Position numbers and translations under genes: made by a program. From positions 62,001 to 126,000 of the forward strand of contig NZ_SOAZ01000002.1 in assembly GCF_004364155.1 (NCBI RefSeq): a stretch of 64,000 nt of DNA, in the 5' to 3' direction. This DNA comes from Fonticella tunisiensis (lineage in GTDB: Bacteria > Bacillota > Clostridia > Clostridiales > Caloramatoraceae). The notes below the pieces were generated by a model. That model did not search any database. It had not been told where the DNA came from and saw nothing but the letters and a program-made list of their open reading frames with translations. Shown here one piece after another: positions 1-64,000 of the stretch (the stretch's first letter is position 1; the number at the start of each line of letters is the position of its first letter).

Positions 1-111
1 TAGTATAAAATAAATTTTTTTCAATATCAATTCTTGAATACCACTTTTAGACATACCCTACTTATTTTGTGGAGAATATACTGTTTAGTAGTGGAAAATG
101 GGGGAATGCCT

Positions 112-1251
112 ATGATATATGTAGTTAGAAAAGGTGAACCTTTGGGGCTTATTGCAAGGCAGTTTGGAGTAAGCCCTGAGGAAATAATAGAGGAAAACGA
201 ACTTAGATTTATTTCTTATCCTGTTCCGGGACAATCGGTTATTATACCTGAAGGAGAGCTTTCCAAGCAGCATGTATATAGAAATATACACACAAATGGA
301 TATATAATACCTTCATCAATAAATAGTGACTTTTATATCCTTGAAGATGGAAGGGAGGTATTAACCTGGGCTTGTCCCTTAACCTGCTTTTCAGCTGGAG
401 ATGAAGGGGACAGCTATGACAAGAATATTGCATTGAGGTCAAAGGAAATTAAAATCAGCCCGATGCTTTATGTTTCAAATGGAAAGGAAAATCAATTCGA
501 CGGCAATATGGTTCATGATATATTAATAAATCCTGATAGACAGGCAAAGATTATAGAAAATATATTAAATATTTTAAAAAACAATGGCTATTACGGAATC
601 AATATCCACTTTGAAAGGGTTTTTCAGGAGGATAGGGAAGCACTGAGCAGCTTTTTTAAAAGACTTTATTATTCACTAAAACGTGAAGGATACTATCTTT
701 TTATATCCCTTCCACCGAAGCAATTTGATACGGACTCAGGACAGTGGTTTGGAGCCTTTGACTATGAAGAGATAGGAAGAAATTCAGATGCGGTTATAAT
801 TATGCCTGGAGAGTGGGGATGGCACGAAGGACCTCCCATGTCGCTGCTTCCAATGGAAAAGCTGAAAAACGTTATTGAATATGCCGTTTCCCTTATAAAT
901 TCTAATAAAATCATGATATCAATGCCTCTGTATGGATATGACTGGATTATGCCCTACTGTCCCGGCGGGCCCCCCGCGAGGAGGATTACAACTTATCAGG
1001 CATTTATGATTGCGGCAAAATATCATTCGGAAATACTTTATGATGAAAAAAATCAGTCCCCATATTTTGATTATAGCGACGATAAAAATTCCCACAGGGT
1101 GTGGTTTGAAGATCTTAGAAGCTTTGAGGTAAAATTAAAGCTCATATGGGAGTACTCACTTAAGGGATTGAGTTTCATATTTTTTGAAAAGGTTTATACT
1201 CCATTTTTTAAAGTTTTAAATGATATATTTAAAGTTCAAAAAATAGTTTAA
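112..1251 (+). CDS. LysM and GH18-fold spore cortex hydrolase-like protein (SleL/YaaH type)
   Basis: A 379-residue protein. An N-terminal LysM peptidoglycan-binding module (about residues 1-47, YVVRKGEPLGLIARQFGVS to VIIPE) is followed by a glycosyl hydrolase family 18 barrel, as in spore germination N-acetylglucosaminidases SleL/YaaH. The start at 112 is chosen because a GGGGGA element lies 7 bases upstream and LysM begins at once; in-frame starts upstream would add a non-conserved tail. The family's DxDxE catalytic motif reads GINIHFE near residues 162-168: the glutamate (proton donor) is kept but the aspartate two residues before it is His, so activity may be altered. Location is presumably spore coat/cortex. 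Convergent with the ferritin gene. Confidence 0.82.
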   Translation: MIYVVRKGEPLGLIARQFGVSPEEIIEENELRFISYPVPGQSVIIPEGELSKQHVYRNIHTNGYIIPSSINSDFYILEDGREVLTWACPLTCFSAGDEGDSYDKNIALRSKEIKISPMLYVSNGKENQFDGNMVHDILINPDRQAKIIENILNILKNNGYYGINIHFERVFQEDREALSSFFKRLYYSLKREGYYLFISLPPKQFDTDSGQWFGAFDYEEIGRNSDAVIIMPGEWGWHEGPPMSLLPMEKLKNVIEYAVSLINSNKIMISMPLYGYDWIMPYCPGGPPARRITTYQAFMIAAKYHSEILYDEKNQSPYFDYSDDKNSHRVWFEDLRSFEVKLKLIWEYSLKGLSFIFFEKVYTPFFKVLNDIFKVQKIV

Positions 1252-1273
1252 AGGGATGCTTAATGGCATCCCT
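1252..1273. terminator. Bidirectional terminator between convergent genes
   Basis: Perfect 8-bp stem AGGGATGC / GCATCCCT with a 6-base loop, placed exactly between the end of the LysM/GH18 gene and the end of the minus-strand ferritin gene. Confidence 0.7.
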
Positions 1274-1278
1274 ATATG

Positions 1279-1797
1279 TTATTCAGCCGAATCTGCAGCT
1301 GGAGGTGTGAAGGCCCTCTGTGCAAGTTGGGAATCCAGCATATATATAGCAGCGGGATCATTTTGAATTCTCTCAAGCTTCTTTATAATTCCATTGAAAA
1401 GATCCTGTTCCTCAATTTGTTCATCTACAAACCATTTTAAAAAGCTTATTGTAGCATACTCCCTTTCTTCCGCAGCAATGTCCATAAGATTATATATTTT
1501 AGTAGTTAGGGCCTTTTCATGCTCAAAGGCATGGTTAAAGGCATCCAATATGGATGAAAAATCGTTTTTGGGGGCTTCAATCCCGCCTATTTTTATTCTT
1601 TCATTTATTTGGTTTATGTAGTTAAATATCTTCATTGCATGAAATCTCTCTTCATCAGACTGAACCATAAAGAAGTTGGCAAATCCAGGAAGATCCTCCG
1701 AGTGGAAGTATGCCGATATTGCAATATAGGTATGAGCTGATTCTAATTCCCTTGTAAGCTGTTTATTAAGTTCGTCAATAAGCCTTTGGCCTATCAT
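1279..1797 (-). CDS. ftnA: Ferritin (non-haem, FtnA type)
   Basis: 172 residues, the usual ferritin length. It oxidises Fe(II) and stores it as a mineral in a 24-subunit cytoplasmic shell. The ferroxidase ligands sit at the same numbers as in E. coli FtnA: E17, E50, H53, E94 and Q127. Upstream on the minus strand is a clear AGGAGG site just before the ATG. It is separated from cotJC by a hairpin at 1930-1953, so it is probably its own transcription unit. Call based on motif positions and length. Confidence 0.95.
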   Translation of the reverse strand: MIGQRLIDELNKQLTRELESAHTYIAISAYFHSEDLPGFANFFMVQSDEERFHAMKIFNYINQINERIKIGGIEAPKNDFSSILDAFNHAFEHEKALTTKIYNLMDIAAEEREYATISFLKWFVDEQIEEQDLFNGIIKKLERIQNDPAAIYMLDSQLAQRAFTPPAADSAE

Positions 1798-1929
1798 ATG
1801 TTATTACCTCCTTAGTATTTAATACTATCGCATTAAATTAATCTAATATAAATATAGTTTTACCAGAAAGAGAAATTTAATTAACAGTTTATGTATTAAA
1901 ATATTGCTTATATTTTCCCAGAAAATCGG

Positions 1930-1953
1930 TGGTCGGGCATGTAAACCCGACCA
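1930..1953 (-). terminator. Terminator downstream of cotJC
   Basis: Stem GGTCGGG / CCCGACC (extendable by one T-A pair) with an 8-base loop. Read on the minus strand it follows the end of cotJC and is followed by a short T-rich stretch, so it likely ends the cotJABC message before ftnA. Confidence 0.6.
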
Positions 1954-2006
1954 AATTGCAAGGGAGGAGGTTCGCCAACACAGGGAAATAAACATCATTT
2001 TAACGC

Positions 2007-2579
2007 TTAGAAAAACTTTTTGCTGTCGAGGAATTCATATACGTTAACCAGGGCTTCTCCAAATCTCTGGAAATGTACAACTTCCCTGGCCCATAAAAAT
2101 CTCAGTGGAGCGATTACGTCAGGGTCATCCGTTAAATCAATTAAATGTTCGTATGTTGATCTTGCCTTCTGTTCTGCAGCCATATCCTCGGTTAAATCAG
2201 TTACAGGATCTCCCATAGATTGAACATATGCACCGGTCCATGGTACACCGTTTGCATCTGCCGGGTAGATTGCTTTATCGTGTTCAGCGTAGTATCCTCC
2301 AAGGCCTGCAGCTTTAAGCTCATCTGGTGTGGCATCCTTTGTCAGCTGATAGATCATGGTTGCGATAATTTCAACATGTGCAAGTTCCTCTGTTCCTATA
2401 TCGGTTAGAAGACCCTTGGTTTTGCTTGTAGGCATTGTATAGCGCTGGCTCAGATATCTTATTGAAGCGCTAAGTTCACTATCGGGACCACCATATTGAG
2501 CCATAAGGAATTTTGCCATTCTTAAATCCTTATTTTTTATTTTAACTGGGAATTCAAGCTTTTTTTCATATATCCACAT
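2007..2579 (-). CDS. cotJC: Spore coat protein CotJC, manganese-catalase-like
   Basis: 190 residues beginning MWIYEKKLEFPVKI, the typical CotJC start; the longer reading frame adds 15 residues overlapping cotJB and lacks family support. CotJC belongs to the di-manganese catalase fold: four-helix bundle with Glu/His ligands (for example EELAHVEI near residues 70-77 and EVVHFQRFGE near the C-terminus). It is a component of the inner spore coat. Last gene of the minus-strand cotJA-cotJB-cotJC set. Confidence 0.93.
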   Translation of the reverse strand: MWIYEKKLEFPVKIKNKDLRMAKFLMAQYGGPDSELSASIRYLSQRYTMPTSKTKGLLTDIGTEELAHVEIIATMIYQLTKDATPDELKAAGLGGYYAEHDKAIYPADANGVPWTGAYVQSMGDPVTDLTEDMAAEQKARSTYEHLIDLTDDPDVIAPLRFLWAREVVHFQRFGEALVNVYEFLDSKKFF

Positions 2580-2592
2580 AGCAAGACACCCC

Positions 2593-2853
2593 CTATTCCC
2601 CTGTTTCCCAGGGCCATGGCTCATTTACCCACTGCCATGGATAAGCACTTGGTGCATTTCCAAAATTACAAAGAGGCCCATATTTAGATTCATATTCCTT
2701 TTTAAGGGCACAAAGATCCTTTGAGATGTTGTTATAGTCAACTAAAGCCTTTTGTTCATTCGGATGATTGTCTAGGTACAAGTTTAACTCTACTGCAGCG
2801 AATTCAAGTTTCTGTATTTTTCTTTTCAACTCTTCACGAGTCATGTCTACCAT
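2593..2853 (-). CDS. cotJB: Spore coat protein CotJB
   Basis: 86 residues. A helical N-terminal half (REELKRKIQKLEFAAVELNLYLDNHP) and a Trp/Pro-rich tail ending WQWVNEPWPWE are characteristic of CotJB. The frame ends a few bases before the CotJC start, indicating translational coupling. In Bacillus the CotJ proteins are mother-cell sporulation products needed together for coat incorporation. Confidence 0.93.
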   Translation of the reverse strand: MVDMTREELKRKIQKLEFAAVELNLYLDNHPNEQKALVDYNNISKDLCALKKEYESKYGPLCNFGNAPSAYPWQWVNEPWPWETGE

Positions 2854-2875
2854 TTAGCTTCCTCCTATTAATTGA

Positions 2876-3061
2876 TTACTCTTTGCTTTTAATGGCATAG
2901 GGAATGTCAAGGTTTGGGAAGAGAACGCCCTTTTTAAGAGCCTCATCCAGCGGGAGAATGCCTATATAGGGCTGGTCCGGGACGTAGGCACGGGCAAGCA
3001 TGAGGTTTATAACCTTTGACTTATCAGGTGTGGATCTGTAATATGGGTACACTTCATTCAC
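2876..3061 (-). CDS. cotJA: Spore coat-associated protein CotJA
   Basis: 61 residues. Contains the CotJA core LARAYVPDQPYIG and the acidic segment LDEALKKGVLFPNLD. First gene of the operon; an AAAGGAGTG ribosome site lies just upstream. In the family CotJA is required to assemble CotJC in the coat. Confidence 0.92.
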   Translation of the reverse strand: MNEVYPYYRSTPDKSKVINLMLARAYVPDQPYIGILPLDEALKKGVLFPNLDIPYAIKSKE

Positions 3062-3424
3062 TCCTTTAACTGAACTACAATATTATAATATTCATTGCGT
3101 TAAAAAGTGTTCATTTCACTATTTATTAGGGTTATTATGGATATAGGCTGTAAATATAATGGTTTAAGGAATAAAGATGGGATTATGGTTACTCTTTGTT
3201 TATCGGACCATCTAATACTGATTTATTCGAGGATTTGAGAACAAAGATGAATATTGTTAAGGAGCTGTCAGGTATTATAAAGGGCTTTGGCAGCATAATC
3301 AAAGTAGACTTATAATTCTGAAATATCAAAAAAATTTAACATAAGGCAGGATTTTGTATTTTTTAGCAGAATATATAATACAATTAAAATTTTTTAATAT
3401 AACATTTGCTAAGGAGGGGCTTTG
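3062..3424. other. Intergenic stretch with an unassigned reading-frame remnant
   Basis: Holds the upstream regions of cotJA (minus) and of the sensor kinase (plus). Between about 3207 and 3315 one plus-strand frame stays open and reads like the tail of a protein (SNTDLFEDLRTKM then IVKELSGIIKGFG), but there is no start or ribosome site and I do not recognise it. No convincing sporulation sigma-factor promoter could be fixed by eye. Confidence 0.3.
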
Positions 3425-5407
3425 ATGGAGGGGGAAATAATCAAAAGTTATCTGCTTTTCCACACTTTAATAGAAATGGCTACTATTTTGATCGCCTTTT
3501 CAACTTTTATAATAGCTTTTAACACCTATGAAATATCCAAAAACAGTTATTTTACATTTATAGGAATAGCATTTGGATTTGTTGGGTTAGCAGATTTTAT
3601 GCATACAATTTCCTATAAAGGAATTGGTATTTTTAGAATGGATAACGCTAATATTGCTGTACAGTTTTGGATTATAGCAAGATACTTGGAGAGCATATCC
3701 CTCTTCATTTCTTTGGTTTTTGTAAAAAAAAGCATAAAGCCCCTAAAAGTTCTGGCTTCATACTCTGTTATTCTTTTAATACTTTGTGCTACTATTTATC
3801 CTTTAGGAATATTTCCTGATTGTTTCATAGAAGGGTATGGCCTAACTGAGTTTAAAGTTATTAGTGAATATATAATTATAGTGTTTTTAATAGGTTCGGC
3901 TTATTTATTGAATAAAAACAAAGAAAGCCTTGATAGAAACATATTTGAATGTATGATGGCAGCTATAGGAATGAAAATTTTATCGGGAATATTTTTTACA
4001 CTTTATAAGGATGTTTATGCGTTTTACAACATGCTTGGCCATATATTTAAGCTCATATCCTTTTATTATATCTATCAGGTTATGATAAAAAAAGGAATTA
4101 AAGAACCATATAAACTTCTATTTAATAGGCTGGATGAAGCTAGGAACGATCTGAAGAATAAGAGCAATGAGCTTGAAAATATAATCAAACAGCTCAATAT
4201 TCAAAAGTCAGAAAAAAAAAGCATAGAAAAGCAGCTCTTAAAAAGTGGGGAATATTATAAAATGCTTGTAGAGTTCTCTAACTGTTCCATATTTGCACAT
4301 AGTGAAGGTAAGTTTTTATTTGCTAATTCAATAGGTGCAAAGCTTCTGGGTATGAACAGCCCCGATGAGTTAGAGGGATTAAATATTTACGGTTTTATTG
4401 ATCCTGTATATCATGAGAAAATAAGAAAGGAAATTGAGGAAGTTTCTAAAAAGAACATAACTCTTCCTCCAATGGAGTTTAAAATAATAAGCAGAAGCGG
4501 GGAAGAGATACTTGTAGAGTCTATGGCTACATCGTTTATTTATAATGGAAAGCCTGCAGTTTTGAACGTTTTGAGGGAGGTTTCAATTAGAAAAAAAATA
4601 AATGAATTTATTGAGAAAGACAGGATTAAAACGAAGGTTTTTGCAAGTATATCCCATGAGCTTAAAACCCCCATAAACGTGTTTTTTGCATCCCTTCAGC
4701 TTTTAGAGCTTTATTTAAAAAATGGGCAGTCATGGGATAAAAATGGGCAGATAGATAAGCATATAAAAACTATGAAGCAAAACTGCTACAGGCTTATAAG
4801 GCTGGTTAATAATATTATAGACATTACCAAAATAGATGCTGGTTATTATAAACTCAATCTTCACAATTATAATATTGTAAACGTTATAGAGAGCATTACC
4901 TTATCCGTCGCAGAGTATGCGGAGGATAAGGGAATTGAGCTTGTATTCGATACTGATGTTGAGGAGAAGATTATGGCATGCGATCCCGAAAAAATTGAAA
5001 GAATTATGTTAAATCTTATTTCAAACGCAGTTAAATTTACAAATCCTGGAGGGAAAATTGAGGTTAATATATATGACAGGAATGAAAAAATATTGATATC
5101 GGTTAAGGACTCGGGAATAGGAATTCCAGAGGATAAGCTTGATATCATATTTGAAATGTTCAGCCAGGTTGAGAGTTCCCTTGCAAGAAACAGACAGGGA
5201 AGCGGTATAGGGCTGTCAATTGTGAAGTCCCTTGTGGAGCTCCACGGAGGCAATATAAAGGCAAAAAGCGAATATGGAAAGGGAAGCGAGTTTATAATTG
5301 AAATGCCAGTTAGGGTGATCGATGAAACATGCAGCATGTTAGAAAGTGGCCTTGAAAACGATAATGTAGAGAAGATCAATATAGAGTTCTCAGATGTTTA
5401 TATGTGA
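3425..5407 (+). CDS. Membrane sensor histidine kinase with MASE3-like, PAS, HisKA and HATPase domains
   Basis: 660 residues. Roughly residues 1-220 form several membrane helices resembling the MASE3 sensory domain; then a coiled coil (about 235-275), a PAS domain (about 276-390), a dimerisation/phosphoacceptor domain with FASISHELKTP (phospho-His about H411), and an ATPase domain with N box NLISNAVKFTNPGG, G1 DSGIGIP and G2 GSGIGLSIV. Start at 3425 is chosen over the adjacent TTG because AAGGAGGGG sits 5-6 bases upstream. It is an orphan kinase: no response regulator adjoins. Signal unknown. Confidence 0.85.
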   Translation: MEGEIIKSYLLFHTLIEMATILIAFSTFIIAFNTYEISKNSYFTFIGIAFGFVGLADFMHTISYKGIGIFRMDNANIAVQFWIIARYLESISLFISLVFVKKSIKPLKVLASYSVILLILCATIYPLGIFPDCFIEGYGLTEFKVISEYIIIVFLIGSAYLLNKNKESLDRNIFECMMAAIGMKILSGIFFTLYKDVYAFYNMLGHIFKLISFYYIYQVMIKKGIKEPYKLLFNRLDEARNDLKNKSNELENIIKQLNIQKSEKKSIEKQLLKSGEYYKMLVEFSNCSIFAHSEGKFLFANSIGAKLLGMNSPDELEGLNIYGFIDPVYHEKIRKEIEEVSKKNITLPPMEFKIISRSGEEILVESMATSFIYNGKPAVLNVLREVSIRKKINEFIEKDRIKTKVFASISHELKTPINVFFASLQLLELYLKNGQSWDKNGQIDKHIKTMKQNCYRLIRLVNNIIDITKIDAGYYKLNLHNYNIVNVIESITLSVAEYAEDKGIELVFDTDVEEKIMACDPEKIERIMLNLISNAVKFTNPGGKIEVNIYDRNEKILISVKDSGIGIPEDKLDIIFEMFSQVESSLARNRQGSGIGLSIVKSLVELHGGNIKAKSEYGKGSEFIIEMPVRVIDETCSMLESGLENDNVEKINIEFSDVYM

Positions 5408-5952
5408 AAACTATGATGAATTTCATAATCAAATAGAATATAAGGCTACTTGAAAAGTCCGTTGGAATAAAGGTAGAAAATATAAACAGATTGGCGCTGC
5501 GATAAAAAATATATTTCATTCACCAGCACGCTTGGCAAAGAAGTTCTAAGGCTTTTGATTTGAAAAATCAAGAACTTTCGTTAAACTCGCCTTGCTTAAG
5601 TCACGAAAGTTCCAGGATTTTTCTTCATCCCTTCGCCAAGAACTTCTAATTGCCCGCTTTATGTGAATTTCATATATTTTTTATCGACCCCTAGGTACTG
5701 CAAAACGTTAATGTTAATATAAAATCTTTCTTAACTTATGTTTAGATTATTATTAGTGAAACTGTTTTCATAATCTTGTGGTGAAATTTATTTCATGTAT
5801 AGCTAGTAAAAAATAAAGGCGGGGAGAGTTCATCAGAGGAATAGATAATCATATTTTGGATTTTAGAAAGGCATGGGGTATAATAGTTGTTGTGTTAGAT
5901 TAAAATATCAAAAGGAAAAACAGCGATGGCAGCGTTTAAGGAGGAAGAGACC
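5408..5952. other. Long intergenic region dominated by a palindromic repeat
   Basis: No gene seen. The central part (5500-5686) is a long imperfect inverted repeat listed separately. The remainder is AT-rich leader for the methyltransferase gene. Confidence 0.5.
5500..5686. repeat. 187-bp long imperfect palindrome (MITE- or REP-like)
   Basis: Outer arms at 5500-5523 and 5663-5686 share CGATAAAAAATATAT exactly and end ATTCAC. Inside lie nested inverted pairs: AAGAAGTTCT against AGAACTTCT, and GAACTTTCGT against ACGAAAGTTC. No coding potential. It could be a small non-autonomous mobile element or a structured RNA; neither can be settled without other copies. Confidence 0.55.
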
Positions 5953-7308
5953 TTGAAGAAACATGATATTATAGAAACGGTTATAGAGGATGTTCATTTC
6001 CCCAATAGAGGAATAGCAAGGGTAGATGGAAAGGAAGTTATTATAAAAAACGCAATCAAAGGTCAGAGGGTAAAGGCCAGGGTTGTTAAAAATAAAAAGG
6101 ATAGGGCGGAGGCTTCCATAATTGAAGTTCTTGAGAGAGCCCCCTATGAAACGGAGCCCATATGCCCCCATTTTGGGGTCTGCGGTGGATGTTCCTATCA
6201 GACGCTATCCTATGAGCATCAGATTGAGCTTAAGGCCAGCCAGGTTAAGAGACTCCTTGACGATGCGGGAATAGGGGAATACGAATTTTTAGGAATCGAG
6301 AGAAGCCCAAGGGAATTTCAATACAGAAATAAAATGGAGTTTTCCTTTGGAGATGTTGAAAGGGGAGGAGAGCTTGCCCTTGGACTTCATAGGAAGGGTA
6401 GTTTTTATGAGGTTGTTACTGTAAATGGATGCCAGATAGTTGATGATGACTTTGGGAAAGTTTTAGAGGTAGTTCTTGATTATTTCAGGGATAAGGGGAT
6501 CCCTTTTTATAAGAAGAAAACCCACGAGGGAGTTTTAAGGCACCTCGTTGTAAGAAAGGCTCAAAGGACGGGGGAGCTCCTTGTAAACCTTGTAACGTCA
6601 TCACAGATGGAGCTTGATTTAAGCAGTCTTGTGGAAAGGGTAAGGGGTATAGAGCTTGATGGAGAGCTTGTAGGATTTTTACATACTATAAACGATTCCA
6701 TATCAGATGTAGTAAAAAGCGATGAAACAAGGGTTCTGTTTGGAAGGGATTATATATTGGAAGAGATACTGGGCCTTAAATTTAAAATATCCGCCTTCTC
6801 ATTCTTCCAGACTAACTCCCTCGGGGCGGAAAGACTATACTCAATTGTAAGGGATTTCGCTGGAGAGACAAGGGATAAGGTTATATTCGACCTTTACAGC
6901 GGAACAGGCACTATAGCACAGATAATGGCCCCGGTTGCTAAAAAGGTTATAGGCATTGAAATCGTTGAAGAGGCGGTTGAAGCCGCGAGGGAAAATGCTG
7001 CTTTAAACGGCCTTACAAACTGCGAATTTATTGCAGGAGACGTTTTAAAGAAGGTTGAAGAGCTTAAGAATAAACCGGATATCATAATACTCGATCCTCC
7101 AAGGGATGGAATACATCCAAAGGCCATAGGAAAGATAATAAGCTTTGATGCTCCGAGGATTGTATACGTATCCTGTAAGCCAACATCCCTTGCAAGGGAT
7201 CTGCAGGTATTTGTTGAAAGGGGATATGAGGTTAAAAAGGTAAAGTGTATGGATATGTTTCCACACACGTATCATGTGGAAACGGTGGTTTTAATAGAGA
7301 AGAAATAA
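5953..7308 (+). CDS. rlmD: 23S rRNA (uracil-C5)-methyltransferase, RlmD/RumA family
   Basis: 451 residues. N-terminal TRAM RNA-binding domain (about 1-60); iron-sulfur cysteines CPHFGVCGGC with a later NGCQIVDD; SAM-binding motif DLYSGTGTIAQ; DPPRDGIHPK; catalytic cysteine in YVSCKPTSLARD; and the terminal HVETVVLIEK. Methylates uridine C5 in 23S rRNA (U1939 and/or U747 in homologues). A TTG start at 5953 is preferred because AAGGAGG is 8 bases upstream and the family begins MKKxDIIE; an ATG at 5926 with a weaker site would add nine residues. Confidence 0.92.
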   Translation: MKKHDIIETVIEDVHFPNRGIARVDGKEVIIKNAIKGQRVKARVVKNKKDRAEASIIEVLERAPYETEPICPHFGVCGGCSYQTLSYEHQIELKASQVKRLLDDAGIGEYEFLGIERSPREFQYRNKMEFSFGDVERGGELALGLHRKGSFYEVVTVNGCQIVDDDFGKVLEVVLDYFRDKGIPFYKKKTHEGVLRHLVVRKAQRTGELLVNLVTSSQMELDLSSLVERVRGIELDGELVGFLHTINDSISDVVKSDETRVLFGRDYILEEILGLKFKISAFSFFQTNSLGAERLYSIVRDFAGETRDKVIFDLYSGTGTIAQIMAPVAKKVIGIEIVEEAVEAARENAALNGLTNCEFIAGDVLKKVEELKNKPDIIILDPPRDGIHPKAIGKIISFDAPRIVYVSCKPTSLARDLQVFVERGYEVKKVKCMDMFPHTYHVETVVLIEKK

Positions 7309-7326
7309 CTTTGTTTGAAAGGTTTT

Positions 7327-7350
7327 GGGGCAATTTGCCCCTATTTTTTA
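7327..7350 (+). terminator. Rho-independent terminator after rlmD
   Basis: GGGGCAA / TTGCCCC-type hairpin with a very short loop followed by TATTTTTTA, 19 bases after the stop codon. Confidence 0.85.
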
Positions 7351-7397
7351 TGTGTGTTTTATGTTTCCATGAACGAGAAAAAGTAAGGGAGTATGAG

Positions 7398-7417
7398 TAG
7401 GGGGGTGCACCCCCCTA
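7398..7417. repeat. 20-bp perfect GC-rich palindrome
   Basis: TAGGGGGG-TGCA-CCCCCCTA, perfect and unusually GC-rich for this region. It sits exactly at the left edge of the broken recombinase, so it may mark a mobile-element boundary. Confidence 0.6.
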
Positions 7418-7422
7418 TTAGT

Positions 7423-7690
7423 TTTTATGCAGTTTTTGCAGATAGAGGGATTACAGGAACAACAGATAATAGACCAGAGTTTCAAAAAATGCTGGAGCTC
7501 TGCAGAGATGGGAAGACAGATTTAATCATAACAAAATCTATCTCAAGATTTGCAAGGAATACAGTTATAATGTTACAAGTTGTAAGAGAATTTAAGAATA
7601 TTGGTGTTGCAGTTTATTTTGAAAAAGAAAATATAAACACATTGTCCGGGGACGGTGAGCTTATGCTTACTGTCCTCTCTTGTATTTTGA
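7423..7690 (+). pseudogene. Large serine recombinase, internal fragment
   Basis: Frame reads FADRGITGTTDNRPEFQKML, TKSISRFARNT and TLSGDGELMLTVL, which match the middle of the catalytic domain of large serine recombinases (site-specific integrases of Clostridia). The N-terminal catalytic-serine segment is missing and the frame is cut on the right by the IS200 element. No continuation was recognised after the element, so this is a remnant. The open frame continues into the transposase, giving an apparent 297-residue fusion that is not biologically meaningful. Confidence 0.8.
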
Positions 7691-7692
7691 AT

Positions 7693-8411
7693 ACCACGGG
7701 CTATGCCCGTGGTTCCAAAAGGCTTAAAGCTATGAGTAGAAAAAATAAACCTCCTTTGATAGAATGGAAGTGTGTTTGCCAACCACAACCAAATCAAAGG
7801 AGGAAAATCCATATGGATAATGAAAGTTTATCACATACTAAATGGAATTGCAAATATCATATTGTATTTGCACCAAAATATCGAAGGCAAATAATATATG
7901 GAAAAATAAAAGAAGATATAGGGAAAATATTGAGGAAATTATGCGAATATAAAGGAGTAGAAATAATAGAAGCAAATGCATGTAAAGATCATATACATAT
8001 GCTTGTGAGTATACCACCGAAATTAAGTGTTGCACAATTTATGGGATATTTAAAAGGGAAAAGTTCATTGATGATATTTGATAGACATGCAAATTTAAAG
8101 TACAAATACGGGAATAGACAATTTTGGTGTAAAGGATATTATGTAGATACGGTTGGAAGAAATAAAAAGGTAATAGAAGAATATATAAAAAATCAACTTC
8201 AAGAGGATATTGCATATGATCAAATAAGTTTAAAGGACTATATAGACCCGTTTACGGGTGACCCAGTAAATAAAGGCAAAAAATAAAGCCCCTTTAGGGG
8301 TTGCCTGAAAAAATTATGCGGTTGGCAGACCATTCAGTGGGTCTTGAGACACAGCCAGTAATATGCCCTTATAGGGCTAGAGCAAACCACCCGTTTTACG
8401 TTACGGGTGGT
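7693..8411 (+). mobile_element. IS200-type element (IS200/IS605 family), single-gene
   Basis: Left end carries an imperfect-palindrome hairpin with arms ACCACGGGC / GCCCGTGGT (7693-7713); right end carries ACCACCCGT / ACGGGTGGT (8386-8411). Between them is one tyrosine HUH transposase gene and no tnpB. A second hairpin (GCCCC/GGGGT) directly follows the transposase stop. Such elements move as single strands and make no target duplication; exact ends are estimated from the hairpins. Confidence 0.85.
7813..8286 (+). CDS. tnpA: IS200 transposase TnpA (Y1 HUH)
   Basis: 157 residues, the normal IS200 TnpA size. HUH motif in KDHIHMLVSIP, catalytic tyrosine region KGYYVDTVGRN. Start at ATG 7813 is fixed by AAAGGAGG about 8 bases upstream; the longer frame is a chance fusion with the recombinase remnant. 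Catalyses single-strand excision and insertion via hairpin-recognition ends. The gene looks intact, so the element may still be active. Confidence 0.93.
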   Translation: MDNESLSHTKWNCKYHIVFAPKYRRQIIYGKIKEDIGKILRKLCEYKGVEIIEANACKDHIHMLVSIPPKLSVAQFMGYLKGKSSLMIFDRHANLKYKYGNRQFWCKGYYVDTVGRNKKVIEEYIKNQLQEDIAYDQISLKDYIDPFTGDPVNKGKK

Positions 8412-8508
8412 CATGATTAGTAAAGAGCAACTTTATAAATTCTTTATAATTGCCTGTTACATTAATAATCGTAGTAGAGATTAATAATGTTATGAAAGGA
8501 TGAGTTAA

Positions 8509-9204
8509 ATGTCAAACTTGATACTTGAAACAAGAGGGCTGAAAAAATACTATGGAAAGCAGCTTGCCGTAAATGATGTTTCACTCAAAATCCCAAGGGG
8601 TTCAATCTACGGATTACTTGGTCCAAATGGAGCAGGAAAATCCACTATATTAAAAATGCTTACGGGACTATTGTATCCGTCAAGCGGTGAAATTATTGTT
8701 TTTGGTGAGCCATGGCAGCGAAAACACCTTGAGCGAATTGGAGCATTAATTGAATCCCCTGCTTTATATGGCAATCTAACCGCAGTTGAAAACCTTCTCG
8801 TTCACACAAAATTGATGGGACTTCCAAAAGAAAGAATTTACGAAGTGCTTGAGACAGTAGACCTTAAAGATACAGGCAAAAAGTTGGCAGCGCAATTTTC
8901 AATGGGTATGAAGCAAAGGCTTGGCATTGCAATTGCGCTTTTAGGATATCCAGAATTATTGATACTTGATGAACCTACAAATGGCCTTGATCCTATAGGC
9001 ATTCAGGAACTGAGGGAATTAATCCGTTCATTCCCCAAAAGAGGGATTACGGTAATTCTATCAAGCCATATATTGCCGGAAGTGTCACAGCTTGTTGACC
9101 ATATTGGTATCATAAGCGATGGTGTACTTAAATACCAGGGTAAAATAAGTTATGGTGAAGACCTTGAGGAATTATTCATGAAAGTTGTAAAGGGGGCTAA
9201 ATAA
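8509..9204 (+). CDS. ABC transporter ATP-binding protein, lantibiotic/bacitracin immunity type
   Basis: 231 residues. Walker A GPNGAGKST, signature FSMGMKQRLG, Walker B LLILDEPTNGLD, H-loop LSSHIL. Resembles LanF/BcrA/CprA proteins that power removal of lantibiotics or bacitracin from the membrane. The stop overlaps the next gene's start (TAATG), and two permeases plus a two-component system follow, the standard immunity arrangement. Confidence 0.9.
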   Translation: MSNLILETRGLKKYYGKQLAVNDVSLKIPRGSIYGLLGPNGAGKSTILKMLTGLLYPSSGEIIVFGEPWQRKHLERIGALIESPALYGNLTAVENLLVHTKLMGLPKERIYEVLETVDLKDTGKKLAAQFSMGMKQRLGIAIALLGYPELLILDEPTNGLDPIGIQELRELIRSFPKRGITVILSSHILPEVSQLVDHIGIISDGVLKYQGKISYGEDLEELFMKVVKGAK

Positions 9205-9962
9205 TGATTAATATAATAAAGTCTGAGAGCCTTAAATATAGGAGGACTTTTACCAGACGCCTTATATTACTTGCACCACTGTTTTTTATAATAATAGCAT
9301 TACCACAAAAATTATTCATGCCTGCTAATTATTTAAGGCCATGGCAGCTTCTTCTTGACCAGGTATACAATTGGTGGCCGGTAATATTCATTCCACTTGG
9401 TATAGCTTTATTTGCTGCATTAGTGGCGTTGCAGGAAAAAAAGGTGGGAAATTACCGCAATTTGCGAGTTCACAATATTCCACCGTCCGTTATCTGGACA
9501 GGTAAAATTGTATTAATGGCATATCATACGATGCTGGCGACACTTGTTCTTATTGCCGTCATAATAATATCGGGGCTTATTACAGCAGGAGGAGAAATTC
9601 CATGGGTAAAGATTTTTGTGGGTGGGTTTACGATATGGCTCACATCCCTTGCTGTAATACCACTCCAGTTATGGGCAGCAACATGGAAAGGCACCTTTTT
9701 TAGTATGGCTATGGGATTTGCTGGACTTATTGCCGGTGTTATAGCGGCACCCAAATCCTATTGGATATATGTCCCATGGAGCTGGCCGACAAGGCTTATG
9801 TGTCCTGTAATAGGCGTACACCCGAATGGGGTCCCCCTGGAAGCATCAGATTCTCTCATGAATCCTTCAGTAATACCAGTAGGAATAGTCCTGGCAATTG
9901 CTGCCTTAATAATCTTTACTATAATTACAGCAGTGTGGTTTAATAGAAGGGAGGTAAGATGA
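9204..9962 (+). CDS. Lantibiotic immunity ABC permease, MutE/EpiE (LanE) type
   Basis: 252 residues with about six membrane helices. Charged start MINIIKSESLKYRRTFTRR then LLAPLFF, and the central WPVIFIPLGIALFAALVALQ region, are typical of LanE-type permeases. Coupled by overlap to the ATPase and by ATGA overlap to the next permease. No substrate can be assigned from sequence. Confidence 0.82.
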   Translation: MINIIKSESLKYRRTFTRRLILLAPLFFIIIALPQKLFMPANYLRPWQLLLDQVYNWWPVIFIPLGIALFAALVALQEKKVGNYRNLRVHNIPPSVIWTGKIVLMAYHTMLATLVLIAVIIISGLITAGGEIPWVKIFVGGFTIWLTSLAVIPLQLWAATWKGTFFSMAMGFAGLIAGVIAAPKSYWIYVPWSWPTRLMCPVIGVHPNGVPLEASDSLMNPSVIPVGIVLAIAALIIFTIITAVWFNRREVR

Positions 9963-10747
9963 TGAAGATATTAATATCAGAATGGATTAAGACAAAGCGC
10001 ACGCCTATAAGATGGCTTACGTTTTTAACACCTATGATTTTAGCAGCGCTTATTGTATGGTATTTTTCATTAAAGGCAATAACGATAGATACTCAAATTT
10101 CAATATTTCAGGCATTTTTTGAAGTATGGACGGCACTGGTTATTCCGTTGGGTACAGGTTTAATATCAGGAATTATGATACATCAGGAGGAACTTGCCGG
10201 CAGTTTCAACGGCTTTCTCGGAAGCAAACTACCGCGCAGGGATTTGTACCTTGGAAAACTTACAATGCTTATCTTATTGACATCGGCAAGTACCTTACTT
10301 GCGGCATTGGCGCTTTTAGTAGGATTAAGTTTTATATTGAATATACCCCTATCCTGGCCGATTTTTATTATAGCAGCTCTAATGGCTATGATTGGAACCC
10401 TTCCACTATTGGCATTCCATTTATGGATAAGTTTCGCATGGGGAATGGGTGCATCAATTGGGATTGGCGGCGGTGGTATTCTAATAGCTGCTTTGATGGC
10501 AACAAGTCTGGGCAATAAGATCTGGCAATTTGTACCGTGGGCATGGCCAGTTCGTTTAACAGGGTTAGCAGGAGCATATTTATTATATTTGCCTGGTATG
10601 AAATTACCACCCGAAATCATATCTGCAGGTTTTATCGCAGTTCAGGCTATAAAGGGTCTTATTCCAGCTGCAGTATTTTTTTTAGTTATGTTGGTTGGAG
10701 GTTTGATTTGGTTTGAAAGGTGGGAAGGCAGAAAAATATCTGATTAA
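9959..10747 (+). CDS. Lantibiotic immunity ABC permease, MutG (LanG) type
   Basis: 262 residues, about six membrane helices, opening with a short cytoplasmic segment ISEWIKTKRTPIRW as in LanG proteins. Conserved pattern WTALVIPLGTGLISGIM parallels that in the first permease. Start overlaps the previous stop; GGAGG lies just upstream. Partner of the ATPase and the LanE-type permease. Confidence 0.82.
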   Translation: MMKILISEWIKTKRTPIRWLTFLTPMILAALIVWYFSLKAITIDTQISIFQAFFEVWTALVIPLGTGLISGIMIHQEELAGSFNGFLGSKLPRRDLYLGKLTMLILLTSASTLLAALALLVGLSFILNIPLSWPIFIIAALMAMIGTLPLLAFHLWISFAWGMGASIGIGGGGILIAALMATSLGNKIWQFVPWAWPVRLTGLAGAYLLYLPGMKLPPEIISAGFIAVQAIKGLIPAAVFFLVMLVGGLIWFERWEGRKISD

Positions 10748-10774
10748 AGAAAAATTAAAAGGAGGCATGATGGT

Positions 10775-11470
10775 ATGAGTAAGATTCTTATCATTGATGA
10801 TGAGGAAGATTTAGTCACTCTTTTAAAAGATTCTCTTGAGAGCAGAGGTCATATTGTATTAGCAGCATATGATGGTGAAAGCGGTGTTAAAAAAGCCCAA
10901 GAACAGCCGGATATCATTATTCTCGACATAATGATGCCCGGCATTGACGGGTATGAAGTTTGTAGAAAAATAAGGGATGCAGTTTTTTGCCCGATCATAT
11001 TTTTGAGTGCAAGACAGTCAGAGGCTGACAGGATAAAAGGCCTTGCCCTAGGAGGCGATGATTATTTAATAAAGCCTTTTAGCCTTAATGAACTGCTTGC
11101 GAGAATAGATGCACATTTAAGAAGAGAGAAAAGGGCTATCTTCCTTAATAACTCAAACAAGAGAGTGTTGATTAGCTTTGGCAGACTGTCGGTTGATTTA
11201 AAATCAAGACAGGTTAATATTAATGATAATATCATTTCCCTTACTAAACGAGAATTTGACATTTTAGAACTGCTTTTAATGCATCCGGGTCAGGTGTTTT
11301 CGAAAGAACAGATTTATGAGAAGGTTTGGGGATATGATGCAGAAGGAGATTCTTCAACTGTGACTGAGCATGTGAAAAACATAAGGGCAAAGATAGCTGA
11401 ATTTGATCCCGATACAGAGTATATATCGACAGTATGGGGTATCGGCTACCGATTTAACAGAATAATGTAA
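10775..11470 (+). CDS. OmpR-family response regulator of the immunity locus
   Basis: 231 residues. Receiver domain with acidic pocket IIDDEED, phosphoacceptor D51 in IIILDIMMPG and conserved Lys in DDYLIKPF; C-terminal winged helix ending WGIGYRF. AAGGAGG upstream. By position it regulates the preceding ABC genes, like CprR/NisR-type regulators in antimicrobial peptide immunity; inferred from context. Confidence 0.9.
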   Translation: MSKILIIDDEEDLVTLLKDSLESRGHIVLAAYDGESGVKKAQEQPDIIILDIMMPGIDGYEVCRKIRDAVFCPIIFLSARQSEADRIKGLALGGDDYLIKPFSLNELLARIDAHLRREKRAIFLNNSNKRVLISFGRLSVDLKSRQVNINDNIISLTKREFDILELLLMHPGQVFSKEQIYEKVWGYDAEGDSSTVTEHVKNIRAKIAEFDPDTEYISTVWGIGYRFNRIM

Positions 11471-11495
11471 GGCGAAATTTGGCGGGTGTATTGAT

Positions 11496-12956
11496 ATGTT
11501 GGAAAGAAAGCCTCTCAAGTCCCAATTTGTAATAACGTTTATTTTGATTATCATATCAAGCATAATAGCTACAATAGCTACGTATTATGCGGGTTATATT
11601 ATTTATACAAAAATTGAATATAAAAAAATATATCCGGCCAACTACTATGAAAAGAAAATTCCTGATATTGAAGGCTATATCAGAAAAGAAGGTGTAATTC
11701 TTTTAAACGGGAGCGAAAAACAACTCATTGAGAAAGTAATTCCTTCAGAAGGTATATTGTATCAGGTGATGGATGAAAATGGCAATATGATATATGGGAC
11801 GGATTATAAAAAACTTTTAAATAGCAAAGAGGATCTATATAATAAATTGAATACTACCATCGGTACAGATGGGAGATATGTAAGAATCATCCCGGTATTC
11901 GATTCTCAAGGAAAGATAAGCGGAGCAGTTTCATTATCATATACATTAACACCTCATTATCCAAGTACATCAGATAAAATATTGCTCGCACCATTATTTG
12001 TTGTAGTTGTTTTTTCTCCGTTTATTTATATAGTAATCTTTACGTTGCTTTTTTCAAAGAAATTTGCCGCTAATATAGGCAAGCCAGTTAATATGCTTAT
12101 TGATGCATCAAGAAAGGTTAAAGAGAAGGATCTTGATTTTAATATAGATTATTTTGCCGATAATGAACTTGGAAGACTTTGTAAAGCATTTAATGAAATG
12201 AAAAACGAACTTAAGGAGTCATTAATATCACAGTGGAAAGCAGAGCAGGAAAGACATGAGATGGTTCAAGCCCTTGCCCATGACCTGAAAACACCTCTTT
12301 CTGTAATACAGGGCTATGCTGAATCACTTCTGGAAGGCAATTATGTTGATACTCAAAAAGTAAAAAAATATCTACAGGTAATAAAAGACAATGCAAATAA
12401 GGGGTCGGAACTTATCAAAAAAATGCTTTACGCCGCAGAGCTTGAAACGTCCGGCGCAGAGCTTAATATCACTCCAGTGGATATATACTCTTTCTTAATG
12501 TATAAAAAAGAAAGTTATGAGATGATGGCAAAAAATAAAAAGATAGGTTTTAAAGTTGATGTAACTTATGAAAACCAGGCTAAAATGACATGCCCTGTTG
12601 ATATTGTAAAACTTGAGCGTATTCTTGACAATATCGTTTCGAACTGCATCTGTTATACGCCGGAAAATGGGACAATAACAATTAATGCTAATATTACTTG
12701 TTATAATATTTGTTTTAAAGTATGTGATACAGGAAAGGGGTTTAGTAGTAAAGATCTATCTAATCTTTTTAATAAATTTTACAGGGGAGATGAATCCCGT
12801 TCTTCCAAAGATGGTCACGCCGGACTAGGACTCTATATTGCAAAAAGACTGGTAGAAATGCATGGTGGAAGTATTGTTGCCTTTAATGCAAAGGACGGTG
12901 GTGCATGTATTAAATTCGATTTGCATTTTCTAAAAAATAATAACAATAAGAAATGA
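11496..12956 (+). CDS. Sensor histidine kinase of the immunity locus
   Basis: 486 residues. Two membrane helices (about 10-31 and 163-188) flank an extracellular domain of about 130 residues; then HAMP-like linker, phosphoacceptor motif ALAHDLKTPLS (about H262), and ATPase motifs NIVSNCICYTPENG, DTGKGF and GHAGLGLYIA. The HDLKTP form is typical of kinases that sense lantibiotics or cell-envelope stress. Cognate partner of the response regulator 25 bases upstream. Confidence 0.9.
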   Translation: MLERKPLKSQFVITFILIIISSIIATIATYYAGYIIYTKIEYKKIYPANYYEKKIPDIEGYIRKEGVILLNGSEKQLIEKVIPSEGILYQVMDENGNMIYGTDYKKLLNSKEDLYNKLNTTIGTDGRYVRIIPVFDSQGKISGAVSLSYTLTPHYPSTSDKILLAPLFVVVVFSPFIYIVIFTLLFSKKFAANIGKPVNMLIDASRKVKEKDLDFNIDYFADNELGRLCKAFNEMKNELKESLISQWKAEQERHEMVQALAHDLKTPLSVIQGYAESLLEGNYVDTQKVKKYLQVIKDNANKGSELIKKMLYAAELETSGAELNITPVDIYSFLMYKKESYEMMAKNKKIGFKVDVTYENQAKMTCPVDIVKLERILDNIVSNCICYTPENGTITINANITCYNICFKVCDTGKGFSSKDLSNLFNKFYRGDESRSSKDGHAGLGLYIAKRLVEMHGGSIVAFNAKDGGACIKFDLHFLKNNNNKK

Positions 12957-13559
12957 TGCAATTACGAAAAGCGTTTCCTATCTATATCAGTATATTTGGT
13001 ATTTTTAAGTATTAAAGCTGATATGGAAACATATTAGGTATTTTCTTTTAACCGCTGAGACAGCTGTATCAAAAAGCTAACTTGGAGGCTTATCTTTTTC
13101 GTGCACTCAAGGCATATGGAATGTGTAATAATTATTGCGTAAGAATGTAAATATATATAATTCTGAACCACCTTACTTTTAGGGGGTTCACCTTTACGCA
13201 AAATCAATATTAATGCGTATTAGTATCATTTTTCTATCAAAACACACGTGGAGTGCGTGGTGTTGATGCAAAATGTAAAAAATAAATAAAAGCCTGAAAA
13301 ATAGCTTAAATACAGGGTTTTCCGGTAATTTGCCGCCCGCCGAAAATGTGTTTTTTGGCGGCACAGGCACAGGAAAGCCCTGTTTTTTATCTGTGTGATT
13401 GTTCGAGGAAACACATCCACAGCCGTTCGAGTAGGCCTTTCGGTGGGCAGGGTTGTGTTGACGGAAAATACGGAAATTGAAATGGCTTGATGTGTTCGCG
13501 GGAACATGTCTATGGGAACTTGCATACTTTTATTCCACTTTTTATATTAAAGCCCAGCT
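12957..13559. other. Intergenic, with a GC-richer segment of unknown origin
   Basis: No convincing gene. An inverted pair around 12970-13035 (ATATCAG / CTGATAT with GTTTCC / GGAAAC) could terminate the kinase message. From about 13315 to 13510 base composition rises sharply in GC and contains GCCGCC / GGCGGC repeats; an antisense frame of 99 residues there has no start site or family support. This patch looks imported, perhaps a mobile-element scar. Confidence 0.35.
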
Positions 13560-13895
13560 TTAAATTTGGCTTTTTACAATTTTCTGATACTCTACTCCCC
13601 ATATTTCCATTGCCTTGATAATTGGACGCATACTTTCGCCTAATTCACTTAAGGCGTACTCTACGCGGGGCGGTACTTCTGGATACACAGTGCGGATAAT
13701 AATTCCATCTGCTTCCATAGACCTCAAGCTATCCGTCAGTACCTTTTGACTGATACCTGGGATGTTTTTTCGCAGTTCGTTAAAGCGCCAAGGGCGCTGA
13801 AGCAAATTTCGCAAGATCAACAGTTTCCACTTGCTGCCTATCAACTGAACCGTGGTCGCTACAGGACATTCAGGCAATTCTTCTTTTGTTAGCAT
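13560..13895 (-). CDS. HxlR-family winged-helix transcriptional regulator
   Basis: About 112 residues from the preferred start MLTKEELPECPVATT. HxlR signature CPVATTVQLIGSKWKLLILRNLLQRPWRFNELRKNIPGISQKVLTDSLRSME is complete. The open frame extends 16 residues further upstream, but those codons lie partly in a 21-bp palindrome and lack family similarity. An AAGGAG lies about 12 bases upstream of the chosen ATG. Divergent from the ACGX peptide operon, which it likely controls; many HxlR proteins respond to electrophiles or thiol-active compounds through Cys (here the conserved Cys in PECP). Confidence 0.9.
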   Translation of the reverse strand: MLTKEELPECPVATTVQLIGSKWKLLILRNLLQRPWRFNELRKNIPGISQKVLTDSLRSMEADGIIIRTVYPEVPPRVEYALSELGESMRPIIKAMEIWGVEYQKIVKSQI

Positions 13896-13924
13896 CGCAC
13901 GCATCATCTCCTTCATAAGTTCAG

Positions 13925-13945
13925 ATTTGAATGTTACATTCAAAT
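13925..13945. promoter_or_regulatory. Palindromic operator, likely HxlR site
   Basis: 21-bp perfect palindrome with 10-bp arms ATTTGAATGT / ACATTCAAAT around one base. It lies immediately upstream of the preferred hxlR start and within the divergent promoter region, where an autoregulatory HxlR dimer would bind. Confidence 0.65.
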
Positions 13946-14098
13946 TATAATATAAGATAACGATTAAGACAAGTTGGTTATAAAAAGGTAACTAAGTAAT
14001 AGATTTGTGCGTACTTTTCTTTAAATAGAGCAGAAGCTAAAATAATAATTGCGGACGAACAAAAAGTTCGTAAAATCCAAAAATGGAGGTAAAACACT

Positions 14099-14305
14099 AT
14101 GGCACTTTCTAATCTATTTGGATGGAACAAAAAAGAGGCGTCTTCTGCTTGTGGTTCTGCCTGTGGAGCATCCGATAAGCCTGCTGAAGCTCCCGCTGCC
14201 TGTGGTGCTGCCGATGATGCTCCTGCTGCTTGCGGCACTGCTGACAAGCCGGAAGAAAAACCTGCCGCCTGCGGTTCTGCCTGCGGCGCTGGTGACAACA
14301 AATAA
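14099..14305 (+). CDS. ACGX-repeat peptide, precursor of a radical SAM-modified peptide
   Basis: 68 residues. A short leader-like start (MALSNLFGWNKKE) is followed by repeats of ACG-X: SACGSACGAS, AACGAAD, AACGTAD and AACGSACGAG, six Cys in all, spaced by Pro/Glu/Lys segments. This is the composition of the small Cys-rich peptides paired with radical SAM/SPASM proteins of the ACGX system. GGAGG lies 9 bases upstream. A hairpin and then the radical SAM gene follow. The structure and role of the mature product are not known to me. Confidence 0.82.
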   Translation: MALSNLFGWNKKEASSACGSACGASDKPAEAPAACGAADDAPAACGTADKPEEKPAACGSACGAGDNK

Positions 14306-14326
14306 TCCAGTCAACACGCCAACACA

Positions 14327-14354
14327 TCCCCGGCATAGCTGGTCTTGCCGGGGA
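14327..14354 (+). terminator. Hairpin between peptide and maturase genes
   Basis: Perfect 9-bp GC-rich stem TCCCCGGCA / TGCCGGGGA with a 10-base loop, followed by CTTTTAAAA. Probably a partial terminator letting precursor mRNA exceed enzyme mRNA, as seen in many peptide-modification operons. Confidence 0.65.
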
Positions 14355-14406
14355 CTTTTAAAATCATTCCGGCAATTGCCAGTTTTCATATAAAGAGAGG
14401 TAATCA

Positions 14407-15450
14407 ATGATGAAATAATATTTTGCTTTTCAGTGGCACATCACTGACGAGTGCGATCAGCGATGCAAACATTGTTATATCTTTTCGGAAGATAATGGAA
14501 AATATCTGGACTCTATGAACTGGGAGCAGATGGTGGACGTAGTGGACAACTGCTGTGATATGTGTGAAATGTACGACCGGCTGCCCTATTTTTATATTAC
14601 CGGCGGCGATCCAATCCTGCATCCCGATTTCTGGCGGCTGCTTGACCTTCTGAAAGGAAGGCGTATCCCTTTTACTATCCTCGGTAACCCATTCCATCTG
14701 AATGACGAGGTATGCAAAAGGTTGAAAGAATATGGATGCCAGAAATACCAGCTCTCCCTTGATGGGATGCGGGAAACCAATGACTGGTTCCGTAAACCCG
14801 GCTCATTTGATTGCACCCTTGAAAAAATTGACTGCATTAAAAAGGCCGGTATCCGCTCAGTCATCATGACTACGGTATCTGGAAAAAACATTAAGGAAAT
14901 CCCGGATATTATTGACATCGTTGTGGCACATAAGGTGGATGTGTTTGCTTTTGCACGGTACTGCCCGACCAGCGAGGAAAAGGACATAGGCATAACACCA
15001 CAGGAATATCGGAAACTGCTGGACGTGTGTTATCAAAAGTTTCAAAAATATAAAGAAGAAGGTTGCCAGACATACTTCAATCGAAAAGACCATCTATGGA
15101 CGCTCTATGAATACGAAAAAGGCATTTTTAAAATCCCGGAGAATACACAGGAGGGTATGATCTACGGCGGATGTAACTGTGGCAACTGCCATTTGACCAT
15201 TTTGCCTACCGGTGATTTATATGCATGCCGTCGCTTTGAAAGCAAGGTGGGTAATGTGTTTGAAGATCGAATTGCCGATGTGTGGGTAAGCGATTGTATG
15301 GAATCCTACCGTGACTATACTAAATTTAAAAAATGTTCCAAATGTGAATTGCTGGCTTGGTGCCGGGGATGCCCCGCCGTTGCTTATGGTACAACCAGGG
15401 ATTTTTACGAGGCTGATCCCCAATGTTGGAAGGAGGTTAAAGGAGCATGA
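14407..15450 (+). pseudogene. Radical SAM/SPASM protein, ACGX system, with in-frame stop at codon 4
   Basis: The gene begins at ATG 14407 after GAGAGG with 6-base spacing, but codon 4 (14416-14418) is TAA. The frame then continues YFAFQWHITDECDQRCKHCY, containing the radical SAM cluster motif CxxxCxxC at 14452-14475. No start codon lies between the stop and that motif; the first later ATG (14515) would lose it. The C-terminus has a full SPASM set (GGCNCGNC, YACRRFES, CSKCELLAWCRGCP, DPQCW). Normally such enzymes modify the adjacent Cys-rich peptide. Either a recent nonsense insertion or a sequence error. Confidence 0.85.
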
Positions 15451-16415
15451 TTCCAAAAACAATGAAAGCCGTTGTATTGTCCGGCATTACTGAAGCGGCC
15501 AATATAGAATTGACAGAATATCCTGTACCTAAAGTAAAACCTGGCTGGGTGCTGGTTAAGATAAAGGCATTTGGTCTGAACCATTCCGAAAAAATTTTGC
15601 GATTGTCGGAAATTCAGGAGGATTATATCAAAAAACCCATTATTCCTGGCATTGAATGTGTCGGAGAAATCGCAGATGCGTCAGACAGCGGCTTTGCTGT
15701 GGGACAAAAGGTAGTTGCTCTGATGGGAGGCATGGGCCGCAGCTTTAATGGAAGTTACGCTGAATATGCTTTATTACCGTCACATCACGTGTTTGCGGTT
15801 GAAACAAACTTGCCATGGGTTCAGCTTGGAGCAGTACCCGAAACTTATTATACCGCATGGGGATCGTTATTCGATTGCTTGCAGCTTAAACCAGAAGATA
15901 AGCTTCTTGTTAGAGGAGGAACCTGTGCTTTAGGCTATGCGGCGATTCAGCTTGCAAAGGCGCTGGGTTGTCGGGTGATTGCCACAACTCATCGGGAAAG
16001 CAAGCTGCCCCTGCTGAAAGAGGCAGATGAAGCCATTTTGGACACAGGTAAATTGGAAGGCACATTGTCCGGCGTGACAAAGGTGCTGGAATTGGTAGGA
16101 CCTAAGACCCTTCATGATACCCTGCGCTGTGTGGAAAAGGGCGGAATTGTCTGTAATACGGGGATTCTCGGTGGCGTCTATGCATTGAATGGCTTTGATC
16201 CCATCAAGTTTATCCCAAACAGCGTATATCTCACGGGATTTTACAGCAACTCGCCCACGCAGGAAACCATGAATGACATTTTCTCCTTTTTAGATATGCA
16301 CAATTTAATCCCCTGTATGGGAGAGGTGTATTCGTTTGCCGACATTGCAAAAGCTTGTGTGGATCTGGATAACGGGAAAGTGAACGGAAAGATTGTAGTG
16401 GAGGTATCGGAATGA
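15447..16415 (+). CDS. Medium-chain alcohol dehydrogenase / quinone oxidoreductase family protein
   Basis: 322 residues. N-terminal GroES-like fold (KAVVLSGI to PGIECVGEIADAS) and a Rossmann domain (RGGTCALGYAAIQLAKALGC, about residues 150-175) for NAD(P)H. It lacks the four structural-zinc cysteines, so it resembles the zinc-free quinone oxidoreductase branch. The start overlaps the radical SAM stop by four bases (ATGA), so it belongs to that operon. Substrate unknown. Confidence 0.87.
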   Translation: MIPKTMKAVVLSGITEAANIELTEYPVPKVKPGWVLVKIKAFGLNHSEKILRLSEIQEDYIKKPIIPGIECVGEIADASDSGFAVGQKVVALMGGMGRSFNGSYAEYALLPSHHVFAVETNLPWVQLGAVPETYYTAWGSLFDCLQLKPEDKLLVRGGTCALGYAAIQLAKALGCRVIATTHRESKLPLLKEADEAILDTGKLEGTLSGVTKVLELVGPKTLHDTLRCVEKGGIVCNTGILGGVYALNGFDPIKFIPNSVYLTGFYSNSPTQETMNDIFSFLDMHNLIPCMGEVYSFADIAKACVDLDNGKVNGKIVVEVSE

Positions 16416-16560
16416 ATTGAAAAAAGATCCCGCTAACAAAAATGTGTGTACTTTTCGTAACACTAACGGTATTGTATGATTGCATTGTAAATTGAATAAT
16501 CCATGAATTGCAATGAGCTAATTCTGCAGTTATAGAACGAATTTAAAGGAGGTGTACACG

Positions 16561-17787
16561 ATGGAACAAACAATTCAGCAACATGACGGAAGTCATTTAA
16601 AACAGAAGTATCTTGGTAAAAAAGGGTTTATTGTTTTTATAGCATTTTTAGGTGCCTTTGTACCGCTTTCAACAGATGCCTATCTACCAGCACTGCCACA
16701 GATGGTTCAATACTTTAATACAACAGTAAGTAGGGTCAATCTAAGCTTGGTTATGTTTTTCATCTTTTATGCTGTCGGAATCTTGTTTTGGGGGCCGCTA
16801 AGCGACAAATATGGTAGAAAACCCATACTGATGATTGGTATGATTTTTTATACCGGTGCCAGCATTTTGTGCATATTTGCACAAAATGTTCAGCTGCTGA
16901 TTGCATACCGTATCTTGCAATCCATTGGCTGTGGTGCAGCAACCGCTGTATCGACTGCAATGATTAAAGATGCCTTTGATGGTAAAGAAAGAGTAAGAAC
17001 TTTAGCCATTGTTCAAACGATGTCTACAATCTCTCCGGTTATTTCACCGGTCATTGGTGCGTTTGTATTGAGTTTTATGTCTTGGCGTGGCGTTTTTGTC
17101 GTTTTTACTGCAGTTGGTGTCATTAGCCTTATTTTTGGTTTAATGTTACAGGAAACCTTGAACCATAAATCGGAGATTAATGTCTTCAAAACAGTTGCGC
17201 GTCTGGGAACTGTGGCGAAAAATAAAAGTTTTACCTCCTTGCTATTGTTATTTGCCATCTTACAAATTCCATTTCTGGGCTTTATTATATCTTCATCCTT
17301 TATTTATATTGAAGGATTTGGTGTTAATGAGAAGGTCTATAGCTATTTCTATGCGGCTAATGCCATATTTTTGTTGCTTGGACCTTTAGTTTACCTGAGA
17401 TTAAATCGTATTTTTAGCTATCGAACCATTATATCGATGGGATATCTGGTCATTTCGCTAAGCGGTCTCTCTGTCATGACAATAGGGACACAAGGTCCAA
17501 TAATCTTTTGCTTGTTGCTGATACCGGCATCCTTGTTCGCAAATGTTATTGGACCGCCAAGAATGAGCCTTATGTTGGAACAAATTGAAGGCGACACAGG
17601 CTCTGCCGTCTCGCTGATTAGCTCGACACAGATGGTTTTTGGAAGTATTGGTATGTTTATTATGCCTCTTGTATCAGGATTCAAAATTCAGTTTCTTGGC
17701 GGAGCATACTTAATAGTAGGCACGATTAGCTTTATAGGTTGGAAAATCCTGTTTAAAAAGCCCTTTATTAAACATCTGGAAGATTAA
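16561..17787 (+). CDS. MFS drug efflux transporter, Bcr/CflA family
   Basis: 408 residues, 12 predicted membrane helices. Bcr/CflA hallmarks: STDAYLPALPQM at the first helix end, the loop-2-3 motif GPLSDKYGRKPIL, and RILQSIGCGAATAVSTAMIKDAF. The ATG at 16561 is preferred because AAAGGAGG lies 8 bases upstream; a GTG at 16552 is too close to it. May export the product or toxic substrate linked to the peptide operon, but could be separate. Confidence 0.9.
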   Translation: MEQTIQQHDGSHLKQKYLGKKGFIVFIAFLGAFVPLSTDAYLPALPQMVQYFNTTVSRVNLSLVMFFIFYAVGILFWGPLSDKYGRKPILMIGMIFYTGASILCIFAQNVQLLIAYRILQSIGCGAATAVSTAMIKDAFDGKERVRTLAIVQTMSTISPVISPVIGAFVLSFMSWRGVFVVFTAVGVISLIFGLMLQETLNHKSEINVFKTVARLGTVAKNKSFTSLLLLFAILQIPFLGFIISSSFIYIEGFGVNEKVYSYFYAANAIFLLLGPLVYLRLNRIFSYRTIISMGYLVISLSGLSVMTIGTQGPIIFCLLLIPASLFANVIGPPRMSLMLEQIEGDTGSAVSLISSTQMVFGSIGMFIMPLVSGFKIQFLGGAYLIVGTISFIGWKILFKKPFIKHLED

Positions 17788-17817
17788 GTAATAAAAACAT
17801 TCTATGAGGCAGAAAAA

Positions 17818-17880
17818 ATGAGTTTCAAAAATATTGCGATTGAAGAATTAAAATTGAACCCTATGACGATGATTTGGAAA
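17818..17880 (+). pseudogene. Flavin reductase family protein, N-terminal fragment
   Basis: Begins MSFKNIAIEELKLNPMTMIWK, resembling the start of small FMN-binding flavin reductases (FKEI.PEEL.LNPF..I). The frame is cut after about 21 residues by the IS3-family remnant. Suggests the IS destroyed a reductase gene here. Confidence 0.5.
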
Positions 17881-18214
17881 GAGTCTAACAGAGTTAAGCA
17901 GCGAATATGGCGTTTCAAAATCTACTATCAATGGCTGGATTAAGAGCTCCAGGCCTGTAATTGTTGATGATGGTGAAGCTGTAACTATGAAAGATTTAAA
18001 GCATTGAAGCGAGAAATGGCTATGCTTAAGGAGGAAAAAAGAGACTTTTCCACAACTACAATCAATGAAAAATGGGTTACTGATATTACATATATCCATA
18101 GAAAAAGAATCCGTAGTAGCATAGGGTATATTACTCCTCGGCAATGTGAGGATAGAGCCAGGAAATCAGCATAAAAAATTCGAGTTTTTCTGTCTACTAT
18201 ATTGACATAAGTCC
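17881..18214 (+). mobile_element. Degraded IS3-family element (deletion remnant)
   Basis: Plus-strand frame fragments match the transposase encoded at 40174-40647: SLTELSSEYGVSKSTINGWI (OrfA helix-turn-helix), KREMAMLKEEKRDFS, then TTINEKWVTDITYIH and RIRSSIGYITPRQCEDRARK (OrfB). Frameshifts and a large internal deletion are evident. The right end TCTACTATATTGACATAAGT (18192-18211) is the reverse complement of the left end of the 40-kb copy. Confidence 0.82.
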
Positions 18215-18256
18215 AAAAAAGTTCATCTAAAAATGAAAAACAACTTTTAAGACCTC

Positions 18257-18287
18257 TTGACTTAGAGTTAACTCTAAGGTTTATCAT
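18257..18287 (+). promoter_or_regulatory. MerR-type promoter 1
   Basis: -35 TTGACT (18257-18262), 19-bp spacer, -10 TATCAT (18282-18287). The overlapping operator CTTAGAGTTAACTCTAAG (18261-18278) is a perfect palindrome. The 19-bp spacer with a central dyad is the hallmark of promoters activated by MerR-family DNA twisting. Drives the iron alcohol dehydrogenase at 18352. Confidence 0.85.
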
Positions 18288-18351
18288 AATGTTACCAAAC
18301 ATAAGTATATGTGTCAACAATTGAAATGAAAATCCATAGGAGGAATTAAAA

Positions 18352-19524
18352 ATGGGATTTAATATGTATGTGCCAACAAGATTTATTTTCGGCTGCGGAA
18401 GGCTTAACGAACTGCACGAGCAGAAGCTTCCCGGCAAAAAGGCAATGATAGTTATTTCAAACGGAAAATCTGTTAAAGAAAATGGTTCGCTTGACCGTAC
18501 AAAGGAACAACTAAGGATGGCAGGTGCGGAATTTGTTGTATTTGATAAAGTACAGGCAAATCCGCTTAAGTCTACTGTTATGGAGGGAGGCGCATTTGCT
18601 CGTGAAAATGGCTGCGACTTTATTGTTGCTCTCGGCGGCGGCAGCGTAATGGACGCTTCCAAAGCAATGGCGGCAATGGCGACCAACGATGGTGACCTTT
18701 GGGATTATATAAGCGGCGGCACTGGCAAAGGTAAAGCGCTTATAAATGATCCGCTTCCGGTAGTTTGCATTACTACAACAGCAGGAACCGGTTCGGAAGC
18801 AGACCAATGGGGTGTTATCACAAATGATGAAACAAATGAAAAAATCGGTTTCGGTGGTGATGATCGTTTATTCCCGGTAATATCAATAATCGACCCTGAA
18901 CTGATGAAGACAGTACCACCTAAATTTACCGCTTATCAGGGCTTCGATACACTTTTCCATGCTACAGAAAGCTATATTTCAAAATTTGCAAGCCTTATGA
19001 GCGATATGTATGCGCTGACTGCAATTGAAAATACAGCTAAATATCTTCCACGTGCGGTAAAAGATGGCAGCGATATGGAAGCAAGAGAACACATGGCATT
19101 TGCCAATACCATTTCTGGTATAGTTATGACTGTCAGCGTTACTACTGCTGAGCATTCCATTGAGCATGCGATGAGTGCATATCATCAAGATTTACCTCAC
19201 GGGGCAGGACTTATTATGATTTCAAAAGCGTTCTATGAATTTTTTATTGAAAAGCATGCTTGTGATGAGAAATTTATAGCGATGGCAAAGGCAATGGGAA
19301 TCAAAGATGCCGATAAGCCGGAGGATTTCATCACAGCGCTTGTGGACTTGCAAAAAGCTTGTGGTGTGGCAGAACTTAAAATGAGCGATTATGGTATCAC
19401 ACCGGATGAATTTGATAAAATTGCGACCAATGCTCGTGAAACCATGGGCGGTCTGTTTGTAGCAAATCCATGTGAAATGACACATGAGGATGTTGTTGAG
19501 GTACTAAGAAAGTCTTATCGATAA
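18352..19524 (+). CDS. Iron-containing alcohol dehydrogenase
   Basis: 390 residues, full family length. Nucleotide site [13 protein letters not shown] (about 88-100), substrate/metal region [14 protein letters not shown], and Fe ligands in [29 protein letters not shown]. Interconverts aldehydes and alcohols with NAD(P)H in the cytoplasm. Preceded by a MerR-type promoter and a GGAGG site, followed after 11 bases by an acetyltransferase, so probably the first gene of a stress operon. Confidence 0.92.
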
Positions 19525-19535
19525 GGAGGATACAG

Positions 19536-20114
19536 ATGGACATTCATGAATTCTTAGATTATTTGAACCGAGGTGAAACAATTGAGGGAGGTTCTGAAAT
19601 ACATCAGATGATGTATATTGTCGCACAGGAAGCGCTAAAGTTAACGGCTGAACTTAACGGGCAATATCATACTCCGGAAGAAATTAGGGAATTGTTTTCC
19701 AGATTAATCGGAAAGCCTGTGGATGAAACATTCTCCATGTTCCCTCCTTTTTATACGGATTGCGGGAAAAATATTTCTGTTGGCAAGAATGTCTTTATTA
19801 ATTCGGGATGTCGTTTTCAGGACCAGGGCGGCATTACAATTGGCGATGGTACCCTTATTGGGCACAATGTAGTGTTGGCTACCCTTAATCACGAGTTGAA
19901 TCCGAAAAAACGCAGCACTATGCATCCTGCACCTATCGTAATTGGCAAAAACGTTTGGATTGGGTCAAATGCCACTGTTGTTCCAGGTGTGACCATTGGT
20001 GATGGTGCTGTTATTGCTGCCGGTGCAGTTGTGACAAGGGATGTACCTGCAAATGTTATTGTAGGCGGCGTGCCTGCTAAAATTATCAAGAAAATTGAGA
20101 CCAACCAGGAGTAA
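19536..20114 (+). CDS. Sugar O-acetyltransferase, maltose acetyltransferase-like
   Basis: 192 residues. N-terminal Mac-type helical domain (about 1-60) and left-handed beta-helix hexapeptide repeats ([36 protein letters not shown]). Catalytic His in [10 protein letters not shown]. Transfers acetyl from acetyl-CoA to a sugar or related hydroxyl. AAGGAGG-type site upstream; co-transcribed with the alcohol dehydrogenase. Confidence 0.92.
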
Positions 20115-20129
20115 TCCTGTTGGTTTCAT

Positions 20130-20287
20130 TTAAGATGCTGCCGTAAAAGGATTGCAGGGATGGATTGCATGCTTTGATAAGGCAAAACTATCGGGTGTCA
20201 TCCGGTGTAGGGGTAACAGATACCGGCGATATTCAATATAATAAGAAATTATTGAGCGAAGCATATAAAATGGGGAAAGCAATTTAG
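20130..20287 (+). pseudogene. NADPH-dependent FMN reductase/flavodoxin-family, C-terminal remnant
   Basis: Frame AAVKGLQGWIACFDKAKLSG shifts once, then reads GVTDTGDIQYNKKLLSEAYK and ends MGKAI-stop. The GDI...EAY.MGK ending matches flavodoxin-family oxidoreductases and resembles the fragment at 40932-41040. No start; non-functional. Confidence 0.6.
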
Positions 20288-20311
20288 AATTTACGGAAAG
20301 GATGATAAGCG

Positions 20312-20632
20312 ATGAAAAAACAAACAGCAGGCAGAGATGCCCTGGGATCATTTGCACCAAAATTTGCTGAATTAAACGATGATATTCTTTTTGGAGAGGT
20401 TTGGTCTAGAGAAGACAAATTGTCATTAAGAGATCGAAGTATTATCACTGTGACTGCCCTCATATCAAAAGGTATATTTGACAATTCTCTAAAACATCAT
20501 ATTGCCAATGCAAAAAATAACGGTGTTAGTGCTGAGGAAATGGCAGAAATAATCACGCATCTGGCATTCTATGCAGGATGGCCAAATGCATGGGCAGCAT
20601 TTTCATTGGCAAAAGAGATATATGTTGAATAA
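20312..20632 (+). CDS. Carboxymuconolactone decarboxylase family protein
   Basis: 106 residues, one AhpD/CMD-type helical domain: EVWSREDKLSLRDRSIITVTALISKG, then HHIANAKNNGVSAEEMAEIITHLAFYAGWPNAWAA. The family includes decarboxylases and alkylhydroperoxidase-like proteins; the CxxC of AhpD is absent, so peroxidase activity is unlikely. GGAAAGGATG ribosome site upstream. Sits with a cupin gene, a recurrent pairing in such redox loci. Confidence 0.9.
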   Translation: MKKQTAGRDALGSFAPKFAELNDDILFGEVWSREDKLSLRDRSIITVTALISKGIFDNSLKHHIANAKNNGVSAEEMAEIITHLAFYAGWPNAWAAFSLAKEIYVE

Positions 20633-20663
20633 TCAAAAAAATTTGAATGGAGTGAATTTTATT

Positions 20664-21083
20664 ATGGATAGAAATGAATTAGAAAAGATATCTGATTTTC
20701 CATTAGGTGAGGAAAATGTGACATTTGCACAATATTTTACTGGAAAGAGCTATTTAAGCCTCTTAAATGATAAAGAAGTAAATATTCATAATGTTACCTT
20801 TGAACCGGGATGCCGAAACAATTGGCATATACATCATGGCTGTGGTCAGATACTGATCTGTGTTGGGGGGCATGGCTGGTATCAAGAAGCTGGGAAAGAT
20901 GCACGGCCATTAAAAAGCGGTGATGTAGTATATATACCACCGGAGATTAAGCATTGGCACGGCGCTGTCAAGGATGAAGGGTTTGCACATCTGTCATTAA
21001 CAGTTCCGACGGAAGGAGCAAACACTGAATGGTGTGAACCGGTTACCGATGAAGAATATAACAAACTACTTCGAAATTTTTAG
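20664..21083 (+). CDS. Cupin domain protein
   Basis: About 139 residues. Start at 20664 preferred: GGAGTG lies 10 bases upstream, whereas the longer frame overlaps the previous gene out of frame. Cupin motif 1 GCRNNWHIHHGCGQILICVGGHGWYQEAG and motif 2 GDVVYIPPEIKHWHGA carry the metal-binding His/Glu set. Likely a small metal-dependent enzyme; no substrate inferred. Ends EWCEPVTDEEYNKLL; the same tail occurs in a remnant at 38.4 kb. Confidence 0.9.
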   Translation: MDRNELEKISDFPLGEENVTFAQYFTGKSYLSLLNDKEVNIHNVTFEPGCRNNWHIHHGCGQILICVGGHGWYQEAGKDARPLKSGDVVYIPPEIKHWHGAVKDEGFAHLSLTVPTEGANTEWCEPVTDEEYNKLLRNF

Positions 21084-21099
21084 ATAAAGTGAAAACCTC

Positions 21100-21130
21100 T
21101 TGACTTAGAGTTAACTCAAAGGGCTATTAT
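21100..21130 (+). promoter_or_regulatory. MerR-type promoter 2
   Basis: TTGACT (21100-21105), 19-bp spacer, TATTAT (21125-21130); operator CTTAGAGTTAACTCAAAG with one mismatch between arms. Upstream of the flavodoxin pseudogene and the aldo/keto reductases A1-B1-C1. Confidence 0.82.
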
Positions 21131-21201
21131 TATATTAACGCGCACAATTATATGTTTAAAGTGTTGATTTGAAGTGAAGTGAGAGGAAATAAATAGATTT
21201 A

Positions 21202-21740
21202 ATGGCTTAAAAAAATTAATACCATATTTTTCAAGAGAAGGAGACAATTATGTAAGTGGCTGTATTGTGAATTTGCCGGTTGGGAATACAGAAGTAGCTG
21301 CAAAAAGGATTCAGATGATAACCGGCTGTGAATTGTTCCGCATTAACACGGTAAAAAAATATCCTGATGATTATACAGAAGCTACAAAAGTTGCCCAGCA
21401 GGAATTGCGTGATAATGCAAGGCCTAAGCTTTCAGAATATCTTGATAATATTGACGACTATGAAATTATCATATTATGCTATCCCAATTGGTGGGGAACT
21501 ATGCCAATGCCTGTATTTACATTTCTTGAGAAATATGACTTTACAGAAAAGACCATTCTTCCGGTCTGTACACATGAAGGAAGTGGTTTAGGACACAGCG
21601 AAAGTGACATAAGAAAGACTTGTCCGTCTGCAAGGCTTGAAAAAGGTCTTGCTGTTAAGGGGAGCAATGTGTATTCAGCTCAGCCTGAGATTGAGAAATG
21701 GCTGCAAAAATTCATAAATAATTTTAAGAGGAGGAAGTGA
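21202..21740 (+). pseudogene. Flavodoxin with frameshift near the start
   Basis: After GAGAGGA, ATG 21202 opens a frame that stops at codon 3 (TAA). One base off, the frame GLKKLIPYFSREGDNYVSG continues unbroken to 21740 and matches the intact flavodoxin at 34328-34858 (YFSRKGNNYVGGSIVYLPIG). Loss of one base after ATGG explains this. The later body (YPNWWGTMPMPVFTFLEKYDF, CTHEGSGLGHSE) is intact. A GTG at 21267 could start only a truncated product lacking the FMN phosphate loop. Confidence 0.82.
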
Positions 21741-21741
21741 A

Positions 21742-22704
21742 ATGGAATATTCAAAACTGGGAAATTCTGATATTCTTGTTTCTCGCATTTGCATGGGCTG
21801 CATGAGCTTTGGTGACACGTCAAGTAATTTTCATGCATGGACACTAAACGCTGAAGATAGTGAAGCAATAATCAAGCATGCTCTTGATCTTGGCATAAAT
21901 TTCTTTGACACTGCAAATGTATATTCTGGCGGCACAAGTGAAGAATATCTCGGCCGTGCGATAAAGAACAATGTAGCTCGTGATAAAGTAGTTATAGCGA
22001 CTAAAGTTTATTTTAACGAAGGCAAACTTTCAAAAAAAGCGATACTGCGTGAGATTGACGGCTCACTAAAACGACTTGGTACAGATTACGTTGATCTTTA
22101 CATTATTCATCGCTTCGATTACGACACACCGATAGAGGAAACGATGGAGGCACTTGACAGTCTTGTCAAGGCAGGAAAAGTGAGAGCTCTCGGCGCTTCG
22201 GCAATGTATGGCTACCAGTTTTACAATATGCAGCTTGCTGCCGAGAAGAACGGTTGGACAAAGTTTGTCTCAATGCAGAATCACTATAATCTGCTTTACC
22301 GTGAGGATGAACGAGAACTTATTCCAATCTGCAAGCAGATGAATGTTGCACTTACTCCGTACAGCCCACTTGCTGCAGGAAGGCTTTCACGTCTTGAATG
22401 GAAGGCTGATACGAAACGAAGCCAGACAGATAAAACTGCAGTTTCAAAGTATGACAGTACACAAGAGACAGATTATGGTATTGTACTTCGTGTAAATGAA
22501 CTTGCCAAGAAGTATGGTGTTACAATGACGCAGATTTCTCTTGCATGGCATTTTGCTAAGGGAGTTACAGCGCCAATTATCGGTGTAACAAAGGCAAAAT
22601 ATTTAGACGACGCTGTAGGGGCTCTCAATGTAAAACTTACGGATGATGATATTGCCTACCTTGAGGAACTGTATGTTCCCCACAAAATAGTTGGTGCGCT
22701 TTAA
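21742..22704 (+). CDS. Aldo/keto reductase A1
   Basis: 320 residues. Catalytic Asp and Tyr in FFDTANVYSGG, Lys in VVIATKVYF, His in LYIIHRFDYD; NADPH-binding end APIIGVTKAKYLDDAVGAL. Closest within the window to A2 (37308) and A3 (43479). Reduces carbonyls with NADPH; likely cleans up toxic aldehydes and ketones. Starts just after the flavodoxin stop in the promoter-2 operon. Confidence 0.92.
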   Translation: MEYSKLGNSDILVSRICMGCMSFGDTSSNFHAWTLNAEDSEAIIKHALDLGINFFDTANVYSGGTSEEYLGRAIKNNVARDKVVIATKVYFNEGKLSKKAILREIDGSLKRLGTDYVDLYIIHRFDYDTPIEETMEALDSLVKAGKVRALGASAMYGYQFYNMQLAAEKNGWTKFVSMQNHYNLLYREDERELIPICKQMNVALTPYSPLAAGRLSRLEWKADTKRSQTDKTAVSKYDSTQETDYGIVLRVNELAKKYGVTMTQISLAWHFAKGVTAPIIGVTKAKYLDDAVGALNVKLTDDDIAYLEELYVPHKIVGAL

Positions 22705-23589
<885 letters not shown>

Positions 23590-23612
23590 TTAATGGTATT
23601 GGAGGTCTACGT

Positions 23613-24641
<1,029 letters not shown>

Positions 24642-24726
24642 TACAAAAAGCTGATATTGACTGCCAGCTTCAGCAAAGATGGGAATTCTGCCATGTTTTG
24701 CGATACATGTTATTGAGGTTTCTATA

Positions 24727-24927
24727 ATGAAATTAAATTTCCTAATAGGCTTATTGTGTTTTTCACTTCTTTTTTTAAAGGTTGTGCTGACAAAGGTGCT
24801 ATTGTCGATACCTCATTTAAAAATCAGCAATACGGTGCATGACATCGCAAACCATTCGAAAGAAAGTGCATTCTTTTCACACAGGGACCCTGAAGTCGTA
24901 AAATGGATTTGTTCATTAAAGAGATAA
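24727..24927 (+). pseudogene. Composite remnant: lipoprotein start joined to the tail of a B-type aldo/keto reductase
   Basis: MKLNFLIGLLCFSLLF is a signal peptide; one base off, the frame continues GCADKGAIVDTSFKNQQYGA, a lipobox and lipoprotein N-terminus. From about 24850 the frame reads [20 protein letters not shown], a near copy of the end of reductase B1 (23530-23589). The fragment therefore records recombination between gene pieces. The bases before it (24642-24726) hold nothing recognisable. Confidence 0.65.
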
Positions 24928-25002
24928 GCTATTAACTGGTACAGTTGAAAGGATCTTTAAAAGAGCCCTTTCAACTGTATATTAATGAAGGAAGGAGAGA
25001 AA

Positions 25003-26961
25003 ATGAGAAAAATCGTAATTACAGGGTTGGTTATGCTCATGGTGTTACTGCTTGCTGCCTGCAGCATTACAAAAAAATCTTTGGGTGAAGTGGCAACGGA
25101 AAATACGGTAATAACAAAAACACAAGATAAAAATGCCCAGAAAACAAAGCAGAATGTCATGATTCCGAAAGCGATCGAAAAAATTCCTGATCGGTATTTT
25201 AAAGCATCAGAGCAGCCAGGAACATTAACGAATTTATATTACGATACATATGAATCCTTTTCTTATGATAAAAAATCAAGACCACTTAAAAAACATGCGG
25301 TTGTATATCTCCCCTATGGCTATAGTAAGAATCAAAAATATGATGTGTTCTATCTGATGCATGGCGGTTGGGGCGATGAAACCACGATGCTCGGAACTCC
25401 GGCTAAACCATCCTCCTTTAAAAACGTCATTGACAATGCAATTGCTGCAGGCGAGATTAAACCGCTGATCATAGTATGTCCGACTTATAACGACACAAAC
25501 GAGAATGGATTGGATTCCGCCAGCTTTTCTCTGGCAATGCAGCTGACGAGGAACTATCATAACGAGTTATTAAATGATTTGATTCCTGCAGTGGAAGGAA
25601 CGTACAGCACCTATGCTACCAGTACATCTGCAGAAGATCTGATTGCTTCCCATGATCACCGTGGATTCGGCGGGTTTTCCATGGGATCGGTCGCAACCTG
25701 GCGGACATTCCAATACGGACTTGATTACTTCCACTATTTCCTGCCGATGAGCTGCGGAACAACTCTGGATGACAAAGAGATCTTTGCCGCAGCTGAAGGA
25801 CATGATCCGAATGATTATTTCGTCTTTGTGATGACAGGAACTAATGACTTTGCGTACAGCTACGATAAAGCCAGAACGGATCTTATGAGAACGTCCCCTT
25901 ATTTCATCGATATCGATGATAGAGCTGATGGTAATTTTGCGTTTCGTGTCAAAAATGGATATTCACATGACGGAACCGCTGCGATGGAATACACCTATAA
26001 CGGGATGAAAGCATTCTGGAGCGGTGAGGAGGAGACACAGGAGAAGCAGAAAGGGGTTCAGTCAGTCTTGGGAAATGATCAATCCTATAAAGCTTTCACT
26101 GCAGATACAAGAATTGAAGATGTGATTAAGGATCCAGCTTTCGGAAATTTTGGAAGGCTTCTCTTTCCGATAGATAATAGATACTACAGTGGGGATACTC
26201 TTGGAAAACTTTACCTGACATGGTATAGCAACATTAGCCCGAATAAAACAGTGGAAATCGTTAATTACTTGAAAAAACGTGCCGAATCAGGAGATACAAT
26301 TTTCTATGACATTTATTCTGATGAAGAAAAAGCGCAAGACCCTACCAAAGAGGATACAGGGCTGTTCTTTTTCCGCGGCAATAAAGGCGCAAAAACAGCA
26401 ATTATCAATGCAGGCGGGGGATTTGTATTTGTCGGCGCGATGCAGGACAGTTTTCCACATGCTCTTGAACTCAGCAAAAAGGGGTATAACGCATTTGCCT
26501 TAATTTATCGTCCAGGTGCGCAGACTGCCTGTGAGGACCTCGCAAGGGCAATTGCTTTCCTGTATGAGAACGCCGACGAACTCGGAATAGACATGAAAGA
26601 CTATTCTCTATGGGGCGGATCTGCCGGAGCACGTATGGCAGCATGGCTTGGAAGTTACGGCACTGAGAGCTTTGGAGAAAAGAGATATCCGCGTCCTGCG
26701 GCTGTCATTATGCAGTATACTGGTTTGTCGGAAGTAACGGGAAAGGAACCCCCGACATTTGCATGCGTGGGAACGAATGACGGAATTGCATCTTACAAAA
26801 CGATGGAAGACAGAATCAACAGGATTAAGGCAAATGGAACCGATGCGGAAATAGAGGTCTTTCAGGGACTTTCACATGGATTTGGGCTTGGGGAAGGAAT
26901 AGTCGCAGAAGGCTGGATAAATGATGCTATAAAATTTTGGGAAAAACATATGACAGAATAA
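25003..26961 (+). CDS. Secreted lipoprotein with two alpha/beta-hydrolase (esterase) domains
   Basis: 652 residues. Signal peptide with lipobox LLAAC (Cys about 18-19), so anchored outside the membrane. Domain 1 (about 75-340) is a CE1/feruloyl-esterase-like fold: YLPYGYSKNQKYDVFYLMHG and nucleophile GGFSMGS, with His near GYSHDG. Domain 2 (about 410-650) is an Aes/BD-FAE-like esterase: NAGGGF oxyanion loop, nucleophile GGSAGARMA, acid Asp in GTNDG, His in LSHGFGLGEG. ATG 25003 follows AAGGAG. Unlike the redox neighbours it points to polysaccharide ester cleavage. Confidence 0.87.
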   Translation: MRKIVITGLVMLMVLLLAACSITKKSLGEVATENTVITKTQDKNAQKTKQNVMIPKAIEKIPDRYFKASEQPGTLTNLYYDTYESFSYDKKSRPLKKHAVVYLPYGYSKNQKYDVFYLMHGGWGDETTMLGTPAKPSSFKNVIDNAIAAGEIKPLIIVCPTYNDTNENGLDSASFSLAMQLTRNYHNELLNDLIPAVEGTYSTYATSTSAEDLIASHDHRGFGGFSMGSVATWRTFQYGLDYFHYFLPMSCGTTLDDKEIFAAAEGHDPNDYFVFVMTGTNDFAYSYDKARTDLMRTSPYFIDIDDRADGNFAFRVKNGYSHDGTAAMEYTYNGMKAFWSGEEETQEKQKGVQSVLGNDQSYKAFTADTRIEDVIKDPAFGNFGRLLFPIDNRYYSGDTLGKLYLTWYSNISPNKTVEIVNYLKKRAESGDTIFYDIYSDEEKAQDPTKEDTGLFFFRGNKGAKTAIINAGGGFVFVGAMQDSFPHALELSKKGYNAFALIYRPGAQTACEDLARAIAFLYENADELGIDMKDYSLWGGSAGARMAAWLGSYGTESFGEKRYPRPAAVIMQYTGLSEVTGKEPPTFACVGTNDGIASYKTMEDRINRIKANGTDAEIEVFQGLSHGFGLGEGIVAEGWINDAIKFWEKHMTE

Positions 26962-27034
26962 GGAGTATACGCTTATGAAAAAATTGGCATGGTATCTATA
27001 TCCATGCACATCATCGAATATACATACAAATCCC

Positions 27035-27065
27035 TTGATTTTGAGTTACTTTTACGCGTTAAATT
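27035..27065 (+). promoter_or_regulatory. MerR-type promoter 3 (degenerate)
   Basis: TTGATT (27035-27040), 19 bases, then a weak TAAATT; left half-site GAGTTAC present, right half diverged. Upstream of the NTF2-like gene. Weakest member of the set. Confidence 0.45.
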
Positions 27066-27102
27066 TCACCAATATAATAATTTGCAAAGGAGATAGATAG
27101 TT

Positions 27103-27486
27103 ATGAACAACGAAAAATTTGAACAAGAATTAATTTCTCTTTCTAATGAAAAATGGCACTGGATGTCAGAATGTAAAGTAGATTCCTTGAGCTCTCTCTT
27201 CCACGAAAAAGCTGTTTTTGTTCATATGGGCGCAACCATGTCCAAGGAAGAGGAACTCGATGTCATTCGAAGCGGCAGAATTCATTACAAAGATGTGGAC
27301 ATTCAAGAAGTATCAGTACCGTTTATTGGAGAGACAACAGCGATCCTTTTGAGTAAAATTCGTTTAGTAGCCGTCGTTGGCGGTAATGAGGTTACCAATC
27401 CTTTTGTTGTCACAGAAGTGTATGTGAAACAAAACGAAACTTGGATGTTAGCCTCACTCTCATTTACAAGACTGATTACTCCTTAA
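27103..27486 (+). CDS. NTF2-like (SnoaL/DUF4440 type) small protein
   Basis: 127 residues. Pattern ISLSNEKWHWMSECKVDSLSSLF ... AVFVHMGATMSKEEELDVI ... DVDIQEVSVPFIGETTAIL ... ETWMLASLSFTRL is a cone-shaped NTF2-like fold, used in ligand binding or small-molecule isomerisation. GCAAAGGAG upstream. Function unassigned; located among redox enzymes. Confidence 0.8.
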   Translation: MNNEKFEQELISLSNEKWHWMSECKVDSLSSLFHEKAVFVHMGATMSKEEELDVIRSGRIHYKDVDIQEVSVPFIGETTAILLSKIRLVAVVGGNEVTNPFVVTEVYVKQNETWMLASLSFTRLITP

Positions 27487-27689
27487 GAAAGCGGGCGTTA
27501 CAATAAAATCCCATGCGCTGGAAAGATGGTCACATGGTTTTGTGTATCGTGGGGGATGGGTTCTCGCTATAGATCGCTTTCTTACAGTAGTATTTGATAA
27601 ATAAAATGGAGTAATTATAAAACGAAACTAAAAATATTGACAATAAATCACAAAGTTTCTTATTTTATAAATCAATAAAGACTGATAAA

Positions 27690-27761
27690 GAAAAAAAGAT
27701 ATTGATCGCTTATTTTTCATGCACGGGAAACACAAAGGCTATAGCGAAAAAGATTAATTAG
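27690..27761 (+). pseudogene. Flavodoxin, N-terminal fragment
   Basis: KKILIAYFSCTGNTKAIAKK then Ile-Asn-stop: the first beta strand and FMN phosphate loop of a flavodoxin, cut off after 24 residues. Immediately precedes the FMN reductase gene. The rest of 27487-27689 holds nothing recognised. Confidence 0.7.
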
Positions 27762-27778
27762 GATTAGGAGGAAATAAT

Positions 27779-28396
27779 GTGAAAGTATTATTAATTAATG
27801 GAAGTCCAAACAATAAAGGATGTACATATACGGCTTTGAGTGAAGTAGCAAAAACTTTGGCAGAACAAGGAATTGAAACAGAAATTGTTCATGTGGGAAA
27901 TAAGGACATCAGAGGATGCATCGGATGTCGCAAATGCAAAACTATAGGCAAATGCGTGTTTAATGATGTAGTAAATGAAGTGGCTTCTAAGTTCGAGCAA
28001 GCGGATGGCATTGTAATTGGATCGCCTGTATATTATGCCTCGGCAAATGGAACACTTATATCTTTTTTAGATCGTCTTTTTTATAGTGTACCGTTTGATA
28101 AAACCATGAAGGTAGGAGCGGCGGTTGTATCGGCAAGGAGAGGCGGATGCTCAGCAACCTTTGATGAAATCAATAAATATTTTACAATTTCAGGCATGCC
28201 AATTACTTCAAGTCAATATTGGAACAGTGTTCATGGATATACGCCAGATGATGTGATGAAGGATGAGGAGGGAATGCAAACAATGCGCACATTGGGTAGA
28301 AATATGGCATTTTTAATCAAGTGCATTTCGTTAGGAAAAGAAAAATTCGGCTTACCGCAAAAAGAGCAGCGAATTGCTACCAATTTTATTAAATAG
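27779..28396 (+). CDS. NADPH-dependent FMN reductase / flavodoxin-family protein with CxxC pairs
   Basis: 205 residues, GTG start at 27779 behind AGGAGG (the overlapping ATG is followed by a stop). FMN loop LLINGSPNNKGCTYTAL; cysteine cluster GCIGCRKCKTIGKC as in iron-sulfur flavoproteins; GIVIGSPVYYASANG. Likely reduces quinones, flavins or nitro compounds with NADPH, possibly with an Fe-S centre. Confidence 0.87.
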   Translation: MKVLLINGSPNNKGCTYTALSEVAKTLAEQGIETEIVHVGNKDIRGCIGCRKCKTIGKCVFNDVVNEVASKFEQADGIVIGSPVYYASANGTLISFLDRLFYSVPFDKTMKVGAAVVSARRGGCSATFDEINKYFTISGMPITSSQYWNSVHGYTPDDVMKDEEGMQTMRTLGRNMAFLIKCISLGKEKFGLPQKEQRIATNFIK

Positions 28397-28503
28397 AAAA
28401 ATGTAAAAGAGAAATGAATGTGGTCATGACATAATAATAATCTAAATGGACAAAAGTGAGTTTGGTATTTAATAGGAAGATTAAATGATGGAGGTTATTA
28501 TCA

Positions 28504-29652
28504 ATGGAAAATTTTATTTTTGAATACGCAACAAAGGTTTATTTTGGCAAAGACGCTGCAAAAGAATATCTGGCAAAGGCACTTTCCACATATGGAGGAA
28601 ATGTCATGCTTGCCTATGGCGGCGGTTCTATTAAGAAAAACGGCATTTATGAAGAACTGATAGACATCTTAAAAGATGCTGGAAAAAACGTGACAGAATT
28701 TTCCGGCATCATGCCAAATCCAACTTACACAAAGGTACAGGAAGGTGCTGCATTGGCAAAAAAAGAAAAGATTGATTTTATTCTGGCTGTTGGAGGTGGC
28801 TCGGTCATTGACTGCTGCAAGATTATTGCAGCGCAGGCAATGATGGACGAGGACTTATGGGAAATGGAGATGGAACGACACCAGCTTCCCTCCGTCCAGC
28901 CGATTCCTATGGGAGCGATTGTTACTGCCTCCGGTACCGGTGCAGAAATGAATGGCGGTGCAGTAATTACCAACGAAGAAAAGAAAATCAAAACCGGACT
29001 GTTTTCTGCTCCACCCCGCTTTGCAATCCTCGACCCGGAATATACCAAGTCCGTGCCACCTATGCAGGTGTTTTCTGGCGCTTTTGATACGCTGAGCCAT
29101 GCCATGGAAACCTATTTTGGACGCTCTGACATGGACAATGTGTCCGATGATGTAGCATTGGCGATTATGCGGAATACGGTAGTCAATATGCGTCGCCTGC
29201 TTACAGACATCAATGATATGCAGGCCCGTGGCAATCTGATGTGGGATTCTGCTATGGCAGAAAACGGCATCCTTAAGGTTGGACGTTTTACAGACTTTCA
29301 GGTACATCAGATCGAGCATCAGCTTGGAGCTTTTACCGATTGCAACCATGGTCAGGGGCTGGCTGTTATTCACCCTGCTTACTATCGACATATCGTGAAA
29401 GATGCGGAGGAAAAGTTTACACGGTTTGCAAAGATCGTGTTTAATGTTGATAATGCTAAGGCAGGTATTGACGCTTTGGCCGACTTTATCAGGGAGTGTG
29501 GACTGCCCACCAAAATGGGGCAACTGAAATCTAAAGTGGAGATTACATCGGAGGTGCTGCGCCAAGTAGCTGATACCTGCAATATCATTAAATGTAATCC
29601 TCGTGAACTGAGTCGTGACGAAATTTATGAAATCCTGATGGAATGTCTGTAA
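28504..29652 (+). CDS. Iron-containing alcohol dehydrogenase, butanol dehydrogenase/YqhD type
   Basis: 382 residues. N-terminal FEYATKVYFGKDAA, cofactor motif LAVGGGSVIDCCKIIAA, TASGTGAEMNGGAVI, and Fe ligand region GAFDTLSHAMETYF plus DFQVHQIEHQLGAFTDCNHGQGLA. YqhD-type enzymes use NADPH to reduce toxic aldehydes. No MerR promoter is visible upstream. A fragment of another YqhD-type gene lies at 35284-35563. Confidence 0.92.
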   Translation: MENFIFEYATKVYFGKDAAKEYLAKALSTYGGNVMLAYGGGSIKKNGIYEELIDILKDAGKNVTEFSGIMPNPTYTKVQEGAALAKKEKIDFILAVGGGSVIDCCKIIAAQAMMDEDLWEMEMERHQLPSVQPIPMGAIVTASGTGAEMNGGAVITNEEKKIKTGLFSAPPRFAILDPEYTKSVPPMQVFSGAFDTLSHAMETYFGRSDMDNVSDDVALAIMRNTVVNMRRLLTDINDMQARGNLMWDSAMAENGILKVGRFTDFQVHQIEHQLGAFTDCNHGQGLAVIHPAYYRHIVKDAEEKFTRFAKIVFNVDNAKAGIDALADFIRECGLPTKMGQLKSKVEITSEVLRQVADTCNIIKCNPRELSRDEIYEILMECL

Positions 29653-29728
29653 TTATGTCAGCAGAGTGAATGCTCATCCTTAGTATGATAATGTTTTTTT
29701 TAAAACCTAAAAATACTTGCCCTAATCA

Positions 29729-29830
29729 GAAACGATGGAGGCACTTGACAGTCTTGTCAAGGCAGGAAAAGTGAGAGTTCTCGGCACTTCAGCAATGTAC
29801 GGCTACCAGTCAAACTTTAAAAATAATTGA
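29729..29830 (+). pseudogene. Aldo/keto reductase A, internal fragment
   Basis: ETMEALDSLVKAGKVRVLGT then SAMYGYQ is nearly base-for-base the segment of A1 around 22138-22211, ending in an unrelated tail and stop. A recombination scrap. Confidence 0.75.
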
Positions 29831-29873
29831 AGATATATTTAAAGCCTTAAAAAAAAGGAGAGAATAACACATT

Positions 29874-30957
29874 ATGAAAAAATTAGGCTTTGGATTGATG
29901 CGTCTGCCACTATTAGACAATAACGATCAGGCAAGCATCAATATGGAAGAAATGAAAGATATGGTGGATACTTTTATTGAGAATGGATTTACTTATTTTG
30001 ATACAGCATATATGTACCATAATTTCAAAAGTGAAATAGCAGCCAGAGAGGCTCTTGTAAAAAGGCACTCTCGCGACAGTTTTACTTTGACAACAAAAAT
30101 GCCGACAATGTTTCTAAAAACAAAACAAGATATGGAGCGTATTTTTAATGAACAGCTTGAAAAATGCGGCGTTGAGTATTTTGATTATTATCTGATTCAT
30201 AATCTTGGAGTATCTCATTATGAGATAGCACAGAAGCTTGACAGTTTTGAATTTATTCAAAACAAGAAAAAAGAAGGTAGAATCCGAAAAATCGGCTTTT
30301 CTTATCATGACAATGCTGATTTGCTTGATAAAATATTAACTGAACATCCCGAGGTTGATGTGGTACAGCTTCAGATTAATTATTTGGATTGGGATAATAA
30401 AAGCATCCAATCTCGAAAATGTTATGAGGTAGCAAGAAAACATAATAAAGACATCATTGTAATGGAACCTGTAAAAGGAGGTACACTTAAGATTACGCTC
30501 CAATTATGTCAGTTGCTTCTTGGGCAATACGCTTTGCTGCAAGTCATGACGGCATCATGGTTGTGCTGAGTGGTATGAGCAATATAAAGCAGCTTCTTGA
30601 CAATATCAGCTATATGTATGATTTTAGACCCATGACAGAAGAAGAATTTGGAATTGTTAAAAGGCTGTTGATATAATTAATGACTCCATTGCCATGCCAT
30701 GTACTGCCTGTGCTTATTGCGTTGATGGATGCCCTATGAATATTCCAATTCCAAAGTATTTTGCTTTGTATAGTGCTGAAAAGTAAGCCATCAATACAGC
30801 CTTTTCAATACAAGGCGTATATTACAACGATTATGCGCAAACCTGCGGGAAGGCTTCTGAATGCATTAAATGCAGACAATGCGAAAGACAGTGTCCGCAG
30901 CATCTGCCTATTTCCGATTTGCTCAAAGAAGTTGCCAAAACTTTTGAAAGTGTCTAA
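29874..30957 (+). pseudogene. Aldo/keto reductase D1 with C-terminal ferredoxin domain, multiply mutated
   Basis: Good start (AAAGGAGAG, ATG 29874) and 205 intact codons (YFDTAYMYH, FTLTTKMP, YLIHNLG), then a frameshift and small deletion near 30485. Other frames continue SVASWAIRFAAS, VLSGMSNIKQLLDN, then ferredoxin motifs [20 protein letters not shown], an in-frame TAA (30784-30786), and [17 protein letters not shown] to 30957. The intact paralogue is D2 at 41091. The first portion could still be translated (231 residues) but lacks part of the barrel. Confidence 0.87.
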
Positions 30958-31050
30958 GCTTGTTTAGTTGATAATAGAAGCAAATCCGAAAGCAGATCCA
31001 GTCGAATGGCTGTAAACAATGACCAAAGAAGATAATCAGGAGGTGTGCCT

Positions 31051-31767
31051 ATGGACAGACCGTACATAATATGCCACATGGTGACATCGTTGGACGGAAA
31101 AGTCACTGGAGATTTTTTAAAAAAAAGTGAATACAGTAAATTCATTGAGGACTACTACAGAATACATAGGGAGTACGGTGCGGATGGTTTTCTCTGCGGC
31201 AGGGTGACGATGGAGGGCAGTTTTCCCCAGCCGTCCGTTCCTTCTAATGATTATGACGGCCCGCCCATTGCGCGGGAGGATTATATCGCAGAGAAAGCGG
31301 CGTTTTATGCGGTTGCAATAGATCCGAAGGGAAAGCTCTGGTGGAGCAATCGTGCGATTTCTGACACGGACGAAGGCTACGACGGTGCGCATATCATAGA
31401 GGTGCTGACAGAAAGTGTCCCAGACGCCTTTCTGGCGCATTTGCGGAATAAAGGCGTTTCTTACCTGTTTGCCGGAAAAACCGAGCTGAACCTTCCCCTT
31501 GCCGTCCAAAAACTCAAAAAACTATTCGGCATTCAAACACTGCTGCTGGAGGGCGGCGGCATTGTCAACGGATCCTTTTTACAGGACGGTCTGATTGATG
31601 AAATCAGCCTTGTGGTAGTGCCGACAGCCGAGCCGTCGGAAAAGGCGATTCCGCTCTTTCAAACGGGCAAATATCAAAGCGGCGATAAGGCGCCGGCTTC
31701 CTTTCGGCTGAAAGACACAAAAAAATTAGACCACGGCGGCCTTTGGCTAATCTATTTAAAGAATTAA
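31051..31767 (+). CDS. Dihydrofolate reductase-like protein (RibD C-terminal domain)
   Basis: 238 residues. MDRPYIICHMVTSLDGKVTG opening, DGFLCGRVTMEG, and LLLEGGGIVNGSFLQDGLIDEISLVVVPT match RibD_C/YyaP-type reductases that use NADPH. ATG 31051 chosen since AGGAGG sits 7-8 bases upstream. Base composition is richer in GC than neighbours, suggesting separate acquisition. Real substrate unknown. Confidence 0.88.
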   Translation: MDRPYIICHMVTSLDGKVTGDFLKKSEYSKFIEDYYRIHREYGADGFLCGRVTMEGSFPQPSVPSNDYDGPPIAREDYIAEKAAFYAVAIDPKGKLWWSNRAISDTDEGYDGAHIIEVLTESVPDAFLAHLRNKGVSYLFAGKTELNLPLAVQKLKKLFGIQTLLLEGGGIVNGSFLQDGLIDEISLVVVPTAEPSEKAIPLFQTGKYQSGDKAPASFRLKDTKKLDHGGLWLIYLKN

Positions 31768-31783
31768 AAAGGAGTGTTAATTT

Positions 31784-32357
31784 ATGCGTATAAGTGAAAC
31801 AGCAAATAAAAATCTTGAAAAATTGTTTCCAAATCATAAATCAACATTAGAAGTAACAGATCCGGAACTTGTAGAAGTTTTTGACAATTTTGCTTTGGAA
31901 TTGCAAAAGCACTTGATTTTATACATGCCACAAATGAGATATTGGAAAGCAGAGGAATAAAACTGCCATAAGAAGGTCAATCTACAACTTCACCGGAAAC
32001 ACGATATCAAAAAGGATTGGAAATATAAAAATCAATATTCGGGCAAAGGATTGATAATATGTATAAGGAATCACCGGCAAATCAATTCATATTCAAAAAT
32101 ATTTATCTGCAAATTGTTTTGGTGATTACTACACCAGAAAAGGACTGGATATAAAGACAAGAGAATTTTTAACTTTTTCTATGATTTTATCTTTGGGTGG
32201 ATGTGAGCCGCAGTTAAAAGGACATATACAAGGCAATTTAAATGTTGGCAACGATAAAGAAATATTGCTTAGTACAATTACACAGTTATTGCCGTATGTA
32301 GGATACCCCGGAACATTAAATGCACTAAGATGTTTAAATGAAGTAATACCAGAATAG
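31784..32357 (+). pseudogene. Two-domain carboxymuconolactone decarboxylase family protein, broken
   Basis: ATG 31784 after AAGGAG reads MRISETANKNLEKLFPNHKS and DPELVEVFDNFALE, then jumps by deletion to an out-of-phase LDFIHATNEILESRGIKLP and further frame shifts: SANCFGDYYTRKGLDIKTRE, LTFSMILSLGGCEPQLKGHI, LPYVGYPGTLNALRCLNEVI. It is a duplicated-CMD protein with at least one large deletion and several frameshifts. Confidence 0.75.
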
Positions 32358-32386
32358 ATATAATTTATTTGGAGGAGATACGAAAT

Positions 32387-33532
32387 ATGGAGCGTCTATG
32401 GACAAGGTCTTTTATTCTCATGATCCTGGGAACATTTTTTCTGTTTACCGCATTTTATATGCTTTACCCAACTTTACCACTGTTTATAAAGCAAATAGGT
32501 GGTAATGAAACCCATGTGGGTCTCTCTATGGGTATCTTTATGTTGTCTGCAGTTGTTTTCCGACCAGTTATCGGGGGACTTCTGGATAGGTTTGGCAGGC
32601 GATCATTTATTATACTGGGGCTATCTTTCTTCACTTTAACAATGTATATGTATAATTCGGTGAACGGAATTACTGATTTGATATGGCTTAGAATATTTCA
32701 TGGAGTAAGTTGGGCTATTTCTACAACTGCTATTGGTACAGTAATTGCAGACATAGTTCCCAAAGCTCGCTATGGGGAGGGTATGGGATGGTATGGTACA
32801 GCCATGACCTTGGCTATGGCTATTAGTCCAATGTTGGGTGTCTGGATTGTACAGAACCTTTCATATCATGCTCTGTTTCTATTTGCTGTAGCTCTTTCTA
32901 TCACAGCATTACTATTACCGTTTGGTGTGAAAATGCCTTTCCAACCACAACCGGATGTAAAGAGAATCGAATTTTTTGATAAATCTGTCTTGTTTGTTGC
33001 GATATCGGTCTTACTTCTGTTTATCTCCTATGCCAGTATTACCACTTTTGTTCCACTGTTCGCTGACTTGCTTAAGGTCAATTCCGGTTTATTTTTTCTG
33101 GTTTATTCTGCAACACTTTTCTTAAGCCGTCCCATTGGAGGAAAACTTTCAGATCAGTATGGTGAGACGTTTGTGGTTATACCTGCTCTTTTGATTTCTA
33201 TTTTAGCTCTGATTGTTCTGAGTCTATCAACGGGATTGTTCGGTATGCTTGTTTCAGCGATTCTGTACGGTATTGGTTTTGGTTCTGCACAACCAGTTCT
33301 CCAAGCGACGATATTACGTCTCGTTCCTCTAGATCGTCGGGGAGTAGCCAGTGCCTCCTTTTCAACTGCTACTGATCTTGGCATCGGATTGGGTTCAATT
33401 ATATTTGGTTGGATTGCAAAATACGCAAGCTACCAGATATTATTTATAATTAGTGCTGTTTCGGTTATATTTTCCTTGTTAGTGTTTGTTTTTTTTGTGA
33501 AACATTTGTTGAAAAACAAAGGGCTTCGCTAA
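32387..33532 (+). CDS. MFS transporter (drug efflux type)
   Basis: 381 residues, about 12 membrane helices. Motif A-like loop GGLLDRFGRRSFIILG between helices 2 and 3, LRIFHGVSWAISTTAIGTVIADIVP in helix 4, and a second-half repeat GGKLSDQYGE. Start at ATG 32387, preceded by GGAGGAG; an upstream TTG overlaps the ribosome site. Exporter, substrate unknown. Confidence 0.9.
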   Translation: MERLWTRSFILMILGTFFLFTAFYMLYPTLPLFIKQIGGNETHVGLSMGIFMLSAVVFRPVIGGLLDRFGRRSFIILGLSFFTLTMYMYNSVNGITDLIWLRIFHGVSWAISTTAIGTVIADIVPKARYGEGMGWYGTAMTLAMAISPMLGVWIVQNLSYHALFLFAVALSITALLLPFGVKMPFQPQPDVKRIEFFDKSVLFVAISVLLLFISYASITTFVPLFADLLKVNSGLFFLVYSATLFLSRPIGGKLSDQYGETFVVIPALLISILALIVLSLSTGLFGMLVSAILYGIGFGSAQPVLQATILRLVPLDRRGVASASFSTATDLGIGLGSIIFGWIAKYASYQILFIISAVSVIFSLLVFVFFVKHLLKNKGLR

Positions 33533-33626
33533 TAGTTCTTCGCGTTATTCAAAAGAGGAGGTATTTTCCTGAGAGATTTGTCAATTATATCTTTTGGAAG
33601 ATAGTTAGAGAGACTGTTATTGTGTA

Positions 33627-33881
33627 ATGGCATGTGGCTGTCCTACAGTGGTCTCCAATTTATCCTCTTTGCTTGAGATCTGCAGTGATGCAAGCTTTTA
33701 TGTAAATCTATATGATTTAGAATGTATTGCAGAGGGGATTGAAAGGGTTATTGAGGATGAAAATCTCAAAGATACTCTTATTCAAAAGGGATTTTTAAGG
33801 GTTAAAAATTTTTCCTGGGGGAAATCTGCAAAAGAACATATAAGGGCTATTCTTGAACTTATTAACAGAAATTCCGTATAA
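33627..33881 (+). pseudogene. Glycosyltransferase family 4, C-terminal fragment
   Basis: MACGCPTVVSNLSSLLEICS, then YDLECIAEGIERVIEDENLK and a C-terminal helix: the nucleotide-sugar binding end of GT4 enzymes (EAMACGCPVVVSN). The N-terminal domain and the E before MACG are missing and there is no ribosome site, so this is a remnant, foreign to the redox genes. Confidence 0.72.
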
Positions 33882-33938
33882 GGATTAGAAGGTGAAACCT
33901 TCGTAAATTTTTAAATATTCTATAGCCTTAAATGGATA

Positions 33939-33969
33939 TTGATTTGGAGTTAACTACAGCATGTATACT
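33939..33969 (+). promoter_or_regulatory. MerR-type promoter 4
   Basis: TTGATT (33939-33944), 19-bp spacer containing GGAGTTAACT, TATACT (33964-33969). Upstream of a DUF362 remnant and the intact flavodoxin. Confidence 0.7.
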
Positions 33970-33986
33970 TTAATTATGGACACCAA

Positions 33987-34278
33987 AAAGGACATGCCAT
34001 GGCTGGTTTTGGCGGCGCAATATAAAACATGTCAATTGGTATTGCGTCGTCTGGTAGAAAAATGTGGATTCATACAGCAGGGGTCACCGGTAAAATTAGT
34101 GATTTTAAGCTCTGCTTCGAAACCCAGCAGGAGGCGTTTCTAGAGTCTATGGCGGAAGCAGCCGGCGCTGTAATAAATAGTCTTGGAAACAAATCACGAT
34201 GGACATGATTTGATAGAGCGAATGGAATCAAAAAACGGCATCCATACTCTGGAGTACGCGGAAGAACTTGGTCTTTGA
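33987..34278 (+). pseudogene. DUF362-type ferredoxin protein, internal fragment
   Basis: Frame KGHAMAGFGGAI, stop, NMSIGIASSGRKMWIHTAG, FETQQEAFLESMAEAAGAVI resembles DUF362 proteins (GH..GFGGA.KN..IG). Stops and a frameshift disable it; the last piece is ERMESKNGIHTLEYAEELGL. Assignment is from pattern only. Confidence 0.5.
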
Positions 34279-34327
34279 TATTTAATAGGTAGAATAAAAA
34301 ATATGTTTGATTGGGAAGGGATAGAAA

Positions 34328-34858
34328 ATGGCAAATTCAAAGAGCCTTATCGCTTATTTTTCACGCAAAGGAAATAATTATGTGGGCGGTAGTATTGTAT
34401 ACCTGCCAATTGGTAACACAGAAGTAATAGCAAAGAAAATACAGGAATTAACAGGAAGCGACATGTTCCAAATCAAAACAGTAAAATCTTATCCAGAAGA
34501 TTATACGGAAACAACAAATGTAGCACAGGAAGAAAAGAGAAAAAATGTCAGACCTGAGCTTACAGAGACAGTAGACGATATGGATTCTTATGATGTGATT
34601 TATCTCGGGTATCCGAATTGGTGGGGAACAATGCCAATGGCGGTATTTACGTTTTTAGAGTCCTATGATTTTTCAGGAAAGATCATTATTCCATTTTGCA
34701 CACATGAAGGTAGTGGAATGGGAAGTAGTGAACGCGATATCAAGAAACTTTGTCCGAATTCAAAGGTGCTGCCTGGTTTAGCGATTCGAGGCGGCAGTGC
34801 TGAAAGAGCAGACAAAGATGTTGCAAACTGGCTAAAAAAACTCTATTTGATACCATAA
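34328..34858 (+). CDS. Flavodoxin
   Basis: 176 residues, intact. FMN phosphate loop region LIAYFSRKGNNYVGG, isoalloxazine loop YPNWWGTMPMAVFTFLESYD, and FCTHEGSGMGSSERDIKK. Single-electron carrier or NADPH-linked flavoprotein in the cytoplasm. GGGAAGGGA upstream. Its frameshifted twin lies at 21202. Confidence 0.92.
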   Translation: MANSKSLIAYFSRKGNNYVGGSIVYLPIGNTEVIAKKIQELTGSDMFQIKTVKSYPEDYTETTNVAQEEKRKNVRPELTETVDDMDSYDVIYLGYPNWWGTMPMAVFTFLESYDFSGKIIIPFCTHEGSGMGSSERDIKKLCPNSKVLPGLAIRGGSAERADKDVANWLKKLYLIP

Positions 34859-34876
34859 ACGAAAGGGAAAATAAAA

Positions 34877-35213
<337 letters not shown>

Positions 35214-35283
35214 CGGGTAATAATTTCAAATGTTGCAGAAGTGTTTAATCTAAATCTCAACATTGAAAGAGGAGTGACATTGT

Positions 35284-35563
35284 GGTATTGAGCCAAACTC
35301 CGTTACGAAACATTGATGAAAGCTGCAGAAATTGTACGGAAAGAGAATGTTGATTTTTTACTTGTAGTTGGCGGTAGCGAAGACGAAAAGATAGACTTGG
35401 CAATCCAGAAAACCAGAGAATTCTTTGAAAGCCTTATGGCGTCGGAGCAGATAAAATACCTGCAATTATTGAACAGCTAAAGGTTCATGGTATGACTTCA
35501 CTCTCAGAAACTGGGGATCTAACATTGGATATAAGCCAAAAGATTCTTGAAAGAGCTCTGTAA
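35284..35563 (+). pseudogene. YqhD-type iron alcohol dehydrogenase, deleted remnant
   Basis: GIEPNS, a one-base shift, then YETLMKAAEIVRKENVDFLL and VVGGS, a deletion removing the iron-binding domain, then LAIQKTREFFESL and IIEQLKVHGMTSLSETGDLT, LDISQKILERAL-stop. Both ends match YqhD proteins; the middle is gone. Confidence 0.72.
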
Positions 35564-35659
35564 TGCTCCTTCATAACTTATTCTTTGTTTGCCAGGAAGG
35601 TATTTTAAGCGCATCAAACAGCTTGCTGTAGAACCCTGAAAAGACGAATGCACATAATA

Positions 35660-35698
35660 TTTTTAAATAGTAGCATAATTCGTGCTACTATTTAAAAA
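35660..35698. repeat. Perfect 16-bp inverted repeat beside MerR promoter 5
   Basis: Arms TTTTTAAATAGTAGCA / TGCTACTATTTAAAAA with a 7-base loop, ending four bases before the -35 box of promoter 5. Not followed by a T-run, so not a standard terminator; could be a second operator or an element end. Confidence 0.6.
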
Positions 35699-35701
35699 AT
35701 C

Positions 35702-35732
35702 TTGACTTGAAGTTAACTCCAAGCGCTATAAT
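35702..35732 (+). promoter_or_regulatory. MerR-type promoter 5 (autoregulatory)
   Basis: TTGACT (35702-35707), 19-bp spacer, TATAAT (35727-35732); dyad CTTGAAGTTAACTCCAAG with one mismatch. Lies 25 bases before the merR gene at 35758, so that regulator likely controls itself. Confidence 0.87.
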
Positions 35733-35757
35733 ATCGGGTATCAGGAGGTGAAAACGT

Positions 35758-36144
35758 ATGACGATTGCAGAAGTAAGTGAAAAATTTGGTCTTTCGCAGG
35801 ATACAATCCGCTATTACGAACGCATCGGACTAATTCCTCGTGTGAACCGCAATAAAAGCGGAATCAGGGATTTTACGGAAGAAGACTGCAGGTGGATTGA
35901 ATTTATCAAATGTATGCGAAGTGCAGGTCTTCCGATTGAAGTATTGATTGAGTATGTTGCGCTGTTTCAACAGGGTGATGAAACCATTGAGGCAAGAAAA
36001 GAACTCTTAATCGAGCAGCGTGAGCAGCTCATAAAAAGAATGGAAGATATGAAGAAAACGCTGGAACGCCTGGATTATAAAATTGCAAGATATGAACAGG
36101 CAGTAGTTGAAAAAGAAAAAACACTAAGAAGATCGGTGGATTAG
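35758..36144 (+). CDS. MerR-family transcriptional regulator 1
   Basis: 128 residues. N-terminal winged helix MTIAEVSEKFGLSQDTIRYYERIGLIPRVNR, then DCRWIEFIKCMRSAGLPIEVLIEYVALF, and a long coiled-coil dimerisation helix (about 78-120). No metal-binding Cys pair at the C-terminus, so it resembles electrophile- or redox-responsive MerR proteins such as AdhR. A MerR-type promoter lies directly upstream. Best candidate regulator of all nine promoters. Confidence 0.93.
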   Translation: MTIAEVSEKFGLSQDTIRYYERIGLIPRVNRNKSGIRDFTEEDCRWIEFIKCMRSAGLPIEVLIEYVALFQQGDETIEARKELLIEQREQLIKRMEDMKKTLERLDYKIARYEQAVVEKEKTLRRSVD

Positions 36145-36280
36145 TTTTTTGATTGTTGAGTAACTATTTTAAAATGCCATAGTTCGAAGTGACAAATTAT
36201 TAAACATTGTATGAAAAGGCTTATATTCCGTAAATATACCTATTGTTATTATCTATTTTTTGCAAAGGAGGGAAATGTTT

Positions 36281-37150
36281 TTGAAACTAATTGCACTTGA
36301 TTTAGACGGTACTACACTAAATTCAAAAAAAGAAATTAGTGAAGAAAACATCCGAGCAATTAAAAAAGCTCAACAACAAGGACATATCGTTATGGTATTA
36401 TCTGGACGTTCACCGAAATCGATTAATGCCCTATTGGCTAAATACGGCTTAGAGTGCCCGCTTGGCGCCAATAACGGAACGGCTGTGCTTGCTGATGGAA
36501 AATTGTTAGAGTTAACCTCTTTGACTCCATCTCAAAATCAAAAAATTGCCTTAGAGCTTGAAAAGGAATTTGTGCCATATAATATCTCTACCAACAAAGG
36601 AGTTTTTGCCCCTAGAAATTGGAGGGAACGATTAGAAAGAGTTCTGTCATCAGGACGTGTACCAGATGAATACTACGAAAATGAACACTACAAAATGTTC
36701 ACTACACCTCCTGAAGAATACGGACATGCGTTTTTTGACCAAATTGAGGAAGTAATCAATAATAAAGAATTCATGATACAAAAATTTCTTATTTTGGGGT
36801 TTGACCCAGAGCAGAAAAAACGTTTGCAGCTGCATTTGGAATCCATTGAAGAAATCAATGTTACCGGTTCTACTCCTTTTAATCTTGAAGTCACTCACAT
36901 TAATGGAAACAAAGGGAACGGTCTAAAAGTAATGGCGCGCTATTTTAATATTCCATTAGAAGATACGGTTGCTATCGGGGATGAAAAAAATGACATTCCG
37001 ATGTTTAAAGTAGCTGGGTTATCCATCGCAATGGGAAATGCCGAAGAAGAAGTGAAAAAACATAGTGATATTGTTACTTTAACCAATGATGAAAATGGAG
37101 TTGCCTACGCTATTGAAAAATACATTTTAAAAGATCGAAATGTTGCATGA
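36281..37150 (+). CDS. HAD-superfamily Cof-type phosphatase
   Basis: About 290 residues. Catalytic LIALDLDGTTLNS, VLSGRS, cap domain (about 85-190), and GDEKNDIPMFKVAGLSIAMGNA. Hydrolyses sugar phosphates or flavin/nucleotide phosphates, requiring Mg. A TTG start at 36281 is placed 9 bases after AGGAGG; an ATG at 36275 is only 3 bases from it and less likely. Confidence 0.9.
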   Translation: MKLIALDLDGTTLNSKKEISEENIRAIKKAQQQGHIVMVLSGRSPKSINALLAKYGLECPLGANNGTAVLADGKLLELTSLTPSQNQKIALELEKEFVPYNISTNKGVFAPRNWRERLERVLSSGRVPDEYYENEHYKMFTTPPEEYGHAFFDQIEEVINNKEFMIQKFLILGFDPEQKKRLQLHLESIEEINVTGSTPFNLEVTHINGNKGNGLKVMARYFNIPLEDTVAIGDEKNDIPMFKVAGLSIAMGNAEEEVKKHSDIVTLTNDENGVAYAIEKYILKDRNVA

Positions 37151-37172
37151 AAGTAAAAGCAAAGACAAATGC

Positions 37173-37204
37173 AGAGATACCGTTTATTTGTGTTCGGTAT
37201 CTCT
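37173..37204 (+). terminator. Terminator after the HAD phosphatase
   Basis: 10-bp perfect stem AGAGATACCG / CGGTATCTCT with a 12-base loop, followed by TCTTCCTT. Confidence 0.6.
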
Positions 37205-37307
37205 TCTTCCTTGGTTTAATTGGTGTGGTAGCTTGTTTTGAGACATACAATCCTAATAAAACAATGATTAGCTATATTAAATCTACTAGAAAGTGAGGAT
37301 CAATCAG

Positions 37308-38288
37308 ATGGAATATGTAAAACTTGGAAATACCGGCTTGGAGGTATCCAGAATTTGTCTTGGCTGTATGGGTTTTGGTGATGCAGAGAGGTGGATTCAT
37401 CCATGGGTACTTGATGAAGAGCGCAGTCGTCCTATTATTAAAAAAGCCCTTGAGCTTGGTATCAATTTTTTTGATACGGCGAATTCGTATTCGGGCGGAG
37501 CCAGCGAAGAAATTGTTGGACGCGCTCTAAAGGATTATGCAAACAGGGATGAAGTTGTCATTGCAACAAAGGTTTATTTTCCAATGCGTAAAGGCCCAAA
37601 TAGTGGAGGACTTTCGCGTAAGGCTATTATGAGTGAAATTGATAAAAGTCTTAAAAGACTGGGAACTGATTATGTAGACCTCTATCAGATTCACAGGTGG
37701 GATTACAATACTCCCATTGAAGAGACCATGGAAGCCTTGCATGATGTTGTGAAGGCTGGGAAGGCAAGATACATAGGTGCTTCTTCCATGTCCGCATGGC
37801 AGTTTCAGAAGGCGTTATATGTCGCTGAGAAAAATGGGTGGACCCGGTTTGTAACGATGCAGAGTCATTACAACCTTATTTACCGCGAGGAGGAGAGGGA
37901 GATGCTTCCCCTTTGTAAGGAAGAAAAAATCGGTGTGATTCCATATAGCCCGCTTGCATCAGGAAGATTGGCGCGTGATTGGTCGGAAACAACACATCGT
38001 TCCGAAACCGATCAAGTTGCAAAAGCTAAATATGATGCGACTGCAAATACCGATCGATTGGTTGTGGAGCGGGTTGCGGCAATCGCAGAAAAACGCGGCG
38101 TTTCACGCGCTCAAATCGCACTTGCCTGGTTGTTGCAGAAAGAACCAGTAACAGCTCCTATTATCGGCGCTACGAAAATGTCCCATCTCGAAGATGCGGT
38201 AGCTGCTCTATCAATTAAGTTAACACCTGAAGAAATTGCGTTCCTGGAAGAACCTTATGTACCGCATCCAATAGTTTTTTATAGGTAA
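37308..38288 (+). CDS. Aldo/keto reductase A2
   Basis: 326 residues. FFDTANSYSGG, VVIATKVYFPM, LYQIHRWDYN, GVIPYSPLASGRLARDW, APIIGATKMSHLEDAV. Start at ATG 37308 with GAGG 9 bases upstream; the GTG at 37293 is part of the ribosome site. The leader and much of the gene are near-identical to A3 (43479), showing recent duplication. Confidence 0.92.
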   Translation: MEYVKLGNTGLEVSRICLGCMGFGDAERWIHPWVLDEERSRPIIKKALELGINFFDTANSYSGGASEEIVGRALKDYANRDEVVIATKVYFPMRKGPNSGGLSRKAIMSEIDKSLKRLGTDYVDLYQIHRWDYNTPIEETMEALHDVVKAGKARYIGASSMSAWQFQKALYVAEKNGWTRFVTMQSHYNLIYREEEREMLPLCKEEKIGVIPYSPLASGRLARDWSETTHRSETDQVAKAKYDATANTDRLVVERVAAIAEKRGVSRAQIALAWLLQKEPVTAPIIGATKMSHLEDAVAALSIKLTPEEIAFLEEPYVPHPIVFYR

Positions 38289-38324
38289 TTGTGGTGCTGC
38301 GACAGCTTTAAAGGAGAGTAAAGT

Positions 38325-38448
38325 ATGGATAAATCAAACAACTTAAGTGAAAGTATAATCTTCATGAAAGGTGAAAAAATTAGTCCAAAAGGGAGACGTG
38401 GAATGGTTGGAACCAGTAACGGATGAAGAATATAACAAATTAAAATAA
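38325..38448 (+). pseudogene. Cupin protein, internally deleted remnant
   Basis: MDKSNNLSESIIFMKGEKIS, a typical cupin N-terminus after GGAGAG, is fused out of phase to EWLEPVTDEEYNKLK-stop, the C-terminal tail also seen in the intact cupin at 20664. The whole barrel is missing. Confidence 0.72.
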
Positions 38449-38468
38449 AAGAATGTCTGTTTCAGAGA

Positions 38469-38510
38469 AAAAGCTGAATGATTTGCAGAGGCAATTATCA
38501 TTCAGCTTTT
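38469..38510. terminator. Bidirectional terminator between A2/cupin remnant and merR 2
   Basis: 14-bp perfect stem AAAAGCTGAATGAT / ATCATTCAGCTTTT, loop 14 bases, T-run on each strand. Part of the same sequence (CATTCAGCTTTTCT) recurs at 44490-44505 after A3. Confidence 0.8.
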
Positions 38511-38546
38511 CTATATAGCGATGAAGTTATACCATTTAGTGGTATG

Positions 38547-39008
38547 CTACAAAGCTTCATGTCCAACCGAACCCAGAGATGCATAACTCTCCACTTGTGA
38601 TTCTGAACCAGAAGTACTCCATGTTCCTGGATTACTGTTATCCGGTATACGATGATTCATGATGTCCAGATACCAGTTTACTTTATGCTCAATATATTTG
38701 TATCTTTCATTCATTTCCTTTAACTGTTCTTCTAGCTTTTTCTTTTGCTCTAAAATAATTTCATATCTTATTTTTAAAGTTGATTCACCCTGCAAGCACA
38801 GGTTTACATATTCCTTGACAGCTTGTATGGACATACCAGATCCTCTAAGATTTTTTATGCCAATCAGCCAGTTCTTGGATTGCTCATCAAAAAGTCTGTT
38901 TCCGTTCTTATCACGTTTTAAAGAAGGCACTAATCCCATATCTGTATAGTACCTTACCGTATGTTCTGACATATCAAGGAGTTTTGCAATCTCTTTTACT
39001 GTATACAT
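38547..39008 (-). CDS. MerR-family transcriptional regulator 2
   Basis: 153 residues. Winged helix MYTVKEIAKLLDMSEHTVRYYTDMGLVPSLKRDKNGNRLF, NLRGSGMSIQAVKEYVNLCLQGEST, then a coiled-coil helix (about 80-118) and a polar tail. AGGAGG upstream of the ATG. Divergent from reductase B2, with MerR promoter 6 between them. No C-terminal metal-binding Cys motif. Confidence 0.93.
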   Translation of the reverse strand: MYTVKEIAKLLDMSEHTVRYYTDMGLVPSLKRDKNGNRLFDEQSKNWLIGIKNLRGSGMSIQAVKEYVNLCLQGESTLKIRYEIILEQKKKLEEQLKEMNERYKYIEHKVNWYLDIMNHRIPDNSNPGTWSTSGSESQVESYASLGSVGHEAL

Positions 39009-39058
39009 TTTTACCTCCTTTCCATAGTCAAAGACGAAATATATTTTTTATGAAATAC

Positions 39059-39089
39059 TTGACTTAGAGTTACTCGAATGGAATACAAT
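39059..39089 (+). promoter_or_regulatory. MerR-type promoter 6
   Basis: TTGACT (39059-39064), 19-bp spacer with TAGAGTTACTCGAA (one base of the dyad centre lost), TACAAT (39084-39089). Reads toward reductase B2 and lies between it and merR 2. Confidence 0.77.
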
Positions 39090-39181
39090 AATTTTATCAC
39101 AGCAAATTCAGTTGTGTAAAGATAGTTCAGCTCAATCAGATAACAAAGAGCAGAAAAAATTAGGGGAAAGGAGAAATTAGT

Positions 39182-40027
39182 ATGGAGTATGTAGAGTTAA
39201 ACAATGGTGTTAAAATGCCAATCTTGGGATATGGAGTATTCCAAATTACAGATCAGGAAGAATGCGAAAGATGTGTACTGGATGCAATAGAGGTAGGTTA
39301 TCGCTTAATCGATACTGCTCAAGCTTATGGCAATGAAGAAGCGGTAGGAAAAGCTATTAAAAAATGTGGTGTTCCAAGAGAAGAATTATTTATTACTACA
39401 AAGGTATGGATTTCCAATGCTGGATATGAAAAGGCAAAAAAATCTATCGAAGAATCATTAAAAAGACTTCAGCTTAATTATTTGGATTTATTATTAATTC
39501 ATCAGCCTTTTAATGATTATTATGGAACCTATCGTGCAATGGAAGAACTATATAAAGAAGGAAAGATTAGAGCCATAGGTGTAAGTAACTTTTATCCGGA
39601 TAGATTGATAGACCTTATTAAGTTCAATGAAGTTGTTCCTGCAGTCAATCAGGTTGAAACACATCCATTTAATCAGCAGGTAAAGGCACAGGAAGTTATG
39701 AAGAAATATGGAGTACAAATTCAAGCTTGGGCACCTTTTGCTGAAGGGAGAAATAACATGTTCAGTAATGAAACATTAAAATCAGTTGGAGATAAATATA
39801 ATAAATCCAATGCTCAAGTTGCTTTAAGATACCTTATTCAAAGAGGTGTAGCAGTAATTCCTAAAACTGTTCGTAAGGAAAGAATGATACAGAATATTGA
39901 TGTATTTGATTTTGAGCTAACAAAAGAGGATATGGATCTCATTGCTACTTTAGATAAAGGAGAAAGTTTATTCTTCTCACATTATGATCCACAAACCGTT
40001 GAATATTTAACAAGCTTAGTAAGATAG
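39182..40027 (+). CDS. Aldo/keto reductase B2
   Basis: 281 residues, same length as B1. [64 protein letters not shown], and the ending [12 protein letters not shown]. Glyoxal/2,5-diketogluconate reductase subfamily. GGAAAGGAG upstream. Driven by MerR promoter 6. Confidence 0.92.
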
Positions 40028-40051
40028 AATTAATTGTTAATGCATCTAGAA

Positions 40052-40086
40052 TAAGAACTGTCTGAAACAATCAGGCAGTTCTTATA
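40052..40086 (+). terminator. Terminator after B2
   Basis: 13-bp stem AAGAACTGTCTGA / TCAGGCAGTTCTT with one G-T pair and a 5-base loop, followed by ATAT. Confidence 0.75.
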
Positions 40087-40133
40087 TAATACATTGATTT
40101 CACCAGTGAATCGAAATGCGGGGGAATCAGAGT

Positions 40134-40730
40134 GGACTTATGTCAATATAGTAGACACAAAAACTCGAATTTTTTATGATGATTTTCTAGCCCTATCCTC
40201 ACATTGCCGAGGGGTGATATACCCTATGCTACTATGGATTCTTTTTCTGTTGTACCAGGATTCTATATATTCAAACATTGCTAGCTTAGCAGCATTGAAG
40301 TCATAATAGGTTACTAAGTTAACCTCTTCCTTTTTTAGGGCAGCATGAAAAGACTCAATGCAGGCATTGTCATAGGGATTTCCCTTTGAACTGAATGAGT
40401 GAATGATTTTAATACTTGAAATATATTCTGCAAACTTAAAGTCTGTATACCATGCTTTAAATTCTTTTATAGTTACAACTTCACCATCATCAACATTTAC
40501 AGGCTTGGATCTCTTGATCCAGCCATTGATAGTAGATTTTGAAATGCCATATTCGCTGCTTAGCTCTGTTAGACTCTTTCCGAAATTATACAGCTCTACA
40601 ATTGTATTTTTAAATTCCTCAGCATATTTTCTTTGATTTCTTGCCATTTTGTAGACACATCCTCTCTCTTTCTTATTTTAATTTGTTCGAGTTATTGTGT
40701 CTACAAAACTATACTAACACCAGTTGGTCC
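40134..40730 (-). mobile_element. IS3-family element, internally deleted (597 bp)
   Basis: Left end GGACTTATGTCAATATAGTA and right end share inverted GTAGACACAAxAACTCGAA. The single frame fuses OrfA to the OrfB C-terminus, so about half of a normal IS3 element is missing. Same element type as the remnant at 17.9-18.2 kb. It cannot move on its own. Confidence 0.85.
40174..40647 (-). CDS. IS3-family transposase, OrfA-OrfB deletion fusion
   Basis: 157 residues. N-terminal helix-turn-helix MARNQRKYAEEFKNTIVELY, SLTELSSEYGISKSTINGWI; at about residue 70 it jumps in frame to the OrfB end: SFSSKGNPYDNACIESFHAA (with the last catalytic Glu) and RKRIHSSIGYITPRQCED. The first two catalytic aspartates are deleted, so it is inactive as a transposase but could still bind the element ends. 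Confidence 0.85.
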   Translation of the reverse strand: MARNQRKYAEEFKNTIVELYNFGKSLTELSSEYGISKSTINGWIKRSKPVNVDDGEVVTIKEFKAWYTDFKFAEYISSIKIIHSFSSKGNPYDNACIESFHAALKKEEVNLVTYYDFNAAKLAMFEYIESWYNRKRIHSSIGYITPRQCEDRARKSS

Positions 40731-40751
40731 CAGATCATTTTTTACGAATCA

Positions 40752-40776
40752 AAGGAAACCCCAAATGGGTTTCCTT
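40752..40776 (+). terminator. Hairpin next to the IS3 element
   Basis: 10-bp perfect stem AAGGAAACCC / GGGTTTCCTT with a 5-base loop. Confidence 0.5.
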
Positions 40777-40832
40777 AAAAAATGTATAAATATCAACAAT
40801 ATTTTTAAACAGAGCAAAATTTAAAAAAGTGC

Positions 40833-40863
40833 TTGACTTGGAGCACACTCCAAGTTATATCAT
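40833..40863 (+). promoter_or_regulatory. MerR-type promoter 7
   Basis: TTGACT (40833-40838), 19-bp spacer, TATCAT (40858-40863). Arms CTTGGAG / CTCCAAG are perfect around a CACA centre. Upstream of the FMN reductase remnant and reductases D2 and C2. Confidence 0.85.
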
Positions 40864-40945
40864 AGTCTATGTACTAGCTGTATTAATGCTGTTCGATTAG
40901 GTATCAAAAAAGAAAATTAGGGGGAAAACAAATGGCAAAAAGAAA
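40858..40945 (+). repeat. Leader repeat, copy 1 (copy 2 at 44649-44745)
   Basis: Downstream of promoter 7 the leader (GTATTAATGCTGTTCG, TATCAAAAAAGAAAAT, AAATGGCAAA) is nearly repeated after promoter 9 at 44649-44745, indicating a duplicated promoter-leader unit. Confidence 0.7.
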
Positions 40946-41040
40946 AAGGTATTATTTATGGTACAGGTGCATGGAGTATTGGAGATATTAAAGGCAGCAA
41001 AGCAATGGAAGATGCATATGAAATTGGAAGAAATGTTTAA
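40932..41040 (+). pseudogene. Flavodoxin-family oxidoreductase, C-terminal remnant
   Basis: An ATG after GGGGG opens MAKRKRYYLWYRC in the wrong frame; the frame GIIYGTGAWSIGDIKGSKAM, EDAYEIGRNV-stop matches the end of NADPH-dependent FMN reductase/flavodoxin proteins and the remnant at 20130. Confidence 0.55.
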
Positions 41041-41090
41041 ATTGAGTGGTGAATAGAATAAATAAAAAATATAGATTAGGAGGATTAATA

Positions 41091-42203
41091 ATGAAAAAAT
41101 TAGGATTTGGGTTTATGCGTTTACCGGTAATAGACAAGGATGATGCTGGAAGTATTGATTTGGATGCAGTTAAGAAAATGGTAGATATTTTTATAGAAAG
41201 AGGGTTTACGTATTTTGATACAGCCTATCCTTATCATAAGGAAATGAGTGAAATAGCGATTAGAGAAGCGGTAGTAAAGCGTTATCCAAGAGATAAATTT
41301 TTTCTTGCAACTAAATTGCCTGTTGCTCGTTTAAAAACTATGGAACAACAGGAAAGTATTTTTAACGAGCAATTAGAAAAGTGTGGAGTAGAATATTTTG
41401 ATAATTATTTACTTCATAATTTAGGTGAAGTCCATTACAAAATCGCCCAAAGATTAAATAGTTTTGAATTTATTCAAAAAAAGAAAGAAGAAGGGAAAAT
41501 AAAAAATATAGGTTTTTCTTACCATGATCGAGCTGATTTATTAGATGAGATTTTAACTTCTCATCCGGAAGTAGATTTCGTTCAATTACAAATTAATTAT
41601 TTGGATTGGGACAATGAAAGTATTCAATCAAGAAAATGTTATGAAGTTGCAAGAAAGCATAACAAACCAATTATTGTTATGGAACCAATTAAAGGTGGTA
41701 CTCTTGCAAAAGTACCTGAAGAAGCAGAAAAATTATTTAAAGAATATCATCCTGATATGTCTGTGCCATCATGGGCAATCCGTTTTGTAGCCAGCCTTGA
41801 AGGAGTAATGATGGTTTTAAGTGGAATGTCCAATATGGAGCAATTATTGGATAATACAGGTTATATGCAGGATTTCAAACCATTTGTAAAGGAAGAATAT
41901 GATATTGTTGAAAAGGCAGTTGATATTATTAATAAATCAATTACAGTACCTTGTACAGCCTGTGAATATTGTGTAAAAGATTGTCCTAAAAATATTGCTA
42001 TTCCAAAATACTTTGCATTATATAATACTGAAAAACAATTTACCCCAGGGTATTTTTCGCTTCAAAAGGTGTATTACAATAACTACATTCAAAAGTATGG
42101 TAAGGCATCAGACTGTATTGAGTGCAAACAATGTGAAAGACAATGTCCCCAGCACATTAAAATTACTGAGTTTTTAAAAGACGTCGCAAAAACATTTGAA
42201 TAA
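41091..42203 (+). CDS. Aldo/keto reductase D2 with C-terminal 2x[4Fe-4S] ferredoxin domain
   Basis: 370 residues, intact. Barrel: [13 protein letters not shown] (Asp, Tyr), FFLATKLP (Lys), NYLLHNLGE (His), [14 protein letters not shown]-terminal cluster motifs [18 protein letters not shown] (about 300-317) and [17 protein letters not shown]. The fusion allows electron input from ferredoxin or flavodoxin rather than only NADPH. Start at ATG 41091, eight bases after AGGAGG; the longer frame adds 15 residues without support. Confidence 0.92.
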
Positions 42204-42314
42204 TTTTATTAATAAACTCCATCCCCAGAATTGGAAGTTTGCTGCCGCTTGGGTGTGAACAAACCTGAACACAGAGCTATAACAAGAAAGTGAAAAGCAC
42301 TTTAGGTAATATAA

Positions 42315-43343
<1,029 letters not shown>

Positions 43344-43378
43344 CGGGTAATAATTTTAAATAAAATTCAAAAAATATT

Positions 43379-43409
43379 TTGACCTGGAGTAAACTCCAAG
43401 ATTTATACT
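43379..43409 (+). promoter_or_regulatory. MerR-type promoter 8
   Basis: TTGACC (43379-43384), 19-bp spacer containing TGGAGTAAACTCCAAG, TATACT (43404-43409). Drives A3. Confidence 0.83.
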
Positions 43410-43478
43410 AACAATACATATAGATTATAAAACAATAATTATCTATATTAAATCTATTGGAAAGTGAGGATCAATCAA

Positions 43479-44459
43479 ATGGAATATGTAAAGCTTGGAA
43501 ATACCGGCTTGGAGGTATCACGGCTTTGTCTTGGCTGTATGAGCTTTGGTGTACCAGAGAGGGGAATTGCACCATGGTCTCTTAACGAAGAACAGAGTCG
43601 TCCTATTATTAAAAGGGCTCTTGAGCTAGGCATCAACTTTTTTGATACTGCTAATGTTTATTCAGATGGAACCAGTGAAGAAATTGTTGGACGGGCTCTA
43701 AAGGATTATGCAAACAGGGATGAAGTTGTCATTGCGACAAAGGTTTATTTTCGCATGCATGAAGGTCCAAATGGTGGCGGGCTTTCCCGAAAGGCAATTA
43801 TGAGTGAAATTGATAAAAGTCTTAAGAGATTGGGAACTGATTATGTAGATCTCTATCAGATTCACAGGTGGGATTACAATACTCCCATCGAAGAGACCAT
43901 GGAAGCACTCCATGATGTTGTGAAGGCTGGAAAGGCAAGATACATTGGTGCTTCTTCCATGTACGCATGGCAGTTTATGAAGGCGTTACATGTAGCTGAA
44001 AAACATGGATGGACTCGGTTTGTATCGATGCAGAATCTTTACAACCTCTTATATCGTGAGGAGGAGAGGGAGATGCTGCCCCTTTGCAGGGAAGAAAAAA
44101 TTGGTGTGATTCCATGGAGTCCCCTTGCAAAAGGAAGATTGACGCGTGATTGGAACGAAACCACGCAGCGTTCCGAAAACGATGAAACTGGGAAAAAGTT
44201 TTTCCCCGTAACCTCCGAGTCGGACCGAAAAATTATTGAACGAGTAGCTGAAGTAGCAGCAAAACGAGGTGTACCAAGGGCTCAAATAGCACTTGCCTGG
44301 GTGCTGCACAAGGAACCTGTTACTTCTCCTATTATTGGGTCTACGAAAATATCTCATATCGAAGATGCGGTAGCTGCTCTTTCGATTAAGTTAACACCTG
44401 AAGAAATTGCATACCTTGAAGAGCCCTATGTGCCGCATCCAGTGATTGGTTTTAAATAA
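43479..44459 (+). CDS. Aldo/keto reductase A3
   Basis: 326 residues, close twin of A2. FFDTANVYSDG, VVIATKVYFRM, LYQIHRWDYN, GVIPWSPLAKGRLTRDW, SPIIGSTKISHIEDAV. The ribosome-site leader (TGGAAAGTGAGGATCAATCA) matches that of A2. Directly downstream of MerR promoter 8. Confidence 0.92.
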   Translation: MEYVKLGNTGLEVSRLCLGCMSFGVPERGIAPWSLNEEQSRPIIKRALELGINFFDTANVYSDGTSEEIVGRALKDYANRDEVVIATKVYFRMHEGPNGGGLSRKAIMSEIDKSLKRLGTDYVDLYQIHRWDYNTPIEETMEALHDVVKAGKARYIGASSMYAWQFMKALHVAEKHGWTRFVSMQNLYNLLYREEEREMLPLCREEKIGVIPWSPLAKGRLTRDWNETTQRSENDETGKKFFPVTSESDRKIIERVAEVAAKRGVPRAQIALAWVLHKEPVTSPIIGSTKISHIEDAVAALSIKLTPEEIAYLEEPYVPHPVIGFK

Positions 44460-44623
44460 TTGTGGTACGACGATAGTTTTAAAGGGTGACTTGTCATTCA
44501 GCTTTTCTTACTATCAATGAAGTTACCCTGGAAAGTGAGCAAGGACTTATGGACATTGAATTTGATTGCAGAAAAATTAGTAACAAGGAGTATGGAATTA
44601 TTCATACTCCTATAAATTTACTC

Positions 44624-44654
44624 TTGATTTAAAGATAACTCCAAACTGTATCAT
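44624..44654 (+). promoter_or_regulatory. MerR-type promoter 9
   Basis: TTGATT (44624-44629), 19-bp spacer with AAGATAACTCCAA, TATCAT (44649-44654). The gene it drove is now only the MATE fragment. Confidence 0.7.
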
Positions 44655-44770
44655 AGTTTATGTATTAGCTGTATTAATGCTATTCGCTTAAGTATCAAAA
44701 AAGAAAATACGATGGGAAAATAGCAAATTAAAATGGCAAATGATAAAAAACGAAAGTCGAGGTGTTTTTT

Positions 44771-44908
44771 GTGTTTTCAAATAAGGCCCTTAGAAAATTG
44801 ATTGTTCCCCTCTTCCTGGATCAGATTCTTATTATCACCGTTGGCATAATTGCTACTATGATGCTTTCCTATGCCGGCGAAGTAGCCGTTTCCGGCGTTT
44901 CCCTGGTG
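44771..44908 (+). pseudogene. MATE-family efflux transporter, N-terminal fragment
   Basis: GTG 44771 after GAGGTG reads VFSNKALRKLIVPLFLDQIL, IITVGIIATMMLSYAGE and VSGVSLV with a one-base shift near the end: first membrane helix region of MATE transporters. It is cut exactly by the hairpin repeat at 44909. Confidence 0.7.
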
Positions 44909-44937
44909 AAAACTCAGGTGCCAGCCACCTGAGTTTT
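44909..44937. repeat. Hairpin repeat copy 1, left edge of the defence island
   Basis: Perfect 12-bp arms AAAACTCAGGTG / CACCTGAGTTTT around loop CCAGC. Identical to copy 2 (46027-46055). It interrupts the MATE fragment and marks the switch from redox genes to defence genes. Confidence 0.85.
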
Positions 44938-45331
44938 GCAGAAAAGATTTTTATCGAAACTTGCGGTGAAAAGATAAAAAGGAGTATGGTATTTTATGGA
45001 GAATAATATTTATTATATTCTTTAATTAAGGTTGGTTGATTTTTATGATGCTGAATGGAGTGGAAATGCTATAAGAAACTTGATTTTAAAGATACTAAAA
45101 AAATACGGTTTTAGGCAAGGGATTATAAAGCTTACTTCAGAGCTGATTATACTTCTTTGAATAAAGACTGATGTGCAAGCCCCTTGAGTTTTTTAGTAAA
45201 TGTAAATTTAGTAAAGAATTATACTTTGTTATCAGCTTAGAGGAATTGCTTTATAAAGATAATTGGCATTACAATCTGGTAGCAAGCGTGCTATACTGAT
45301 TAATATAAATTAAAATCACTAGAGGTGAAGT
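44938..45331. other. Intergenic stretch left of the HEPN/MNT pair
   Basis: No gene. One frame around 45034-45160 reads VDFYDAEWSGNAIRNLILKI, KKYGFRQGIIKLTSELI-stop, an unrecognised gene tail without a start. A half-copy of the hairpin (CCCTTGAGTTTTTT) lies near 45180. Confidence 0.35.
45269..45297 (+). promoter_or_regulatory. Candidate promoter of the HEPN/MNT pair
   Basis: TTACAA (45269-45274), 17-bp spacer, TATACT (45292-45297) with TG just before it. The leader is about 30 bases to the ATG, with GAGGTG as ribosome site. Confidence 0.5.
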
Positions 45332-45643
45332 ATGAATCAATTTGGGATTTCAGAGGAATTGTTGAATAGTATAATATGTATTCTAAAGAAAAATAAATTT
45401 GTCAACTTAGCATACATATTTGGTTCACGTGCAAGAGGTGATTTTAGGGCAAATTCTGATATAGATATTTGCATTTTTGGAGAGTTGTCGCATATTGAAC
45501 TAAATTTGATAACTGATAAATTTTTAGAACTTAATACTCCTCTTGATTTTGATGTTGTAAACTTTGAGAAAATTAAGAAAGAGGAGTTTAAAAAAAGCAT
45601 TCTTAGAGATGGAGTGAAAATATATGAAAGAAAGAATATTTGA
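45332..45643 (+). CDS. MNT-type minimal nucleotidyltransferase (antitoxin)
   Basis: 103 residues. Nucleotidyltransferase motif GSRARGDFRANSDIDI (Gly-Ser at 31-32, metal-binding D43 and D45) and later Asp in LDFDVVNF. MNT proteins of HEPN/MNT pairs inactivate their HEPN partner by transferring nucleotides onto it. Overlaps the HEPN gene by 20 bases, so they are translationally coupled. Confidence 0.88.
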   Translation: MNQFGISEELLNSIICILKKNKFVNLAYIFGSRARGDFRANSDIDICIFGELSHIELNLITDKFLELNTPLDFDVVNFEKIKKEEFKKSILRDGVKIYERKNI

Positions 45644-46022
45644 GAAGTATAAGGATTATAAAAATGCGTTGTGTAGGTTAATTGAAGCGTTAAATTTGCA
45701 GGATATAAACGATGTAATTATTGATGGAATTATTCAAAGGTTTGAATTTACTTTTGAACTTAGTTGGAAACTTATGAAGGAATATTTAAAACATGAAGGA
45801 ATTGAGGTTAATAGCCCAAGGAGCACTATAAGGGAGGCGTTTTCAATTGGACTTATTGAAAATGGAGATAAGTGGATTAGTATGTTAACAGATAGAAATA
45901 AAACCTCACATATATATGATGAAGATGAGTCAAGAGAGATATATTTAAGTATTAAGAATATTTATGCAGATGAATTTAAAACCTTGCTAAACAAATTTGA
46001 TGAGATTGTTAAGGGACTGTGA
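45624..46022 (+). CDS. HEPN-domain protein (toxin, HI0074 family)
   Basis: 132 residues, all-helical. The RNase motif Rx4-6H is present: R91-NKTS-H96 in LTDRNKTSHIYDE. HEPN proteins with this motif cleave RNA in toxin-antitoxin and abortive infection systems. The partner MNT gene is immediately upstream. Followed 4 bases after its stop by the hairpin repeat copy 2. Confidence 0.88.
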   Translation: MKERIFEKYKDYKNALCRLIEALNLQDINDVIIDGIIQRFEFTFELSWKLMKEYLKHEGIEVNSPRSTIREAFSIGLIENGDKWISMLTDRNKTSHIYDEDESREIYLSIKNIYADEFKTLLNKFDEIVKGL

Positions 46023-46026
46023 AATT

Positions 46027-46055
46027 AAAACTCAGGTGCCAGCCACCTGAGTTTT
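46027..46055. repeat. Hairpin repeat copy 2
   Basis: Same 12-bp arms and CCAGC loop as copy 1, then TTTTTTAAA. Acts plausibly as terminator of the HEPN/MNT unit and separates it from the helicase operon. Confidence 0.85.
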
Positions 46056-46137
46056 TTAAATAATTGTCCATTTTTTAAAATTGTTATGCTATTATATATT
46101 TGTAACAATTTTCAGCTCAAGAAAAGTGGGGATGGGA

Positions 46138-49100
46138 ATGATAAATAAAATTGTTGATAATAAGCAGTATTTATTAGCAGGAGAAGTGCTAATGGAAAAC
46201 ATAGAAGAAGGAGCAAAGATTTCAATAGCTGCTGCATATTTTACCCTATATGCCTTTGAAGAACTAAAAAATGTAATGAAGAAGATAGATAAACTAAGGT
46301 TTATTTTTACAGAACCGGCATTTGTTAAAGTTGAAAATAAATATCTCAAGGAACAAGTTAAACAGAACGAAGAAAGAATACTTGGAATTGAAGAAGAGAA
46401 TAAATATAGAAACAAATTAACTACCCCTTACGTTGCAAGGGAATTTGCAAAATGGCTTCAAGAAAAGGCAGAGTTTAAATCAATAAGTGGAACTAAAATT
46501 GAAGGAAGTCTTTATCATATTGAAAATAAAGATAAAAACACATTGATAATTGGTGGAATTCCTTTTTCAACAACGGGATTAGGGATGAACAATACAACAA
46601 ATAATTTTATTGGAACAATATTAGAAGGAGAGGAAAAAAACAATCAATATATAAGATGGTTTGATAACATATGGAATAATAAGCATCTTCTTAAAGATGT
46701 TAAGGCGCAAATATTAAACAAGATTGAACTTTTATATAAAGATAATAATCCTGAATTTATTTATTTTGTTACCCTATATAACATATTTAAAGATTTTCTT
46801 GAAGATAATGAATCTAGAGAAAAAATACAATCAAAGACAGGATTTAAGGATACATTGATTTGGAAAAAACTATATAACTTTCAAAGGGATGCAGTTTTAG
46901 GTGCAATAAACAAAATTGAAACCTATGGTGGATGTATAATAGCTGATAGCGTTGGTCTTGGAAAGACATTTGAGGCTCTTGCAATAATAAAATACTACGA
47001 ACTTAAAAACTACAGGGTTCTTGTTTTAGCACCTAAAAAGCTTCGTGAAAACTGGCTAATTTTTAGACAAAATGATAGAAGAAACATATTCCTGCAGGAT
47101 AGATTTTCATATGATCTTTTAAATCACACAGACCTTTCAAGAAAGTTTGGTAAAAGTGGAGATATAGACTTAGAACATATCAACTGGGGTAATTATGATT
47201 TAGTTGTAATTGACGAGTCCCACAATTTCAGAAACAATGAAGCAAGAAATGACAGAGAAACAAGATATGAAAAATTAATGAGTGATATCATTAAATCTGG
47301 AGTAAAAACTAAGGTTTTAATGCTTTCGGCAACGCCTGTAAACAATAGGCTCCAAGATTTGAAAAACCAAATAGCATTCATAACAGAAGGAAAAGATAAT
47401 GCACTTGAGGATACTGCAAATATTCAAAGCATAAGCAAAACACTTCAAAAGGCCCAATCTCAATTTAATAAATGGTCAAGCCTTGATGAAGAGGAAAGAA
47501 CAACGGAAAAACTTTTAGAAATGCTGAATTGGGATTATTTTAAACTTCTTGATGCCCTTACAATTGCACGTTCAAGAAGACACATAGAAAAGTATTACAA
47601 CATAAAGGACTTGGGAGATTTCCCAATAAGAAATAAACCTAAAAATATAAAGGAATCAATAGATATTTATGACCAATTTCCACCGATAGATAAAATAAAC
47701 AACGATATATTAAGATTAAAACTTGCTGTTTATTCTCCAATGAAATATATTTTACCTCAAAAAGCTGAGTATTATAGCAAAAAATATGATACAGTTGTTA
47801 AGGGTGGTAAATCAGTATTTAGGCAGACCGACAGAGAAAACAGCTTGATATACTTAATGAAGGCAAGTCTGTTTAAAAGACTTGAAAGTTCTATTTATTC
47901 ATTTTCAAAAACAATTAGCAGCATAATACAAAACATAGAAATAACGCTTAATAAAATTGAACAAAGGCAAAGCACACTGGAAATCAATACTGAAAAAATA
48001 AGTGAAATTTCAGAGGAAGCAGAAGAACTATTTATAGGGGATAATGTAAAAATATTTATAAATGATATAGACCTTATAAAATGGAAGCAGGACCTTTTAT
48101 TTGATAAGGAAATATTAGAGATGCTGCTACGAAAATCCCAAAGCATTACCCCTGATAGGGATAAGAAACTTCAAAGGTTAAAAGAAGAAATAGAAAACAA
48201 AATTAAAAACCCTATAAATCCAGGCAATAGAAAAGTTTTAGTTTTTACTGCCTTTGCGGATACTGCTGAATATATTTATGAAAATATATCAAAGTGGGCA
48301 AAGGAAAAATTTAATATACATTCAGCCCTTGTTACAGGTTCAGTAAATCCAAAAACAACAATGAAGCTAAATAGGGTTGACTTTAACAACGTCCTTCTGC
48401 ACTTTTCACCTGTCTCAAAGGAAAGAGAAAAAATTTATCCAGAGATAAAAGAAGAAATCGATATTATGATTGCTACTGATTGTATTTCAGAAGGACAAAA
48501 CCTGCAGGATTGTGACTACCTAATAAATTATGATATCCACTGGAACCCGGTTAGAATAATCCAGCGTTTCGGCAGAATAGACAGAATTGGAAGCAAAAAT
48601 AAATACATTCAGCTTGTTAATTTCTGGCCATCTATGGAGCTTGATGAATATATCAACTTGATTGATAGGGTCAAAGAAAGAATGATGATGGTTGATGTTT
48701 CGGCAACCGGGGAAGAAAATATAATAGATGAAAAGAGCAATGAAATGAAGGATTTAGAATACAGAAGAAAGCAGCTATTAAGCCTTCAAAATGAAATAAT
48801 TGATTTAGAGGATATACAAGGAAATATCTCGCTAACTGATTTTACCCTTGATGATTTTAGGATGGATCTTTTGAATTATTTGGAAGAACATAAAAAAGAG
48901 GTTTTAGAAGCTCCAAAGGGAATATATGCGATAGTTAGAAATGAAAATACTAAATTAAATGAAGAGATTGAAAAGGGAGTTATTTTCTGCTTAAAGCAAA
49001 TAAAGTATAATGAAAGCAATAATCTTAAAAATCCGTTATATCCATATTACTTGGTTTATGTTAAGGACGATGGTGAAATCTCATACACTTATACAAATGT

Positions 49101-49374
49101 TAAAAAGATTCTGGATATATACCGTTCCTTGTGTTTTGGTAAAAAGGAAGTTTTTAAGGAATTAGTTGAAGAGGTTAATAAAGAAACTAAGTTTTGCAAA
49201 AATATGGACAAGTACAGGGAGCTTTTAAAAAGTGCAGCAGATGAAATAACGGGAAAAATAGAACAGGATGTTGCACTAAGCATATTTCAGCTAGGAAGCC
49301 TTAATGAACTTTTGGATGATAATAATATCGATTTAGAGGATTTCGAATTGATAACGTTTTTAATTATAAGGTGA
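46138..49374 (+). CDS. SNF2-type helicase with N-terminal PLD-like domain (defence-associated)
   Basis: 1078 residues. N-terminal phospholipase D-like fold (about 1-200; IGGIPFSTTGLGMNN) in which the HxK motif is degenerate (YHIENKD), so nuclease activity is uncertain. Helicase motifs: Walker A SVGLGKT (about 271-277), DESH box (359-362), LSATPVNNR, and motif VI IIQRFGRIDRIGS. Start at 46138, 6 bases after GGGG; ATG 46132 is an alternative. First gene of the operon leading to the type III restriction genes; such helicases are common in defence islands. Confidence 0.85.
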   Translation: MINKIVDNKQYLLAGEVLMENIEEGAKISIAAAYFTLYAFEELKNVMKKIDKLRFIFTEPAFVKVENKYLKEQVKQNEERILGIEEENKYRNKLTTPYVAREFAKWLQEKAEFKSISGTKIEGSLYHIENKDKNTLIIGGIPFSTTGLGMNNTTNNFIGTILEGEEKNNQYIRWFDNIWNNKHLLKDVKAQILNKIELLYKDNNPEFIYFVTLYNIFKDFLEDNESREKIQSKTGFKDTLIWKKLYNFQRDAVLGAINKIETYGGCIIADSVGLGKTFEALAIIKYYELKNYRVLVLAPKKLRENWLIFRQNDRRNIFLQDRFSYDLLNHTDLSRKFGKSGDIDLEHINWGNYDLVVIDESHNFRNNEARNDRETRYEKLMSDIIKSGVKTKVLMLSATPVNNRLQDLKNQIAFITEGKDNALEDTANIQSISKTLQKAQSQFNKWSSLDEEERTTEKLLEMLNWDYFKLLDALTIARSRRHIEKYYNIKDLGDFPIRNKPKNIKESIDIYDQFPPIDKINNDILRLKLAVYSPMKYILPQKAEYYSKKYDTVVKGGKSVFRQTDRENSLIYLMKASLFKRLESSIYSFSKTISSIIQNIEITLNKIEQRQSTLEINTEKISEISEEAEELFIGDNVKIFINDIDLIKWKQDLLFDKEILEMLLRKSQSITPDRDKKLQRLKEEIENKIKNPINPGNRKVLVFTAFADTAEYIYENISKWAKEKFNIHSALVTGSVNPKTTMKLNRVDFNNVLLHFSPVSKEREKIYPEIKEEIDIMIATDCISEGQNLQDCDYLINYDIHWNPVRIIQRFGRIDRIGSKNKYIQLVNFWPSMELDEYINLIDRVKERMMMVDVSATGEENIIDEKSNEMKDLEYRRKQLLSLQNEIIDLEDIQGNISLTDFTLDDFRMDLLNYLEEHKKEVLEAPKGIYAIVRNENTKLNEEIEKGVIFCLKQIKYNESNNLKNPLYPYYLVYVKDDGEISYTYTNVKKILDIYRSLCFGKKEVFKELVEEVNKETKFCKNMDKYRELLKSAADEITGKIEQDVALSIFQLGSLNELLDDNNIDLEDFELITFLIIR

Positions 49375-49379
49375 TGGGG

Positions 49380-50138
49380 ATGTGGGATTTTTTTAATTTT
49401 ATTGAACTTGATAAAAAGGTAAGGCCAGTTAATATAAAAATTGACAAGAAGACTATTTATGAAAATATTGACTTAAGCTCATCTGAAAGGAAAATCATAG
49501 CAGAATGTATTGAAAAGATTGAAATTGCCTATGTTTTAAACTCAAAAAACATAAACATTCAGCCATATTCTGATGAGAATATGAAATATGAATCTATTGC
49601 CTTTATCGGAATTAAAATGAGAAAAAAGGAAAAGGTTGAAAGGATTGCTGAGATTTTAAACTGTTCAATCCCCAACCCTATAGCTTTGGTTTTTGAATTT
49701 GAAGAAAGTATATTAATTGCAACTGCTCTGAAAAGACTAAGTAAAATAGATAAAAATAGGGCAGTTTTTGAAAAAATTAATTTAACTGATTGGATAAACC
49801 TAGATAATATTGATGACTTACAATTGCAATTTATAAATGCAATTAAAATGTCAAACCTTCCTTACACAGATTTTTATGAGTTCTATTCCGCAATTGATGA
49901 AGCTGTTTTCTTGATAAATAATTCTTGTATCGTAAAACAATTTAAAATATCACAAAACGAGGAAGAAAGAATCCACAAAAAGGATATTATCGAAAATATT
50001 AAGAGTCTTGAAGAAAAACTTGCAAAGATACAAATTAGGATAAACAAGGAAAAGCAGTTTAATAAGAAACTTGAGCTTAATATTGAAGCAAGTAAGATAA
50101 AGGATGATATAGAGGGGTTAAAAATGAACTTAAATTAG
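49380..50138 (+). CDS. DUF4391 protein
   Basis: About 252 residues. WDFFNFIELDKKVRPVNIKI, followed by an alpha/beta body and C-terminal coiled coil (about 205-252), is the DUF4391 pattern. No catalytic motif recognised. GTG 49371 and ATG 49374 and 49380 are possible starts; 49380 gives the best distance from AAGGTG. It is coupled to the helicase by overlap. The family recurs next to type III restriction genes and helicases. Confidence 0.8.
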   Translation: MWDFFNFIELDKKVRPVNIKIDKKTIYENIDLSSSERKIIAECIEKIEIAYVLNSKNINIQPYSDENMKYESIAFIGIKMRKKEKVERIAEILNCSIPNPIALVFEFEESILIATALKRLSKIDKNRAVFEKINLTDWINLDNIDDLQLQFINAIKMSNLPYTDFYEFYSAIDEAVFLINNSCIVKQFKISQNEEERIHKKDIIENIKSLEEKLAKIQIRINKEKQFNKKLELNIEASKIKDDIEGLKMNLN

Positions 50139-50152
50139 GGGGTAATAAGAAA

Positions 50153-51040
50153 ATGATTTTTGAATTATATTCAAAACGACAAAAAAGGTTAAATCAAATA
50201 GAAGATATTTTTGTATATGATATTATACCGGAGAAGTTAAGGCATCAAATCATTCATATATGGAATGATTCAATTAATTATGAGCTATGGGAAGAAATAC
50301 ATAATATTATGGCAAGAGAATTAGGTGTTCCACAATTATCTAAATATGGTAATAGTGCAAAAGAAAAATCTATTTGTTTTTTTATTCAAGCTAATACAGA
50401 AGAGGCATTAGACTTTGTAGAGCTAACTTTTTTTACTATAGATAAAGTTATAAGGGATTTGCCATATTTTAAAAAATCAGAATTAAAAATGGATGCTGAT
50501 AGTGCTATTGAAGAACTAAATTATAGATTTATAGAAAATGGCATAGGTTATGAGTTTGTAAATGGAAAAATTATAAAAATAGATTCCAAAATAGTTCATA
50601 ATGAAATAGTAAAACCAGCTATAAAGTTACTTTATGAAGAGGAATTTGATGGTGCAAATAACGAATTTTTGAAAGCTTATGAGCATTATAGAAGAGGAAA
50701 TTATAAAGAAAGTATAGTCGAAGCTTTGAAATCATTTGAAAGTACTATGAAAACGATATGCAGAAGATGTAATATTATTTATGAGGAACATTATACAGCT
50801 TCTAAATTAATAAGTATCTTGATTAATAATGGGATAATACCATCATATTTGAATAATCATTTTACAGGATTGAGGACTACATTGGAATCAGGATTGCCAA
50901 CTTTACGCAACAAAACAAGTGGACACGGTCAAGGAGAAAATCTAATAGAAATACCAAGTTATTTTGCATCGTATGCGATTAATTTGACTGCAACAAATAT
51001 TATTTTTCTAATTAATGCGTTTAAAAATTATCAAAAATAG
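50153..51040 (+). CDS. AbiJ/STM4504-like protein
   Basis: 295 residues, no membrane segments. The first half (LYSKRQKRLNQIEDIFVYDI, LRHQIIHIWND) resembles the AbiJ N-terminal domain (AbiJ_NTD4), the C-terminal half (AYEHYRRGNYKESIVEALKS, LPTLRNKTSGHGQGE) the HEPN-like tail. RNKTSGHG contains R...H in the range of HEPN RNase motifs. Probably an abortive-infection component. GGGGG ribosome site upstream. Confidence 0.7.
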   Translation: MIFELYSKRQKRLNQIEDIFVYDIIPEKLRHQIIHIWNDSINYELWEEIHNIMARELGVPQLSKYGNSAKEKSICFFIQANTEEALDFVELTFFTIDKVIRDLPYFKKSELKMDADSAIEELNYRFIENGIGYEFVNGKIIKIDSKIVHNEIVKPAIKLLYEEEFDGANNEFLKAYEHYRRGNYKESIVEALKSFESTMKTICRRCNIIYEEHYTASKLISILINNGIIPSYLNNHFTGLRTTLESGLPTLRNKTSGHGQGENLIEIPSYFASYAINLTATNIIFLINAFKNYQK

Positions 51041-51193
51041 GAAATAATAGGCAAAAACATATTTGAGTTTATTTATATTAAAAAAGGAAAATAAATGCAT
51101 TTTTAAAAGAATTAATTATAGTTTACATATATTTCAAATACTATTTATTATTATAGGTTTATCATAAATAAATTTTAGGAAAGGAAGATAAAT

Positions 51194-53326
51194 ATGCAGT
51201 CTAATGATGAATTCTTAGATAATATAAATAAATTAATAATATCATTGAAGCTTGCACAGAGAGCGGAACTAATTAGTGAAGAAAATAATAAAAATATTAT
51301 TGATAAATTATATGTGGACCCTCTTCCTAACGAGGCAATATTTAAACAGGTAATTGAAGATTCAACTGTTTTTTTAATAGGGAGAAAAGGAACTGGAAAA
51401 TCAACTATATTTGCAAGAGCACAGGAATACTTTAGACATCAAGATAAAGAAATATCAGCTTATATAGATGTTAAGACTCTATATGGTAAATCAATTTCTC
51501 AAGATATTAAATTAGAATCACATAATGAATATATACATAAATTACTATTATTACAGAATTTTGTCTTACAAGTTCTAAGTGAATTAATAAGTGAACTTGA
51601 GAAAAACTTAGAAAATAAATCTACCATAGGTAAGATGCTTAAGAAAAGTAATTATACAAAAACAAAATTGCGCTTAACAGAACTTAAGGAAAGAATAAAA
51701 AAACCTGAATTTACAGATGTTAGTCTTATAGTTCAAAGTTCAAATCAATTAAAAGGGATAGTGAGTGTAGAGAAAGCCAATGATGTTAATTTTCGAATGA
51801 AAGGAAATATATCTAAGACAGATTCTTCGCTTGAAACAGCATATGATGGAGTTATGGGTATAAAAAATAGTTCGTCTGATGAAGAAATGAGGCAATTTTC
51901 ATCTATATTATTAAGACATTTCAGTATCAAGGATTATATGGAAAGTATATCTGAAGAATTAAAATCATTAGGTATAAATAAGACGCACATATTTTTAGAT
52001 GATTTTTCTGAGATAGATTTTGAAGCACAACAAGTTTTTGTTAATACTATTTTAGCCCCATTAAACAATTGGTCAGAAAAGTTTTTCAGGTTTAAAATAG
52101 GGTGCTATCCAAAAAGAATTTTTTACGGTGATATTGATAAGGGTAAGATAAATGAAATTAACTTAGATTATTATAATATTTATAAAGTTAAGGATTTGCC
52201 AGAACTTGAAGAAAAAGCTATTGATTTTTTGGACAGGCTCCTATTAAAAAGATTTAAGTTTTATCTTGATGAGCATCCTTCTATAATATTTCAAATAGAT
52301 AATAAAGACAATACATGGGAGAGTTATAAAGAATTATTATTTCAAATATCAATGAATATACCACGTGTTCTTGGATATATACTTGATTATTGTTATAAGA
52401 GTGCATTAATTTATGGTAAAAAGATTACAAAAGCATTGCTAGAAGAAGCTGCACAAAAATATTATGAAAATCAAGTGGCCTACTATTTCGAAAAAATTAA
52501 TTATTTAGCAGAGGCGTTCAATGAAAACCTTGATAGGCATGCACAACAAATTCTTATGAATAAAATTGTTGAAAAAGCAAAAGAGTTAAAGACTAAACTT
52601 GCAAATGAAGATACTCAACTATTTAAAGATATACCTAAGAATAAAATTCCAACAAGCCATTTTTATATAAAAAAAGGATATGAAAAGTTTTTCTATTCAT
52701 TAGAATTAAATTACTTTGTTACAAAATATTATGAACAATCTGACAGAGATGGAGTGCCAATAAGCATTTATTCTATAAATTATGGATTATGTAAGGCTAA
52801 TAATATATTATTTGGAAGACCTAAAGGTGATTCTAAATACAGAAAATACTATATTTCGAGACATTTTGATTATAATGAATTCTTAGAGAAATATTTATTA
52901 GGACAAACTAAGTTTATTTGTAACAAATGTGGAGCAATCTATGATTTTAACGAATACGATATTTTGAGCAAGATTGATATGTTATGCTATAAAGGTTGTA
53001 AAGAAAAAGGTTTTATTGAAGAAAAATACTATTTTGAAAATAAAGATTTATTTAATAACGTAGAAAAAGAAAATTTATTATCAGAAATTGAGCTAGATAT
53101 TTTACATTTATTATATCAGAATGAAGATTTAGACTTACATGCTGCATTAATAGCAAAAGAATTAGATTGTTCTTATCAATTAATAGCTAAACGAGCTACT
53201 CTTCTTGAAGAAAAAGGACTACTGACGAAGAATCAGGTAAATGTTGATGGCATTTCAAGGAAGGTATATAAAATTACAGATAAAGCAAAAAAAATATATT
53301 TTGAAAATAGTAATAAGAATTATTAA
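51194..53326 (+). CDS. P-loop ATPase, Sll1717-like, with C-terminal zinc ribbon and winged helix
   Basis: 710 residues. Walker A GRKGTGKST (about 63-71), Walker B-like IFLDDF (about 266-271) with a following Glu. C-terminal zinc-ribbon CNKCG ... CYKGC (about 575-600) and a winged helix (ELDILHLLYQNEDL ... LLEEKGLLTKN). The family belongs to predicted defence NTPases that sense a trigger and act on nucleic acid or protein. GGAAAGGAAG upstream. Its own promoter is possible in the 150-bp gap before it. Confidence 0.75.
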   Translation: MQSNDEFLDNINKLIISLKLAQRAELISEENNKNIIDKLYVDPLPNEAIFKQVIEDSTVFLIGRKGTGKSTIFARAQEYFRHQDKEISAYIDVKTLYGKSISQDIKLESHNEYIHKLLLLQNFVLQVLSELISELEKNLENKSTIGKMLKKSNYTKTKLRLTELKERIKKPEFTDVSLIVQSSNQLKGIVSVEKANDVNFRMKGNISKTDSSLETAYDGVMGIKNSSSDEEMRQFSSILLRHFSIKDYMESISEELKSLGINKTHIFLDDFSEIDFEAQQVFVNTILAPLNNWSEKFFRFKIGCYPKRIFYGDIDKGKINEINLDYYNIYKVKDLPELEEKAIDFLDRLLLKRFKFYLDEHPSIIFQIDNKDNTWESYKELLFQISMNIPRVLGYILDYCYKSALIYGKKITKALLEEAAQKYYENQVAYYFEKINYLAEAFNENLDRHAQQILMNKIVEKAKELKTKLANEDTQLFKDIPKNKIPTSHFYIKKGYEKFFYSLELNYFVTKYYEQSDRDGVPISIYSINYGLCKANNILFGRPKGDSKYRKYYISRHFDYNEFLEKYLLGQTKFICNKCGAIYDFNEYDILSKIDMLCYKGCKEKGFIEEKYYFENKDLFNNVEKENLLSEIELDILHLLYQNEDLDLHAALIAKELDCSYQLIAKRATLLEEKGLLTKNQVNVDGISRKVYKITDKAKKIYFENSNKNY

Positions 53327-53757
53327 TATTGAATCTCTTCATATGAATTGAGTAGTAATGAAAGTTAAACAGTGATTATATAGATTTTATTTTAAATGAT
53401 GCGATAGCTGAATATTATAATTTTATAAGTTATTTCCATATTATACAACTTAATTCGAAGTTATAATAAATACATATGAACTTTATGTTATATAACTCAC
53501 GTTTTGCTAAGGACATAATTTTTTAATTATTTTATGATTTATGCGAAATCAATACTTATAATGGAATAAATAAAAATATTAACTGGTGTTATATTTTATG
53601 CTTAAAAGTTGTTAGGAGAAATTCTGTATAATTATAAGCTTCACATTAGTAAATAACTTTTAGCGAAATATGAGATATAATATAATTCTTGCTCTATTTT
53701 TAAACAGTAATTTAGTTAGTAATCTAGGTATTACAAAATTCAAAATGAGGTGGTATA
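53327..53757. other. AT-rich gap inside the defence operon
   Basis: No intact gene. A plus-strand frame at about 53359-53463 reads KLNSDYIDFILNDAIAEYYN then FISYFHIIQLNSKL-stop without a start: possibly the tail of a lost gene. Very AT-rich; the mod promoter must lie here. Confidence 0.35.
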
Positions 53758-55581
53758 ATGCAAAAAATGGATGGAAAATCAATGGATTTAACAAAGGAAA
53801 ATATAGAGGCTTTAAAAAAGCTCTTTCCTGAGGTTGTAACTGAAGGGAAAATAGATTTTGAAAAATTAAAGGTAATCCTTGGAGAAAACATAGAAAAATC
53901 AAATGAAAGATATGAATTTACATGGAATGGTAAAACTGCAGCAATGAAACTTGCCCAAACTCCTTCAATGGGAACGCTAAGACCAGATAGGGAAAGCAGC
54001 AAAAATTGGGATTCAACAGATAACCTTTACATAGAAGGAGATAACCTCGAGGTTTTAAAGCTTCTTCAAAAGTCCTACTTTGGAAAGATAAAGATGATCT
54101 ATATCGATCCTCCATACAATACAGGAAATGATTTTGTCTATAAGGATGATTTTAGGGACAATATTAAAAACTATAAAGAAATAACCAAGCAAACGACAAA
54201 AGCAAACCCTGAAACCAGCGGAAGATACCATACCGATTGGCTTAACATGATGTATCCAAGGCTTAAGCTTGCAAGAAACCTTTTGACTGAGGATGGAGTT
54301 ATTTTTATAAGTATAGATGACAATGAAGTTGCCAATTTGAAGAAGATTTGTGATGAGATTTTTGGCGAGGAAAATTTTATTGCTAATATTATATGGGAAA
54401 GGTCATTTTCTCCTGTAAACCTTAAAAAACATTTTTCAATAAATCATGATTATATTATTTGTTATTCAAAAAATATAGATTTAACTATATGTAATGGATT
54501 GAAAAGAACTGATGAAGCAGATAATAGATATAGAAATCCTGACAATGATTCAAGAGGTCCATGGATGTCAGATAATCTAACAGTTGGACCAGCAATACCT
54601 GAAAAAGTTTATGAAATAACTACCCCAAGCGGTAGAAAGGTTCTACCTCCTAATGGATACTGTTGGCGACTTACGAAAGAAAGATTTGAAGAATTTTTAG
54701 CTGATAATCGAATTTGGTTTGGAGAGGATGGTAATAATGTACCTCGGATAAAACGTTTCTTGTCAGAAGTTAAAGAAGGTATTACACCAATGACTATTTG
54801 GAAATATACGGATGTTGGACACTCCCAAGAGGCAAAACAAAAGTTAAAAGATTTGTTTGATGGAAAAGCATATTTCGATTATCCAAAATCAATAGAGTTA
54901 ATTAAAAGATTGTTAGTACTTTACTCTAATAGTGATTCCCTCATCCTCGACTTCTTCTCAGGCTCTGCAACAACAGCCCATGCAGTTATGCAGCTTAATG
55001 CAGAGGATGGGGGAAATAGAAAATTCATAATGGTTCAGCTTCCAGAGCCAACTCCTGAGAATTCAGAGGCCTATAAGGCAGGGTATAAAAATATTTGCGA
55101 GATAGGAAAGGAAAGAATAAGACGAGCTGGGGAAAAGATTAAAGCCGAGACTGGAAAAGAGGACTTGGATATAGGATTTAAGGTGTTTAAGCTTGATGAA
55201 TCCAATATCAAAACATGGGATCCTGATTATGACAATCTTAAAGCAACACTTGAGGACATGGCAAACAATATTAAAGAAGGCAGAACAAAAGAAGATGTTC
55301 TGTTTGAAATAATATTGAAGTTGGGATTAGAGTTAAATGTTCCAATCGATGAGATAAAAGTTAATGATAAAGTAATATATAATGTTGGAAAAGGAGCTTT
55401 AATTGTTTGTCTTGAGGATGATATAACAGAGGATATATTAAATGAAATACCAAAGCACAAATCTGAATTTATGGAAACAAGAGTTGTGTTTAAGGATAAT
55501 GCCTTTAAAAAGGATGCTGATAAATTAAATGCCGTTCAAAATTTAAAACAACATGGTATCCTTGATGTAAGGAGTGTTTAA
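53758..55581 (+). CDS. mod: Type III restriction-modification methyltransferase, Mod
   Basis: 607 residues. DPPYNTG (about 117-123) precedes the SAM-binding FxGxG (DFFSGSATTAHA, about 398-409), the beta-class order of N6-adenine methyltransferases. Between them is a variable target-recognition region (about 200-340). It binds the recognition site and modifies adenine, and forms the complex with Res. GAGGTGG upstream; overlaps the next gene's region. Confidence 0.93.
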   Translation: MQKMDGKSMDLTKENIEALKKLFPEVVTEGKIDFEKLKVILGENIEKSNERYEFTWNGKTAAMKLAQTPSMGTLRPDRESSKNWDSTDNLYIEGDNLEVLKLLQKSYFGKIKMIYIDPPYNTGNDFVYKDDFRDNIKNYKEITKQTTKANPETSGRYHTDWLNMMYPRLKLARNLLTEDGVIFISIDDNEVANLKKICDEIFGEENFIANIIWERSFSPVNLKKHFSINHDYIICYSKNIDLTICNGLKRTDEADNRYRNPDNDSRGPWMSDNLTVGPAIPEKVYEITTPSGRKVLPPNGYCWRLTKERFEEFLADNRIWFGEDGNNVPRIKRFLSEVKEGITPMTIWKYTDVGHSQEAKQKLKDLFDGKAYFDYPKSIELIKRLLVLYSNSDSLILDFFSGSATTAHAVMQLNAEDGGNRKFIMVQLPEPTPENSEAYKAGYKNICEIGKERIRRAGEKIKAETGKEDLDIGFKVFKLDESNIKTWDPDYDNLKATLEDMANNIKEGRTKEDVLFEIILKLGLELNVPIDEIKVNDKVIYNVGKGALIVCLEDDITEDILNEIPKHKSEFMETRVVFKDNAFKKDADKLNAVQNLKQHGILDVRSV

Positions 55582-55582
55582 A

Positions 55583-58513
55583 ATGAAGCTGCAGTTTAAA
55601 TCTGACTTAAAATATCAGCTTGAGGCTGTAATGTCAGTTGTTGATATATTTAGTGGACAACCAGTAAAGCAGTCAAACTTTACTGTTATAACAGGTGAAG
55701 TTTTTGGAATAGAACAAAGGGACCTTGGAATAGGAAACAGGCTTGAACTTACACAGGATGAAATACTAAAAAACCTTCAGCAGGTTCAGATGAGAAATGG
55801 CCTTCCAAGAAGTGAAAAATTGGAGGGAATGAATTTTACAGTTGAGATGGAAACGGGAACGGGTAAAACCTATGTATATCTTAGAACGATTTATGAACTT
55901 AATAAAAATTACGGCTTTACCAAGTTTATAGTGGTTGTTCCGTCGGTTGCAATAAGGGAAGGGGTATATAAGACAATTCAAATAACAAAGGAGCATTTTG
56001 ATGAGCTGTATGATAATGCTCCAGTAGATTATTTTATATATGATTCTTCAAAACTTGATCAGGTTAGAAACTTTGCTACATCACCCAATATTCAAATTAT
56101 GATAATAAACATTGATGCATTTAGGAAAAGCTTTGTTGATCCTGAAAAAGAGGACAAGGCGAATATTATTCACAGGCCAAATGATAGACTTAATGGATTA
56201 AGACCAATCGATTATATAAAAGAAACGAATCCAATAGTTATAATAGACGAACCGCAAAGCGTTGATACAACGGATAAATCAAAGGAAGCAATAGCATCAT
56301 TAAACCCTATATGCACATTAAGGTATTCTGCAACCCATGTTGATAAATACAACATGGTTTATAGGCTTGATGCTGTAGATGCCTATGAGCAAAAGCTGGT
56401 TAAAAGAATAGAAGTTTTATCAGTTAAATCGGAGGAAGCTTTTAATTTGCCCTATATAAAGCTTTTAGAAGTAGGCGAGAGAAAGGCAAAGATTGAATTA
56501 GATGTTGAAAGCAGAGGAAAAGTTAGAAGAACTTCTAAAACGGTTAAACTTGGAGATGATTTGTTTGACATTTCCGGTGAGAGGGAAATTTATAGGGGAT
56601 ATAAGGTTGAAGATATAAGCTGGGGCGAAGGAGAAGAGTATATCGAGATAAACGGAATAAGAATCGATCTAAATCAATCCGTTGGCGATATCGACGATGA
56701 TGAAATAAAAAGGTTTATGATAAGAAAAACAATTGAAGAGCATCTTGACAAGGAACTTAAACTAAGGCATAAAGGAATAAAGGTTTTAAGCCTTTTCTTC
56801 ATAGATAGGGTTGCAAATTATAGGGACTATGATGGGGAAGGAAACCCTGTAAAGGGGAAATATGCCAAAATGTTTGAAGAGGAGTACAGGAAGCTTATAA
56901 AAAAGCATAAATATAACACCCTTTTCAAGGATATTGATGTTGATGCGGAAATCGAAAGAATTCACAACGGCTACTTTGCACAGGATAAGAAGGGAAGGCT
57001 TAAGGATACAAAGGGTAATACAGAGGCTGATAATGACGTATATAACCTTATTATGAGGGATAAGGAAAGACTTTTAAGCCTTGACGAACCTTTAAGATTT
57101 ATATTTTCCCATTCAGCTTTAAGGGAAGGATGGGATAACCCTAATGTGTTTCAAATTTGTACTCTTAAAGATTCCTCTGGAACGTATGTTAGTAGAAGGC
57201 AGGAAATAGGAAGGGGTTTAAGGCTTGCCGTTGATAATAGTGGAAAAAGAATTGAGGATCCTAATATAAATACATTAACTGTTATGGCAAACGAGTCATA
57301 TAAGGAATTTGTTGAGAAGCTCCAAACTGAAATTGAAGAGGATACGGGAATTAGATTTGGTGTTGTTGAAAAGCACATTTTTGCAGGATTATCCTTTACA
57401 AATGAAGATGGTGAAGCTGTTCCATTGGGCTATGAAAAATCTGAAAAACTATATGATTTGCTAACTAAAAGAGGATATATTGATAAAGATGGCAAGATGA
57501 CAGCTGTTTTAAAGGAAGCCCTTGAAAATGAACAGGTCGAATTATCCTATGAATTCAATAACTGGTATCCTGCAATAATAAGGGAGCTCAAACATAGAGC
57601 AAGCAGATTAAAGATAAAGGATGCAAACAAAAAGACAAAGGTTCAGCTTAATAAGGCTGTTTTGGAAAGCGAAGATTTTAAAGCTTTATGGGATAAGATA
57701 AAGCAAAAAACCATATATTCACTTGATTTTGATAGTGAAAAGCTAATTGAAAAATGCGTTGAAAATATAATGAGGATGCCCAAAATACATGCATCTCAAT
57801 TAGTAAGCCAAAAGGCAAGAATAAACATCGAAAGGGATATGGGGGTATCTGAGCAAGTTGTCAGGGAAGATGTTGAGGAAGTAAATATTAAAAATAACTT
57901 ACCTGATATTTTAACTGACCTTCAGAACAAAACAAGTCTTACAAGAAAAACTCTTGTTGAAATTTTAATAAAGTCTAATAGACTTGAAGATTTTAAAAGA
58001 AATCCTCAAAAATTTATAGAACAAGTAGCTGAGATTATAAAAAGGGAATTAAGGCTTTTTGTTGCTGATGGAATAAAATATCATAAAATAAATGACTATT
58101 ATGCAGTAGAATTATTCAACAGTGAAGAACTCCTTGCTTATTTGAATGAAAATGCAGTTAAAAGCAAAAAATCACCCTTCGATCATGTTTTATACGATTC
58201 AGATATAGAGGAGAGCTTTGCAAAGAAATTTGAGAATGATGAAAGGGTTAAGGTTTATGTAAAGCTTCCAGGCTGGTTTAAAATAGACACACCCCTTGGC
58301 TCATATAACCCAGACTGGGCCGTTGTAATAGATAAGGATGGAGAAGAAAAATTATATTTTGTTGTTGAAACAAAAGGAACTGATATATTTGAACTTTTAA
58401 GACCAGAGGAGCAGCTTAAGATAAAATGTGCAGAAAAGCACTTTAAAGAGTTAGGAACAGAGGTGGAATTTAGAGCACCTGTAAAGGATGCAGAAAGATT
58501 TATGCGTGTATAA
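55583..58513 (+). CDS. res: Type III restriction endonuclease subunit, Res
   Basis: 976 residues. SF2 helicase Walker A METGTGKTY (89-97), DEPQ box (222-225), QEIGRGLRLAVD motif VI. C-terminal PD-(D/E)xK nuclease YNPDW (D911) with ETKG (E929, K931). ATG 55583 follows AAGGAG with 8-base spacing and sits one base after the Mod stop. Cleaves DNA at a fixed distance from unmodified sites facing head-to-head. All catalytic residues are intact. Confidence 0.93.
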   Translation: MKLQFKSDLKYQLEAVMSVVDIFSGQPVKQSNFTVITGEVFGIEQRDLGIGNRLELTQDEILKNLQQVQMRNGLPRSEKLEGMNFTVEMETGTGKTYVYLRTIYELNKNYGFTKFIVVVPSVAIREGVYKTIQITKEHFDELYDNAPVDYFIYDSSKLDQVRNFATSPNIQIMIINIDAFRKSFVDPEKEDKANIIHRPNDRLNGLRPIDYIKETNPIVIIDEPQSVDTTDKSKEAIASLNPICTLRYSATHVDKYNMVYRLDAVDAYEQKLVKRIEVLSVKSEEAFNLPYIKLLEVGERKAKIELDVESRGKVRRTSKTVKLGDDLFDISGEREIYRGYKVEDISWGEGEEYIEINGIRIDLNQSVGDIDDDEIKRFMIRKTIEEHLDKELKLRHKGIKVLSLFFIDRVANYRDYDGEGNPVKGKYAKMFEEEYRKLIKKHKYNTLFKDIDVDAEIERIHNGYFAQDKKGRLKDTKGNTEADNDVYNLIMRDKERLLSLDEPLRFIFSHSALREGWDNPNVFQICTLKDSSGTYVSRRQEIGRGLRLAVDNSGKRIEDPNINTLTVMANESYKEFVEKLQTEIEEDTGIRFGVVEKHIFAGLSFTNEDGEAVPLGYEKSEKLYDLLTKRGYIDKDGKMTAVLKEALENEQVELSYEFNNWYPAIIRELKHRASRLKIKDANKKTKVQLNKAVLESEDFKALWDKIKQKTIYSLDFDSEKLIEKCVENIMRMPKIHASQLVSQKARINIERDMGVSEQVVREDVEEVNIKNNLPDILTDLQNKTSLTRKTLVEILIKSNRLEDFKRNPQKFIEQVAEIIKRELRLFVADGIKYHKINDYYAVELFNSEELLAYLNENAVKSKKSPFDHVLYDSDIEESFAKKFENDERVKVYVKLPGWFKIDTPLGSYNPDWAVVIDKDGEEKLYFVVETKGTDIFELLRPEEQLKIKCAEKHFKELGTEVEFRAPVKDAERFMRV

Positions 58514-58514
58514 G

Positions 58515-58545
58515 AAAACTCAGGAGCCAGCCTCCTGAGTTTTTT
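58515..58545 (+). repeat. Hairpin repeat copy 3, right edge of the defence island
   Basis: Arms AAAACTCAGGAG / CTCCTGAGTTTT around loop CCAGC, then TT. It differs from copies 1-2 by a T-A to A-T change in both arms, so pairing is maintained. Starts right after the Res stop; likely also a terminator. Confidence 0.85.
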
Positions 58546-58718
58546 GGCTTCGGTTTATTCTGCTTTTTTTAATGTAAGAGAAAAGGTGAGGGGAAAAATG
58601 GGCGGGAGAATTTCAATGAACAAAGGATTTTTAGTTTTTTTAAAACATAGGCAGGTTGAGTCAAATGTAGAGTAAGTGCTATAATAAATTTGTTATTTTT
58701 AACTCGGAGTGACCAAGG

Positions 58719-59072
58719 ATGAAATTAATTAGAGAACTATCAATTGTGTTGGCTATATCTTTTGCAGGAGAGTTGCTGCATAGATTTTTCATTTCTGCGA
58801 TACCCGGAAGCGTAATTGGAATGTTACTGCTTTTCGGAGCTTTGTGTATGGGTATTTTAGATGTAAAAGAGATTGAAACAACAAGTGAGTTTTTATTAAA
58901 ACATCTTGCATTCTTTTTTGTGCCTGCAGCGGTTGGATTGATAACATGTTTAGGAATTATAAGCAGTAATTTAATTGGCATTTTAGGCGTTTTGGTTATT
59001 TCTTCAGTAGTAGTTATAATTACAACAGGTTTCACAGTACAAATTTTAAAAAGGATGATGAAAAATGGATAG
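58719..59072 (+). CDS. lrgA: LrgA/CidA family holin-like protein
   Basis: 117 residues, four membrane helices. ELLHRFFISAIPGSVIGMLLLFGALC is the family's conserved P-G-S-VIGM segment. Modulates murein hydrolase export and cell lysis or pyruvate flux in relatives. The gene after it overlaps and encodes LrgB. Confidence 0.9.
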   Translation: MKLIRELSIVLAISFAGELLHRFFISAIPGSVIGMLLLFGALCMGILDVKEIETTSEFLLKHLAFFFVPAAVGLITCLGIISSNLIGILGVLVISSVVVIITTGFTVQILKRMMKNG

Positions 59073-59772
59073 TTTAATGAGCTCTCCAATATTTGGAGTA
59101 ATGTTATCAGCCATTGCCTTTGAAATAGGAAATATATTATATAATAAAACCAAAGTTTCCTTATTTAATCCTCTGCTTATTAGCCAGGTTTTAATAATAG
59201 CAATTCTTTCAAAATTTAAAATAAGCTTTAATGACTATAATATGGGTGGACAAATAATCTCCTTTTTCTTAATACCCTCAACCGTAATTCTTGCTGTTCC
59301 ACTTTACAAGAAAATTAAACTATTAAAAGCTTACTCCATACCTATAATTGGAGGTATCGCAGCAGGATCAATCTCTGGAATAGTAAGCATAATTTTACTA
59401 TCAAAATTGTTTCATCTGGATAAGGTTTTACTCTCTTCTTTAGTACCAAAGTCTGTAACCACCCCTATCGGAATGGAAATTTCAAAACAAATCGGGGGCA
59501 TTCCAGCAGTAACCGTGGCCTCAATAGTCGCTACGGGAATAATTGGTTCTGTTATAGCGCCATATATTTGTAAAATGTTTAAAATAACTGATGAAATAGC
59601 CGTAGGTATAGCGATAGGAACATCTTCACATGCTATAGGAACCGCAAAGGCGTTGGAGATTGGTGAAGTTGAAGGTGCCATGAGTGGACTTGCCATAGGG
59701 GTTGCAGGATTAGTTACTGTTTTTGCTGCACCCTTAATAATAAGGCTTTGTCAGGCGTTATCCATACTGTAG
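59065..59772 (+). CDS. lrgB: LrgB/CidB family membrane protein
   Basis: 235 residues, about seven membrane helices. PKSVTTPIGMEISKQIGGIPAVTVASIVATGIIG and GTSSHAIGTAKALEIGEVEGAMSGLAIG are the LrgB/YohK signatures. Overlaps lrgA by eight bases, a standard lrgAB operon. Confidence 0.92.
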   Translation: MDSLMSSPIFGVMLSAIAFEIGNILYNKTKVSLFNPLLISQVLIIAILSKFKISFNDYNMGGQIISFFLIPSTVILAVPLYKKIKLLKAYSIPIIGGIAAGSISGIVSIILLSKLFHLDKVLLSSLVPKSVTTPIGMEISKQIGGIPAVTVASIVATGIIGSVIAPYICKMFKITDEIAVGIAIGTSSHAIGTAKALEIGEVEGAMSGLAIGVAGLVTVFAAPLIIRLCQALSIL

Positions 59773-59904
59773 GGAGATATTCTCTGCCACATGAAATCAA
59801 GGCGTGAGGGGGTTGTCTTCTATTTGAAAGGATGAAAATGATGTGGATGGTATAAGATATAGAAAGAGGATATTTCTGCAAAGCTTGTGAAGGTCCTTGA
59901 TAAG

Positions 59905-59937
59905 AAGGAAGCATCTTAAACCGATGCTTCCTTTTTT
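59905..59937. terminator. Bidirectional terminator between lrgB and yjjW
   Basis: 11-bp perfect stem AAGGAAGCATC / GATGCTTCCTT, 7-base loop, TTTTAAA following; lies three bases before the end of the convergent gene. 59773-59904 contains nothing recognised. Confidence 0.85.
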
Positions 59938-60778
59938 AAATAATTAATTCAACTTTTCTTACTCCAATATCCCTTATCTTCTCCCCGAGCTGCCTTACAT
60001 ACTCCGCGGATGGTACCTTATCCTTCACCTTTTCCTTTTGTTCATCTCTGAGACCCTGGGTATGAACCCTTATAAGCTTGTATATAACTTCAGGATACTC
60101 TTTAAGGATAGAGGCAACCGTAAACAGGGTATTTTCAACATCCATGTAATCTTGAATAATTACTGATCTAACTTCGTATACCTTATTCAGCCTTAGCAGA
60201 TATTTAAGGTTCTCAATATTATTTTTCATGGTTGTTCCGCATAATATATCTATATTGTCAATGGCCTTTATATCAACCATAAACTTATCCGCAGCCTCAA
60301 TCAGCCCGGAAATCCTTTCCCTATCAAAGAACCCATTAGTATCCACAAAGCAGGTAAGGCCCAGAGGTTTGACCCTTTTAAAAAGCTCCGTTATAAACTC
60401 CGCCTGAAGAGTAGGCTCCCCCCCTGAAACCGTAATACCCCTTATGAAAAGCTTGTAATCGTCAATTATTTTATATAATTCATCCACAGTATATATTTTT
60501 GCTCTTGGAGATGAATTATACCTACAGGTTTTTATGCATCTGTCACACTCAGTGCATACTTTTTCATCATATATTACACCTTCATCACAGGTTTTAAGGG
60601 CTCCCGAGGGACATCCTGAAACGCAGGCCATACAGCTAATACATCTGTTTATTGTTTCAGGATTATGGCAATATATGCAGCTAATATTACAGCCCTGAAA
60701 GAAAATCGCCAGCCTGTTGCCCGGGCCGTCTACATTTGAAAAGGGTATTATCCTGTTAACTACGGCTTTATTTTCCAT
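59936..60778 (-). CDS. yjjW: Glycyl-radical enzyme activase, YjjW-like
   Basis: 280 residues. Radical SAM motif CNISCIYC (CxxxCxxC) near residue 30; a ferredoxin insert with CISCMACVSGCPSG and CTECDRCIKTCRY; later VSGGEPTLQ and DTNGF. Such activases use SAM to generate the glycyl radical on the partner enzyme. Start overlaps the partner's end by 11 bases, so they are one operon (yjjI first). Confidence 0.9.
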   Translation of the reverse strand: MENKAVVNRIIPFSNVDGPGNRLAIFFQGCNISCIYCHNPETINRCISCMACVSGCPSGALKTCDEGVIYDEKVCTECDRCIKTCRYNSSPRAKIYTVDELYKIIDDYKLFIRGITVSGGEPTLQAEFITELFKRVKPLGLTCFVDTNGFFDRERISGLIEAADKFMVDIKAIDNIDILCGTTMKNNIENLKYLLRLNKVYEVRSVIIQDYMDVENTLFTVASILKEYPEVIYKLIRVHTQGLRDEQKEKVKDKVPSAEYVRQLGEKIRDIGVRKVELII

Positions 60779-62294
60779 CTACTCTTACTCTTCTTTCAAA
60801 TACGTGGGCCCTGTCGTTTGTGCCGTATCCTAATATATCCGTATCCCTCAGGGTAGCATGGCCCTGGCCTGCTTTAAATGCATCGCTTTTCTTAACCAGG
60901 TAACCGGTAACCCTTATAAGATCTGTATTGTGAAGGTATGTTGTTATATATCTTGCACCTGAGGCGAAGGCACCCTCTATAATATCGAGTACCGCATCAA
61001 GTTTGTTGAGGTAAGTCTGATCCAGTGCAAACAAATCCCCTGTGCCTGAAGTGAAGTATTCATGGAATGGAGACGCCTGCCTGATATGGACAGGAAGAAT
61101 TGGTTCCTCTCCTACCCTTATTCTATGGGCCGGGGTATTGTCATAATCCTCCTGGCTGAGGCTTGCTCCTACCTGTGCATGCAGTAGATATCTGTTGTTG
61201 GTTCTTTCACAGTACACGCCTTCGTGGCTGTTTGCAATATCAGATATTACCTTTAAAATGCTGTGACCTATTTCATCACCTCTTTTTGAAGTACCAAACT
61301 TCTCATTCAGCCCTTCAAGCTTTAATATATAGTTTACAGCATCTGCAAGACCTACTATTCCAAACATGGCTGAGAAGTTTTCCCTCTTTATAAAGCCTTC
61401 CTTTACAAGGAAAGAGGTTTCAAAGAAGTTTGATTTTTCAACAAGGAAGCGAATTCTTTTATCTATCATAGAAGCCATGGCCCTTGTTACCTTAGGCAAT
61501 CTATCACTTAAAAGTTCGTCAAGGGACCTTACTCCCTTAACTATTGTACCAAGTCTAAGCCTTGGAAGAGTGTATGCTCCTCCTCCATGTGGCAGTGCAT
61601 TATAACAGCTTACTATTCTGTGGTCTCCCAAGTCACTATAGTATTTTTTATTATTACTGAAGGAAGGCTTTGAAACTCTTAAACAAGCCTCTGCAGCTTT
61701 AAGTGCAAAATCCCTTGGAGTTATATCCTTATCATATCTGATTGTCATATTGGGAGTTGGGTTTTCAAGCTCAATTATAGCTCTTAATATAAGCTCGCCG
61801 GCCTTTGTTTTTTCAGGACCAATATCGGCATGGCAGAATGAGTCAGGTATGGCCTTATCAACATGGTTTAAAAATCTCTTGATTTTTATATAATCCTTTT
61901 CTTCGTCGGTTATAAAGGGTTCCATAAGCTTATCGAGATCCCCTATAAATACCGGAAAGGATGTGATTGAGGGGACGTGGTTATATAAAATTAGAAGGCT
62001 ATCGAGAAGCTCATCCAGATCTGTCGGAGGTTTTAAATCAAGGAACTTGCAGCCTTTAGATAAAAGAACATAGTAATCTGGAACTATATACCTTGGACGA
62101 TAAATCGCGTAGCCTTCATTTAAGTCGCATATCATATCGTTTTCAATATACATCATTTCCTCATCGGTATACTCCAGTATTTCTCTGGGATCTAAAAGCC
62201 TCTCTGCAATATTTGCAAGATTATAAAGCTTTTGTTGATATGTTAAGCCTTTACTTGTTACAACGTCTAAAATATCACTCATTTTTGACCTCAT
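60768..62294 (-). CDS. yjjI: Glycyl-radical enzyme, YjjI family
   Basis: 508 residues. The C-terminal glycyl-radical motif RVTGY gives G464, close to the end as required. Long alpha/beta barrel in common with the YjjI (DUF3029) family; candidate thiyl Cys is in EGVYCERTNNR. Reaction unknown for the family. Oxygen-sensitive radical chemistry fits an anaerobe. GGGGGAG ribosome site upstream. Confidence 0.9.
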   Translation of the reverse strand: MRSKMSDILDVVTSKGLTYQQKLYNLANIAERLLDPREILEYTDEEMMYIENDMICDLNEGYAIYRPRYIVPDYYVLLSKGCKFLDLKPPTDLDELLDSLLILYNHVPSITSFPVFIGDLDKLMEPFITDEEKDYIKIKRFLNHVDKAIPDSFCHADIGPEKTKAGELILRAIIELENPTPNMTIRYDKDITPRDFALKAAEACLRVSKPSFSNNKKYYSDLGDHRIVSCYNALPHGGGAYTLPRLRLGTIVKGVRSLDELLSDRLPKVTRAMASMIDKRIRFLVEKSNFFETSFLVKEGFIKRENFSAMFGIVGLADAVNYILKLEGLNEKFGTSKRGDEIGHSILKVISDIANSHEGVYCERTNNRYLLHAQVGASLSQEDYDNTPAHRIRVGEEPILPVHIRQASPFHEYFTSGTGDLFALDQTYLNKLDAVLDIIEGAFASGARYITTYLHNTDLIRVTGYLVKKSDAFKAGQGHATLRDTDILGYGTNDRAHVFERRVRVDGK

Positions 62295-62560
62295 ATTAGA
62301 ACTCCCCCTTCATTTAGATAATAGATATGCTGCTGAAAAACTGCGACTTATAATTTTGAATATCTTTATGTTTTTATTTTACAACAGGGATAGGTAAGTA
62401 ACAATAGATGAAAACGGTTCGTCACAAAATGTGATTTAGTATGCTTTTACTTCATATCAGGTATTGTGAACTGTCCCTATAATCAAGAGTGAATAAGCAT
62501 ATTTTAACATTATTCTCATACATATAGTATGAATAGCATGTGTTTGTGGGAGGTAGACGA

Positions 62561-63370
62561 TTGGCTGATAAGATAAATAAGGGTCAAATAGCTTTTGAGC
62601 ATCAATTTTGGCTTCAAATTTTAGGTGATCACGCAAGATTTATTCTAAATGAACTGTCCCCGGAAGAGAGTGAGGAGGCTCTTGGGGCAAGGTATTTTAT
62701 AGATACATTCGACAAGCTGCTTGAGGAATCACGAAGGGGCCTGTCAGAAACTGAACTTGAAGAATTTACAAAGAGGGCACTTAAACACGCTCAGGAGATT
62801 AGGGGGTTTAAGCTAAATCTTATCAGGCAGCATCTTGTTGGAGAAATCAAAATTGGGCTTACTCCAACGTTTTTAAACCATATGGTAAATGAACTGGATG
62901 AATATATAAGAATTCTTAATTGCTTCCTATCCGGCAAACTTGCACCAATGAATGATATACATCATCATCTGCTGTGGCTTTTGGATGCTTCTGGTCATGC
63001 GGAAGGTATTGCAAAGGTTCTCGATGAGGTTGAAAAGAGGCTTATTTATAAGGCAGAGGAGTTTAAAAAGGATTTTGATAATCTTTATAGAAGGGCTGTT
63101 GAAATGGCAGGCTATGTGAGAACCAGCATAGAAAAATTCCCGGCCCTTACCAGATTCAATGAAGAGGTAGAACTTGAAATGCAGCTCTTTATGGGATATC
63201 TTAATGAGATTGAAAAGATGAGACTTGATAAGGAAGTACTTGGCGGGATACTTCCACTTGTGCCTGATCACATGTACAGGGAGGAATGTTATTACTTAAC
63301 TAAGCTATCTATGGTGTCTGAGGTTAAAAGGCCCGAGTGTGATCCAGCAAAGCCACGTACAGAAACATGA
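62561..63370 (+). CDS. DUF2935 domain protein
   Basis: About 269 residues. Two helical bundles: the first with FEHQFWLQILGDHARFI, the second with HHHLLWLLDASGHAEGIAKVLD. Histidines and glutamates in these helices suggest a bound metal. TTG 62561 is preferred: GGGAGG is 7 bases upstream, while the GTG at 62540 overlaps it. DUF2935 proteins are common in spore-forming Firmicutes; function unknown. Confidence 0.85.
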   Translation: MADKINKGQIAFEHQFWLQILGDHARFILNELSPEESEEALGARYFIDTFDKLLEESRRGLSETELEEFTKRALKHAQEIRGFKLNLIRQHLVGEIKIGLTPTFLNHMVNELDEYIRILNCFLSGKLAPMNDIHHHLLWLLDASGHAEGIAKVLDEVEKRLIYKAEEFKKDFDNLYRRAVEMAGYVRTSIEKFPALTRFNEEVELEMQLFMGYLNEIEKMRLDKEVLGGILPLVPDHMYREECYYLTKLSMVSEVKRPECDPAKPRTET

Positions 63371-63385
63371 TTATGAAGCTGCAAC

Positions 63386-63417
63386 GGAAGGCTCCAGGCA
63401 GCAGCCTAGAGCCTTCC
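63386..63417. terminator. Bidirectional terminator between DUF2935 and UbiB-like genes
   Basis: GGAAGGCTC / GAGCCTTCC stem with an inner AGGC / GCCT pair and short loop; overlaps the final codons of the minus-strand gene. Confidence 0.75.
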
Positions 63418-64000
63418 TGATTTTAATATGGATATTAAAAGCCATAATCCCATGAAGGCTGCAATTATAAATCCTGTTATTCCTATTATGGAAACGCCGT
63501 ATATCTTAGGCCCTATATTGCTGGTCAAAATGAACGAGGAACTAATTATTAATGAGGATACAATAAATGCGAATACAATTCTATTTATCATTTTGCTCAG
63601 TTCATGTATGGGCTGTGATAGGTTTCTATGCTCAAACTGAATTTTAATCCTTCCACTTAAAATTGCGTTTGAAAGCCTTATAAGCTTTGAAGGAAGGGAC
63701 ACCATATCCTTAACATATGTATGGAATCCGATTAGCAGGTCGTTAAAATCCGGTATAAGCTTAAACTCCATGTTTGATTTCACATATGGTATGGCAATGT
63801 CGAGTATTTTTATATCCGGAGAAATTTTAGCAACAACTCCTTCAATTATTACAAGGCTCCTTATAAGCAGGGTTAAATCCTTTGGCAATCTTATATTGTT
63901 TCTCTTTGATGTTTCGAATATGTCCTGAAGAAGCTGAGATATTTTTATATTTTCAAGGGACACTGAGAGATAACTGGTAAAGAGGTAATCAATATCCTCA
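63406..64000 (-). CDS. ABC1/UbiB (AarF) family kinase-like protein, C-terminal part (partial)
   Basis: The frame is open to the window's right edge, so the kinase domain lies outside. Visible is the C-terminal region: SLPSKLIRLSNAILSGRIKI, QFEHRNLSQPIHELSKMINR, and two membrane helices (IVFAFIVSSLIISSSFILTS and IIGITGFIIAAFMGLWLLIS). This matches the tail of UbiB-like proteins in Clostridia, which lack ubiquinone; the role there is not settled. A start at GTG 63963 is not the true one. Confidence 0.8.
   Translation of the reverse strand, partial: EDIDYLFTSYLSVSLENIKISQLLQDIFETSKRNNIRLPKDLTLLIRSLVIIEGVVAKISPDIKILDIAIPYVKSNMEFKLIPDFNDLLIGFHTYVKDMVSLPSKLIRLSNAILSGRIKIQFEHRNLSQPIHELSKMINRIVFAFIVSSLIISSSFILTSNIGPKIYGVSIIGITGFIIAAFMGLWLLISILKSGRL

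Follow-up and report, generated by a model that had tools for sequence, protein, structure and literature searches.

Two defence-type genes as probable cargo in an exchangeable junction of a conserved type III restriction operon

Introduction

Cargo in restriction operons is, as such, already known. Excerpts of one paper (PMC3710099) describe PrrC as nested in the hsd locus of a type Ic system, which holds it inactive, and place some solo AbiJ proteins in operons with restriction-modification (R-M) systems. The same excerpts define the HEPN motif as Rx4-6H and name CBY_0614 as an example of AbiJ-NTD4. In the open-licence part of the literature, we found, among the matches listed, no account of a helicase-DUF4391-type III operon with cargo slots; DUF4391 and STM4504 each appeared in a single paper, and Sll1717 did not appear.

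Here we analyze a 64,000-nucleotide stretch of DNA from Fonticella tunisiensis (contig NZ_SOAZ01000002.1, positions 62,001 to 126,000; "the window"), in which two defence-type genes, referred to below as AbiJ and the ATPase, lie between DUF4391 and mod (Table 1). We conclude from sequence comparison that the two genes are very probably cargo, inserted in an exchangeable DUF4391-mod junction of a conserved restriction operon. They are most likely independent defence genes carried by the operon.

Table 1. Features of the operon and its cargo (window coordinates)
Feature	Coordinates	Strand	Basis or remark
PLD(HKD)+SNF2-type helicase, core gene 1	46081..49374	+	PADLOC C3a139 "HKD+Snf2" 446.2 bits; Pfam SNF2-rel_dom, Helicase_C
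DUF4391 (PF14335), core gene 2	49371..50138	+	158.9 bits vs cut-off 29.9
STM4504/CBY_0614-family protein (AbiJ-NTD4 + HEPN), 295 aa, cargo gene 1	50153..51040	+	NF046078, PF18863, PF22809
Spacer AbiJ-ATPase, 153 bp	51041..51193	.	GC 0.157
AAA+ ATPase, 710 aa, cargo gene 2	51194..53326	+	P-loop GRKGTGKS at residue 63; Walker-B-like IFLDD at 266
Stretch without recognised gene, 431 bp	53327..53757	.	GC 0.213; AGGTGG ribosome-binding motif for mod at 3' end
Type III DNA methyltransferase mod, core gene 3	53758..55581	+	PADLOC MTase_III 818.7 bits
Type III restriction endonuclease res, core gene 4	55574..58513	+	PADLOC REase_III 1160.9 bits; PF19778 RE_endonuc

Results

The conserved gene order of the operon is, as predicted from sequence, PLD+SNF2 helicase, DUF4391, type III mod and res, and this four-gene core also occurs on plasmids. 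The helicase gene and DUF4391 share 4 nt at their junction, and mod and res overlap by 8 nt. Membership in type III R-M is indicated by Pfam matches (PF01555, PF04851 and PF19778), by DPPY in Mod and by GTGKT in Res. The helicase was found in 18/20 stretches picked by DUF4391; the remaining two (L043 and L045) are without a helicase of PLD+SNF2 type in the stretch. DUF4391 followed the helicase in 74 of 79 other loci picked by the helicase, and in three of the five without DUF4391 the stored DNA stops within 100 nt. All fractions reported here describe our sample, for which 20 of the 28 genome matches outside the window's genome were fetched at length and 80 of at least 581 confirmed stretches were returned. 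Locus L052 was removed as a duplicate of L032 by matching record features, the sequences themselves not being compared. Open reading frames (ORFs) came from a simple longest-ORF caller, with which frameshifts may split genes.

We found that the DUF4391-mod junction is usually empty. The gap was <150 bp in 63/85 sampled loci and ≥300 bp in 20/85, with two between. AbiJ occupied the slot in the window only (1/85), and the ATPase did so in 2/85. The second ATPase locus is L093, where the gene stands behind a different protein (DUF4062), and the two ATPase rows are far apart on the helicase tree. These counts exclude the case that the two genes are always present in the same place. The nearest two helicases have an empty slot, with 4 nt between DUF4391 and mod in L032 and 13 nt in L054. 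L032 is a same-family relative whose helicase is 76% identical and whose mod is 80% identical over the first 157 residues. Other cargo at the same place was also found, e.g., a YhcG nuclease, TIR, PLD, GmrSD_N and a zeta toxin. A sequence-only reading of the window had proposed that the two genes were inserted as cargo into a helicase-DUF4391-Mod-Res operon, and the empty and otherwise filled slots in relatives support this.

Few of the slot's occupants are related to each other. Besides the window's own, 7/20 occupied slots hold a protein whose domain is clearly of nuclease, toxin, TIR or GmrSD type, and 5/20 hold ORF6N, a second DUF4391, DUF4062 with the ATPase, a UvrD-like helicase or DUF2130. 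In 6/20 (L038, L040, L042, L082, L085 and L131) the scanned cargo had no Pfam match; L044 was outside the scan. When ten cargo proteins (eight from the DUF4391-mod slot, two from between mod and res) were searched with PADLOC, a match was obtained for the UvrD-like one alone. The operon's direction was shared by 29/30 cargo ORFs of 90 aa or longer, and some long gaps contain no co-oriented ORF of 90 aa.

Occupied and empty slots are scattered over the helicase tree without pattern. At least 18 changes of state were counted over 20 occupied and 62 empty rows, and the observed 18 is not fewer than in 200 label shuffles (14-20 changes, mean 17.97), on a FastTree topology with 20 open forks among 94 inner branches and a long-branch warning. 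L057, whose broken helicase produces one artefact helicase-DUF4391 gap, was excluded from the tree.

Turnover was visible between close relatives. L058 and L059, with helicases 99% identical, carry different cargo in both of two slots. Their DUF4391-mod slots hold ORF6N and AAA-ATPase_like+PDDEXK_9, respectively, and L059 keeps a 163-bp relic of the ORF6N gene. A second cargo slot sits between mod and res; here the same two loci hold a YhcG-family protein (by clustering) and a Schlafen-type protein, respectively, the breakpoints coinciding with the mod stop and the res start. In L069 and L089 (95%), the mod-res gap is 13 and 774 bp. In a search limited to repeats of at least 14 nt, none could be placed at insertion borders, those found being AT-rich, and no recombinase gene was detected among ten window proteins scanned with Pfam.

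The two genes had been described as more AT-rich than their neighbours, and they are. GC content is 0.266 for AbiJ and 0.260 for the ATPase, compared to 0.304 (SNF2), 0.277 (DUF4391), 0.334 (mod) and 0.341 (res). The difference is clearest at third codon positions (GC3), with 0.156 for AbiJ and 0.172 for the ATPase versus 0.258-0.282 in the four core genes; DUF4391, nearly as AT-rich overall as the cargo, differs there. Pooled GC3 was 168/1005 for cargo and 788/2938 for core (Fisher p = 4.4e-11, a guide only because codons were treated as independent). AbiJ and the ATPase have the two lowest GC3 values among 39 window ORFs (≥200 aa), and the step in GC3 is present at both cargo borders. Codon distance to host ORFs was high for AbiJ (0.247), but the ATPase had an ordinary value (0.199); the median of the other ORFs in the window was 0.181, with values up to 0.284. 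We rejected composition as sufficient proof of insertion because the core genes of L032 are equally AT-rich (SNF2 0.271, DUF4391 0.239).

The cargo is followed by a stretch noted earlier as an empty 430 bp, which indeed has no recognised gene over its 431 bp; a 53-aa ORF at 53670 and two antisense ORFs span the mod start. It is the longest cargo-to-mod gap among 19 loci with co-oriented cargo and therefore is not typical of the slot. A decayed gene was considered, and BLAST and tblastn against the fetched loci and cargo gave nothing convincing: the best scores (blastn E 0.02; tblastn E 0.009 over 24 residues), obtained in AT-rich DNA with filters off, were taken as chance. Rfam gave no match with E up to 1, and no terminator-like site was found in the gap. 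A TATAAT at 53754-53759 was not taken as the mod promoter because it overlaps the mod start codon; promoter-like sites numbered 27, versus 31.3 in shuffles.

Cargo gene 1 is predicted, from its profile matches and modelled fold, to encode an RNase with a HEPN domain. Its label as AbiJ-like was confirmed by the NCBIfam profile NF046078 for STM4504/CBY_0614 (319.6 bits, E 1.6e-95, cut-off 150), and PF18863 (AbiJ_NTD4) and PF22809 (DUF7014) both scored above cut-off. The motif RNKTSGHGQG occupies residues 252-261 and contains the HEPN Rx4-6H motif as RNKTSGH; R-N-(x)3-4-H is kept in 35/35 sequences, counting the window's. The motif loop (251-260) has pLDDT <50 in the model. The C-terminal domain matches the HEPN fold of 1o3u with a VIA-align Z of 14.0 (117 residues, 3.5 Å), to be read with the caution that helical bundles reach Z ~13 through common arrangement. 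HEPN-titled structures among the first rows were 1o3u, 3o10, 1wol, 2hsb and 4nqf, and AbiA (8oz7) gave Z 10.3. Foldseek alone was weak (best E 0.15), a search of solved structures by sequence returned none, and the PHROGs match was to an unnamed family.

Cargo gene 2 is, as judged from motifs and an AlphaFold model (pLDDT 75.4), an AAA+ ATPase that resembles Orc1/Cdc6 and TnsC and carries a winged helix. Walker A, Walker B and fold agree with the Orc1/Cdc6-TnsC-STAND type, a common fold that shows no function. Fold matches included Orc1/Cdc6, MuB, TnsC and MarR-type domains. The best Foldseek match was 1fnn_A (E 2.6e-4), which VIA-align placed at Z 13.8 (3.4 Å, 249 residues), with MuB at 13.0 and TnsC at 12.9. 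The protein also has a cysteine cluster (C576/C579/C598/C602), and its winged helix is C-terminal; all four cysteines are invariant in 6 sequences, and C579 varies in a second set of 8. Of the earlier name "Sll1717-type ATPase", the ATPase part holds and the Sll1717 part is a loose fit (NF047389, 36.8 bits with a cut-off of 75). MADS Mad8 was rejected as an identity (E 0.033). Among solved structures, its sequence matched an ABC transporter and, weakly, a winged helix, and nothing more, and PHROGs had no family for this protein.

Discussion

Most of the relatives examined have nothing in the junction and some have other genes there, a pattern suggesting that microbes exchange accessory defence genes within operons of this kind. 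Based on these comparisons we propose that the DUF4391-mod junction takes in and replaces accessory genes, and that the window lineage would have gained two independent defence-type genes there, co-directional with the operon. Gene 1 may encode an endoribonuclease of HEPN type that responds to infection by halting growth or attacking RNA, with its N-terminal domain sensing or regulating. Gene 2 could specify an AAA+ protein that binds DNA and uses ATP to work as a sensor or switch, by itself or together with some partner. Both genes might gain from the operon's expression and mobility and provide an extra layer behind DNA restriction. We would give these proposals on the endoribonuclease, the sensor or switch and the shared operon benefit roughly even chances. 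That exchange proceeds by recombination at the gene junction and not by a transposon is a more tentative suggestion.

AbiJ and the ATPase might instead form one sensor-effector unit that was gained together. They are adjacent and alike in GC3, and the ATPase of L093 is also behind another protein, as if the effector had been exchanged. However, a 153-bp spacer of very low GC lies between them, and AbiJ adjoins only the window's own among 12 full- or near-full-length ATPase copies (upstream DNA is cut off in L160, L161 and L164). In viral contigs, 29 stretches of about 5-9 kb surrounding relatives of AbiJ contained no ATPase. AbiJ matches were found in 340 of 72,556 plasmid records and the ATPase in one, and on an Enterobacter plasmid the ATPase comes after a replication gene with no partner annotated, in a gene table that is possibly incomplete. 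In the copies examined elsewhere, then, neither gene was seen with the other, and the two do not give the impression of a fixed unit. On this pattern of occurrence we think a single system quite unlikely. A second possibility is that the restriction complex keeps the HEPN RNase, the ATPase or both inactive until a restriction-blocking phage frees them, as with PrrC and EcoprrI. The HEPN domain of AbiJ belongs to the superfamily of the PrrC nuclease, and the excerpts cited above supply precedents both in PrrC and in the AbiJ solos of R-M operons. In addition, cargo is nearly always co-oriented, and 3/12 ATPase copies (window, L093 and L159) are beside mod-res genes. Against this, AbiJ and ATPase relatives occur on plasmids and phage-like contigs without R-M genes named nearby in the stretches read (L179, an AbiJ locus, has a weak Mod match); the mostly unrelated occupants argue against one conserved interface; and PrrC, the one described embedded guard found, belongs to a type I locus. 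We regard such guarding as unlikely.

The two genes could also be old operon members that were lost in most lineages. Parsimony does not fix the direction of change on every branch, loss in L032 and L054 is compatible with the data, and both genes are read in the operon direction. Their rarity in the slot, the distance between the two ATPase rows, the different genes that fill the slot elsewhere and the GC3 step at both borders largely refute this, and we consider it highly improbable. Finally, the junction might only tolerate co-oriented insertions, with the genes doing nothing for this host. The diversity and turnover of cargo, including the ORF6N relic, and the several occupants without a known domain are consistent with neutral insertion. 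Both window genes, however, are open with catalytic motifs kept, and nuclease, toxin or TIR families account for several occupants; neutrality seems very unlikely to us. Insertion of independent defence genes as cargo is the reading we prefer.

A bolder version, to which we give little credence, is that the DUF4391-mod and mod-res junctions are dedicated docking slots. Single effectors (HEPN RNases, TIR, YhcG nucleases, GmrSD, Fic, Schlafen-type and others) would be exchanged one gene at a time, and all would be armed by a common signal of the restriction complex, for example when it is inhibited or when its helicase is active. More generally, what began as one unusual operon becomes a case of a testable pattern: in a widespread restriction operon, accessory genes, a good many being of defence type, come and go at the internal junctions. 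The slots may be useful for finding new defence genes because some occupants have no known domain. They also raise the question of why immune genes sit in restriction operons, whether for expression, for mobility or for guarding the restriction enzyme.

Compared to known systems, the AbiJ protein agrees with the STM4504/CBY_0614 family in its score, its motif and the order of its domains. It differs in location: wherever the neighbourhood of another copy was read, that copy lay on a plasmid, a phage-like element or, once, a chromosome contig, and this operon was absent. The Sll1717-family P-loop ATPases match the window ATPase weakly over residues 30-466, and its cysteine cluster and winged helix come after the matched region. 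The helicase resembles the SNF2 helicases of DISARM and DpdE by profile but is far below the curated cut-offs (DrmD 148.2 vs 610 bits; DpdE 102 vs 500), with 65.1 bits to the DrmA profile. No separate DrmA or DrmB protein was found among eight window proteins scanned with PADLOC (for the helicase, the best 25 of 39 families), and we rejected membership in DISARM. Like the window, the EcoprrI type Ic locus has a HEPN RNase gene, prrC, nested in an R-M operon, according to excerpts of PMC3710099 and PMC12707154. The window locus is type III and not type I, and its protein has AbiJ-NTD4 in place of the SbcC-like NTPase domain of PrrC. PrrC is controlled by the restriction complex; for AbiJ of the window such control would be hypothetical. 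Mod and Res are clear members of the type III R-M families (Table 1). To these the window adds, in conserved order, an upstream PLD+SNF2 helicase and DUF4391, and some loci of this type hold accessory genes between the subunits.

Genes and base composition of the operon

The operon encodes a PLD+SNF2 helicase, DUF4391, an STM4504/CBY_0614 protein (AbiJ-NTD4 + DUF7014; AbiJ below), an ATPase, and type III Mod and Res. A sequence-only reading had proposed that the AbiJ and ATPase genes were inserted as cargo into a helicase-DUF4391-mod-res core. Coordinates, gene order and an empty stretch of 431 bp were as it described. Its label "Sll1717-type" holds for the ATPase only as a distant match to the Sll1717 profile. 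The AT-richness it noted in the two genes is clearer still at third codon positions: GC3 is 0.156 (AbiJ) and 0.172 (ATPase), compared with 0.258-0.282 for helicase, DUF4391, mod and res. No other window ORF of at least 200 aa (39 in total) has a GC3 as low as these two, and the step is located at the DUF4391/AbiJ and ATPase/mod borders. DUF4391 groups with the core by composition (GC3 0.275).

Upstream of the helicase ORF, and 58 bp short of it, ends a gene pair: an MntA-like nucleotidyltransferase with an HI0074-like partner. The MntA-like and HI0074-like profiles had no match in the other 99 loci of our sample. The pair may represent additional cargo, at the 5' edge of the operon.

Coordinates of features in the window and in fetched stretches of other genomes, plasmids and viral contigs (L numbers)
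Stretch	Positions	Strand	Feature
Window	45332-46022		MntA-like/HI0074-like pair
Window	50153-51040	+	AbiJ
Window	51194-53326	+	ATPase
L067 (Methanobrevibacter)	14105-16468		AAA_13 protein gene
L093	13928-17474		DUF4062 and ATPase genes
L153 (Enterobacter 6-kb plasmid)	1901-4986		ATPase and replication genes
L154 (phage KSF1)	2501-2782		ATPase fragment
L159 (viral contig)	685-9380		Mod to NB-ARC series
L200 (E. coli MB64)	8252-8416		mads1

The DUF4391-mod junction is empty in most sampled relatives and variably filled in others

Searching the class with PF14335 (DUF4391) matched 28 of 391 genomes including the window's own (27 above the cut-off); within the family, the window DUF4391 protein as query matched 2 of 17, again including its own. 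We fetched 20 of the 28 DUF4391 matches in other genomes at length. A helicase-alignment scan of genome contigs found a relative encoded in at least 581 of 591 stretches, and 80 loci were taken; L052 was left out as a presumed duplicate of L032. The resulting 100 loci, including the window, were searched with profiles built from the window proteins. The helicase was found in 98, helicase and DUF4391 in 93, and mod and res were reached in 85 and 79, counts that are partly fixed by choosing loci for similarity to the window helicase or PF14335, so that fractions describe this sample. Of the 20 stretches picked by DUF4391, 18 have the helicase; of the 79 loci picked by helicase, 74 have DUF4391, and three of the other five end less than 100 nt from the helicase.

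Comparing these homologous islands, the check suggested for the insertion claim, yielded both relatives with an empty junction and relatives with other cargo. Of 85 DUF4391-mod gaps, 63 were shorter than 150 bp, 20 measured at least 300 bp and 2 were intermediate. Of 79 mod-res gaps, 45 were shorter than 150 bp and 34 measured at least 300 bp, and some of these long gaps had no clear gene. Between helicase and DUF4391, 6 of 93 gaps reached 300 bp; one was a broken helicase and one had no ORF of 90 aa. In the nearest helicase relatives, L032 (76%, same family) and L054 (61%), DUF4391 and mod are 4 and 13 nt apart, and the direction of change in the window lineage rests on these two empty neighbours. 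An AGGTGG motif precedes mod in both the window and L032, indicating that the insert left the mod translation start in place.

By Pfam, occupants of the DUF4391-mod slot include YhcG nucleases (L039, L086), an AAA-ATPase_like+PDDEXK_9 protein (L059), a PLD protein (L087), GmrSD_N (L101), TIR (L046), zeta toxin (L094), a UvrD-like helicase (L113), DUF2130 (L117), a second DUF4391 (L063), ORF6N on the opposite strand (L058), and, in L093, the ATPase preceded by DUF4062. No scanned cargo protein had a Pfam match in six occupied loci, and L044 was outside the scan. Ten representatives from the mod-res slot included RhuM, Schlafen-type AlbA_2, BRO-N, AIG2, Fic, Abi_2 and AAA_21 proteins; two had no match. 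When the 82 cargo ORFs of 90 aa or more were clustered all against all, 49 remained singletons, and the largest groups had five members.

Cargo was co-oriented with the operon for 29/30 ORFs in the DUF4391-mod slot and 36/39 in the mod-res slot. Nineteen loci have co-oriented cargo, and in 17 of them the first cargo gene starts -25 to +37 nt from the DUF4391 stop; among these 19, the 431 nt ahead of mod in the window is the longest cargo-to-mod gap. In L067, mod-like ORFs flank a 787-aa AAA_13 protein (PF13166, 402 bits), so an insertion there may have hit mod itself.

Cargo turnover

We mapped slot state (20 rows occupied, 62 empty) onto a FastTree phylogeny of 97 helicases, where it required at least 18 changes. 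Shuffled labels required 14-20 (mean 17.97, 200 draws), so no phylogenetic signal was detectable in slot occupancy. Turnover is seen most directly in a pair of near-identical MAG contigs (L058, L059). Their helicases are 99% identical and their longer aligned DNA pieces 86-98%, and cargo differs in both slots. The mod-res swap runs from the mod stop codon to the res start codon. Of the ORF6N gene in L058, a relic of 163 bp survives in L059. Another pair (L069/L089, 95%) has a one-gene difference between mod and res.

AbiJ and the ATPase are probably independent genes

AbiJ relatives were found in 340 of 72,556 plasmid records and 29 viral contigs, for instance on a phage-like plasmid of Paraclostridium, where the gene is flanked by capsid and scaffolding genes. 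Of 381 genomes of the class, 2 exceeded the AbiJ family cut-off, one being the window's own. The ATPase is rarer: it was on one plasmid and six viral contigs, and 9 of 381 genomes of the class matched at E 0.001 or better, near full length in three besides the window's.

The ATPase was absent from all 29 viral stretches around AbiJ relatives. Of 12 full- or near-full-length ATPase copies, AbiJ was seen beside the window copy only (upstream DNA is cut off in L160, L161 and L164), and mod-res genes adjoin three (window, L093, L159). In L093 the ATPase occupies the DUF4391-mod slot with a DUF4062 protein, not AbiJ, ahead of it. These occurrences are better explained by two independent genes, each using the slot, than by one system.

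We also noted three other settings of the ATPase. In L159 the ATPase stands in series after Mod and a ResIII protein and before a trypsin-NB-ARC protein, possibly a small defence island. On L153 the ATPase gene overlaps the end of a replication gene by 4 nt, an unusual site for a defence-type gene. Both records of the filamentous Vibrio phage KSF1 have an N-terminal ATPase fragment of 95 residues (43% identical), which spans small hypothetical ORFs.

Predicted functions of AbiJ and the ATPase

The function of each cargo gene is a prediction. AbiJ carries the motif R-N-(x)3-4-H in 35/35 sequences. Its AlphaFold model has pLDDT 84.6 and pTM 0.55, with the motif loop (251-260) below 50. The C-terminal domain aligned to HEPN domains (1o3u, Z 14.0, 3.5 A, 117 residues; AbiA 8oz7, Z 10.3; HepT, Z ~9), although helical bundles can attain comparable Z through common arrangement; Foldseek alone was weak (best E 0.15). 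The HEPN case rests on motif, family and fold jointly. Excerpts of PMC3710099 state that Rx4-6H residues are required for RNase activity in tested superfamily members, give CBY_0614 as an example of AbiJ-NTD4, and place some AbiJ solos in R-M operons. Based on these points, we suggest that AbiJ would act as an endoribonuclease in abortive infection.

The ATPase model (pLDDT 75.4; residues 172-228 unreliable) has an AAA+ core that resembles Cdc6/Orc1, MuB and TnsC (Z 12.9-14.2); residues 625-710 form a winged helix of MarR-like fold. Four of four cysteines are invariant in a set of six sequences and three of four in a set of eight, which suggests a zinc ribbon. The protein is a predicted DNA-binding ATP switch.

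Spread of the core operon

Record titles from the helicase scan place the core gene order across bacteria of several phyla, and the complete order is on one archaeal plasmid. Six DUF4391 plasmids found by tblastn all have helicase-DUF4391-mod; the DUF4391-mod gap is 16-67 nt on five, and on the Methanomethylovorans plasmid a 245-aa gene fills it. A related helicase is encoded by 88 of 5,426 E. coli genomes. Matches covering 80% or more of one operon type were found in 23 genomes, with a transposase gene inside the matched span in three; DUF4391 and mod are 44 and 96 nt apart in two examples. In CFT073, which has another type, they are separated by 586 nt that include a 291-nt ORF on the opposite strand.

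The operons of a Providencia plasmid (L194) and a Shewanella plasmid (L195), hosts from different bacterial orders, are 96.3% identical over 92% of length, a sign that the operon itself is mobile. Directly upstream of the helicase in E. coli MB64 is a small helix-turn-helix gene annotated mads1 (MADS system), with no further MADS gene annotated within 20 kb; several other loci have small HTH-like ORFs ahead of the helicase.

Comparison with known systems

Excerpts of published work describe helicase-based R-M-like systems of different composition (PMC12839542) and R-M operons that include HKD domains or SWI2/SNF2 helicases (PMC2292703). Among the matches listed in searches of open-licence literature, we found no account of a helicase-DUF4391-mod-res operon with exchangeable cargo. 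There is a precedent in PrrC, described in parts of PMC3710099 and PMC12707154 as a HEPN nuclease within a type Ic R-M locus. In the window, a predicted HEPN nuclease is likewise nested in an R-M operon, here of type III.
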